DNA from: Prochlorococcus sp. AG-409-B13
GTDB lineage: Bacteria > Cyanobacteriota > Cyanobacteriia > PCC-6307 > Cyanobiaceae
Assembly: GCA_003216035.1 (NCBI GenBank)
Contig: QCJM01000013.1
Location: 1-37,169 of the forward strand
DNA: 37,169 nucleotides
Direction: 5' to 3'
A program made the position numbers and the translations under genes. Of this stretch, positions 1-37,169 are shown in pieces; the first letter of the stretch is position 1, and every line of letters starts with the position of its first letter. A model generated the notes under the pieces. It was not told the DNA's origin. It ran no database searches and saw only the letters and a program-made list of their open reading frames with translations.

Positions 1-355
1 ACTATCTAACTAAGCTTGCAGCATTGAATGGCATTTAGTAGTAATTGCGAAAATTCCTACAAAGAACTTAGTAGGCTTTGACCTTTCATGTATGTATTGT
101 TGCTAGATTGACTAGATCGCAGCTTTTTAGTGCTTGTTAGGGAATGATCTCAAGCTTTTCTAAGGCTGACTTGTCCAAAGCACTTCTTTTGAAGGTAATT
201 ACTATCAACTGCTTACCATCGCAATGGCACTTAAGTAATCATGCGCTGACTTCTCAGGCATAAAGCGGTGATTTGGAACGTAGGAATATGTCTATATATT
301 GCGCTTAACTTGGCTAACTATCTAAAGAATTAGTAAATTTAGCGGCTAAATAAAG
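1..355. other. Gene-free left edge
   Basis: I see no convincing coding region, RNA gene or repeat in this AT-rich stretch upstream of the rpsD terminator. It may hold the promoter or tail of a gene lying beyond the left edge. Confidence 0.5.
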
Positions 356-382
356 ACCCCCCAGATTGAAGATCCGGGGGGT
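356..382 (-). terminator. Rho-independent terminator of rpsD
   Basis: ACCCCCC (356-362) pairs with GGGGGGT (376-382), and an inner GAT/ATC pairing extends the stem. Read on the minus strand, the stem is followed by a T-rich stretch. It lies about 60 bases past the rpsD stop codon. Confidence 0.8.
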
Positions 383-440
383 AAAAAGGTTTGTATAGAG
401 TTTGTATAGAAAGCCGAAAACCCTTGGCATGACTGGCTTC

Positions 441-1049
441 TTATACTTTACGTGAGTAGTACTCAACTACCAGAAGTTCGTTGATTTCGAGAGCGACCCA
501 TTCGCGCTCACACTTTCCTGTGATTTTTGCTGACATTTTGGGCTTGTCTAATTCAAGATGTGGCGGAACATTGGCCAATCCTGGGAACTCCAAGTTGCCT
601 TCTGCAAGTTTTTTGCTGCCTTTCCTTTCTCGAACGGCTACTACATCGCCTGCTTTGCATTGATAACTTGCAATATCTAGGACGTGTCCGTTGACGGTCA
701 CGTGGCCATGGTTTACAAGTTGACGAGCCCCTGGAACGGTTGGCCCGAAACCCAGCCTGAAGCAAACGTTGTCCAGCCTATTTTCTAAAAGCTTTAGCAG
801 GTTTGTTCCTGTAGACCCTTCTTGAGCTCGTGCTTTTTTAACGTAGCGAACAAGTTGGCGTTCAGAAATTCCGTAATTGAATCTGAGTTTTTGCTTCTCT
901 TCGAGACGGATCGCATATTCTGAGCGCTTGCGACGGGCTTGGCCGTGCTGACCTGGAGGATGGGACCGCTTTGCGGCCTTCCGGGTGAGACCTGGCAGGT
1001 CTCCCAAGCGCCGCGTGATCCTCAGGCGAGGTCCGCGGTATCTAGACAT
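441..1049 (-). CDS. rpsD: 30S ribosomal protein S4
   Basis: Primary 16S rRNA-binding protein that nucleates assembly of the small-subunit body. The 202 residues match the usual bacterial/chloroplast S4 length. The N-terminal S4 region begins [16 protein letters not shown], followed by a basic segment with PPGQHG (31-36). The S4 RNA-binding domain spans about residues 91-155 ([12 protein letters not shown], then [14 protein letters not shown]). It is a single-gene unit here, with a strong terminator downstream, and is transcribed divergently from yidD about 70 bases away. Identification is secure. Confidence 0.97.
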
Positions 1050-1122
1050 AAGAGTGAAATGAAGGGATCAGTTGTTGCCTCGATACGCCATGCTGGAGCA
1101 AAGGACCAGTTCGCGACTCGGT

Positions 1123-1389
1123 ATGCAACAACCTAATACTCTATCTCTTGACATCCCAAAGAAAATCAACAGAACGCTTTCTAAGATTCTTTTGGCTTTA
1201 ATTCATTTTTATAGGAATTGGTTCTCCCCGTTAATTGGACCTCGTTGTAGGTTTATTCCCAGTTGCAGCGCATATGGTTTAGAGGCTATCGCCCGTCATG
1301 GACCTTGGCGGGGAGGTTGGCTCACTTTGAAAAGACTGTCTCGCTGCCATCCTTTTACACCTTGTGGTTGTGACCCCGTCCCAGATTGA
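1123..1389 (+). CDS. yidD: Membrane protein insertion efficiency factor YidD
   Basis: Small membrane-associated protein thought to help YidC-dependent insertion of inner- or thylakoid-membrane proteins. The family signature is clear: a hydrophobic/amphipathic start, then YRNWFSPLIGPRCRFIPSCSAYG, HGPWRGGWLTLKRL and the cysteine-rich tail RCHPF..CGCDPVPD. An in-frame ATG exists at 1072, but the ATG at 1123 gives 88 residues and an N-terminus of typical length, so I prefer it. Its TGA shares its last base with the ATG of the next gene, indicating translational coupling. Confidence 0.9.
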   Translation: MQQPNTLSLDIPKKINRTLSKILLALIHFYRNWFSPLIGPRCRFIPSCSAYGLEAIARHGPWRGGWLTLKRLSRCHPFTPCGCDPVPD

Positions 1390-1700
1390 TGCAATCACTA
1401 GACTTGATTCTCTTTAGCCGCAATGGTTGTTGCCTTTGTGAGGCTCTTGAGCAAAGGCTCAGGAGACTTTCTTTTAATGAGATACAACCTCCTGTAGAGC
1501 TACATATAATTGATATTGATAATGGAGCAATTTCGTCTAGTGAAAGGGAAAAATATGACCTAATTGTGCCAGTGATGCTTCTTCGGTCTCGAGCGTTGAA
1601 GAAAGATTTTATTTTACCTAGGCCTTCACCCAGGCTGAATCAAGAAGGTTTTTTTTATTGGTTGCAAAAGGCTATTACCAAAACCATTGGCTCTGATTAG
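1389..1700 (+). CDS. Glutaredoxin-like (DUF836-type) thioredoxin-fold protein
   Basis: A 103-residue thioredoxin-fold protein. The first strand (LDLILFSRNG) runs into a CCLC motif at residues 14-17 at the start of helix 1, the redox position of glutaredoxins. A cis-Pro-like IVPVMLLRS segment follows. The ATG at 1389 overlaps the yidD stop (TGATG). A TTG at 1386 would add one residue but is less likely. The substrate is unknown. The fold and motif support a thiol-disulfide role; cyanobacterial relatives are annotated only as glutaredoxin family. Confidence 0.8.
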   Translation: MQSLDLILFSRNGCCLCEALEQRLRRLSFNEIQPPVELHIIDIDNGAISSSEREKYDLIVPVMLLRSRALKKDFILPRPSPRLNQEGFFYWLQKAITKTIGSD

Positions 1701-1727
1701 AACTACTGACCAAATATTAAGCCTACT

Positions 1728-3260
1728 ATGACTCAGATTCAGTCTCTTCATTCTTTATTGAAGTCTGCAGGTTTTGCAGTCCCACAAGACTTGGCAAATC
1801 CTTTAATTAGAATGGTTACTTTTGATTCTCGTTATGTTGTAAAAGGTAGTTTGTTTGTTGGTCTGCCTGGGGAAAGGGTTGATGGTGGAAGATTTTGGCC
1901 TCAGGCTTTTTCTGCTGGTGCGGAGGCTGCCGTTATTAGTCCTGAAGCTGCTCAGCAGTTTCCACCTGACTTTGGAGATGCTGTAGTCGTCATGCAAGAA
2001 CCACTTGCCCATTGGGCAGGGATGTTGGCGGCAGCATTTTGGCAAAATCCCTCCTCAAAGATGGCATTGATAGGGGTGACCGGTACAAATGGCAAAACAA
2101 CTACTACTTATCTAATTGAATATTTAAGTGCTGCTTTGGAGAGGCCTACAGCCTTGTTCGGGACGTTGGTTAATCGATGGCCAGGTTTTAGCGCTAAGGC
2201 TAGTCATACCACTGCTTTCGCAGACAGCTTGCAGGCCAATCTTGCAGGAGCAGTTAGGGCAGGAGCTCAGTTTGGGGTTATGGAAGTGAGTTCTCATGCA
2301 CTTGATCAGCATCGTGTTTCTGGCTGTCGTTTTAAGGGTGCTGTTTTTACAAACCTCACACAGGACCACCTGGATTATCACTCTTCTATGGAAAATTATT
2401 TTGCAGCGAAGGCTCGATTGTTTGAGGCCCCTTTTTTGATACCTGGTAGAGATAGAGCAGTTGTGAATGTCGATAACTCTTGGGGTGTAATTCTTGCTGA
2501 TCAGCTTGGGGATAATTGTTGGAGGAGCTCCTTATCTAATGCTGGTCTTGATTTGGTTAAAGCAGAATTGAGGATCACTGATTTAAAAAAAACTAATAAG
2601 GGTGTGAAAGGACGTCTTCATAGCCCAGTGGGAGAAGGCTGTTTTGAATCTACTTTGATTGGCGATTTCAATATGATGAACTTGCTTCAATCTGTTGGTG
2701 TTTTGCTTCAGCAGGGCTTCCCATTGCCGCAGCTTTTGAAAGCAATCCCAGACTTCCCTGGGGTGCCTGGTCGCATGGAGCAAATCAAAGTCTCAGAGAA
2801 AGTTTCTGGTATTACCTTGCCTAAAGTATTAGTTGACTATGCGCATACTCCTGATGGATTAAAGAACGCTTTGATTGCAGCAAGAAGTTTCACGGAGGGT
2901 GAGTTGATTTGCGTTTTTGGTTGTGGTGGGGATAGGGATAAAGGGAAGAGGTCCAAAATGGGAGCTATTGCCGCTCAATTAGCTGATCGACTTGTCGTCA
3001 CTTCTGATAACCCTCGAACAGAAGAACCTCAGCAAATTTTGAGAGATGTCCTGACTGGTATCCCAATAGGTACTGCTTTGACAGTGGAAGAGAATCGATC
3101 TATTGCTATTCAACTCGCAGTTAGCGAGAGTGGGCCTGGAGATGTAGTGCTAATTGCTGGAAAGGGCCATGAGGATTACCAAATTCTTGGCACTGAAAAG
3201 GTTTATTTTGATGACCGAAAGGAGGCTTTGGGGGCACTTAATCGAATATTAGGTAGTTGA
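1728..3260 (+). CDS. murE: UDP-MurNAc-tripeptide synthetase
   Basis: Cytoplasmic peptidoglycan precursor enzyme that adds the third amino acid to UDP-MurNAc-L-Ala-D-Glu with ATP. Its 510 residues fit the family. The Mur-ligase P-loop [13 protein letters not shown] lies at about 117-129, and the [17 protein letters not shown] and [10 protein letters not shown] motifs follow in order. The DNPRTEEP motif near residue 427 is the signature of enzymes that add meso-diaminopimelate rather than lysine. It lies 27 bases after the glutaredoxin-like gene and is probably co-transcribed with it. It is the only mur gene in the window. Confidence 0.97.
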
Positions 3261-3265
3261 TCTTT

Positions 3266-4483
3266 TTAAATTACTTCGCTGATTGCAATCTCTTCAATAG
3301 CCTTGCTTAAGGTAATAATTTCTTTGTTTGTGGTGGTGATATGTACGCAGGCACGTAAGCATCTTGGGCTTTCTAAGTCTCTTATCCATAAGTTTTGACC
3401 GCCTAAAAGCTTCACTACTTTTTTAGTTAAGTGTTTATGGGTGAACTCAAAACTAATTAACCCTGCTGGTGGTGGCCCTTTCAGAATAGTTCTTACTCCA
3501 TCTATGGAATTTAGAAGATCCCAGAACTCTTTGCCTGATTTTTTAATTTGTGAAATTCGGTTTTGAACGGTACCAGCTTCTTCTAATAATCTTAATGAGC
3601 AGCGCAGTCCTGCGAGGAGGGGGACGCATGATGTGGCGATTTCAAACCGCCGACTATCTGGATGAAATAGATTCGAATAATTTGTGTAGTTAATATTTTC
3701 GTTTTGAAGGCTTCTCCATCCAATCAGGGTGGGATTTGCCTCAGAGAGGACCCGTTCAGAAATAGCTACTCCTCCAAGCCCTTCGGGACCTAAGGCCCAT
3801 TTGTGACCTGTAAATGCATAAATGTCTGCGCTACTTGCCTCTTCAGTAAGTGGTATTTGCCCAAAACTTTGTGCGGCATCTACTAATAAGAAGGGCTTAT
3901 TGGGATGATTGGAAAGGCTTTTTGCTATGGCTTTAATAGGTATAAGTTGTCCTGTGTTCCAAAGCAGATGAGAAACTACTACAAGTTTTGTTCTCCTCTC
4001 GAGCTTCTTGTCTAAAAGTGTTAATAGTTCTGAATGAATACTCTCCTGCTCCGTGACTCCTTGCCTAAGCATTTGAATGGGCAGAATGTCTATAGAAAGC
4101 CCTTTTCTATATGCAAGCTCTTGGCATGCAGCCACTACCCCTGGATGTTCACAATCACTTATTAGCAGGCGGTCATTACTTGAAAAAGGTAGTCCCCATA
4201 ATGGTAGTACGCATCCACTTGTAACATTTTCAGTTAGAGCTAATCGATTATGAGGAATGCCACATTGAATGGCAAGCATCTCACGGGTGGATTCGATTTC
4301 ATTTGTGATGTATGGCCAAACGCAACCTGTGAAAGGCCCTAGCTCTTGAATTTTTTTCCAACTCTCTACTATCGCATTGAGGGATGAGGTAGGTAGAGGC
4401 CCTTGCCCTCCATAGTTGAAATAGCTCTTGTTATTGAGTGCTGGAAGTAATGCCCTTAGTTCATTACTTGCGGTTGTTTTCAT
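3266..4483 (-). CDS. Class-V PLP enzyme (cysteine desulfurase / C-DES-type lyase)
   Basis: Fold-type I PLP enzyme of 405 residues. PLP contacts are visible: H113 in CEHPG, D202 and Q205 in VDAAQSFG, and the Schiff-base lysine K228 in TGHKWALGPEG. The sequence resembles the NifS/SufS branch and most of all the cyanobacterial L-cysteine/cystine C-S lyase (C-DES) group. I do not see a clear mobile catalytic-cysteine loop like that of IscS/SufS, which favours lyase activity, but the two functions cannot be separated by eye. It converges with murE, with 5 bases between the stops, and has no partner suf gene here. Confidence 0.8.
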   Translation of the reverse strand: MKTTASNELRALLPALNNKSYFNYGGQGPLPTSSLNAIVESWKKIQELGPFTGCVWPYITNEIESTREMLAIQCGIPHNRLALTENVTSGCVLPLWGLPFSSNDRLLISDCEHPGVVAACQELAYRKGLSIDILPIQMLRQGVTEQESIHSELLTLLDKKLERRTKLVVVSHLLWNTGQLIPIKAIAKSLSNHPNKPFLLVDAAQSFGQIPLTEEASSADIYAFTGHKWALGPEGLGGVAISERVLSEANPTLIGWRSLQNENINYTNYSNLFHPDSRRFEIATSCVPLLAGLRCSLRLLEEAGTVQNRISQIKKSGKEFWDLLNSIDGVRTILKGPPPAGLISFEFTHKHLTKKVVKLLGGQNLWIRDLESPRCLRACVHITTTNKEIITLSKAIEEIAISEVI

Positions 4484-4548
4484 GTTGGAATTATATAAAA
4501 GGTTGACCTAAGAAGCCGATTTATTTGTTTATTACTCCGTCTAGTTAA

Positions 4549-4571
4549 AAAGCCCCCGATTAGGGGGCTTT
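4549..4571. terminator. Bidirectional-looking intrinsic terminator
   Basis: AAAGCCCCC-gatta-GGGGGCTTT is a perfect 9-bp stem with A and T runs on both sides. On the minus strand it lies 25 bases beyond the stop of the DUF4278 gene and insulates it from the PLP enzyme gene downstream. Confidence 0.9.
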
Positions 4572-4595
4572 ATGTAATTTGATGCATGCAGAGGA

Positions 4596-4772
4596 TTAAG
4601 AGATCTGTTTCTGGTACTTCACTCCCCTGTATGTAAAAGTTAATTGCGCATTGCTGATTTCATTCCTTCTACTTGAATAAATGCTTCTGCGATAAGTCAG
4701 TTCTACAGTCTGCTTAGGAGCTACGTCTTTTTTCTGAACGTACTCTTTGCCACGATAGGTCAGAGTTGTCAT
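4596..4772 (-). CDS. DUF4278 small protein
   Basis: A 58-residue cyanobacterial protein that begins MTTLTYRGKEYVQKK and ends with LTFTYRGVKYQKQIS. The repeated (L)TYRG..Y motif at both ends, with an arginine-rich LTYRRSIY segment between, is the hallmark of the DUF4278 family, which is widespread in cyanobacteria and of unknown function. The ATG at 4772 is the natural start and an intrinsic terminator lies just past the stop, so it is a monocistronic unit. Confidence 0.85.
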   Translation of the reverse strand: MTTLTYRGKEYVQKKDVAPKQTVELTYRRSIYSSRRNEISNAQLTFTYRGVKYQKQIS

Positions 4773-4796
4773 AGTTTGTGAGTCCGATGAAAACGA

Positions 4797-4873
4797 CCAG
4801 GTCCCCGTTCCATGGCCTGGCTCGAACTGCGCCCTGAGTAACAGGGTGAACGCTTTGTAGCGGTTGCTACAAA
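4797..4873. other. Three consecutive hairpins (possible leader or small RNA)
   Basis: CCAGG/CCTGG (4797-4820), CCCTG-agtaa-CAGGG (4832-4846) and the perfect TTTGTAGC-ggtt-GCTACAAA (4854-4873) follow one another within 80 bases, just upstream of the DUF4278 gene. They could be that gene's 5' leader or a separate small RNA. The rest of the gap (4874-5180) shows nothing clear. Confidence 0.35.
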
Positions 4874-5180
4874 ATTAATTATGTACCTTTTTGGCGAAGT
4901 ATGTAGTTCACGGTTATACAAAACCTTGTTTTGGTAATCGCTGGCTTTTCCGAAAAGGCCTTTAAGGGTATAGGCGTCAAGAACATTAATTAGCTCTGGG
5001 TATTTATGTTTTTATAGCTTTTAAAGGTTGCTTCAGTATTGTTTGGCTGATTCGAATGTCTGTTTGGTAATATCTCCTAGAATTTTTTCTTTAAAATGGA
5101 TCTAGCTAGTGTAGGTAAGTATCGTTTGCTTTCCTCCCTTGCGTGAACTGTTAGTTGTTTCTTTAACTAAATTCTGAAAG

Positions 5181-5447
5181 ATGAAAGGATTCCTATTTTT
5201 TGCAGGCTCACTGGTTAGGTGGACTGTGCTCAAGCCCAGAGAATTTTTGGTGGGCATAATTTATACTGCATTAATTCATGGGATTACTACCGTTGGGATA
5301 ACTAACTCAATTAGTGGAGTTGGCTTTATTTTTACCTTAGGAATCTTTGGACCGTTGTTTTTTGCAATATATAAGGGTTTGCCTTTGGATTGTCTTGATT
5401 TTGAAGCCTCAATTAACAGGGAGTTTAATCCAGATAATCTGAGTTAA
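5181..5447 (+). CDS. Small two-helix membrane protein, unknown function
   Basis: An 88-residue protein with two probable membrane helices (about 23-43 and 47-66) and an acidic C-terminal tail (DCLDFEASINREFNPDNLS). No known domain is recognised. The start is an ATG after a weakly purine-rich stretch (ctgaaag). It stands alone between the DUF4278 gene and another one-helix protein, in the AT-rich intergenic style of small conserved Prochlorococcus proteins. Codon usage looks like that of the neighbours, so it is probably real. Confidence 0.6.
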   Translation: MKGFLFFAGSLVRWTVLKPREFLVGIIYTALIHGITTVGITNSISGVGFIFTLGIFGPLFFAIYKGLPLDCLDFEASINREFNPDNLS

Positions 5448-5625
5448 GAGTAATTGATTTGAAGTACGTTGTTTTTGGGGAATGAAATTAAATGAAGAAA
5501 TCTTTTTTCTTTGCTTTGCTCATGAAGTGTTTATAGAAAGGAGTTGGCTCCCAAAATAGATATACAATGATTATTGCATGCTGGCCCTGCTAAAATATAT
5601 TTACTTTAACTTATAGGCGGTCGAT

Positions 5626-5796
5626 ATGAATAATCTCTGGAGGTCACCTTTATGGTTTGTTCCGGTAGGTCTTTTAATTGTCTTGACCTTGATTGAAACA
5701 ATTCATGTTTCTATGCATGGCAATTATTGCAAGACAGAAGCTCAATGGATGAATGAGAAGGGGATGGTTTATGACAGAGAGTCTTCTGTGGATTAA
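5626..5796 (+). CDS. Small single-pass membrane protein, unknown function
   Basis: A 56-residue ORF starting MNNLWRSPLWFVPVGLLIV, with one strong membrane helix (about 8-26) and a hydrophilic tail containing HGNYCKTEAQWMNEKGM. GGCGG about 7 bases upstream of the ATG may act as a ribosome-binding site. Length, composition and position fit the many short membrane proteins of marine picocyanobacteria, but no function can be assigned. Confidence 0.6.
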   Translation: MNNLWRSPLWFVPVGLLIVLTLIETIHVSMHGNYCKTEAQWMNEKGMVYDRESSVD

Positions 5797-5892
5797 ATGA
5801 ATATATTTGATTGAAAGCTTTGATTGAATATTGTTTGACTACAACGTTTTAAAATTGTAAACAATTTTTAATTTGACTAATAATCTTTTCCT

Positions 5893-6138
5893 TTAAAGCA
5901 CCTGAATTACTTCGCTAACTTCTGGGATCATTTCACGCAATTTTCTTTCTATGCCCATTTTTAGCGTCATTGTGCTACTTGGACAGCTGCCACAAGCACC
6001 CTGAAGGCGTACTTTGACTACTGGACCGTCGATTTCGACTATTTCTACATTGCCCCCATCTGCCATAAGAAATGGTCTTAGCTCATCTAGAACGGTTTCC
6101 ACGTTTTCGTTGGTGAGTGCCATGCTTTCAGTGCTCAT
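5893..6138 (-). CDS. NifU-like Fe-S scaffold protein (NFU domain)
   Basis: An 81-residue protein made of a stand-alone NFU domain. This is the cyanobacterial NfuA-type scaffold that assembles and hands on [4Fe-4S] clusters, notably to photosystem I. The cluster-binding CxxC is present as C49-G-S-C52 within [16 protein letters not shown], preceded by [15 protein letters not shown]. The start at 6138 is supported by the normal length; an internal ATG at residue 6 is possible. It is divergent from mqo. Confidence 0.92.
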
Positions 6139-6214
6139 AGTGGGAGTTCCGATTTGTATATGACCAGCCTAAGGAATCAGACCATAACCTGGCTATTAGG
6201 ACTGCTTTTAATTT

Positions 6215-7705
6215 GTGTACGTCAAAGAAGTGGTTGGATCTGAAAATCGTTATGACGTGATCCTTGTTGGGGCAGGGATTATGAGTTCGACGTTAGCCGT
6301 ATTGCTTCATGAGTTGGAGCCAGATATGCGCATATTGATGATTGAACGACTAGAGGCTCCAGGCTTGGAGAGTAGTGCTGCAGCTAATAATGCTGGTACT
6401 GGACATGCAGCAAATTGCGAATTGAATTACACACCTTTGACTTCTAATGGTTTAGTTAATACAAAAAAAGCTCTTTCTATTAACAAGGCTTTTGAGCGAA
6501 GTCTAGAGTTTTGGGCATCTCTAACCGAAGCAGGTGTCCTTAACCCAAAGGAATTTTTGCATTTAGTACCGCATATCAGTCTGGTTTGGGGCGAGGATGA
6601 AGTGGCTTTTTTGCGACAGCGTTATAGACAGCTCAGCTCCCTGGAGGCTTTTTCCTCAATGGAATGGAGCAATGATTCAACCGAGCTTAGGGACTGGATG
6701 CCATTGGTAATGGAAGGCCGTCAACCTTCTCAAAAATTGGCTGCGACAAGAATAAAAAGAGGCATGGATATTGACTTTGGATTTCTTACTGTTGAATATT
6801 TAAAAACACTTCAGGCTAATGGAGCTTTGGAGTTGCAATTGAATACTGAAGTCGTAAATCTCAAACAAATTAATACCAAGGCTTGGCAATTAGATCTTCA
6901 AGGTCTTAATGGAACTCAACAAGTAGAGACTCAGTTTGTCTTCCTAGGTGCTGGAGGAGGTGCATTATCTCTTCTTCAGAAGTCTTCTATCCCTGAGTCA
7001 TTAGTGTATGGGGGCTTCCCAGTCAGTGGGCAATGGTTAGTGTGTTCAGATTGTGCTTTAACTGAACAACATCATGCGAAAGTTTATGGAAAGGCTCGAG
7101 TGGGTGCTCCACCTATGTCAGTTCCACATTTAGATAGTAGATGGATAAATGGAGAACGCTCTTTGCTTTTTGGTCCTTACGCAGGCTTTACGACAAAGTT
7201 TTTAAAAGAAGGCTCTGGCTTGGATTTATTTAGATCGGTGAGAATTAACAATTTCAGCTCAATGTTTCAAGTAGGTTGGAGGAACTTTGATTTGGTTAAG
7301 TATCTTTTTAGTCAGTTGCGTCTTAGTGAAGCTGACCGATTAGATGCGCTTAAAGATTTTCTTCCAAATGCAAAAGAAAAAGATTGGAGGCTCGTTGTGG
7401 CAGGTCAAAGAGTTCAAATTATCAAGCGAACTTCTGAAGGGGGTTGTTTGCAGATGGGTACAGAGGTTGTTTCCTCTGCTGACGGAACACTTGCTGCATT
7501 ATTAGGTGCTTCACCAGGGGCAAGTACAGCTGTAACGATAATGCTAGAAGTTTTGGAGAGATGCTGGGGAGAGCAGATGCAGAGTGATCGTTGGCAGAAA
7601 AAATTGGAAGGACTCTTCCCTAGCTTTGGCCAGGAGCCTAATTTCAGCGACTCTCTTTTAATTGAGATGCGTCAAAGGAGTGACTTTCTCTTGGACTTGG
7701 CATAA
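6215..7705 (+). CDS. mqo: Malate:quinone oxidoreductase
   Basis: Membrane-associated FAD enzyme that oxidises malate to oxaloacetate and feeds electrons to the quinone pool. Its 496 residues are typical of Mqo. The FAD Rossmann motif [17 protein letters not shown] is at about 15-31, followed by [22 protein letters not shown] and the [13 protein letters not shown] segment characteristic of the family. C-terminal GQRVQIIK and [12 protein letters not shown] motifs complete the FAD site. The start is a GTG at 6215. It is divergent from nfu. Confidence 0.95.
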
Positions 7706-7797
7706 TTATTTTGACTTTATAGTTTGTAGATGTAATACGTGGCTAATTAATATTCAATAACTAAATCCGGCTGTCCGAGGTTGGGGATTGCAATCGT

Positions 7798-9606
7798 ATG
7801 ACTGACGTTCCAGTTTCTCGTTTGAGGAACTTTTGCATAATTGCCCATATCGACCATGGGAAGTCGACTCTTGCTGACAGGCTTTTGCAGGACACTGGCA
7901 CTGTCTCTGGCAGGGACATGCAGGATCAGTTCTTGGACAACATGGATCTTGAAAGGGAGAGAGGCATCACTATCAAGCTTCAGGCTGCGCGAATGGACTA
8001 CAAGGCTTCTGATGGTGAGAGTTACGTTTTAAACCTCATTGATACTCCAGGACATGTTGATTTTTCTTATGAAGTAAGTCGTTCTTTGCAGGCTTGTGAG
8101 GGTGCACTTTTAGTGGTTGATGCGAGTCAAGGAGTTGAAGCTCAGACTTTGGCAAACGTTTACTTGGCGATTGAAAATGATCTAGAGATTATTCCGGTTT
8201 TGAATAAGGTTGATCTTCCTGGGTCAGATCCAGAACGCACCAAGAAAGAAATTGAGGCAATTATTGGTTTAGATACCTCTCAAGCAATTGAATGCTCTGC
8301 AAAGTCAGGGCTTGGGGTCCCTGAGATTCTTCAGGCAGTGGTTGATCGAATACCCTCTCCAAAAGATGATTTGAAGGCTCCAACAAAAGCTTTGATTTTT
8401 GATTCTTATTACGATCCATATCGGGGAGTTATCGTTTATTTCAGAGTAATAAGTGGTCGAATAACAATTAAGGATAAGATTTTGCTAATGGCTAGTAATA
8501 AGAGCTTTGAGTTGGATGAGATTGGTGTAATGGCTCCTGATCAGTGTGAAGTGCAAGAGCTTCATGCTGGTGAAGTTGGATATTTATCTGCTTCTATTAA
8601 GGCTGTTGCTGATGCAAGAGTTGGAGATACTATTACTCTATTTAATTCACCTGCAGAGGCTCCACTCCCAGGATATAATGAAGCAAAGCCAATGGTTTTT
8701 TGCGGCCTATTTCCTACTGATGCAGATCAATATCCAGACTTAAGAGAGGCATTGGATAAATTGCAATTATCAGATGCCGCTTTGAAGTTTGAACCGGAAA
8801 CTAGTAGTGCAATGGGTTTTGGCTTTAGGTGTGGTTTCTTAGGGCTTTTGCATATGGAGATTGTCCAAGAAAGACTGGAAAGAGAATATAGTTTGGACTT
8901 GATAGTTACTGCTCCTTCAGTGATTTATCAGGTGAATATGATTAATGGAGAAAAAATAATGATTGATAACCCTGCAACATTACCTGATCCACAAAAAAGA
9001 GAATCGATAGAGGAGCCATACGTAAAGATGGAAATTTATGCTCCTAATGATTACAACGGAACGCTTATGGCTTTATGTCAGGAACGGCGGGGAGACTTTA
9101 TAGATATGAAGTATATTACAACTGATAGAGTCACATTGATTTACGAAATACCTTTAGCTGAGGTGGTTACAGATTTCTTTGACCAGATGAAAAGTCGTAC
9201 AAAAGGATATGCATCAATGGAGTATCATTTGATAGGGTATAGAAATAATGATTTGGTTCGATTAGATGTATTGATTAATTCAGAAAAAGCCGATCCTTTG
9301 ACTACAATTGTACATCGAGATAAGGCTTATGGAGTTGGTCGTGGTTTAGTTGAGAAGCTTAAAGAACTTATCCCAAGACAACAGTTCAAGATTCCATTGC
9401 AAGCTTCTATTGGAAGCCGTATTATTGCAAGCGAAAGTATTAGTGCAATAAGGAAGGATGTTTTGGCTAAGTGTTATGGAGGAGATATTTCACGCAAAAA
9501 GAAATTGTTACAAAAACAGGCTAAGGGTAAGAAAAGAATGAAGGCGATGGGCAAGGTAGATGTCCCTCAAGAGGCATTTATGGCAGTGCTTAAACTCAAT
9601 CAATAA
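7798..9606 (+). CDS. lepA: Elongation factor 4 (back-translocating GTPase)
   Basis: Ribosomal GTPase of 602 residues. G1 (AHIDHGKST, about 16-24), the switch region ([11 protein letters not shown]), G3 (DTPGHVDF) and G4 (NKVD) are intact. The C-terminal domain unique to LepA ends with [23 protein letters not shown] and KVDVPQEAF. It lies 92 bases after mqo in the same direction and may be followed in the same transcript by the ABC permease. Identification is secure. Confidence 0.97.
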
Positions 9607-9675
9607 TATTTCGCTGCTATATTTAACTTAATTCTGGCTGGGAAGGGGGGCTGTCTTTTTTAGTGGTAATTAGGT

Positions 9676-9870
9676 TTAGGTAAAAGGAGTATTTCGCATA
9701 GGAATAGGTACGTTTAGAGAATTTGTGTTTTCTGCCTCTTTTGGAATGAATGCAGTCCAAGCAAGTGCGATTAAAATTATCGCACCTACTGCCATCGTAA
9801 GTTCACCAACTGTAAGGCCCTTTTCTCGGAAATTCATGTCGAAGTTAGTGCGCATAAACATTAAAGCCAT
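9676..9870 (-). CDS. Small single-pass membrane protein, unknown function
   Basis: A 64-residue protein with one membrane helix (about residues 24-42, VGELTMAVGAIILIALAWT) and a polar tail rich in N and P. AAGG lies just upstream of the ATG at 9870. A shorter version from the ATG at 9837 (MNFREKGLTVGEL) is also plausible and may be the conserved core. It lies on the opposite strand in the lepA-permease gap. It looks like a real small cyanobacterial protein; the overlapping plus-strand reading is a shadow. Confidence 0.6.
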   Translation of the reverse strand: MALMFMRTNFDMNFREKGLTVGELTMAVGAIILIALAWTAFIPKEAENTNSLNVPIPMRNTPFT

Positions 9871-9923
9871 ATGCCTTCATAATTTCTACCCTTTAAAATT
9901 GATTTGAAGTTTCTAGGCTTCAA

Positions 9924-10784
9924 TTGGCATTCTTTTCTATGAGAAGACGGGTGAGATCTCATAGCCTTTCTAGGCGAATGGCTTGGTGGGGCATATTTAT
10001 TGTGAGCGCATATTTGTGTGTGGCTCTGATTACACCTCTTTTAGTAAAAATTGGTTTTCTGCCAGAAGCTAATGGAGGGCTAGAAAATCCTATTTATTCT
10101 GCGCCATCTATCGACCATTGGTGTGGAACAGACCGTCTTGGTAGAGATGTTTGCGTGCGCACATTGGAAGGGAGTGGGGTGGCCCTGCATGTTGTTTTGT
10201 TGGCGGTTCTTTTTTCTTTGATTGTTGGCTTGCCTTTAGGGATGCTTAGTGGATATGTAGGTGGAGCCTTGGACAGAGTTTTGGTACTTCTTATGGATAC
10301 CCTCTACTCGGTTCCTGTGCTACTGCTTTCTGTTGTAATAGCTTTTTTGCTAGGCCGGGGAGTTCTTAATGCAGCATTTGCACTTTGTGTTGTTTATATT
10401 CCTCAATATTTTCGTGTTGTTAGAAATCAATCTGCACAAGTTAAGTCGGAACTTTTTATTGAAGCGGCTAAATCTATTGGTGCAGGACCTGTATGGATAA
10501 TTCGTAAATACTTATTTGGCAATGTTATTACTTCTGTTCCAGTTTTAATTACTTTAAATGCTGCTGATGCTGTATTGGTGTTAGGAGGTCTTGGCTTTTT
10601 GGGCTTAGGACTTCCTGAATCAATTCCTGAATGGGGTAATGATTTGAATATGGCTTTGTCTGCGGTCCCAACTGGGATTTGGTGGACAGCTCTGTACCCT
10701 GGAATCGCAATGTTTGGATTGGTTCTTGGGCTTTCATTCCTAGGCGAAGGAATTGAATTTTGGATTAGTGGACTTAAGGAGTGA
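9924..10784 (+). CDS. ABC transporter permease, DppC/OppC type
   Basis: Inner-membrane permease of a dipeptide/oligopeptide/nickel-type importer. It has an N-terminal helix (about 20-42), a periplasmic loop with the family motif HWCGTDRLGRDVCVRTLEGS, four or five further helices, and the cytoplasmic EAA loop (EAAKSIGAGPVWIIRKYLFGN) that contacts the ATPase. The TTG at 9924 has an AGG seven bases upstream; an ATG at 9939 is the alternative. No ATPase, second permease or binding protein is adjacent, so its substrate cannot be inferred and its partners must be encoded elsewhere. Confidence 0.88.
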   Translation: MAFFSMRRRVRSHSLSRRMAWWGIFIVSAYLCVALITPLLVKIGFLPEANGGLENPIYSAPSIDHWCGTDRLGRDVCVRTLEGSGVALHVVLLAVLFSLIVGLPLGMLSGYVGGALDRVLVLLMDTLYSVPVLLLSVVIAFLLGRGVLNAAFALCVVYIPQYFRVVRNQSAQVKSELFIEAAKSIGAGPVWIIRKYLFGNVITSVPVLITLNAADAVLVLGGLGFLGLGLPESIPEWGNDLNMALSAVPTGIWWTALYPGIAMFGLVLGLSFLGEGIEFWISGLKE

Positions 10785-10882
10785 ATTAACCAGTTGCTGT
10801 GAATCAAAGTGAGACAGAACTCTAGATAGCTTTAGAGGAAATTAATAGCGTTTCCTTGTGATGACTTGGGTTGAAAAATTGA

Positions 10883-11572
10883 TCAACAGTGCATCCTTGT
10901 GGTACGGGGGAGCCTCTCAATTATTTCTCCAAATTCATTCAGCTTGGGGTATGCTCTTTCATTGGCTGTGCACCACCTTGCGACCTCAGGATAGGCCCAT
11001 TCGAAAAGAATTTTTTCATATAAAACTTTGTCAACTCCTTCCCCATTTTTGGGTATGATTCCAGCTGACCTCCTTTGGCGTAAGGCTTCATATAGCAATG
11101 TTGATGTGGCAACTGAGACGTTTAACGATTGCACCATGCCTCTCATTGGGATAAATATTGATTTGTCCATTAATTTTTGGGCTGACTCGCTCAATCCCCA
11201 TTTCTCTGTGCCTAAAACAAATGCTGTCGCTCCAGTGAAGTCACAATCTCTATAGTCATAGGCTTTTAAATCAAGATTTGCTCCATATAATTTAAATCCT
11301 TTATCTTTAAGTTCTTTTACTGCAATTTCGATGGATTTGTGATCGTAAAGATTGACCCATTTTTGACTGCCTTGTGCTGTGCTATTGAAGGTTCTTGTTC
11401 TATTTTCACTGTTGACAGCATGTGCATTAAGCACTCCAACTGCATCACAACTTCGAAGTATTGCTGAAAGATTGTGAGGTTTCTCTACTCGTTCGAGAAG
11501 AACTGTGAGATCTCCCATGCGGGAGTTGAGAACCGATTTGAGGCGTTCAAATCGGCGAGGCAATAACGGCAT
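10883..11572 (-). CDS. trmH: tRNA (guanosine-18-2'-O)-methyltransferase
   Basis: SPOUT-class enzyme that methylates G18 of tRNA. The 229 residues carry all three SPOUT motifs: KPHNLSAILRSCDAVG (about 31-46), VLGTEKWGLS and IPMRGMVQSLNVSVATSTLLYEALRQR, forming the knotted SAM site. The N-terminus aligns full length with known TrmH (RRFERLKSVLNSR.GDLTVLLE), so the ATG at 11572 is right. That ATG overlaps head-to-head the ATG of the decayed ATL gene at 11571, so the two genes once shared a very short divergent promoter region. Confidence 0.93.
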   Translation of the reverse strand: MPLLPRRFERLKSVLNSRMGDLTVLLERVEKPHNLSAILRSCDAVGVLNAHAVNSENRTRTFNSTAQGSQKWVNLYDHKSIEIAVKELKDKGFKLYGANLDLKAYDYRDCDFTGATAFVLGTEKWGLSESAQKLMDKSIFIPMRGMVQSLNVSVATSTLLYEALRQRRSAGIIPKNGEGVDKVLYEKILFEWAYPEVARWCTANERAYPKLNEFGEIIERLPRTTRMHC

Positions 11573-11907
11573 GAATCAGAGTGATTCTTTTGGTAAAAGG
11601 GTATGGGAAGCAGGAAGGAGTTGATCAAATCCCTTTTGGGAGATTGATTACTTACGGGCAGATTGCGGATTTTCTTGAGTCATATGGATGTGTTAGGTAG
11701 GTGGGTTGGGCTTTAAGTCGTTTATCTCTTCCTTAGTTAGTCTTTTGGCATCGTGTTGTAAATGCAAAAGGTCAGATCTCTATGAGATATTCGAGAGATG
11801 GCTCTGATTGGATCTAGCTGGAGCTTTTGGTTTCGGAAGGTGTATCAGTCGGGAAAGATTTTAAGGTCCCATTAAAAAAATTGCGTTGGGAGCTGAAAAT
11901 TTTTTAA
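11571..11907 (+). pseudogene. Decayed alkyltransferase-like (ATL / MGMT DNA-binding domain) gene
   Basis: Reading from the ATG at 11571 gives MNQSDSFGKRVWEA. After a one-base frame change near 11612-11628 it continues IPFGRLITYGQIADFLESYG, then VGWALSRL, WHRVVNAKGQIS and ELLVSEGVSVGKDFKVPLKKLRW. This is the MGMT/ATL winged-helix domain, with WHR in place of the alkyl-accepting PCHR, as in ATL proteins that flag O6-alkylguanine for repair. The second frame holds three TAG stops, at 11692, 11734 and 11815; the first and third, and possibly the second, stand where glutamine (CAG) is expected. The frameshift plus stops make it a pseudogene, apparently young because the rest of the domain is intact. 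Confidence 0.85.
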
Positions 11908-11995
11908 TTAGGCATGCTTAGCAAATTTAATGTTGAAATTTTGCTGTAGACGTCTTTTTTGCTACAAGCTACCTATTGATTGAGTTGATCCTTAC

Positions 11996-13330
11996 TTGAG
12001 TTTTGAAAGCGCCCAAACACCTGGCCTCTTGTCTAGGAGGGCTGCTTGGGAAGTTTTGCAGGCTGTTTCAGCAGGGGCTTTTGCTGAAGTGGCATTAGAT
12101 CGTGTTTTTGCTAGGCACAAAATTATTAATGAGGACAGAGGTTTGGTTATGGAAATCGCTTATGGGGCTATTCGGCAGCGCCAATTGCTGGACTCATGGA
12201 TTGATTTCTTAGGCAAGGTGCCTATTAAAAAACAACCCCCAATGTTGAGGTGGCTATTGCATGTAGGGCTTTATCAGATTCTCAAGATGGAGCGTATTCC
12301 TGCCTCCGCAGTGGTAAATACAGCTGTTGAATTAATAAAGTCAAGCAAGTTGGTAAGACTTGCGCCTGTTGTTAATGGGATCTTGCGAGCAGCTGTCAGA
12401 GTTAGGGATGAAGGGGGGCACCTCCCTTTGGTTGATGGCTCAGCAGAACGACTGGCTCAAAGTGAATCAATTCCAGTTTGGCTTGCAGAACAATTAATTG
12501 TGTGGAGGGGGCTCGAGGGGGCTTTGAAGGTTGCAAAAGCTTCTAATAAGACACCCCCTTTAGACATAAGGGTAAATAGGCTCCGCGGGAATCCAGAAAG
12601 TTTACGGCAAGCATTCAATTCTGTAGGTATTGAGAGTATTGAGATCAAGGGCTGTTTGTTTGGGCTGCAGGTTGCCCTTGGATCGGGCGATTTGCGTAAT
12701 TGGCCTGGATATAAACAAGGGCAATGGTGTGTTCAAGACCGCTCTGCTCAATGGGTGGCCCCGCTTTTGAATCCTTTGCCAGGACAGCGTGTGTTGGATG
12801 CCTGTGCAGCACCTGGAGGGAAAGCAACCCATTTAGCAGAACTTATGGGAAATAAAGGAGAGATTTGGGCTGTGGACCGCTCTTTAAAACGAATAAAACT
12901 ATTGGAGATGAATGCACTTCGCTTAGGTCTTACTTGTCTTAAGACATTGATGGCAGATGCTTCTTCATTGAGGGAATCGAAACCTGAGTGGAGAGGTTAT
13001 TTTCAGCGAATCCTTTTAGATGCTCCATGCTCAGGTTTGGGCACTCTTGCGCGACATCCAGACGCCCGATGGAGGGTCACTCCTTCTAAGGTCGCCGAGC
13101 TAGTTGGCGTACAAGAAAAGTTGCTTGAGGGTCTTTTATATGTGTTGAGCCCAGGGGGGCGGATTGTTTACTCGACGTGCACTATTCATCCTGATGAGAA
13201 TAGTCGCCAGGTGGAGAGGTTTATGACTCGTCACCCAAATTTGACCTTAAAGGATCAGAAACAGATTTGGCCTGATTTAGATAATAATGGTGATGGATTT
13301 TATGCGGCAATTATAGAACTTGAGGATTAG
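11996..13330 (+). CDS. rsmB: 16S rRNA (cytosine-967-C5)-methyltransferase
   Basis: Two-domain RNA methyltransferase of 444 residues. An N-terminal NusB-like helical RNA-binding domain (about 10-150) is followed by a Rossmann methyltransferase with the SAM motif VLDACAAPGGKATHLAE, the catalytic DAPCSGLGTLARHPDARW (cysteine of motif IV) and YSTCTIHPDEN (cysteine of motif VI). The start is a TTG at 11996: an in-frame stop lies 13 bases upstream and no ATG exists before the conserved SRRAAWEVLQAV segment. The downstream gene is convergent. Confidence 0.93.
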   Translation: MSFESAQTPGLLSRRAAWEVLQAVSAGAFAEVALDRVFARHKIINEDRGLVMEIAYGAIRQRQLLDSWIDFLGKVPIKKQPPMLRWLLHVGLYQILKMERIPASAVVNTAVELIKSSKLVRLAPVVNGILRAAVRVRDEGGHLPLVDGSAERLAQSESIPVWLAEQLIVWRGLEGALKVAKASNKTPPLDIRVNRLRGNPESLRQAFNSVGIESIEIKGCLFGLQVALGSGDLRNWPGYKQGQWCVQDRSAQWVAPLLNPLPGQRVLDACAAPGGKATHLAELMGNKGEIWAVDRSLKRIKLLEMNALRLGLTCLKTLMADASSLRESKPEWRGYFQRILLDAPCSGLGTLARHPDARWRVTPSKVAELVGVQEKLLEGLLYVLSPGGRIVYSTCTIHPDENSRQVERFMTRHPNLTLKDQKQIWPDLDNNGDGFYAAIIELED

Positions 13331-13446
13331 TTTGGCTTGAATTATTTAACAATGATTGTTGCAGCTATATTTTTTAAGTGTTGAGGGTCCTAGAAGTAGA
13401 GTTTCGTGAACTGCAGATTTAAATCTTAAAAAATAAGAAGTACTGT

Positions 13447-15297
13447 TTAAATGCTTTCTTCTTTTCTGGAGTTGGTGAGCATTTTAGTTTTTGGTTTCTC
13501 TGGAAACTTCATGGCTGGTATTTCCCCTGTAATTCTGGACATGAATTGTTTCCACGCCCAGGCCGCCTCTCCACTGCCACTACTTGTTTTTTTATTGTTA
13601 TCAAATCCGAACCATATCCCTGTTGTTAACTGTGGAATCGAACCTATGAACCAAAGGTCCCTTCCCCCTTCTGATGTGCCTGTCTTGCCTGCTACTGGCC
13701 TATCTTTGAGTGCAGCTGCAATGCCTGTGCCTTCTTTAACTACTTTTTGCAGCATCCAGTTGAGAGTATCTGCAACCCCTTTTTCAAGTGCAAGTTGAGG
13801 AGGACTGCCATCTTTTTCTTTGCTCCATAAGAGAACTTCTCCTGGGCCATAAATTTGTTCAATAGGGCTTGGCTTTATATAAATACCTCTGTTGGTTACC
13901 CCTGCATAAGCAGCTGTCATTTCGAGGACTGTCTGTTCATATGCACCTATAGCTAGTGGATAGTAATTACCTAATGCACGGGTATTACCCACCCCAAGTT
14001 TATTTGCTGTTGAAATAACTTTGTTAAACCCTACCTTTTCTAGAATCTTTACTGCAACAGTATTCAGAGAGTTTGTGAATGCATCAGAGAGTGATACTGG
14101 CCCGAAGTATTTATTGCCAAAGTTTTTTGGACAATATCCATTCCAGCATTGTGGTGTATCCACAAATATGTCTTCGGGTGTGAAACCTTCAGTTAGGGCA
14201 GCAGCATAGGGAAATAGCTTGAATGTTGACCCTGGGGAGCGAAGGGCTTGTGTGGCTCTATTGAATTGATTGCTTCTGAAGTCTTTACCACCTACGAGAA
14301 CTCTTACTAATCCGGTTTTGGGTTGGATCGAGACTATTGCACCTTCCATATTTGGCGGACCATATTTGCGAATGATCTCCTGTGCATCCTTTTGCCATTT
14401 TAGATTTAGACTAGTTTGAATTGTGATACCTCCTAATTCAAGTTGTTCTGGGTTTAGCATTAGGGGTAATTGTTGGGATACCCAGCTAGTAAAAAATGGT
14501 GCAGAACTATTGAAGTATTTAGGTATGGTGGGTTTCAGTTTGAGAGGGCTGGTTAGAGCTTTTAGGTATTCTGATGATGAAATAAATCCTTCTTGAAGCA
14601 TCTTTCCCAGAACTACTTTGCGACGCTCAATTGCAAGTTTTGGATTAACCAGTGGGGAGTAAAGTGAGGGAGCTGGTGGAAGACCTGCTATCAGGGCTGC
14701 TTCCTCGAGAGTTAGTAGAGAAGGTGTTTTAGTGAAGTAAACCCATGCAGCATCTGCAATGCCGTATGCACCTGAACCAAGATATACATTATTTAAATAT
14801 TGTTCGAGTATCTCTTCTTTACTTAATTGCTTCTCAAGTTTATATGCAAGAGCTGCTTCTTTGATTTTTCTTGTAAGAGTCTTGTCTTGACTTAGGAAGA
14901 TTGTACGAGCTAGTTGTTGGGTAATTGTGCTGCCTCCTTCTTTTACTGCTCTTTGCCTGAGGTTGGTTATAAGTGCTCTGCTAATGCCCCATAAATCAAC
15001 ACCATTATGTGCATAGAAACGACGGTCTTCTGCTGCAACAAATGCATCTTTGATAAGGTCAGGCATTAAACCTTTTCCTACTTTTTCTCTTGTGGCAGGA
15101 CCGAGTTTTTGAATAATTTGTTGATTACTAGAGAGAAGCGTGATCGTACCTGGACGAGCAAAATTATTCACTTTTTCTACATCTGGGAGTAGGTCATCAA
15201 TCCTTTCTCCTATGAACCTTTCAGTAAAGGCAGATAATGAACCTATAGCTAATGAGAATGTTGCAATTAAAAGCCAATTCTGGCTTTTTGGATTCAC
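13447..15297 (-). CDS. Class A penicillin-binding protein (PBP1A type)
   Basis: Bifunctional peptidoglycan synthase, 616 residues. An N-terminal membrane anchor (about 8-26) precedes the GT51 glycosyltransferase domain (about 60-240; catalytic E90 in AAEDRRFYAHNGVD, then GGSTITQQLARTIFL and the second-Glu region KEEILEQYLNNVYLG). The transpeptidase domain follows with S357-T-F-K360, S410-L-N412 and K538-T-G-T541. All catalytic residues are present. Its ATG overlaps the chlG stop by four bases (ATGA), so it is coupled to chlG. Confidence 0.94.
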   Translation of the reverse strand: MNPKSQNWLLIATFSLAIGSLSAFTERFIGERIDDLLPDVEKVNNFARPGTITLLSSNQQIIQKLGPATREKVGKGLMPDLIKDAFVAAEDRRFYAHNGVDLWGISRALITNLRQRAVKEGGSTITQQLARTIFLSQDKTLTRKIKEAALAYKLEKQLSKEEILEQYLNNVYLGSGAYGIADAAWVYFTKTPSLLTLEEAALIAGLPPAPSLYSPLVNPKLAIERRKVVLGKMLQEGFISSSEYLKALTSPLKLKPTIPKYFNSSAPFFTSWVSQQLPLMLNPEQLELGGITIQTSLNLKWQKDAQEIIRKYGPPNMEGAIVSIQPKTGLVRVLVGGKDFRSNQFNRATQALRSPGSTFKLFPYAAALTEGFTPEDIFVDTPQCWNGYCPKNFGNKYFGPVSLSDAFTNSLNTVAVKILEKVGFNKVISTANKLGVGNTRALGNYYPLAIGAYEQTVLEMTAAYAGVTNRGIYIKPSPIEQIYGPGEVLLWSKEKDGSPPQLALEKGVADTLNWMLQKVVKEGTGIAAALKDRPVAGKTGTSEGGRDLWFIGSIPQLTTGIWFGFDNNKKTSSGSGEAAWAWKQFMSRITGEIPAMKFPEKPKTKMLTNSRKEESI

Positions 15298-16247
15298 AAT
15301 GCTTGGATCAATGTGCTATGCCCAATAGCTAATGCAGTAACCAGCATCCCTAAAATGAGAAAAGGTTGGGCACTTGCTTGATATTTAACATCAAATGATA
15401 GTGGATCTCGAAGTAACCATATATCTTGAAAAGTTATTTGAGGAATAATTAGTAAAACAAGAATTACAGATGCTAAATGCTGGCCAATTGTTATAAGAAC
15501 TACAACCATTGCCAATTGGAATATATCAATCATTCCGGCACTTATCCAGCTCGCATTCTTGATACCAAAGACTACTGGCAAAGATTGCAGGCCTAGAGCT
15601 TTGTCACCTTCGACACTCTTGAAATCATTTATTACTGCTATTCCAAGTCCAGCAAGGCTATAGGCAAGCGTTAATAGTGCAGTAGGCCAAGTAAGTTGTC
15701 CAAATAAAGCTTGGCCAGCCCACCAGGGGAGTGCAATATAACTAGCACCAAGAGCATAGTTTCCAAGCCAACCGTTCTGCTTTAGTTTTAGGGGAGGTGC
15801 TGAATAAATGAAACTTACAAATGATCCACCTAAAGCAAGTAATAATAATGAAGGTGTTGAGTGTTGTGCCCAAAGATCAAGTCCATATCCAACAGCTAAG
15901 CCTGATAACAACAAAACCCATATTTGAAGTTTTACTTGCCCTAAAGAAATTGCTCCGGAAGGAATTGGCCGATTTGGTTCATTTATAGCGTCAATTTCTC
16001 TGTCGTAATAGTCATTGATCGTTTGTGTGTACCCCGCCAGTAGGGGGCCACTCATAATCATGCAAGCAATTGCTGCTATTACATCAGCTAAACGCCAGTG
16101 ATAATTACCACTTGCAGCTGCGCCACAAATTACTCCCCACAGAAGAGGTATCCAAGTTATAGGTTTCATAAGCTGCAATCGCAGCTTCCAAATATTTGTT
16201 GTCTCAGAGGCCCCTTTGATACCTAGGAGTTGACGTGCATCGCTCAC
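15294..16247 (-). CDS. chlG: Chlorophyll synthase
   Basis: UbiA-family prenyltransferase that esterifies chlorophyllide with phytyl or geranylgeranyl diphosphate in the thylakoid membrane, the last step of (divinyl) chlorophyll synthesis. The 317 residues contain many membrane helices and the two Asp-rich, Mg-diphosphate-binding motifs: INDYYDREIDAINEPNRPIP (about 77-96) and INDFKSVEGDKALGLQSLPV near residue 205. The second motif, with GDKALGLQSLPVVFG, is characteristic of ChlG/BchG rather than other UbiA members. It lies 10 bases downstream of the petP-like gene and overlaps the PBP gene by four bases. Confidence 0.95.
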   Translation of the reverse strand: MSDARQLLGIKGASETTNIWKLRLQLMKPITWIPLLWGVICGAAASGNYHWRLADVIAAIACMIMSGPLLAGYTQTINDYYDREIDAINEPNRPIPSGAISLGQVKLQIWVLLLSGLAVGYGLDLWAQHSTPSLLLLALGGSFVSFIYSAPPLKLKQNGWLGNYALGASYIALPWWAGQALFGQLTWPTALLTLAYSLAGLGIAVINDFKSVEGDKALGLQSLPVVFGIKNASWISAGMIDIFQLAMVVVLITIGQHLASVILVLLIIPQITFQDIWLLRDPLSFDVKYQASAQPFLILGMLVTALAIGHSTLIQAL

Positions 16248-16257
16248 TTTTTGAGCC

Positions 16258-16491
16258 TCAACCTCGACCTATTTCTGTGTCAAAGAACCAGCTAGTTGTG
16301 CCATCGCTGAGTTCTAGGACTACTCCAATCCCCCCACCATCAGTCATTTTGTAAGACAAGACTGTTCCCCGGGGATCATTTGACAATTGTCTAAACAGAG
16401 GGGTGGGAATTCGATCTCGGACTAGGTCCAGATCAACTTTCACTTTGCTTCCTATTCTATTAATAGTGGCAGCCTGGGCCATGGTCTGCAA
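16258..16491 (-). CDS. PetP-like DUF2862 protein
   Basis: A 77-residue soluble protein: IGSKVKVDLDLVRDRIPTPL, then GTVLSYKMTDGGGIGVVLEL and the C-terminal TSWFFDTEIG. This SH3-like pattern (RDR, KxTDGxGIGVVxxxxDxTxxWFF) matches DUF2862, whose characterised member is PetP (Ssr2998), a peripheral subunit of the cytochrome b6f complex that affects linear electron flow. The function here is transferred by family resemblance. An internal ATG at residue 4 is possible. It heads a three-gene minus-strand unit with chlG and the PBP gene and is divergent from hisF. Confidence 0.82.
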   Translation of the reverse strand: MQTMAQAATINRIGSKVKVDLDLVRDRIPTPLFRQLSNDPRGTVLSYKMTDGGGIGVVLELSDGTTSWFFDTEIGRG

Positions 16492-16539
16492 GTCTTAGGT
16501 GCTCGCGCAACATTAACAGTCGCCTCTGCTTAAACCCTA

Positions 16540-17313
16540 ATGGTTGCACTTCGTTTAATCCCTTGTCTTGATGTTGCTAATGGTCGAGTGGTTAAAGGCG
16601 TCAATTTTGTTGGCCTTCGGGATGCAGGCGATCCGGTTGAGCTGGCTTGCACGTACAGCAAATCTGGGGCAGATGAGCTGGTCTTCTTAGATATAGCTGC
16701 TAGCCATGAAGGTAGGGAGACTTTGGTTGAGTTAGTGCGTCGGACAGCTGAAGCAGTAACAATACCTTTTACAGTCGGTGGTGGAATTGGTTCAATAGAG
16801 GGAATTACAGAGCTATTGAGGGCTGGAGCTGACAAGATCAGCTTGAATTCTTCTGCGGTAAGAAATCCCAAAATTATCTCTGAAGGTGCGGCTCGATTTG
16901 GTTGTCAGTGCATTGTGGTGGCGATTGATGCAAGGAGAAGAACTTCATTGGAACCAGGTTGGGACGTTTTTGTAAAGGGAGGTAGAGAAAATACGGGTTT
17001 GGATGCTGTGAAATGGGCCAATAAGGTTGCAAAGCTTGGTGCAGGAGAAATACTTCTTACTTCAATGGACGGAGATGGTACCCAAGCTGGATACGATTTG
17101 GAATTGACTAGAACGATTGCTGATGCAGTGCCAATTCCTGTGATCGCTTCTGGTGGCGCTGGATGTATTGATCACATTGCTGAAGCTTTTACTAAAGGCA
17201 AAGCTTCAGCTGCACTTTTGGCTTCATTGTTGCATGACAGTATTTTAACTGTAGAGGAAATTAAATTGGATTTAATGCGGCGATCTTTACCTATAAGGCC
17301 AATGGAACCATAA
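16540..17313 (+). CDS. hisF: Imidazole glycerol phosphate synthase cyclase subunit
   Basis: TIM-barrel subunit that uses ammonia from HisH to convert PRFAR to imidazole glycerol phosphate and AICAR, in histidine biosynthesis. Both catalytic aspartates are at their classic positions, D11 ([13 protein letters not shown]) and D130 (VVAIDARRR). Phosphate-binding loops TVGGGIG (about 78-84) and VIASGGAG are present, and [15 protein letters not shown] lies between. Its 257 residues are full length. No other his gene is nearby, as is normal in cyanobacteria, where the his genes are scattered. Confidence 0.97.
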
Positions 17314-17400
17314 GCGTTTGCTTTTTGTTCTTTAATGAGATTCCAATCCTTTGCTTAGGAGGTAAAAGGTGACTTTGCTAAAAACAAAAGGAGAGTTCTG

Positions 17401-18102
17401 ATGAAGCCTGGTGATTCCCAATCTGTGGAGAATTTGTTTAATGATTTAGCACCAAGCTATGACTTGTTTAATGACTTACTTAGTTTTGGATTGCATAGGG
17501 TCTGGAAAAGACAGCTTTTGACTTGGATGCAACCAATTGCTGGAGAGAATTGGTTAGATGTTTGCTGCGGAACAGGTGATCTTGCACTTTCTTTAGCTCG
17601 ATTTGTAAGGCCAGGAGGCACAGTGCTTGGCATTGATTCAGCAGCAAAAACTTTAGAAATAGCGAAAAAAAGGGCGAAAAAAAAGCCTTGGCTTCCATTG
17701 TCTTGGATGCAAGGAGATGCTTTAGATACTGGTTTGCCTGATAATCATTTTGATGGTGCGGTAATGGCTTTTGGTTTGCGTAATATTGTTAACCCAATTG
17801 ATGGGCTTAAGGAATTACATAGAATATTAAAACCGGATGCAAGAGCAGGGATTTTGGATTTCAATCCATTAATTAAGAACTCTTTGCAAGGTCGCTTTCA
17901 GACATTTTATTTGCGCCAGGTTGTTGTACCGTTGGCAGCTCAAGCAGGTTTTAGAGATCATTACTCTTATTTGGAGGAGAGCTTGAGAGTATTCCCGCAA
18001 GGTTCCACTCAGGAGAGCTTGGCTTTGGAAGCTGGATTTAAAAAGGCTTGTCATCGAACTTTGGCTGCAGGACAGATGGGAGCCTTATTAATTCATAATT
18101 GA
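17401..18102 (+). CDS. menG: 2-phytyl-1,4-naphthoquinone (demethylmenaquinone) methyltransferase
   Basis: UbiE/MenG-family SAM methyltransferase, 233 residues. In cyanobacteria it performs the final ring methylation of phylloquinone, the photosystem I cofactor. It opens with the family N-terminus VENLFNDLAPSYDLFNDLLSFGLHRVWKR, followed by the SAM motif WLDVCCGTGDLAL (about 51-63), GDALDTGLPDNHFD and AMAFGLRN-like VMAFGLRNIVNPIDGL. A purine-rich aaaaggagag tract about ten bases before the ATG at 17401 is a good ribosome-binding site. It follows hisF by 87 bases. Confidence 0.93.
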   Translation: MKPGDSQSVENLFNDLAPSYDLFNDLLSFGLHRVWKRQLLTWMQPIAGENWLDVCCGTGDLALSLARFVRPGGTVLGIDSAAKTLEIAKKRAKKKPWLPLSWMQGDALDTGLPDNHFDGAVMAFGLRNIVNPIDGLKELHRILKPDARAGILDFNPLIKNSLQGRFQTFYLRQVVVPLAAQAGFRDHYSYLEESLRVFPQGSTQESLALEAGFKKACHRTLAAGQMGALLIHN

Positions 18103-18217
18103 TACCTTTCAACTTCGATAATGGGAAATTTATGTAATTCAACTTAAATAACCCTAAAAGGTCAATTATCTTTGATTAACTATATTGATGTTGAGGAATT
18201 TATTGATTACAGATCAT

Positions 18218-18700
18218 TTATTTTTTATTTAAAATCCATTCTAATTTATGATTCTCTTTGGATTGAGTCCTCCCTAGGATAATTAATGGAATCGTGAAAT
18301 CTAAGCATTCTACTGAATATTTATATTGATTAAATAGCTCTACATAGCGCCTGAATGTCCAGCCATGATTACCCTTCTCTTGAGAAGCCCAGCAATTCCT
18401 AAGTGCCCTATGAAAGTCTTCCATACCGAACTCTTGCCAACACTCTTGAATCGCTAGTAAAGGATCACAACCAGAATTAAGAAGCTGTTGATAGAGGATT
18501 AATTCAGGGGCCTCTGCTGAATTGTCTGGAGGCATACGATGAGTCAATTCATATAGCTTTATTTTCTCTAGTCTTAACCAGCATCGATTCAGGAGGAAAA
18601 CTGGATGGCTTAAAGACCAAGGCTTTCCTCTTAGATTTTTTAACTCTGATTGAAGGATTTGATTATGTTGACTTGTCAGGCTTTTGTGAACTTGGTTCAT
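18218..18700 (-). CDS. Conserved-looking hypothetical protein
   Basis: A 160-residue soluble protein rich in W, L and charged residues, predicted all-helical. Segments include HPVFLLNRCWLRLEKIKLYELTHRMPP and ECWQEFGMEDFHRALRNCWASQEKGNHGW. No signal peptide, membrane helix or known motif is visible and I do not recognise the family. It converges with menG and begins at an ATG at 18700, with an AT-rich, apparently promoter-bearing gap behind it. Confidence 0.65.
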   Translation of the reverse strand: MNQVHKSLTSQHNQILQSELKNLRGKPWSLSHPVFLLNRCWLRLEKIKLYELTHRMPPDNSAEAPELILYQQLLNSGCDPLLAIQECWQEFGMEDFHRALRNCWASQEKGNHGWTFRRYVELFNQYKYSVECLDFTIPLIILGRTQSKENHKLEWILNKK

Positions 18701-18981
18701 CGAGCTGGCCTTGATCAGTGTTGATGCTTATATAAATTCTACGATAAAAAGAGTATCAGTCCATGTTTTTTATTCCTTGATGTTTAGGCTTGATCTTGTG
18801 GGCACTTTTTCATTACCATAGAAAAATTGAAAATGATAATATACACTAATCTTATGTCAAGAACTTTTCCTGTTGAGGTTTTGATGTTAGATATGAATGC
18901 AAAACAAAAATATTAACATGGCTTTTGATATGGCCTTATAAATTTTGCTAGTATTTTATAAAAATGCCCATTCTTTTTTAA

Positions 18982-19161
18982 ATGGATTTATTTGCTCCCG
19001 AACCAATTGATCAAGTTGTTTCTGAAGGGATGGATTCTGATGGGAGCTCTATTCCTCATGAAATGTTGAGTCTTTATAGAGAGTCCCTTGATAAAGAAAT
19101 TGCCAGAAAACTTTCTGGTATTAATAATCAAAGTGGAATCATGTTGTTCGCTATGGGTTAA
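18982..19161 (+). CDS. Small acidic protein, unknown function
   Basis: A 59-residue ORF beginning MDLFAPEPIDQVVSEGMDS, with a central segment HEMLSLYRESLDKEIARKLSG that looks like an amphipathic helix. An ATG start, composition unlike random AT-rich sequence and its place at the head of a same-strand run of small genes make it plausible. No family is recognised. Confidence 0.5.
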   Translation: MDLFAPEPIDQVVSEGMDSDGSSIPHEMLSLYRESLDKEIARKLSGINNQSGIMLFAMG

Positions 19162-19247
19162 AGCATTGTCAACTCAGTATTTTTAACCGAATGTTGATTG
19201 ATGCTGGTTGGGAAGGCTTGAACTCTAAGAAAATCCAATTTTTACTC

Positions 19248-19580
19248 ATGAAAGCATTATTAGCCTCATTGATCCTTTCGGTTTTTATTTTCTTTAATGG
19301 GGGAGAGGCTTTTGCTGATTCTCATCAAGATTTTGAGATGTTGATGGAGAAATGGACTGAGAAAAGAGAGTTGGCCAGTCAATTTCTTCTGGAAGCTGAG
19401 CAGGCTTTTAAGGAAGGCGATGCGCTTTCTGGTTGTGTGATTCAGCAAAAGGCAGCTGGATATGGCATAGAAGCAACAGAGTCATTAATTAAAGCAATGG
19501 AAGTTAATGGTGCAAAGGATGGCATTGAGAATCTTGAATCAGGGCTTAATAAATGGAGAGAGCTACGAGACTTTTGCTAG
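19248..19580 (+). CDS. Small secreted (periplasmic/lumenal) protein
   Basis: From the ATG at 19248 the product is 110 residues and begins with a good Sec signal peptide (MKALLASLILSVFIFFNGGEA) and a probable AFA/DS cleavage site. The mature part is helical and charged (LMEKWTEKRELASQFLLEAEQAFKEGD), with two cysteines, one in ALSGCVIQQK and one terminal. A longer reading from 19191 would bury the signal peptide, so I reject it. The function is unknown. Confidence 0.65.
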   Translation: MKALLASLILSVFIFFNGGEAFADSHQDFEMLMEKWTEKRELASQFLLEAEQAFKEGDALSGCVIQQKAAGYGIEATESLIKAMEVNGAKDGIENLESGLNKWRELRDFC

Positions 19581-19657
19581 TTGATTTGTATCATTTGCGA
19601 CTACAAAAGATTTTTGATGCAATTATAGATTAGTTACTTATTAAGAATCCATTGTCC

Positions 19658-19843
19658 ATGTCTTATGAACCTGGAAGCCTTGAGTGCCGTTTACTAATTG
19701 AAGCCAAGGAGAACTTGTTGAAAGCGATGAAGTCGCTAAGCAATCTTCAGGATATCGAACCAATTAAAAGCCAGCTCTTTACTATTTATAATCAGCTAGA
19801 AGAGATGCATGAGTTAAGGCGAATAAAGGAACTTAAATCTTGA
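19658..19843 (+). CDS. Small helical protein, unknown function
   Basis: A 61-residue protein (MSYEPGSLECRLLIEAKENLL...), almost entirely helical and possibly a helical hairpin. A TTG two codons upstream is an alternative start. Its TGA directly abuts the ATG of the SemiSWEET gene, so the two are probably translated together. I do not recognise the family. Confidence 0.6.
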   Translation: MSYEPGSLECRLLIEAKENLLKAMKSLSNLQDIEPIKSQLFTIYNQLEEMHELRRIKELKS

Positions 19844-20155
19844 ATGATTCCTGATATGTTTACAGAGCTAATACGTAATTCAGATCTTTATGGATTTTTG
19901 GCAGCGGCCTTAACTGCATTTGCTTTTCTGCCCCAGGTGATTAGAACATTTAAAACGAAATCTGCAGCAGATGTTTCTTTTGTAATGCTTATAATGTTTT
20001 TAACAGGAGTTTTATTTTGGATTTTATACGGCTTTCAAACTCATTCTGTGCCTGTGATTATAGCTAATGCCTTTACCTTTATACTTAACTTATCGATTCT
20101 CATACTTAAGCTGACTTACCGCAATAACCAATCTGAGGTAAACACACAATCTTAG
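19844..20155 (+). CDS. SemiSWEET-type sugar transporter (MtN3/saliva family)
   Basis: A 103-residue membrane protein with three predicted helices (about 16-34, 45-65 and 70-92), the triple-helix bundle of SemiSWEETs, which dimerise to form a bidirectional sugar pore. The PQ motif is in the first helix (AFLPQVIRTFKTKSA, P30-Q31), and SFVMLIMFLTGVLFWILYG and VIIANAFTFILNLSILILKL follow in the family pattern. It starts directly at the stop of the preceding small gene. The substrate in the cell is unknown. Confidence 0.85.
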   Translation: MIPDMFTELIRNSDLYGFLAAALTAFAFLPQVIRTFKTKSAADVSFVMLIMFLTGVLFWILYGFQTHSVPVIIANAFTFILNLSILILKLTYRNNQSEVNTQS

Positions 20156-20231
20156 CTAGTAGTTCATTTTAAGAAGCCATTCAGGACTGATCTATGTCAA
20201 ATTTGGCATCCTATATCTGTTATTTGATTTT

Positions 20232-20453
20232 TTGAGTCTTTTCAAAGGGATGCTGAAGTTGCTTCGCTCGAGTTGGTTACACTTTCGCACAGCTCAAGCC
20301 TTTAGAGCTTTAGTGATCTTTTATACTAACTACACTGTACAGAACTATTCTAGGTTGTCACCTGAAGCTGTTGTCTCAATCGTTTTCAACATGGCATTGG
20401 ATCCTAGGCAATCGGAGAGAAAAAGTAACATGAAAGAGATAGATCTCAGATAA
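20232..20453 (+). CDS. Small hypothetical protein
   Basis: A 73-residue ORF from a TTG at 20232, or 67 residues from the ATG at 20250. It is basic and helical (MLKLLRSSWLHFRTAQAFRALVIFYTNY), with a DPRQSERK segment near the end. It has no recognised family and only moderate coding character. It lies 33 bases before the pyruvate kinase-like gene. Confidence 0.4.
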   Translation: MSLFKGMLKLLRSSWLHFRTAQAFRALVIFYTNYTVQNYSRLSPEAVVSIVFNMALDPRQSERKSNMKEIDLR

Positions 20454-20486
20454 ATCTATAAATAGATATTTATTTACAGAAATTAA

Positions 20487-21569
20487 ATGGATTTAAAACC
20501 TCTTCAGATTATTACCACGATTGGTCCAGCTTCTTTGTCTGCAGAGACAATAAAGTCACTTCATTCTGCTGGAGCAACTAGTTTTCGAATTAACCTATCT
20601 CATTCAAATCCCGAGCTTTTAAAGGAATATTATGATGTATTGACCCAATCAGGCGTAATTCCTTCTTTGGATACACAAGGTGCACAAGTAAGGGTATATA
20701 AACATGCTGAAAAAGTGAGTTTTTTTGAGGGTGAAACCATGAAGATATCTGAACCTAGTTCACCTATGGCAAACAACTGCGATTTGCTTCTTAACCATGC
20801 TGAGATATTTCCTCAACTCCAACCAGGGGATGAAATGAGAATAGATTTTAATGGCCTGGTAATTCGCATAGATGAGATAGACTTAAGTAATAATGTTTTA
20901 TCTACTAGCATCTTAAATAAAGGCTACTTAGGCATAAATAAAGCGGTTGATATAATTGGCAAGAAATTAACCTTAAACCCCTTAACTCGATTTGATATAG
21001 AAGCAATAACACAATATTCTAGTAAAATTAAATCATTATTTCTTTCTTTTGTGAATTGTGCTGATGATATTAGATATGCAAGAAACTTAATTAATAGCCC
21101 TAACTTGAATGCGCGTTGTCCTGAGATAATTTCTAAAATAGAAACACTTTCTGGTATTGATAATCTAGAATCAATTATAAAGGAGTCTGATGCGATACTT
21201 ATAGATAGAGGTGATTTGTCAAGAGAGATCTCAATTTCAAAAGTCCCTTCAGCTACAAGAGCAATAATTCAAACCTGTCGAGCCTATGGTTTGCCATGTT
21301 TTGTGGCTACAAATATTCTAGACTCAATGATTACAGACTCTCTTCCTTCTAGAGCTGAGGTCTCTGACCTCTACAATCTTTTTAGCATGGGAATTTCTGG
21401 GATTGTATTGGCCGCTGAGGTTGCTATAGGAAAACATCCTGTTGAAAGTGTCCATGTCGTTAAATATATGAATGAAGTCTTTAGAGATGAAGAGAACTCA
21501 ACCTTCACCCTTTCATCTACCCCTGAGAAAAATGTTAACCTGCCTAAGTCACTTCGGAATTGGCTCTAG
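20487..21569 (+). CDS. Short pyruvate kinase-like protein lacking the C-terminal domain
   Basis: A 360-residue homologue of pyruvate kinase (normally about 470-590). Most active-site positions remain: FRINLSHS (33-40), DTQGAQVR (62-69), the catalytic K217 and E219 in ISKIET, RGDL (241-244) and VATNILDSM (273-281), then SRAEVSDLYNLFSMGISGIVLAAEVAIGKHP (288-318). The usual DTKGPEIR lysine is Q64, and RGDLGVE has become RGDLSRE. The protein ends soon after the barrel, so the C-domain that makes tetramer and effector contacts is absent. It opens the accessory island beside sulfotransferase-type genes. It may be a repurposed phosphoenolpyruvate-dependent enzyme; activity is unproven. Confidence 0.8.
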   Translation: MDLKPLQIITTIGPASLSAETIKSLHSAGATSFRINLSHSNPELLKEYYDVLTQSGVIPSLDTQGAQVRVYKHAEKVSFFEGETMKISEPSSPMANNCDLLLNHAEIFPQLQPGDEMRIDFNGLVIRIDEIDLSNNVLSTSILNKGYLGINKAVDIIGKKLTLNPLTRFDIEAITQYSSKIKSLFLSFVNCADDIRYARNLINSPNLNARCPEIISKIETLSGIDNLESIIKESDAILIDRGDLSREISISKVPSATRAIIQTCRAYGLPCFVATNILDSMITDSLPSRAEVSDLYNLFSMGISGIVLAAEVAIGKHPVESVHVVKYMNEVFRDEENSTFTLSSTPEKNVNLPKSLRNWL

Positions 21570-21591
21570 CGATAAATCAGGACTTGATTTA

Positions 21592-22329
21592 TTACTCAAT
21601 AAAAGAGTTACCTTGTCTAGGATTATAAAGTTCCTTACTTTTTCTAGTTGCAAAAAGATCTCCTGTTTTGAACTTGGCTATCCTTCCATTTGAACACTGA
21701 ATTCTTATCTGTCGCAAATCATAGTCGATTAATTTCCCCTCAATGCCTTCTCCGTTGGATTGATAATATTTTTTAGCATGTATGTTTGATTTGCACAAAT
21801 GAGGTAGTTCAACATCTGGAATTTTGTGCCCTAGAAAATTACAGAGCTTTTCCCATCCATCACCTTTTTCCCAGCAAACCTCAAGGAAATCCTTTGTGCG
21901 GCCTTTGAAATGATTCCTTATATCTTGATTATGCTTATTGTAGTAAGAGATATAATAACTAGGCTCTTGATGAGGATACATAAAGCCAAATACCAATAGA
22001 TTCATCCAGAGCTTCTCTGTTGGCGTATTCTCTGCACCCTTAACCATACTATTGAACCAAATCTCTGATGATTTGCGAGTTGTCAAAATAAATTTTGAAC
22101 CAGAAAATCTTTCATCTAGATACTTGTAGAAGTAAGGGAATGGATGGTGATCAAAGCTTTCATGCTTCTTAACTGTCTGATCGAGATATGAAAGATCCCC
22201 ACACTTTGCTTTCAAAAAAGCAAGGCCATTTAAGCTCATATGATTATAGCCAAGCATCTTAAGGCTTTTTCCCAAGGTTGAACTGCCGGTACGACTCAGC
22301 CCTAATCCAAATACTTTTGGTTTATACAT
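21592..22329 (-). CDS. Sulfotransferase-like protein, paralogue of 36093-36794
   Basis: A 245-residue P-loop sulfotransferase-fold protein. The 5'-PAPS loop is GLGLSRTGSSTLGKSL (about 8-23), and the 3'-phosphate region FILTTRKSSEIWFNSM lies near 80-95. WEKGDGWEKLCNFLG follows, as in Sulfotransfer_4-type families. The C-terminal 60 residues carry an extra segment (GKLIDYDLRQIRIQCSNGRIAKFKTGDLF) that is also present in the second copy beyond glyQ. The likely role is sulfation of a glycan or lipid acceptor; the acceptor is unknown. It converges with the pyruvate kinase-like gene, 22 bases apart. Confidence 0.8.
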   Translation of the reverse strand: MYKPKVFGLGLSRTGSSTLGKSLKMLGYNHMSLNGLAFLKAKCGDLSYLDQTVKKHESFDHHPFPYFYKYLDERFSGSKFILTTRKSSEIWFNSMVKGAENTPTEKLWMNLLVFGFMYPHQEPSYYISYYNKHNQDIRNHFKGRTKDFLEVCWEKGDGWEKLCNFLGHKIPDVELPHLCKSNIHAKKYYQSNGEGIEGKLIDYDLRQIRIQCSNGRIAKFKTGDLFATRKSKELYNPRQGNSFIE

Positions 22330-22485
22330 TTGCTTGAACTAAAGGATTAAGCTCAATGGTCTAGGATAATATGAATAATCAGTTCTTATAATATTATGAA
22401 TATAAATGAAATTTATTTCAGTACCTTTGGGTACAGCTTCCCTTGCTAAAGTAGTCAAGCGTTCGTTTTCCCCTTGATTTGTTAA

Positions 22486-23850
22486 TTAAATAAAATCATC
22501 TAACTTGTATTTACCAATGTAAGCATTATTAAGTATTTTTGAATCTCTGACATTATGCTTAGAGCCAAATGTTACTACTAAGAAAGGGGATATCTTTGAA
22601 TTTGAGTGATTACTTGAAAAACAATGAAGGACATCCTCATTTAAAAGAATCGTTGAACCAACTGGAAATATCGAATAAATAGCTGAGTCCTTTCTTATGA
22701 TTCGCTCACGCTTTTTATGACTTCCAGGGATTACAATTAAGGGTCCCGACTCAGCTTCTATAGAAAGTAGATTTAAGTATATACTTGCAGTAGTCTCTTG
22801 ACTTATTGAAGCTTTAGAATTAAATCTCTCTTCTTTTGCATTTGGGAATGAACAGATACTATTAAGACCGGTTAGGAATTGAGAATCTTCTCTAAGAAAT
22901 TGTTTTAATTTAGGATAATAAAAAGCCATGATTCTCCTAATAATAGAAGCCGAAGCATCGTCAAGCTTGATAGGTGTTTGGAACCTAAACCTATCTTGAT
23001 GATTTAATCGATTATCATTAGCTCCCATCCTCTCAATTAATTTTGATAGGATTACACCAGTTTGATTTTGTGGAATTAAGGATTTATTAGCCAAGTATCC
23101 ATCTTTAAAGAAATCACCTTCCACCATGTGATTATTAGGAATAGTTTTAGGACTTTTCTTTCCCCTCCTAAACTCTCTCCAATACATAGGATGAATCAAA
23201 CTGTTTTCACTTTTCCCTGAGCCAATGTTACTTCCAGCTGTAATTGTAATGTCATAAGTTATACTCCACCGTGTTAACTTACCTTTGTATGGAGTTACGT
23301 AATGATTTAGCAAAGAGGGGAAGATTATAAGACTATTATTTTGAGGTTGAATTCCACACCTGGTTGATGGTGTGGAATTTAGATACCTTCTTTCTATCGT
23401 ACCTTCTATTAAGTCAGGACCACCTACGATTATTAAATTACCTCCAGAGTCAGGACTTACTTGAAGATAGTAAACAGCAGATAAAATAGAGTTTGGATGT
23501 GAGTGCCTTACTATATTAGATCCGCGTCGAGTGATTACAGGCCAGGACTTCTGGTGAAAAATAGCAACTTCAAGATCATCAATCCCGCATTTTTTGAGAT
23601 AAGCCATTACGGCTTTTTCTATCTCATTAGTTAACCAATTAAATTCTGGTAATTGATGTATCGTACCGATGCCAAACTTATCTCCAAATTGTTGATTCTC
23701 TTTATTATCTAGATCTTGCTCTAAACTCTGCATGTAATTACTCATCCCTTTGTGTTCTTTCTTAGGAGGAGTAAGTCTTAGTGTCGCAATCGATGTTTTA
23801 AATAAGTCAGTAAACCTTACCTGATCTGGATGACTTTTACTCTCTTGCAT
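22486..23850 (-). CDS. Double 2-oxoglutarate/Fe(II) oxygenase-like protein
   Basis: A 454-residue protein of two double-stranded beta-helix halves. The first (about 60-205) has RHSHPNSILSAVYYLQV (H116/H118), SGGNLIIVGG, IIFPSLLNHYVTPY (H183) and R194, the pattern of the TIGR02466-type 2OG-Fe(II) oxygenases. The second (about 280-435) resembles PhyH enzymes: LLSIEAESGPLIVIPGSHKKRER (362-384) and VLHCFSSNHSNS (H409). Its expected HxD metal pair is not obvious, so this half may be inactive or structural. It probably hydroxylates a small molecule, lipid or glycan; the substrate is unknown. Confidence 0.7.
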   Translation of the reverse strand: MQESKSHPDQVRFTDLFKTSIATLRLTPPKKEHKGMSNYMQSLEQDLDNKENQQFGDKFGIGTIHQLPEFNWLTNEIEKAVMAYLKKCGIDDLEVAIFHQKSWPVITRRGSNIVRHSHPNSILSAVYYLQVSPDSGGNLIIVGGPDLIEGTIERRYLNSTPSTRCGIQPQNNSLIIFPSLLNHYVTPYKGKLTRWSITYDITITAGSNIGSGKSENSLIHPMYWREFRRGKKSPKTIPNNHMVEGDFFKDGYLANKSLIPQNQTGVILSKLIERMGANDNRLNHQDRFRFQTPIKLDDASASIIRRIMAFYYPKLKQFLREDSQFLTGLNSICSFPNAKEERFNSKASISQETTASIYLNLLSIEAESGPLIVIPGSHKKRERIIRKDSAIYSIFPVGSTILLNEDVLHCFSSNHSNSKISPFLVVTFGSKHNVRDSKILNNAYIGKYKLDDFI

Positions 23851-23935
23851 TTTCTAATTATACTAGCACATAAGATTTCCAAATAAATAGCCTAGAAATA
23901 TCAATAATTTGTTTTGGTATAAATAAATTTTGACG

Positions 23936-24045
23936 CTAGAGCTCGTAACCTTTTCTTGTAAATACTGTCTTTAGAGAAAAGGTAAGAACTCTAGACTTTG
24001 CCTTGAAAGGTTAATTTATTACTGGCTCGCCAGCAATAGTTTTTT
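23936..24045 (+). ncRNA. Candidate structured RNA with terminator-like end
   Basis: Within the 343-base gap 23851-24193, CTAGAG (23936-23941) and ACCTTTTCT (23948-23956) are mirrored by AGAAAAGGT (23975-23983) and CTCTAG (23989-23994), forming a long imperfect stem. CTGG-ctcg-CCAG (24022-24033) follows, six bases before a run of six T. This looks like a small transcript with an intrinsic terminator, but no promoter was verified. Confidence 0.3.
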
Positions 24046-24193
24046 AGTCTGGGGATTAAATATAATAGAAAGGAAATGGCTGAATAACTATATCTCGACT
24101 TTACATATCCTCTCTTGTTAACATTAGGTTAAAATAATGAGATGTCTTCTCCTGGATCAATCTAGAATAAATTATAAGATCTTTAAAATCAAG

Positions 24194-24484
24194 ATGAAAA
24201 AAATTACTTCATTATTTCTAGTCCTTGTATGTGCTGCTTGTGTAAGTCCAGCTGGCACTAACACTGATCAAAAGGATGATTCAATTGCAGAGCAAGAAGT
24301 GAGTTCTAAATTGAACCGCATAGAGAAGGCCTTTGAACGTGGCGAGAATAAAACTGCTTGTAATCTTCATATATCACTTTCTAAAGAACTAACAAAATAC
24401 AATCAATTCTCTCCAGAAATTCTTAAGAAACTTAAAAAAATCAAGCTAAAATGTGGTGCTAGTGCATTTATCCTTGATTTTTGA
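24194..24484 (+). CDS. Small secreted protein or lipoprotein, unknown function
   Basis: From the ATG at 24194 the product is 96 residues and begins MKKITSLFLVLVCAACVSPAG, a signal peptide with a near-lipobox (CAAC) that could give a lipoprotein. The mature part is charged and helical, with two further cysteines (ENKTACNLHISLSKEL, KLKCGAS). A longer reading from 24137 would place polar residues before the signal peptide and is rejected. It converges with the following membrane-protein gene. Confidence 0.6.
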   Translation: MKKITSLFLVLVCAACVSPAGTNTDQKDDSIAEQEVSSKLNRIEKAFERGENKTACNLHISLSKELTKYNQFSPEILKKLKKIKLKCGASAFILDF

Positions 24485-24513
24485 TAACTAGAATCCTCTT
24501 AAGCTTTTAGACT

Positions 24514-24996
24514 CTAATCCTTCTTAGACCGTTGAAAAATATTTAACGAGATCTTCCTTGTGATTATCTTTTTTCCAATAGAAATTAGGCCAAACTTATT
24601 TAATACTTCTTTTAATATTGCAATTGGACCAAATGTCCAAAAGATTGTTAATGGGATTGTAAGCAACCAGTTTTCACTGCTAAATGATATAATTTTCATA
24701 AATCCCCAAAACCATAGTCCAACTATCCCTGGACCAATAATTATCCATAGCAATATTGATAGAAATATAGCAATCATTTGTCTTGGGTAACTCCAGAAGA
24801 AAAAGAAGGTACTTCCAATAAGAGTAGGAATCCATAATGCTTTTATTCCCAAAAAGAGCCCTTTTAGAATAGGAAAATAAAATAAACCAGTTAAAATAAC
24901 ACTTAAAATAGTTAAGTAAGCAGATTTTCTTTTATTAAACCAGGGTTTTTTACCTCGCATTCCAATGTCATTTAGAACCTCCCAGTGTTTAGACAT
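24514..24996 (-). CDS. Multi-pass membrane protein, unknown function
   Basis: A 160-residue protein with four or five predicted membrane helices (roughly 27-45, 48-66, 71-98 and 105-128) and a basic C-terminal tail (GKKIITRKISLNIFQRSKKD). No recognised motif. The Trp/Phe/Ile-rich composition and AT-rich codons match the island rather than the core. The start at 24996 begins MSKHWEVLNDIGMRG. Confidence 0.6.
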   Translation of the reverse strand: MSKHWEVLNDIGMRGKKPWFNKRKSAYLTILSVILTGLFYFPILKGLFLGIKALWIPTLIGSTFFFFWSYPRQMIAIFLSILLWIIIGPGIVGLWFWGFMKIISFSSENWLLTIPLTIFWTFGPIAILKEVLNKFGLISIGKKIITRKISLNIFQRSKKD

Positions 24997-25242
24997 TGAT
25001 TGCCACTATTCATGATATTCTAAATAGAGATAGCAGGCTTTTGAAACTTTTCATGAACAGTTACTTTCTTTGATATCTCTAGTTATTGCTTATGCGTAGC
25101 GGTTTGACTTCATCTTACAAACTTTACAATTGAAAATCCATTATTATCTTATACTAATATAAGTTTAGCTTAGCTTTATTTAATTATGATCTCACTACAC
25201 TCCTAAAAAAATCCTTTTAAATTTCCAATTAGCCAATATCTG

Positions 25243-26136
25243 ATGAAAGCATTAATTCATATAGGGACCCATAAGACTGCTACAACAGCCTTCCAACACA
25301 TTATGTACAATGGGGCCAAACAATTAAAAGACTTTGGAATTTATTACCCAATAGGACAAAGTTATAGCCATAATCTATTAGCAAGAGAAATAAGAGATGG
25401 AAAAACATCACTTTTAATTGCCCATGCGAAAAAAGCTCTTGATCTAAGTAATGGGGAAGGGATCCTTTTTATTTCATCAGAGGAATTAGAGTATTTACTA
25501 ATAGATCCTGTGAAGGCCGTTAATATTGAGAATGAGTTGCTTTCATTAGGCTATACCGATATTTATTGGAACCTTACTTGCAGGGACCCTTTTAATTATC
25601 TGCAATCTCTTTACGCTGAGCTATCAAAAAATAATGGAATAATTGTAGACTATAAAGAATTAACTTTAGCAATAGTTAAATATGGATACTTTAAGCTTTT
25701 TAGCAAAAAGACATTAAATACCTATGTTTTTGATTATAGTAAATATTGCAATAATTTCAAAGAATTAGTTAACGGCAAACTTTATATCACAAGCTTTAAT
25801 GACTTTGTAAGGAAATTTCCAGGAGAATCTTTGCTAAGAATTGCCTTTGACCTTGCAGGCTCTCCCAAGGTGACAGCCAACTTACTGTTGGAAGAGTACG
25901 GTGTTTTTTACCAAGCAAATATTAATCAAATTAGTAATAAATCTCCTAATGAATTAGATGTTGAAATTAGTTATTCAGCAAAATTTTTTGGGTTCCGTAA
26001 TAAGAAAACTATATTCACAAGAGATACCAATCTAGGGCATTTAATTTGTACTATGGCTGAACAGCGATTGGCACGAAAGAAAGAAATGGAAAAACAATCT
26101 AGAAAGTTATTCAAAGAGACGTTCAAATGCCTATAA
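25243..26136 (+). CDS. Sulfotransferase-like protein
   Basis: A 297-residue protein with a 5'-PAPS-type loop at the extreme N-terminus (IHIGTHKTATTAFQHIMYNG, about 5-24) and ISSEELEYLL near residue 80. WNLTCRDPFNYLQSLYAE has the R-D-P/S pattern of the 3'-phosphate-binding region. It belongs broadly to the P-loop sulfotransferases acting on polysaccharides; the substrate is unknown. It sits just upstream of the most decayed element junction (about 26.2 kb) and may be the cargo of an older unit whose left end I cannot find. Confidence 0.75.
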   Translation: MKALIHIGTHKTATTAFQHIMYNGAKQLKDFGIYYPIGQSYSHNLLAREIRDGKTSLLIAHAKKALDLSNGEGILFISSEELEYLLIDPVKAVNIENELLSLGYTDIYWNLTCRDPFNYLQSLYAELSKNNGIIVDYKELTLAIVKYGYFKLFSKKTLNTYVFDYSKYCNNFKELVNGKLYITSFNDFVRKFPGESLLRIAFDLAGSPKVTANLLLEEYGVFYQANINQISNKSPNELDVEISYSAKFFGFRNKKTIFTRDTNLGHLICTMAEQRLARKKEMEKQSRKLFKETFKCL

Positions 26137-26173
26137 CCAATTATTATTTCAGATCAATATCATTTTTAAGTAT

Positions 26174-26201
26174 TCCTAACAAAACCCTAACCTTTTCTAA
26201 C
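26174..26201 (+). repeat. Right arm sites of the oldest detectable element
   Basis: CCTAAC (ends 26180), CCCTAAC (ends 26191) and TCTAAC (ends 26201) are spaced 11 and 10 bases apart. They precede the decayed core at 26235 by the same distance (37 bases from the last repeat) seen at the intact junctions. Confidence 0.5.
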
Positions 26202-26234
26202 CTTGAAAATGTCTAAACCTAGTCGGGCATAAGA

Positions 26235-26253
26235 TAGCCAATTTAAAGGATAG
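26235..26253 (+). other. Very decayed attachment core (tentative)
   Basis: TAGCCAATTTAAAGGATAG aligns with the intact core TAGTGCACTTCCAGGACAT at about half its positions. The call rests mainly on position: arm repeats lie 37 bases upstream, and the downstream sequence AGAAAGATATAAT is identical to that following the 27522 core. Confidence 0.4.
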
Positions 26254-26376
26254 AAAGATATAATACTTGATACCAAAGTAACTCCATCTTGATTTAATCA
26301 AATTCTAACTCTCACTCTATAGAGAATTGAGATTTCTTTTATCTAATGCATTATTAGCATAAATTCTAGTGAAACA

Positions 26377-27180
26377 CTACTCCTTCTCACCTGGTGAAAA
26401 AGGTGGAATATGAGTGCCAATTCTTCTACTAGTGAACTCCCTTAATTTCGCTTTATGCTTTTCAACTATAAGCATCTGAGGATAATAATGAATACAACGG
26501 ACCCACTGCTGAAGATAATTAGGGTAGCTAAGCCATTTAGAAGTATCTTTTGTCTCAGAAATAAAATTCATACTCTTTATCAATCCACTAATGTAATCAG
26601 CAAATTTATTATTGGTTCCTCCAATATCCTCAATAATATATATGCCTCCAGGATTAATTTTTGGGAAAATGGCCTCAAAACTGGTTGCTTGATGTTTTGT
26701 ATTATGACTTCCATCATCTACACATATATCAATTGATTCCTGTTCCATAACCTTTCTTAAAAAGTTTTTATCTTGCTGAGAACCTATATACACCTCAATA
26801 CCATCTCCTCTATGAATCTCGCATTCTTTTTCAATATCTATTCCTATAATTCGTGAAGCCTTACCGAAATAATCCCTCCACATTTCAAGACTTCCTCCAC
26901 CATAAATTCCAATTTCAAGCAAGTTAACTCTCTGACCTACAAATTTATTTAAATGTCTATGATATGCATCAAAATAATGAAAGTGCTTCCAAATAGGATT
27001 TCTTTCTTTGTTTTCCCAAAAATACTTAAAGAGAGGATTACCTGATAAGGAGCTATGTAATTCGACTTGAAAGTCTGTAAAATTATCAGAATGCAGAGAA
27101 TTAAATACTCTGCTTTTTTCTGAATCTGCAATTGGAGTATCTGATCTAAAATAAGTTCTGGCTCTTTCGTCAAAATCCAT
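26377..27180 (-). CDS. SAM-dependent methyltransferase, MycE/TylE-like
   Basis: A class I methyltransferase of 267 residues from the ATG at 27180 (an upstream ATG at 27201 adds seven hydrophobic residues). The SAM motif is LLEIGIYGGGSLEMWRDYF; GIDIEKEC, VYIGSQQDKNFL and the metal/catalytic CVDDGSHNTKHQATSFEAIFP follow, then GGIYIIEDI. This series is typical of the sugar O-methyltransferases MycE/TylE of macrolide pathways. Here it more likely methylates a surface glycan, as its neighbours are sulfotransferases and a carbamoyltransferase. It is the sole cargo of element E0. Confidence 0.82.
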   Translation of the reverse strand: MDFDERARTYFRSDTPIADSEKSRVFNSLHSDNFTDFQVELHSSLSGNPLFKYFWENKERNPIWKHFHYFDAYHRHLNKFVGQRVNLLEIGIYGGGSLEMWRDYFGKASRIIGIDIEKECEIHRGDGIEVYIGSQQDKNFLRKVMEQESIDICVDDGSHNTKHQATSFEAIFPKINPGGIYIIEDIGGTNNKFADYISGLIKSMNFISETKDTSKWLSYPNYLQQWVRCIHYYPQMLIVEKHKAKLREFTSRRIGTHIPPFSPGEKE

Positions 27181-27279
27181 TAATAGTATATGAATGAACA
27201 TACATATTATAATACTAATATAAACTTAATGGCTAGCTGTATTACCAGGCTTATCAGAACGAAGTAGTAGAGACAGCTG

Positions 27280-27347
27280 GCGTTCCGAGCACTTTCGTGA
27301 GCGATTCTTCAAATCGGAATCTCACACTCATCAGATGCGCTACAAAG
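27280..27347 (+). repeat. 68-bp repeat, copy 1
   Basis: This matches 33290-33357 at 65 of 68 positions. It contains an inverted repeat (GTGAGcgATTC ... GAATCTCAC). Both copies lie roughly 175-180 and 75-80 bases before an attachment core, so the repeat belongs to the right ends of two different elements. Confidence 0.9.
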
Positions 27348-27470
27348 AGATAGTTAGGTCGACGATTCCCCAACAAAAATCCACGCTTTGCTGATTCCTC
27401 CTAACTTTTCCCAACTCGGTTGGGTTCTCAATAAGAAAACTATGAGGAATTGTGACTTGATTAATGACTG

Positions 27471-27488
27471 TTTCCAACATCTCCCAAT
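27471..27488 (+). repeat. Right arm sites of element E0
   Basis: TTTCCAAC (ends 27478) and CCCAAT (ends 27488) are 10 bases apart. They lie 47 and 37 bases before the TGCAC of the core at 27522, identical in spacing to the E2 right end. Further TCCTAAC/CCCAAC copies at 27399-27415 suggest an additional collapsed junction. Confidence 0.65.
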
Positions 27489-27521
27489 ATTTCGGGAAGT
27501 AAAAGTCAGTGAGTATGGGAA

Positions 27522-27540
27522 TAGTGCACTTACAGTACAG
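27522..27540 (+). other. Attachment core copy (decayed glyQ 5' end)
   Basis: TAGTGCACTTACAGTACAG matches the glyQ start region at 16 of 19 positions. It is preceded by the same 42-base leader (TTTCGGGAAGTAAAAGTC...) as the intact copy at 33429. Confidence 0.8.
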
Positions 27541-27580
27541 AAAGATATAATCCTTTGATGCCAAGGGATCTCAAGGGTGA

Positions 27581-27647
27581 TCCTAACTCTCGAGCTATAT
27601 TACTTTTAGTAATTCGGGAGCAATCCTAACCCTGTGCCCAAGATAGC
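27581..27647 (+). repeat. Left arm sites of element E1
   Basis: ATCCTAAC ends at 27585 and again at 27630. The second copy runs into CCCTGTGCCCAAGATAGC, a motif also present at the E3 left end (33548-33565). Confidence 0.75.
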
Positions 27648-27718
27648 GAAGGATGAATTCGGAAACAAGAAAATCCGGTCAGTTAATCAAGAACCCCATT
27701 CGCATAAGAATTAAAAAT

Positions 27719-28440
27719 CTATTTTAACTCTAACTTTACAATTAATTTGTTATTTATAATATTCTGTAGCAGCTCTTTCTGGCAATCTTTATAATATTTA
27801 TCTAGATCTTTGTGATAATCAAAGAGCTTTTCAATTCCTAGCTGTGAAAATTTATCCAGTAGTATTATGCTTACAGAAGAATTCTTAATCGCTAAGAATT
27901 TAAATAATACTTTTTTTGAAGTTAAATACTCTTGTATAAGACGAATAGCTTTTAAAACAATCCAGCTATCATGGAAGATAATAATTGACTTTTTCCTAAG
28001 AAGTTTCTCACCATATATAAAGTCACGAAAACATGCAATGTCTGTATGCTCTCCATCAATAAACAATAAGTCATATTTACTTTTATTATCGTTGTATTCA
28101 CTAATATCTCCATCAAATGTTATCAACTTGTCTATATTAATACCATTTTTAATGAGCTTTTCTTGCATCAATGACTCTTTAATTTCAGAGTAGTCATATT
28201 TCCCCCCCCTCTCTCGTCGGGTTGTAATTGCCCTCTTTTATCTACTGAAAGTATTCTTCTACAAGAACCATCTCTTAGAAATGGTACTAGAGTACCTCCT
28301 AGGTATGAGCCTATCTCCAAATAATTATATGAGTCAAGGTATCCATTTATAGCCTCTCTTACTAAAAGCAGGGCACGCTTATCTATTTCTGAAGTTTGCG
28401 AGCTTATTGGGAACTCAGTTTGTAAGCACTTAATATCCAT
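27719..28440 (-). pseudogene. SAM methyltransferase split at a G8 tract (frameshift or phase-variable)
   Basis: The first part (28440-28168) reads MDIKCLQTEFPISS and holds the SAM motif YLEIGSYLGGTLVPFL, then RILSVDKRGQLQPDERGGG; it leaves frame at a run of eight G on the coding strand (28202-28209). One more G (or two fewer) joins it to the second part (28171-27719), which supplies KYDLLFIDGEHTDIACFRDF and IIFHDSW, the rest of a class I methyltransferase. The joined protein would be about 240 residues. The remainder looks undamaged, which favours a switchable gene or a sequencing error over old decay. Confidence 0.8.
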
Positions 28441-28821
28441 AGATCGTAATTTTAATAAGGTTGCTCCGTTTATAAAATAAACTTTAAAGACACTTCATAG
28501 ATAGGCTTCTTTAAAACGCCCTGTATAGGCAAGGAGCTTGTCATTGAACGAGTCGTCCTAGGCAATCTAGTCACAAATCCACCCCCACTCCTTTCTGCAT
28601 TTTACTCGACTTCAAAAATGCCATTTTCAATTCATACAAACTTTCTACAAACATAGATCCCACTGTTGGGCTTTTATCAGGCGAATGCATCTATCGCAAA
28701 GCAGAGGTCTACTCAAGCAGGTATTTTTTATTTAGAGACGGAATGAGCAAACGATCCTTATAGGAGCTAGATTCTCCGAAAGGAATTGAAGTAAGTTAAT
28801 GCATAACTCTTCACAAAAATC
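28441..28821. other. Intergenic region inside element E1
   Basis: AT-rich, with no convincing ORF. It presumably holds divergent promoters for the methyltransferase and carbamoyltransferase genes. CCCA-ctgt-TGGG followed by CTTTT (28651-28666) is at most a weak hairpin. Confidence 0.4.
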
Positions 28822-30573
28822 ATGAATATATTGGGGGTTTACGACGGCCACAATGCCAATGCATCTATCGTCAGCGACGGAAATGTTATTGCGGCAGTAG
28901 AAGAAGAGCGTTTCTCAAGAAACAAAAATCATGATGGCCGTAGTAAAGTTCTCGGTCCTCCTATTAATGCAATCAGATTTTGCCTTGAAGCCTGCGATTC
29001 AAAGATAGATGCAATTGCTTATGCTCTAGAAGATCCAATTAAATTACAAAACAACTGTATTAATTCCTACTTTGCAAGTATCGATAATGGATATTACCAA
29101 AGGTTGAAATGCAGATATCTTAAGGGGAAAAAAGTCACGCCTTCTCAATTGATAAATTATCCGCTTAATTATCAGATCAATAGAGTCAAACGTCTAAACA
29201 AATGTTTAGAAGATGCAGGGTTAGATTTGAAAAAAGTTCCACAGATTTTTATCGACCACCATTTATCTCATGCGAGCTCAGCATATTATACATCACCTGT
29301 TGACGACTGCCTAATAGTCACATTAGATGGTAAAGGTGACGATTTATGTGGTTCAGTCTCATTAGGTTTACATGGGTCAATTAAGAGAATTGAAAAGATT
29401 AATTATATTAATTCAATAGCTCGCCTATACGCAGTCATAACAGAAATTTCTGGTTTTCGTCCTTTAAGGCATGAGGGTAAGATTACCGGCCTTGCTGCTT
29501 ACGGAAAGCCTAATCATGAATTAATTAATCGTTTTAGAGAAATAATATCTTCAGAGAATGGGAAATGGAATGGCTCGTTAGACTCGGCCAATCAGTTAGG
29601 TCCATATCCACATACAATGCATGACCAAAACTGCATATATGTCAAACAAATAATTAAGTCAATAAAACCTATGCCCACCTTGATCGATATTGCCGCATCA
29701 GTTCAGAAACATCTAGAGACTGAGGTCTGTAAATTCATTGAACACTTTCTCGCTAGCCAAAGAAAATCATCCCTCCTTCTTGCTGGTGGAGTATTTGCAA
29801 ATGTAAAATTAAACCAAGCTATTCAATCCCTTAAGTTAGTACAGAATATATATATACATCCAGCAATGAGTGATTCTGGACTGTCCGTTGGCGCTGCATT
29901 AAAATTAGCAAATGACAACAAAGAAATTGTCTCCAATAAATTCACTGATGCATTTTTAGGCCCTAGTTATACATCATCAGAAATCAAGAAAGTACTCCTA
30001 AAGAATTCTATTGACTTCTATAAACCTAATAATTTATGCCAAGAATTGGCAGATATTTTGTCTCAAGGAAAAGTAATAGCCCGTTTTAATGGAAAGCTTG
30101 AATATGGTCCCAGGGCTTTAGGGAACCGATCTATTCTTTATCAGACTAATGATATAACTGTAAATAAATGGCTAAATAAGCTTCTTAATAGAACTGAGTT
30201 TATGCCCTTTGCACCTATTACATTGGCTGAATTTTTTGATCAATGCTATCAAAATACCGATGGCGCCCTTTATACATCCCAATTCATGACTATTACATTT
30301 ACTTGTACTCAAAGGATGAGGGAAGAAAGCCCGGCCGTTGTTCATCTTGATGGTACAGCAAGACCACAATTAGTAAGCAAGGAAAATAATCCAAGCCTTC
30401 ATGCAATTTTGTTTCAGTATTACAAAATAACTGGCATCCCAAGCCTTATAAATACTTCCTTTAATGCACACGAAGAGCCAATAGTCTGCTCGCCTGAAGA
30501 AGCAATTAAATCATTTTTCAACTGTAAGCTTGATTATCTACAAATTGGAGACTTTATTGTTAAAAATAATTAG
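28822..30573 (+). CDS. O-carbamoyltransferase, NodU/CmcH/TobZ family
   Basis: A 583-residue two-domain enzyme that transfers carbamoyl from carbamoyl phosphate, via carbamoyl adenylate, to a hydroxyl, commonly of a sugar. The N-terminal Kae1-like domain opens ILGVYDGHNANASIV, with metal-binding DHHLSHASSAYY (about 144-155), TLDGKGDDLCGS, RHEGKITGLAAYGKP and LLAGGVFANVKLNQ. The C-terminal domain has GKLEYGPRALGNRSIL, EFMPFAPI and the LINTSFNAHEEPIVCSPEEA segment. It is complete and full length, and is the main cargo of element E1. The acceptor is unknown; a surface polysaccharide is likely from context. Confidence 0.93.
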   Translation: MNILGVYDGHNANASIVSDGNVIAAVEEERFSRNKNHDGRSKVLGPPINAIRFCLEACDSKIDAIAYALEDPIKLQNNCINSYFASIDNGYYQRLKCRYLKGKKVTPSQLINYPLNYQINRVKRLNKCLEDAGLDLKKVPQIFIDHHLSHASSAYYTSPVDDCLIVTLDGKGDDLCGSVSLGLHGSIKRIEKINYINSIARLYAVITEISGFRPLRHEGKITGLAAYGKPNHELINRFREIISSENGKWNGSLDSANQLGPYPHTMHDQNCIYVKQIIKSIKPMPTLIDIAASVQKHLETEVCKFIEHFLASQRKSSLLLAGGVFANVKLNQAIQSLKLVQNIYIHPAMSDSGLSVGAALKLANDNKEIVSNKFTDAFLGPSYTSSEIKKVLLKNSIDFYKPNNLCQELADILSQGKVIARFNGKLEYGPRALGNRSILYQTNDITVNKWLNKLLNRTEFMPFAPITLAEFFDQCYQNTDGALYTSQFMTITFTCTQRMREESPAVVHLDGTARPQLVSKENNPSLHAILFQYYKITGIPSLINTSFNAHEEPIVCSPEEAIKSFFNCKLDYLQIGDFIVKNN

Positions 30574-31007
30574 TTTAAGTCATCATGTTTAGACTAAGTA
30601 TTTCAGTGAATTATCAACACATAGCTACCATACAATTTTCTTCATTAGTGGAGAATCTATACTTCTGCCTTTCAATTAGGTTGGATCAATTTTGCTCTAA
30701 GCATATTTACTCTTTTAAGTTCATAAGTTAATCCATCCATAATTACATTTATTAATGCCAAGTTGATTTGAGTTACTTTATTATCCGCTAATCCGAATTC
30801 AAGGGCATACTATCTCAAGGTAAATTAATAACAGATAAGAATAAAAAGAATTAAGGTGAGCTCAAATTAAATTGATTTAAAATTATACAAATTTAAAGGA
30901 CCAAAAAAACGGACCAAGCAATATTCCTAATTTTCATAACAGATGCTTAATAGTTCACCAGCAAATTAACCATATTCTTGATTAGGCTACATCTCACGGC
31001 AGTTTCA
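30574..31007. other. Intergenic region before the small element ORF
   Basis: Very AT-rich. I see no ORF with coding character, no RNA gene and no clear terminator after the carbamoyltransferase gene. Confidence 0.4.
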
Positions 31008-31238
31008 ATGTACTGGACACAAAACTTCTGTAAAGATAGAGATGTTTTTATAATTTATAAAGAGTCTATAGAGCCTTGGTTATTTGCCTGCAAGGGATTA
31101 ATCTCTTCAGGTTGTACAATAGCATTGCAAGATGATCAATTAGCTAGTAAATCCAAGCTGGTGAATATATTGAAAGAAGAACGACAAGCTCTCACTTATC
31201 TGCTAATCGCAACCTCATCTTTCGCACTTCTCTTTTGA
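31008..31238 (+). CDS. Small element-end protein, copy in E1
   Basis: A 76-residue ORF from the ATG at 31008 (a TTG at 30978 would extend it). Only the C-terminus is shared with related ORFs at the ends of E2 and E3: KEERQALTYLLIATSSFALLF here, KEEKQALTYLLIASSSIALLF in E2. The tail is a charged helix followed by a hydrophobic helix that runs to the stop. An intrinsic terminator lies just behind. Its recurrence at one end of three elements marks it as an element gene rather than cargo. The function is unknown. Confidence 0.6.
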   Translation: MYWTQNFCKDRDVFIIYKESIEPWLFACKGLISSGCTIALQDDQLASKSKLVNILKEERQALTYLLIATSSFALLF

Positions 31239-31250
31239 GCGTCCGCTATC

Positions 31251-31275
31251 TGCTCCTCTAGCAGGAGCATTTTCT
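31251..31275 (+). terminator. Intrinsic terminator after the E1 small ORF
   Basis: TGCTCCT-ctagc-AGGAGCA followed by TTTTCTT, 12 bases past the stop of the small ORF. An equivalent hairpin follows the E2 copy. Confidence 0.8.
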
Positions 31276-31332
31276 TGCGTGACGTAATCCAGATATCGCT
31301 GTGTTTAATAGCGTTCAGACGCTTAAATAACA

Positions 31333-31442
31333 GTTAGGACAAACGCTTGAATCTAGTTCTTGTCCTAATCGTGTCCTGACGACACATCGCATATGGATTT
31401 GGGTAACAAGTCGTTTCGACCTTGTCCTAACACTGTCCTAAC
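31333..31442 (+). repeat. Right arm sites of element E1
   Basis: GTTAGGAC (inverted, 31333-31340), then TGTCCTAAT (31361), TGTCCTGAC (31372), TGTCCTAAC (31423) and TGTCCTAAC (31434). Within each pair the offset is 11 bases; between pairs it is 62. The last repeat ends 39 bases before the TGCAC of the core at 31481. The E3 right end has the same geometry with a different repeat sequence. Confidence 0.85.
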
Positions 31443-31479
31443 GAATCCAACGAACTGACCCATTGCTTATCACTCCCAT

Positions 31480-31496
31480 ATGCACTTCCAGGACAT
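31480..31496 (+). other. Attachment core copy (glyQ 5' end with ATG)
   Basis: ATGCACTTCCAGGACAT is identical to the glyQ start from its second base on, with ATG in place of GTG. It reads MHFQDI then leaves glyQ (codons GGT GCA TAA follow), so it is an abandoned glyQ start left behind by a later insertion. Confidence 0.9.
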
Positions 31497-31535
31497 CGGT
31501 GCATAATAATTGGTATCACTGCGTTGAATATGGAT

Positions 31536-31553
31536 TTTCCAATCTTTCCCAAC
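31536..31553 (+). repeat. Left arm sites of element E2
   Basis: TTTTCCAAT and TTTCCCAAC, 10 bases apart, lie 62 and 72 bases after the start of the core. They match the E2 right arms almost base for base. Confidence 0.75.
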
Positions 31554-31574
31554 TTTATCCATAAATTCTATAAT

Positions 31575-32759
31575 CTAAACTTTAAGAAGACACCATAAAA
31601 AATATTCACATATGGCCCTGACCACATTTTTATCTAGGTGGCGAGTGCAAGAATCATCATTCCCAAAGCCAGTCATGGGAATTCTTAGGGATACTTCATT
31701 AGCTATCTCAAAAGCAGGAAAATAATATATTTTATTTTCTCCCAGTTTAGGTAGAGCAGCATCTAATGCTACTATTATTTTGGACTTACTTATACTATTC
31801 TCTACTATCGCAGATTTAGATTGACTAAGGTTTTCATTGTTGCTTTTGACCCCTCTGATAGGAATAGGTGAAATAGTTATAACAATCTCAGCAGAGGTTA
31901 TTTTCCTTATGTTAGTAATGATTTCATTCAATGAATTTATTACTATATTTATTGGCGCATGTATTCTTTTTCTACTCTTCAATAAAGCCTTACTATCTAC
32001 TCCTGTGAAACGTCTATTGTGACATGCTAAGGAAACAGCAGCATCGGGGTATATATTTTCTTTGTCAAATGTATGCTCCCATTCCAAAGTATTTCCTAGA
32101 GTAATTATTATTAACTTAGAGCTCTTCAATCCAAAAGTTAAATCGTCTAGCCTACTTCTCTCGTAAAATATGTATTTTTCCAAATCTTCTTTAGTTTGAT
32201 TGTTCTTTGTAATTAATGAAGATGCTATTGAATCAATATGCTTATACCGATCACTTCCTGATTGATTAATTGCTTTTAAGATCGACATTAAAGCTATTGG
32301 AGAGTTTATGTCTTCAGGAAAAGAGTGGTGTCTGCAACAGATCCCTAACGCTGAGAACATATGGGATATGTTCTCAGCGAAGCAAGAACCTATTGCCATA
32401 GCGTCAAAATCAACATCTGTAAAACGAGGGAAGTTTTTTAATGGGAAGGCATGTTTTAAAAAGTCAATTTCAAACGAGTATTCTTCCTGCATAATAGGAA
32501 ACATAAAATTAATATGTTCATCTTTTTCTAGCAATTCATCATTCTTTTTCTGGAGTTGGTTTTTTCTTTTCTTAAGTATTTTTTGCGCAGATTTGCTAAA
32601 GGAGTTTTTAACGTCTTCTCTTATTGATCCAATCTGCCTGAAGGAACTCTGATATCCATATTTATTTATGACTTGAATTAATTCTTGCTCTGTAAATCCT
32701 TTCTCATCTTTACATCTTCTCAGCCAATTATAATTATTTATACCTTCAGGAATTGTCAT
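31575..32759 (-). CDS. GSCFA-domain protein (SGNH-hydrolase-like)
   Basis: A 394-residue protein whose central part (about 120-390) is a GSCFA domain: AMAIGSCFAENISHMF carries the diagnostic G-S-C-F-A block with the nucleophile-like serine/cysteine. LIIITLGNTLEWEHTF, IVITISPIPIRGVKS and the C-terminal YFPAFEIANEVSLRIPMTGFGNDDSCTRHLDKNVVRAIC follow. GSCFA proteins relate to SGNH esterases/acyltransferases and often lie in polysaccharide loci. The N-terminal 110 residues are helical and lysine-rich (a coiled coil at about 55-80). It is the sole cargo of E2. Confidence 0.8.
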   Translation of the reverse strand: MTIPEGINNYNWLRRCKDEKGFTEQELIQVINKYGYQSSFRQIGSIREDVKNSFSKSAQKILKKRKNQLQKKNDELLEKDEHINFMFPIMQEEYSFEIDFLKHAFPLKNFPRFTDVDFDAMAIGSCFAENISHMFSALGICCRHHSFPEDINSPIALMSILKAINQSGSDRYKHIDSIASSLITKNNQTKEDLEKYIFYERSRLDDLTFGLKSSKLIIITLGNTLEWEHTFDKENIYPDAAVSLACHNRRFTGVDSKALLKSRKRIHAPINIVINSLNEIITNIRKITSAEIVITISPIPIRGVKSNNENLSQSKSAIVENSISKSKIIVALDAALPKLGENKIYYFPAFEIANEVSLRIPMTGFGNDDSCTRHLDKNVVRAICEYFLWCLLKV

Positions 32760-32978
32760 TTTGCTAAGGCTAAAAAAACAGAAAAAATAATAGAGCTATA
32801 GTTAGGCAGAAGGTGTAATGAGTTAAAGATATATATGATAGCATGCCAATATGCAACCTATACAATGATTGTAACTAATAAGCCAGAATCTAGTTTTAAG
32901 AAATAAAATCAACATTTTAATAAACTAATATAAGTAATTAAGCATTAAATACCTTTTGGCGTGAAAGCTATAACTATT

Positions 32979-33000
32979 GGCTCCTAACGTGGGAGTCTTT
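32979..33000 (+). terminator. Terminator-like hairpin upstream of the E2 small ORF
   Basis: GGCTCC-taacgtg-GGAGTC followed by TTTCT. No plus-strand gene precedes it, so it may be a leader or attenuator structure ten bases before the ATG of the small ORF. Confidence 0.3.
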
Positions 33001-33009
33001 CTAGCAACA

Positions 33010-33195
33010 ATGACCGTTTAATCATTCACCGCTCGTTCGTCACAAGATTTGATTATCGAATCCGCTCAGCAATTGATTTCTAATCAGTACAGCGAAATTG
33101 ATACTCAGCGCAAACTTCTCTTACATCTAAAAGAGGAAAAGCAAGCGCTGACTTATCTGCTCATTGCGTCTTCTTCTATCGCTCTACTCTTCTAA
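33010..33195 (+). pseudogene. Small element-end ORF, disrupted copy in E2
   Basis: From the ATG at 33010 it reads MTV, then TAA (33019-33021). The same frame continues open for 57 codons: SFTARSSQDLIIESAQQL, SNQYSEIDTQRKLLL, and the shared tail KEEKQALTYLLIASSSIALLF ending at TAA 33195. A C-to-T change (CAA to TAA) would explain the stop. A TTG at 33049 could still give a 48-residue product. An intrinsic terminator follows at 33207-33228, as after the E1 copy. Confidence 0.65.
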
Positions 33196-33206
33196 TCCCT
33201 TTCCAG

Positions 33207-33228
33207 ACCTGCGAAAGCAGGTTTTTTC
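33207..33228 (+). terminator. Intrinsic terminator after the E2 small ORF
   Basis: ACCTGC-gaaa-GCAGGT followed by a T run: a perfect six-pair stem with a GNRA tetraloop. Confidence 0.85.
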
Positions 33229-33289
33229 TTGGGAAGGAATGACAGCAATGCTCTGCTTATCTATCAGACAATCCAGGATGCTCTCAGAA

Positions 33290-33357
33290 GCGTTCTAAGC
33301 ACTTTCGTGAGCGATTCTTCAAATCGGAATCTCACACTCATTAGATGCGCTACAAAG
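33290..33357 (+). repeat. 68-bp repeat, copy 2
   Basis: 65 of 68 positions are identical to 27280-27347. An inverted repeat lies at 33307-33335. It sits just upstream of the E2 right arm sites and core. Confidence 0.9.
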
Positions 33358-33376
33358 TGGTAGTAACCATTCTGAA

Positions 33377-33395
33377 ATTTCCAACTCTTCCCAAC
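33377..33395 (+). repeat. Right arm sites of element E2
   Basis: TTTCCAAC (ends 33385) and TTCCCAAC (ends 33395) lie 47 and 37 bases before the TGCAC of the core at 33432. The following 42 bases (from TTTCGGGAAG at 33397) are almost identical to those before the 27522 core. Confidence 0.8.
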
Positions 33396-33428
33396 TTTTC
33401 GGGAAGTAAAAGTCAGTGGGGATGGGAA

Positions 33429-33447
33429 TAGTGCACTTCCAGGACAT
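33429..33447 (+). other. Attachment core copy (exact glyQ 5' end)
   Basis: TAGTGCACTTCCAGGACAT is identical over 19 bases to 35135-35153, the glyQ start. It reads MHFQDI, then diverges (AATACAG...), leaving an abandoned glyQ start. Confidence 0.93.
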
Positions 33448-33485
33448 AAATACAGTATCCAGTTAGAGAAAGGGATCTAGAGGGT

Positions 33486-33565
33486 GATCCCAACCCAATC
33501 CCCACTTCTGAGCCATATTATTACTAGTAGTTCGTAACGGATCCCAACCCTGTGCCCAAGATAGC
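33486..33565 (+). repeat. Left arm sites of element E3
   Basis: GATCCCAACCC occurs at 33487-33497 and 33540-33550. The second copy is followed by TGTGCCCAAGATAGC, shared with the E1 left end. Confidence 0.75.
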
Positions 33566-33730
33566 AATAGAAAGCTATGCAAATACAATTAGGTCATTGA
33601 ATCACATAATAGAGATGTTTAATTTGCATAATAATTAACGATTTATATATTAGTAAAGAAAAGAAGAAATTAATACCCATTAAACTTTGTATGAAATAAT
33701 ATAAAATGATATCAATCCGGCTCAATTGAA

Positions 33731-34642
33731 TTGATAAAGTTTGTAATTCATGTTGGCCTACCGCGAACAGGCACTACAGTTATACAAAAGCATGCATTGC
33801 CTTTATGCAGAAATAATTATGTAATAACAAAAGCTCCTTTTCAAGGCTCGGCAAGCACTACCTTTACTGGTGGCACTGAAGTATCGCTAATGACACTAAA
33901 AAGTCAACTTGATAGTCAAGATATATCTTTAGAGAAAGGAACTAACAATAAGGCCTTATTAGATATGTTTATAAAAATGTCTGGAGCGCTAGCTATCAAT
34001 GAATTCAAGTATCAGCGGCTATACAAAATAATGACCGACTCGATAACTTCAATAATGAGATTTACTATTCCTTGTGGAATTTTTCTTTCCTCTGAAAGGC
34101 TAATTGACAACACTGCGTCTCTAGATGGAAATTCTAGACACCTCGAGAATGAAGATAAGGAATTTATTATTTATCCTTTCCTAAGATGTTTCAATGGCTT
34201 ATCTAGCCCTTTAATTTCAATTTGCCTGCGAGATCCTATTGCATATCTTAGTTCTAGATATATTAGAACTATGATTCAACGAAACCATAAAGGTCTTATT
34301 CACCTAAGTCCATCAAAATACATTGCAAAGCAATCAACTTTGGAAAACAATAGTCCTGGGACTTCAACATTAACCCATGCAATGCACGAAAAATTTCTAA
34401 ATCAGCTTCGTAAATTCGCAACAGTCAAAGCCTTTGGATTTCAGGAGCTTATTTCCACAAAAGATTTATTTGACCTTCTAGGTCTAGAGGGTGAGAATCA
34501 AATTGCATTTCAAGGTTTCCCTAGAGAGAATGAATCCATTGTTGACAAAGACTCCAAGAAAATCATAAGTGATGAGATTGTTTTAGCTTTAAAGGAATAT
34601 GGTTATTACTCAACCATAATGAAATCAAAACTATATGATTAA
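33731..34642 (+). CDS. Sulfotransferase-like protein
   Basis: A 303-residue protein with an N-terminal PAPS-binding loop HVGLPRTGTTVIQKHALPL (about 7-25), IFLSSERLIDN and the 3'-phosphate-type segment SICLRDPIAYLSSRYIRTM. It is a distant relative of the gene at 25243 and not close to the 21592/36093 pair. The start is a TTG at 33731, immediately before the conserved loop; no ATG is available upstream. It is the sole cargo of E3. The acceptor is unknown but is expected to be extracellular glycan. Confidence 0.75.
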   Translation: MIKFVIHVGLPRTGTTVIQKHALPLCRNNYVITKAPFQGSASTTFTGGTEVSLMTLKSQLDSQDISLEKGTNNKALLDMFIKMSGALAINEFKYQRLYKIMTDSITSIMRFTIPCGIFLSSERLIDNTASLDGNSRHLENEDKEFIIYPFLRCFNGLSSPLISICLRDPIAYLSSRYIRTMIQRNHKGLIHLSPSKYIAKQSTLENNSPGTSTLTHAMHEKFLNQLRKFATVKAFGFQELISTKDLFDLLGLEGENQIAFQGFPRENESIVDKDSKKIISDEIVLALKEYGYYSTIMKSKLYD

Positions 34643-34828
34643 TGTAAATTATTAATCCTTTTCCATATGAACGTAAGAGTCACCTCAATCCCTAGACGTA
34701 GATAATGTTATTGTAGATATAAGATCAGCAGATAGGTTTAGAATAGAATCTATAAAAGAAGCAATAAATCTAATACCTCCAGATTCAAGTATTTATATAA
34801 AAGATAAAATCTCTTCGCATCTTTCAGG

Positions 34829-34894
34829 AAAAGAGAAAAACTAGCTTTGACATAACTGCTAATCTCTATCTCGTCCTGAGCGTTTCTCTTCTGA
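34829..34894 (+). pseudogene. Small element-end ORF, remnant in E3
   Basis: In frame it reads REKLALT, stop, LLISISS, stop, AFLF, stop. This matches the shared tail EERQALTYLLIATSSFALLF of the E1/E2 ORFs, with two in-frame stops. The region before it (34643-34828) holds only an unrecognised short open frame without a start codon. Confidence 0.65.
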
Positions 34895-34990
34895 ACGCGC
34901 ATTATTCGCGATCTGAACTGTTAGTTTTTCTTGGATGAACATTTCCAGATATCGCTGGTTCTTCATACCTTCCAGTCGCTTAAATGAAGT

Positions 34991-35100
34991 GTTGGAACAA
35001 CAAGCGTTTCGACTTCTCCGTTCCAACCTCGTTCCAACAAGAAAGTGTCACACTCACTAAATAACAATTTATTTCGAACCTGTTCCAACACGGTTCCAAC
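34991..35100 (+). repeat. Right arm sites of element E3
   Basis: GTTGGAAC (inverted, 34991-34998), then GTTCCAAC at 35020, 35031, 35082 and 35093. Offsets are 11 within pairs and 62 between pairs. The last ends 38 bases before the TGCAC at 35138. The layout equals that of the E1 right end, although the repeat itself differs (GTTCCAAC against GTCCTAAC). Confidence 0.88.
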
Positions 35101-35134
35101 GTTTTCAGCAAACAAAACTACCGTGGGGGCAAGC

Positions 35135-35153
35135 TAGTGCACTTCCAGGACAT
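35135..35153 (+). other. Attachment core at the functional glyQ start
   Basis: TAGTGCACTTCCAGGACAT includes the GTG start codon and the codons for HFQDI. This is the reference copy of the repeated core. Everything upstream of it is element sequence, so the present leader and ribosome-binding site (GTGGGGG at 35123-35129) come from element E3. Confidence 0.9.
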
Positions 35154-36012
35154 TATTTCTGCCCTTAATAAATTTTGGGGTGAACAGGGATGCCTCCTTT
35201 TGCAGCCTTATGACACTGAAAAAGGTGCGGGCACAATGAGTCCTCATACGGTTTTGAGGGCCATTGGCCCCGAACCTTGGGCAGTGTCTTATCCAGAGCC
35301 ATGTAGAAGGCCGACTGATGGACGATATGGAGACAACCCTAATCGAGCTCAACATTATTTTCAGTATCAAGTATTAATCAAACCTTCTCCAGATTCCATT
35401 CAGGAGACTTATCTTTCTTCACTTGAGTCGCTAGGCATTTGTCCGGCTGAACACGATATTCGCTTTGTTGAGGATAACTGGGAATCTCCCACTCTTGGAG
35501 CCTGGGGGGTTGGATGGGAGGTTTGGCTGGATGGGATGGAGGTGACTCAGTTCACATATTTCCAGCAGTGTGGAGGTTTGGATTGTCGACCAGTATCGAT
35601 TGAAATTACCTATGGCCTCGAGAGATTGGCTATGTATCTGCAAAATGTAGAAAACATTTGGGATTTGAGTTGGAATGGGTTAAGAACTTATGGTGATATT
35701 TGGCTTCCTTCTGAAAAAGAACACTGTAAATTTAATTTTGAATCTTCTAATTCAGAACGGCTTCAAAAACTATTTGATTTATATGAGGCAGAGGCTAAGG
35801 ACTTGATATCCCAAAAACTCCCTGTACCAGCTCTTGATTTCGTCTTGAAATGCAGTCATACTTTTAATCTTCTAGAGGCTAGAGGCGTTATTTCTGTAAC
35901 CGAAAGAACTTCAACTATCGCGAGGATTCGATCATTGGCGAAACAAGTTGCAGAGTTATGGCTTTCAGAAAGGGAGTCATTAGGCTTTCCATTACTTAAA
36001 GAGAATCAATAA
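35137..36012 (+). CDS. glyQ: Glycyl-tRNA synthetase alpha subunit
   Basis: Catalytic alpha subunit of the heterotetrameric bacterial GlyRS, 291 residues. The conserved N-terminus [18 protein letters not shown] is followed by [74 protein letters not shown] and [13 protein letters not shown], all expected for GlyQ. The start is GTG at 35137, fixed by the conserved N-terminus. The first six codons are the repeated attachment core, so its promoter and leader have been replaced by incoming elements. glyS is not in the window. It is an essential gene, which would keep the target from being lost. Confidence 0.97.
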
Positions 36013-36092
36013 AAAGTAGAGGAAAGTTTTTGTTGACTTATAAAAATAATACCAATACATATGAATTGCATGAAAGTAATTGCTTGTCGATA

Positions 36093-36794
36093 TTAAGGAA
36101 CGCTAGCATTCCACTTTTTTAGATTAAATGTTCCCCTACGGCCATCTGTAGTCTTAAATATAACTTTGTTTATGTCGTAAGATTGAAGTTTTCCATCGGG
36201 TTTTTCCTTAGGGTTTAATTCTTCCTTATTGGTGGAATTAATTTTCCTTGCTGCATGAGGGAAATTAATTCCTGGTTCTTTTTTTGACAAGAAATTGCAT
36301 ATTTCTTCCCAACCATCACCTTTCTCCCAGCAAACTTCTAAAAAGTCTTTTTCCCGATGCTTGAAATAGTCTCTTATAGTTTGATTGTGTTTATTGTAAT
36401 AATCTATAAAGTGCTTTCTATTTTGATCTGTAATTTTGGTATACCCATATACTAAAAGATTGATCCAGAGATGGAGATCAGGGGTAAGGGCTTCGTCAGT
36501 ATGTTGGAGGCTATTTAACCATTTCTCTGGTGTAATTCTTGTGGTAAGAATAAATTTTGAGTTTGGGTATAGCTGGTCTAATTCTTTATAAAAATAAGGG
36601 TATGGGTGATGCTCGAAACTCTCGTAGTTGTCTACTATTTTTTTCATGAGACTCATGTCCCCACATTTAGCTCGTAAGAATGCATGATAATTTGACCCGT
36701 AATGATTATATTTAAGTATTCTTAGGGCATGGCCTAAAGAACTTTGCCCTGTTCTGCTCAGCCCTAATCCAAAAACTTTTTCTTTGCTTGGCAT
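36093..36794 (-). CDS. Sulfotransferase-like protein, paralogue of 21592-22329
   Basis: A 233-residue P-loop sulfotransferase-fold protein: GLGLSRTGQSSLGHALRIL (about 8-26), FILTTRITPEKWLNSL and KHREKDFLEVCWEKGDGWEEICNFL. It is similar along its full length to the gene at 21592, including the CGD(M/L)S, (E/D)HHP(Y/F)PYFYK and YYNKHNQ(T/D)IR blocks and the C-terminal GKLQSYDINKVIFKTTDGRRGTFNLKKW segment. The two paralogues bracket the accessory island in the same orientation. It converges with glyQ, with an 80-base gap. Confidence 0.8.
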   Translation of the reverse strand: MPSKEKVFGLGLSRTGQSSLGHALRILKYNHYGSNYHAFLRAKCGDMSLMKKIVDNYESFEHHPYPYFYKELDQLYPNSKFILTTRITPEKWLNSLQHTDEALTPDLHLWINLLVYGYTKITDQNRKHFIDYYNKHNQTIRDYFKHREKDFLEVCWEKGDGWEEICNFLSKKEPGINFPHAARKINSTNKEELNPKEKPDGKLQSYDINKVIFKTTDGRRGTFNLKKWNASVP

Positions 36795-36964
36795 CTTGTT
36801 TAGGAGACAGCCTTATTTTATTATTCTACTATAGTTACTGCAAGTCTTTTGGGGACTGGTTTCTTGTGATCGCTATCTTATGCGTAGGTAGATTTATTTT
36901 GCTTATTTATAATATTCAAAAGTTTGGCGTCTTAATTAATTAATTAGATCTATGATAAATTAAA

Positions 36965-37078
36965 GGTATTATTTATTTAGGTCTGCAAGGAGTTTGTTTT
37001 TTGCTATTAGTAAGGGAGAGATGCGCGCACTCTTCTCCCGGTGAGAGTGCTCCTTCGTAAGAAGGTAATGTTTTTCTC
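36965..37078 (+). ncRNA. Candidate small RNA with intrinsic terminator
   Basis: GCACTCT (37027-37033) pairs with AGAGTGC (37044-37050), and directly after it CCTTC-gtaa-GAAGG (37052-37065) precedes TTTTT (37071-37075). No ORF overlaps. Two adjacent stems, the second terminator-like, suggest a short transcript; the 5' end is a guess. Confidence 0.4.
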
Positions 37079-37102
37079 CTGACTCATTGTCCGATTGATT
37101 GC

Positions 37103-37108
37103 TATAAT
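37103..37108 (+). promoter_or_regulatory. Possible promoter -10 reading out of the window
   Basis: TATAAT at 37103-37108 with a TTG-type element (ATTGTCC, 37086-37092) upstream at short spacing. It would transcribe through a G9 run at 37147-37155 towards a gene beyond the edge. Confidence 0.3.
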
Positions 37109-37169
37109 AATATTAAGCACAATTGCAGGTATCATTTAATACGTTAGGGGGGGGGTTACTAGATAATTT

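Follow-up and report, generated by a model that had tools for sequence, protein, structure and literature searches.

Introduction

Islands and prophages that integrate into a conserved protein gene at its 5' end have been described for dusA. These use a tyrosine recombinase, have their core within the 5' end of the gene, replace that end with sequence of their own and carry semiconserved direct repeats of about 21 bp; a section heading of the same report names Proteobacterial lineages (Farrugia et al. 2015, PMC4482086). SpyCI islands of Streptococcus pyogenes insert site-specifically at the mutL 5' end, where integrated SpyCIM1 has been reported to block mutL transcription, and one title speaks of rescue by a SpyCI-encoded promoter (PMC4689407, PMC4129442, PMC3430984). 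The described integrative elements of Prochlorococcus, the tycheposons, are tied to tRNA genes; the account in PMC10872708 gives seven tRNA genes, tyrosine recombinases and sizes of 4-200 kb for them (Hackl et al. 2023). The same source describes additive flexible islands of Methylophilaceae with recurring tRNA-Lys ends.

Here, we analyzed a contig of Prochlorococcus sp. AG-409-B13 (the window, the whole stretch of 37,169 nucleotides), in which the start of glyQ is repeated upstream of the gene. As in the dusA islands described, the putative core lies in a gene 5' end, this end appears to be swapped for element sequence while the gene is kept open, as judged by sequence comparison, direct repeats are present, and a tyrosine recombinase family is implicated. 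In contrast to those islands, the targets are glyQ, ispF and EVE-domain genes instead of dusA, and serial stacks of recombinase-less units with small cargo occur, in picocyanobacteria. Apparent site-specific insertion at a gene 5' end is shared with SpyCI; however, the target stays an intact open frame, unlike the reported block of mutL, and stacks build up. The units resemble tycheposons in being cargo-carrying integrative elements of Prochlorococcus, but they lie at protein gene starts and measure 1.3 to 4.0 kb in the window. Recurring target-gene fragments mark the locus as they do the Methylophilaceae islands, the repeated part being a protein gene 5' end rather than a tRNA 3' end. Replacement of a 5' end by an integrative element is already known in kind (dusA, mutL/SpyCI), while serial stacks at glyQ, ispF and EVE targets appear to be new.

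Copies of the glyQ start

A scan of the window located TAGTGCACTTCCAGGACAT in exact copies at 35135 and 33429. The copy at 31478 has 3 mismatches, all in the first three bases, so that the remaining 16 are exact and the start is ATG; the copy at 27522 also has 3 mismatches. All four copies are on the + strand (maximum in 100 shuffles, 0; chance expectation, 0), placing glyQ start codons at 27524, 31480, 33431 and, for the live one, 35137. These are the copies named in the original prediction (exact at 33429, 16 bases plus an ATG at 31480, 16/19 at 27522), which also described similar flanks; parts of 27280-27647 indeed resemble 33290-33565, and 31270-31301 resembles 34926-34957. A widespread repeat would have spoken against the prediction. 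A 17-mer core search of the whole 1.45-Mb assembly, allowing ≤3 mismatches, returned the four window copies and two 3-mismatch matches on contig C3, with one match for the backwards control, and the core is therefore not a dispersed repeat.

26234..26268, + strand: left edge of E0 with a decayed core (77% to 27521-27555 over 35 nt)
27522..27540, + strand: core copy 1, abandoned GTG start, MHLQYRKI then stop (core scan, translation)
31478..31496, + strand: core copy 2, abandoned ATG start, MHFQDIGA then stop (core scan, translation)
33429..33447, + strand: core copy 3, abandoned GTG start, MHFQDINTVSS then stop (core scan, translation)
35135..35153, + strand: live core, the glyQ start (core scan, ORF)
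35137..36012, + strand: glyQ, glycine--tRNA ligase alpha subunit, the target gene (PF02091 7e-143, TIGR00388)

The abandoned starts of the window meet a stop codon after 8-11 codons; across six genomes, all nine abandoned glyQ starts tested are closed within 3-25 codons. Extra glyQ starts precede glyQ, at differing spacing, in five other genomes (L019, L135, L136, L137, L138). To the right of every abandoned core, the likeness extends no further than the first glyQ codons. The recurrence in five genomes argues against an assembly or single-cell amplification chimera, as do stacks at EVE-domain genes in single-contig genomes (G064, G030, G077, G358). Although this is a fragmented assembly (47 contigs, 72% complete) in which one 6-kb contig shares 99.7% identity with a contig from a different genus, maybe through cross-contamination, we regard a chimeric stack as hardly credible.

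Units between the cores and their cargo

The cores delimit four putative units, E0 to E3, with start-to-start spacings of 1287, 3956, 1951 and 1706 bp, respectively; only E1 is borderline to the 4-200 kb given for tycheposons, and the others fall below it.

26254..27521, + strand: E0, the oldest unit; cargo 26377-27201 (-), Methyltransf_24 domain (edge match, ORF, domain)
27541..31477, + strand: E1 (cores, ORFs)
27719-28440, - strand: E1 cargo, split methyltransferase-like gene (ORF/domain scan)
28822-30573, + strand: E1 cargo, carbamoyltransferase, NodU-like (ORF/domain scan)
31497..33428, + strand: E2; cargo GSCFA protein, 31575-32759 (-) (cores, ORFs)
33448..35134, + strand: E3; cargo 33731-34642 (+) (cores, ORFs)
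17401..18102, + strand: ubiE, 17.0 kb from glyQ here

The E2 GSCFA protein is 45% identical to a GSCFA protein of the ispF stack described below, and the E3 cargo protein is without a match in Pfam, NCBIfam or PHROGs. Cargo is not conserved at the glyQ site; had related strains carried one invariant block, insertion would have been called into question, but the cargo differs across the 15 loci compared. The units had been predicted to lack a recombinase, and in line with this none was found among the ten ORFs from 24514 to 36794. The sole recombinase-type name in that region, telomere resolvase TelA on the GSCFA protein, reached 15 of the 800 bits needed (E 0.008). A recombinase-family profile (E up to 1e-10) matched nothing on the window contig and two places elsewhere in the assembly.

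Tyrosine-recombinase elements that are mobilized in trans (the cis-mobilizable kind) have direct core repeats at their ends and arm-type repeats, with a matching recombinase in the cell. Direct core repeats are present at both ends of the units, which may likewise be mobilized in trans.

Adjacency of ubiE and glyQ was considered as the empty site and rejected. The two genes are close in some Synechococcus/Cyanobium loci, several of which have ubiE 26-91 bp ahead of glyQ; a search beside ubiE gave no abandoned core. The gene was not found upstream of glyQ in other Prochlorococcus loci (at most 14 kb examined), leaving ubiE as only a distant anchor.

Alternative live leaders of glyQ

Each of the three abandoned leaders in the window has an in-register counterpart among the live glyQ leaders of other genomes (75-87%), compared with 0/12 control leaders. 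Two of them share a leader type, here called type A:

27280..27521, + strand: E0 right end, a leader module of type A (live-leader match)
33093..33428, + strand: E2 right end, a leader module of type A (live-leader match)

The E0 module is 84% identical to the live leader of L136, 76% to that of L135, 75% to that of L010 and 77% to that of L137, and the E2 module is 79% identical over 301 bp to that of L010. The leaders of cores 27524 and 33431 thus have live counterparts in L010 (Prochlorococcus AG-409-B05), L135, L136 and L137, and the leader of 31480, of type B, shares 84% identity over 101 bp with its live counterpart in L138. Nine abandoned glyQ leaders were tested altogether: four are in register with a live leader (three from the window, one from L019), one matches out of register and four do not match at all. 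Leader types alternate within one glyQ stack. A strain with a live leader equal to what lies left of an abandoned core had been proposed as support for insertion; such leaders were found (L010, L135-L138), between species, as is every comparison made at the glyQ site.

Stacks at ispF and at EVE-domain genes

In the same genome, the start and leader of ispF are duplicated 1.74 kb upstream (88% over 68 nt). A search for ispF matched 54 of 60 genomes, and among the matches listed trmD runs in frame into ispF in 11 of 30 ispF loci, apparently representing the empty site of the ispF elements. In relatives, EVE-domain genes have stacks of 2-6 starts (10 loci; the live start counted where covered), with as many as six abandoned ones. 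In 13/18 assessable loci with such stacks, an abandoned EVE start is followed 90-160 bp further on by the beginning of a gene for a divergent tyrosine recombinase. The abandoned EVE leader of G358 is 89.8% identical over 177 bp to the live leader of three genus-mates, and the cargo at one EVE gene locus includes type I restriction-modification genes. With the alternative live leaders at glyQ and the same architecture at these two genes, the predicted insertion of elements into the glyQ 5' end largely holds.

The catalytic residues of tyrosine recombinases are named by conserved boxes (Arg I, box II Arg and the catalytic Tyr). Among 19 recombinase loci, taken mostly from the top of the profile match list (70/400 genomes matched) and including near-identical pairs, Tyr and box II Arg are present in 19/19, the Arg I motif in 3/19 and a GH to GN change in 10/19. 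The usual Arg I motif is absent in 15/19 and atypical in one more, making activity uncertain. PF00589 scored above its cut-off in three of four recombinases scanned; in six genomes, its search missed the family in the window's own genome, where an alignment profile found members. Neither profile detected a recombinase on the glyQ contigs of these six genomes. Of the two family matches in the own assembly, one lies on contig G000:C31, which shares 99.69% identity over 6064 bp with G020:C39 from another genus; it may be cross-contamination and was not used as evidence. The other, G000:C3, has similar repeats on both sides, 4.6 kb apart, and no duplicated gene start was found in its surroundings. 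Targets of the recombinase loci L144, L162, L207 and L219 were also looked for and not found. Some relatives of the recombinase adjoin a T7-type RNA polymerase gene.

No tRNA was found in the window, the ispF locus (L151) or L208-L218, and in a scan of 26 loci single tRNAs occurred only in L162, L010 and L013. A tRNA-targeted tycheposon was rejected, the sites being without a tRNA. A phage carrier sought by the core was rejected as well: eight matches in viral contigs were all unrelated sequence, none with glyQ. A blastn search of 33200-35400 against phages gave two weak matches, inside glyQ. An origin of the units from a temperate phage or from tRNA-targeting tycheposons, as defective remnants that landed by chance, for which the neighboring T7-type polymerase genes could be cited, is very improbable given the lack of tRNAs at the sites; moreover, one family recombinase had no match in 50,697 phage records, and none of 25 pattern matches to the recombinase profile in viral contigs was confirmed.

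Repeats and small ORFs at the unit ends

27580..27633, + strand: E1 left-end repeats ATCCTAAC...ATCCTAACCC (read in sequence)
31119..31238, + strand: small conserved ORF, 3' part (..LKEERQALTYLLIATSSFALLF), near the E1 right end (relative in G028)
31251..31269, + strand: terminator-like hairpin after the E1 small ORF (consensus match only)
31360..31443, + strand: E1 right-end repeats (GTCCTAA...GTCCTAAC...GTCCTAAC), type B leader (tandem repeat beyond shuffles)
33022..33195, + strand: small conserved ORF, E2 right end (ORF comparison)
33205..33224, + strand: terminator-like hairpin after the E2 small ORF (consensus match only)
34829-34891: decayed small-ORF remnant in E3 (weak match, E 0.15)
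35020..35101, + strand: E3 right-end repeats GTTCCAACCTCGTTCCAAC and CTGTTCCAACACGGTTCCAAC (tandem repeat beyond shuffles)

Tandem repeats beyond shuffles were detected in 7/11 element-type glyQ leaders, compared with 0/12 other glyQ leaders and 0/11 other window genes; the last 140 bp of the type A leaders of E0 and E2 have none. Repeats are matched between the two ends of 29 EVE elements (103 shared 8-mers versus 34.3; 0/20000 permutations as high). The same measure in nine glyQ elements was not significant (14 versus 10.3; 4184/20000 permutations as high). The end repeats may function as recombinase arm sites. The E1 small ORF is 69% identical over 39 aa to its relative in G028, which comes after a recombinase gene. 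The small ORF of the glyQ right ends was not found in EVE stacks and is present beside other recombinases of the family, suggesting that the EVE enzymes need not serve glyQ. One query with the small protein had no match in phage records. A scan for Sigma-70-like promoters was uninformative (15 found, 15.4 expected).

Unequal homologous recombination, duplicating the glyQ leader and start and trapping unrelated genes without any site-specific recombinase, would accommodate the nonsignificant end-matching at glyQ, the recurrence of same-type leaders within a stack and the lack of a detected recombinase on the glyQ contigs of six genomes. However, it is at odds with a likeness that stops within the first glyQ codons right of each abandoned core, with differing leader types alternating in one stack, and with the same arrangement at EVE genes adjoining a recombinase, with matched repeats; we consider it improbable. 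Somewhat less unlikely, though still doubtful, is an exchange of leaders between strains by homologous recombination across glyQ, with whole upstream regions imported and the stack a fossil of an older, now dead integration system. Type A leaders are common to several genomes, partial decay is seen in cores and small ORFs (26234, 27522, 34829) and the site is without a recombinase; yet the identity of one abandoned core with the live core, and cargo that varies from genome to genome, suggest fairly recent activity.

Discussion

Collectively, these comparisons make it highly likely that small integrative elements, moved by a tyrosine recombinase, use the 5' end of glyQ as their attachment site; recombinase-less elements that replace the gene's 5' end and are moved in trans probably account for E0-E3. 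Recombination would take place inside the core, which is made of the first glyQ codons, and we infer site-specific recombination as the cause of the stack at glyQ. With each insertion, the old leader and start would stay on the left, where a stop codon supplied by the element would close the old frame within a few codons. A new leader, start codon and first codons would come with the element's right end, by which GlyQ stays intact and may be expressed from the element's leader. The core would be recreated at each insertion, allowing elements to stack. E0-E3, themselves recombinase-less, would carry their cargo between repeats resembling recombinase arm sites.

We give even chances to a broader reading, in which a family of tyrosine-recombinase elements of picocyanobacteria has turned gene 5' ends into exchangeable cassette sites, in genes that are conserved or even essential (glyQ, ispF, EVE). 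With the leader and first codons swapped at each insertion, essential genes would take their expression signals from mobile elements. Insertion at ispF would split a continuous trmD-ispF frame into two genes, the first ended by a supplied stop and the second begun by a supplied start.

Besides the tRNA-tied tycheposons (PMC10872708), our findings suggest a second route of integration in Prochlorococcus, at protein gene starts, with a candidate recombinase family and defined cores and repeats. Its cargo includes possible surface-modifying enzymes (methyltransferase, carbamoyltransferase, GSCFA, 2OG oxygenase). Leader replacement could explain variable gene starts in annotations. The findings also suggest that mobile DNA repeatedly replaces the leaders of some essential genes, and make the regulation of such genes testable.

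The glyQ start and its upstream copies

The original prediction held that the start of glyQ, an essential gene, is repeated upstream of it, and this was borne out. A search of the window found the exact 19-base glyQ start at 35135 (live) and 33429, together with copies carrying three mismatches each at 31478 and 27522; none of 100 shuffles contained a match. Across the whole assembly of the window's genome (1,450,612 bases, 47 contigs, 72.2% complete), a 17-mer core gave only two additional three-mismatch matches, versus one for the backwards control. The peptides opened by the abandoned starts, MHLQYRKI (27524), MHFQDIGA (31480) and MHFQDINTVSS (33431), each end at a stop codon. The flanks are also repeated: parts of 27280-27647 pair with 33290-33565, and 31270-31301 with 34926-34957.

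The exact 16-mer TGCACTTCCAGGACAT was present in 52 of 400 family genomes, and among these carriers only the window's genome had more than one copy. In all 29 of the 51 other carriers for which the locus was returned, the 16-mer lay at the glyQ start. The core is therefore the glyQ coding start, copied in the window, and not a repeat unrelated to this gene.

Cargo of the stacked units

The cores bound four units, E0 to E3, with the following Pfam assignments in and beside them.

Features in and beside the glyQ stack (Pfam)
26377-27201 and 27719-28171, Methyltransf_24
28822-30573, carbamoyltransferase
31575-32759, GSCFA
35137-36012, glyQ
36093-36794, reverse strand, Sulfotransfer_4, directly downstream of glyQ and outside the stack

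An ORF in E3 (33731-34642) was without a match in Pfam, NCBIfam or PHROGs. As the original prediction required, the cargo block is not common to related glyQ loci: a tblastn comparison of the E0 to E3 cargo with 15 other glyQ loci gave a single match, of 27719-28171 in another genome's locus, L136 (36%). When 24900-37169 was compared with 80 glyQ loci by blastn, considering matches starting left of 35130, the element ends alone matched left of glyQ, in locus L010. The methyltransferase-like gene at 27719-28440 (reverse strand) lies in two ORFs with a break near a C run (~28203), apparently a frameshift. Sulfotransfer_4 genes flank both sides (21592-22329; 36093-36794, reverse strand). Within the 17-kb ubiE-glyQ interval, the left part (18.1-26.2 kb) showed no clear core and contains genes that have relatives elsewhere in Prochlorococcus; it is therefore not claimed as stacked units.

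Abandoned leaders and live leaders in relatives

The leader, the DNA just upstream of a start, forms the right end of an element. Additional core copies precede glyQ in L019 (Prochlorococcus AG-409-L21), L135, L136, L137 and L138, while L010 (AG-409-B05) and L013 (AG-439-G12) have a single core with an element-type leader. By reading, live leaders are of type A in L010, L135, L136 and partly L137, and of type B in L138; L013 and L019 have type C, marked by AAACCCAC repeats.

The expectation that an abandoned leader would be found live elsewhere held, between species, for all three in the window. Leader 27524 aligned in register with the live leaders of L136 (84%), L135 (76%), L010 (75%) and L137 (77%), and leader 33431 with those of L010 (79% over 301 bp), L136 (78%) and L135 (87% over 112 bp), with a deletion near the core. 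The third, leader 31480, was 84% identical over 101 bp to live L138 and 67% to the window's own live leader. The expectation fared less well for six abandoned leaders from other genomes: one matched in register (L019), one out of register (L135, 941), and four had no match to live leaders. None of the nine abandoned leaders matched leaders of 12 genomes lacking an element-type start. Tandem repeats beyond shuffles (≤15 of 300 shuffles as high) occurred in 7 of 11 element-type glyQ leaders, including two of four in the window, and in none of two control sets (0/12 and 0/11). At the level of sequence, the glyQ stack displays core duplication, alternative live leaders and stops after abandoned starts.

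A stack at ispF in the same genome

E1, E2 and E3 each have, close to the right end, a copy of a small ORF that ends LKEEKQALTYLLIASSSIALLF, the E3 copy being decayed and weak (E 0.15). It was a relative of this ORF on another contig of the window's assembly (G000:C8) that pointed to ispF. There, the ispF start and leader are duplicated 1.74 kb upstream (88% over 68 nt); the upstream copy ends in RIGNGYDIYPDW and a stop. To its left, trmD ends EIRTGNEYDIYPDW and a stop; we interpret this end as the remains of an older core that has decayed, with the same element edge after it. The trmD-ispF interval contains genes from the families 2OG-Fe(II) oxygenase, radical SAM/SPASM and GSCFA, and its GSCFA protein shares 45% identity with the one in E2.

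Thirty ispF loci, including this one, were inspected. In 11, trmD continues into the ispF frame uninterrupted by a stop, a state resembling the empty site. The core is preceded by an element-type start (MTDS or MTDA) in 8 and by a variant of it in 2 (L240, L249); 9 have neither arrangement. An element inserted at trmD-ispF would supply a stop for TrmD and a start for IspF.

A recombinase family and stacks at an EVE-domain gene

Small-ORF relatives lie downstream of a family recombinase in L152, L144, L161 and L162. With a profile from an alignment of four recombinases (E up to 1e-10), relatives were detected in 70 of the 400 family genomes, and at two places in the window's assembly. We inspected 19 loci, mostly the best-scoring; one was without upstream DNA, leaving 18. 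Proteins with both ends in the DNA are 479-538 aa long. All 19 retain the Tyr and the box II Arg, but only 3 the Arg I motif, usually GxRxxE in tyrosine recombinases. GMSPEE occupies the Arg I position in 15/19 (L161, L162, L204, L206, L208-L218), and GN replaces GH in 10/19.

At 5219-11658 in L144 (G078:C8), a likely integrative element lies between znu-like (zinc transport, labelled by reading) genes and ychF. Besides the small ORF it carries genes for a recombinase and a T7-type single-subunit RNA polymerase (PF00940), a pair with a similar counterpart in G020:C39. This contig and G000:C31 share 6064 bp at 99.69% identity and end at the same base, in two genera whose glyQ DNA is 75.5% identical; this reflects either very recent transfer or single-cell cross-contamination.

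In 13 of the 18 assessable loci, the recombinase starts ~90-160 bp after an abandoned start, ATGACTGAA..AACTACTGGCTAATGAA; in two of these (L161, L217) the start is divergent and was assigned by visual inspection. At these stacks the live gene encodes an EVE-domain protein (PF01878; 5e-53 in L212, 7e-52 in L210). Ten loci contain 2 to 6 EVE-type starts, counting the live one where present in the locus DNA; all six in L213 are abandoned. In L210 (G358), the 8.7-kb element between abandoned and live starts (9176-17881, oriented) carries the recombinase, then type I restriction-modification genes (N6_Mtase/HsdM, Methylase_S, ResIII/EcoEI_R).

Left and right ends were compared for intervals between successive starts. 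Ends of the same interval shared 103 8-mers across 29 EVE intervals, versus 34.3 when permuted (0 of 20,000 as high). At the EVE stacks, the sequences show matched repeats together with a recombinase. The nine glyQ intervals gave 14 versus 10.3 (4184 of 20,000 as high; not significant). The small ORF was not found in EVE stacks L208-L218, where matches were at chance level only; the glyQ units may therefore derive from a different branch of the recombinase family than the EVE units.

The EVE gene was found in 28/28 genomes of one genus, with several leader types by reading, and 18 of the 28 have leaders with tandem repeats beyond shuffles. The abandoned leader of G358 (L210) aligned in register with the live leader of three of these genomes, L276, L286 and L293 (89.8% over 177 bp), as would be expected of the states preceding and following insertion. 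A search of 10 genomes located the leader GAGATCCCTTGATATGACTGA (≤3 mismatches) at 23 places, spread over 9 of them (backwards control, 0). At 21 of these it is followed by an EVE-type or ispF start, and ispF and EVE elements thus share a right-end leader. In L265 (G016:C10), a leader-like match adjoins an apparent tRNA 3' end and continues into an EVE-type start in reverse complement.

Proposed insertion within first codons

The kind of element is already known. Islands specific to dusA replace the 5' end of that gene with their own sequence (Farrugia et al. 2015, PMC4482086). SpyCI is described as inserting in the 5' end of mutL (PMC4689407, PMC4129442, PMC3430984), and tycheposons are reported with seven tRNA genes and sizes of 4-200 kb (PMC10872708). 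In the open-access literature searched, we found no relevant paper linking glyQ, ispF or the EVE domain to an integrase or Prochlorococcus, and no earlier description of these targets, the serial stacks or the cut trmD-ispF frame. At glyQ, a recombinase would presumably act on units mobilised in trans. Recombination would take place inside the first codons of the target, the element bringing a fresh leader and start, from which the gene would then be expressed. We conclude that these elements insert by recombination within the first codons of their target gene, renewing its leader and start.
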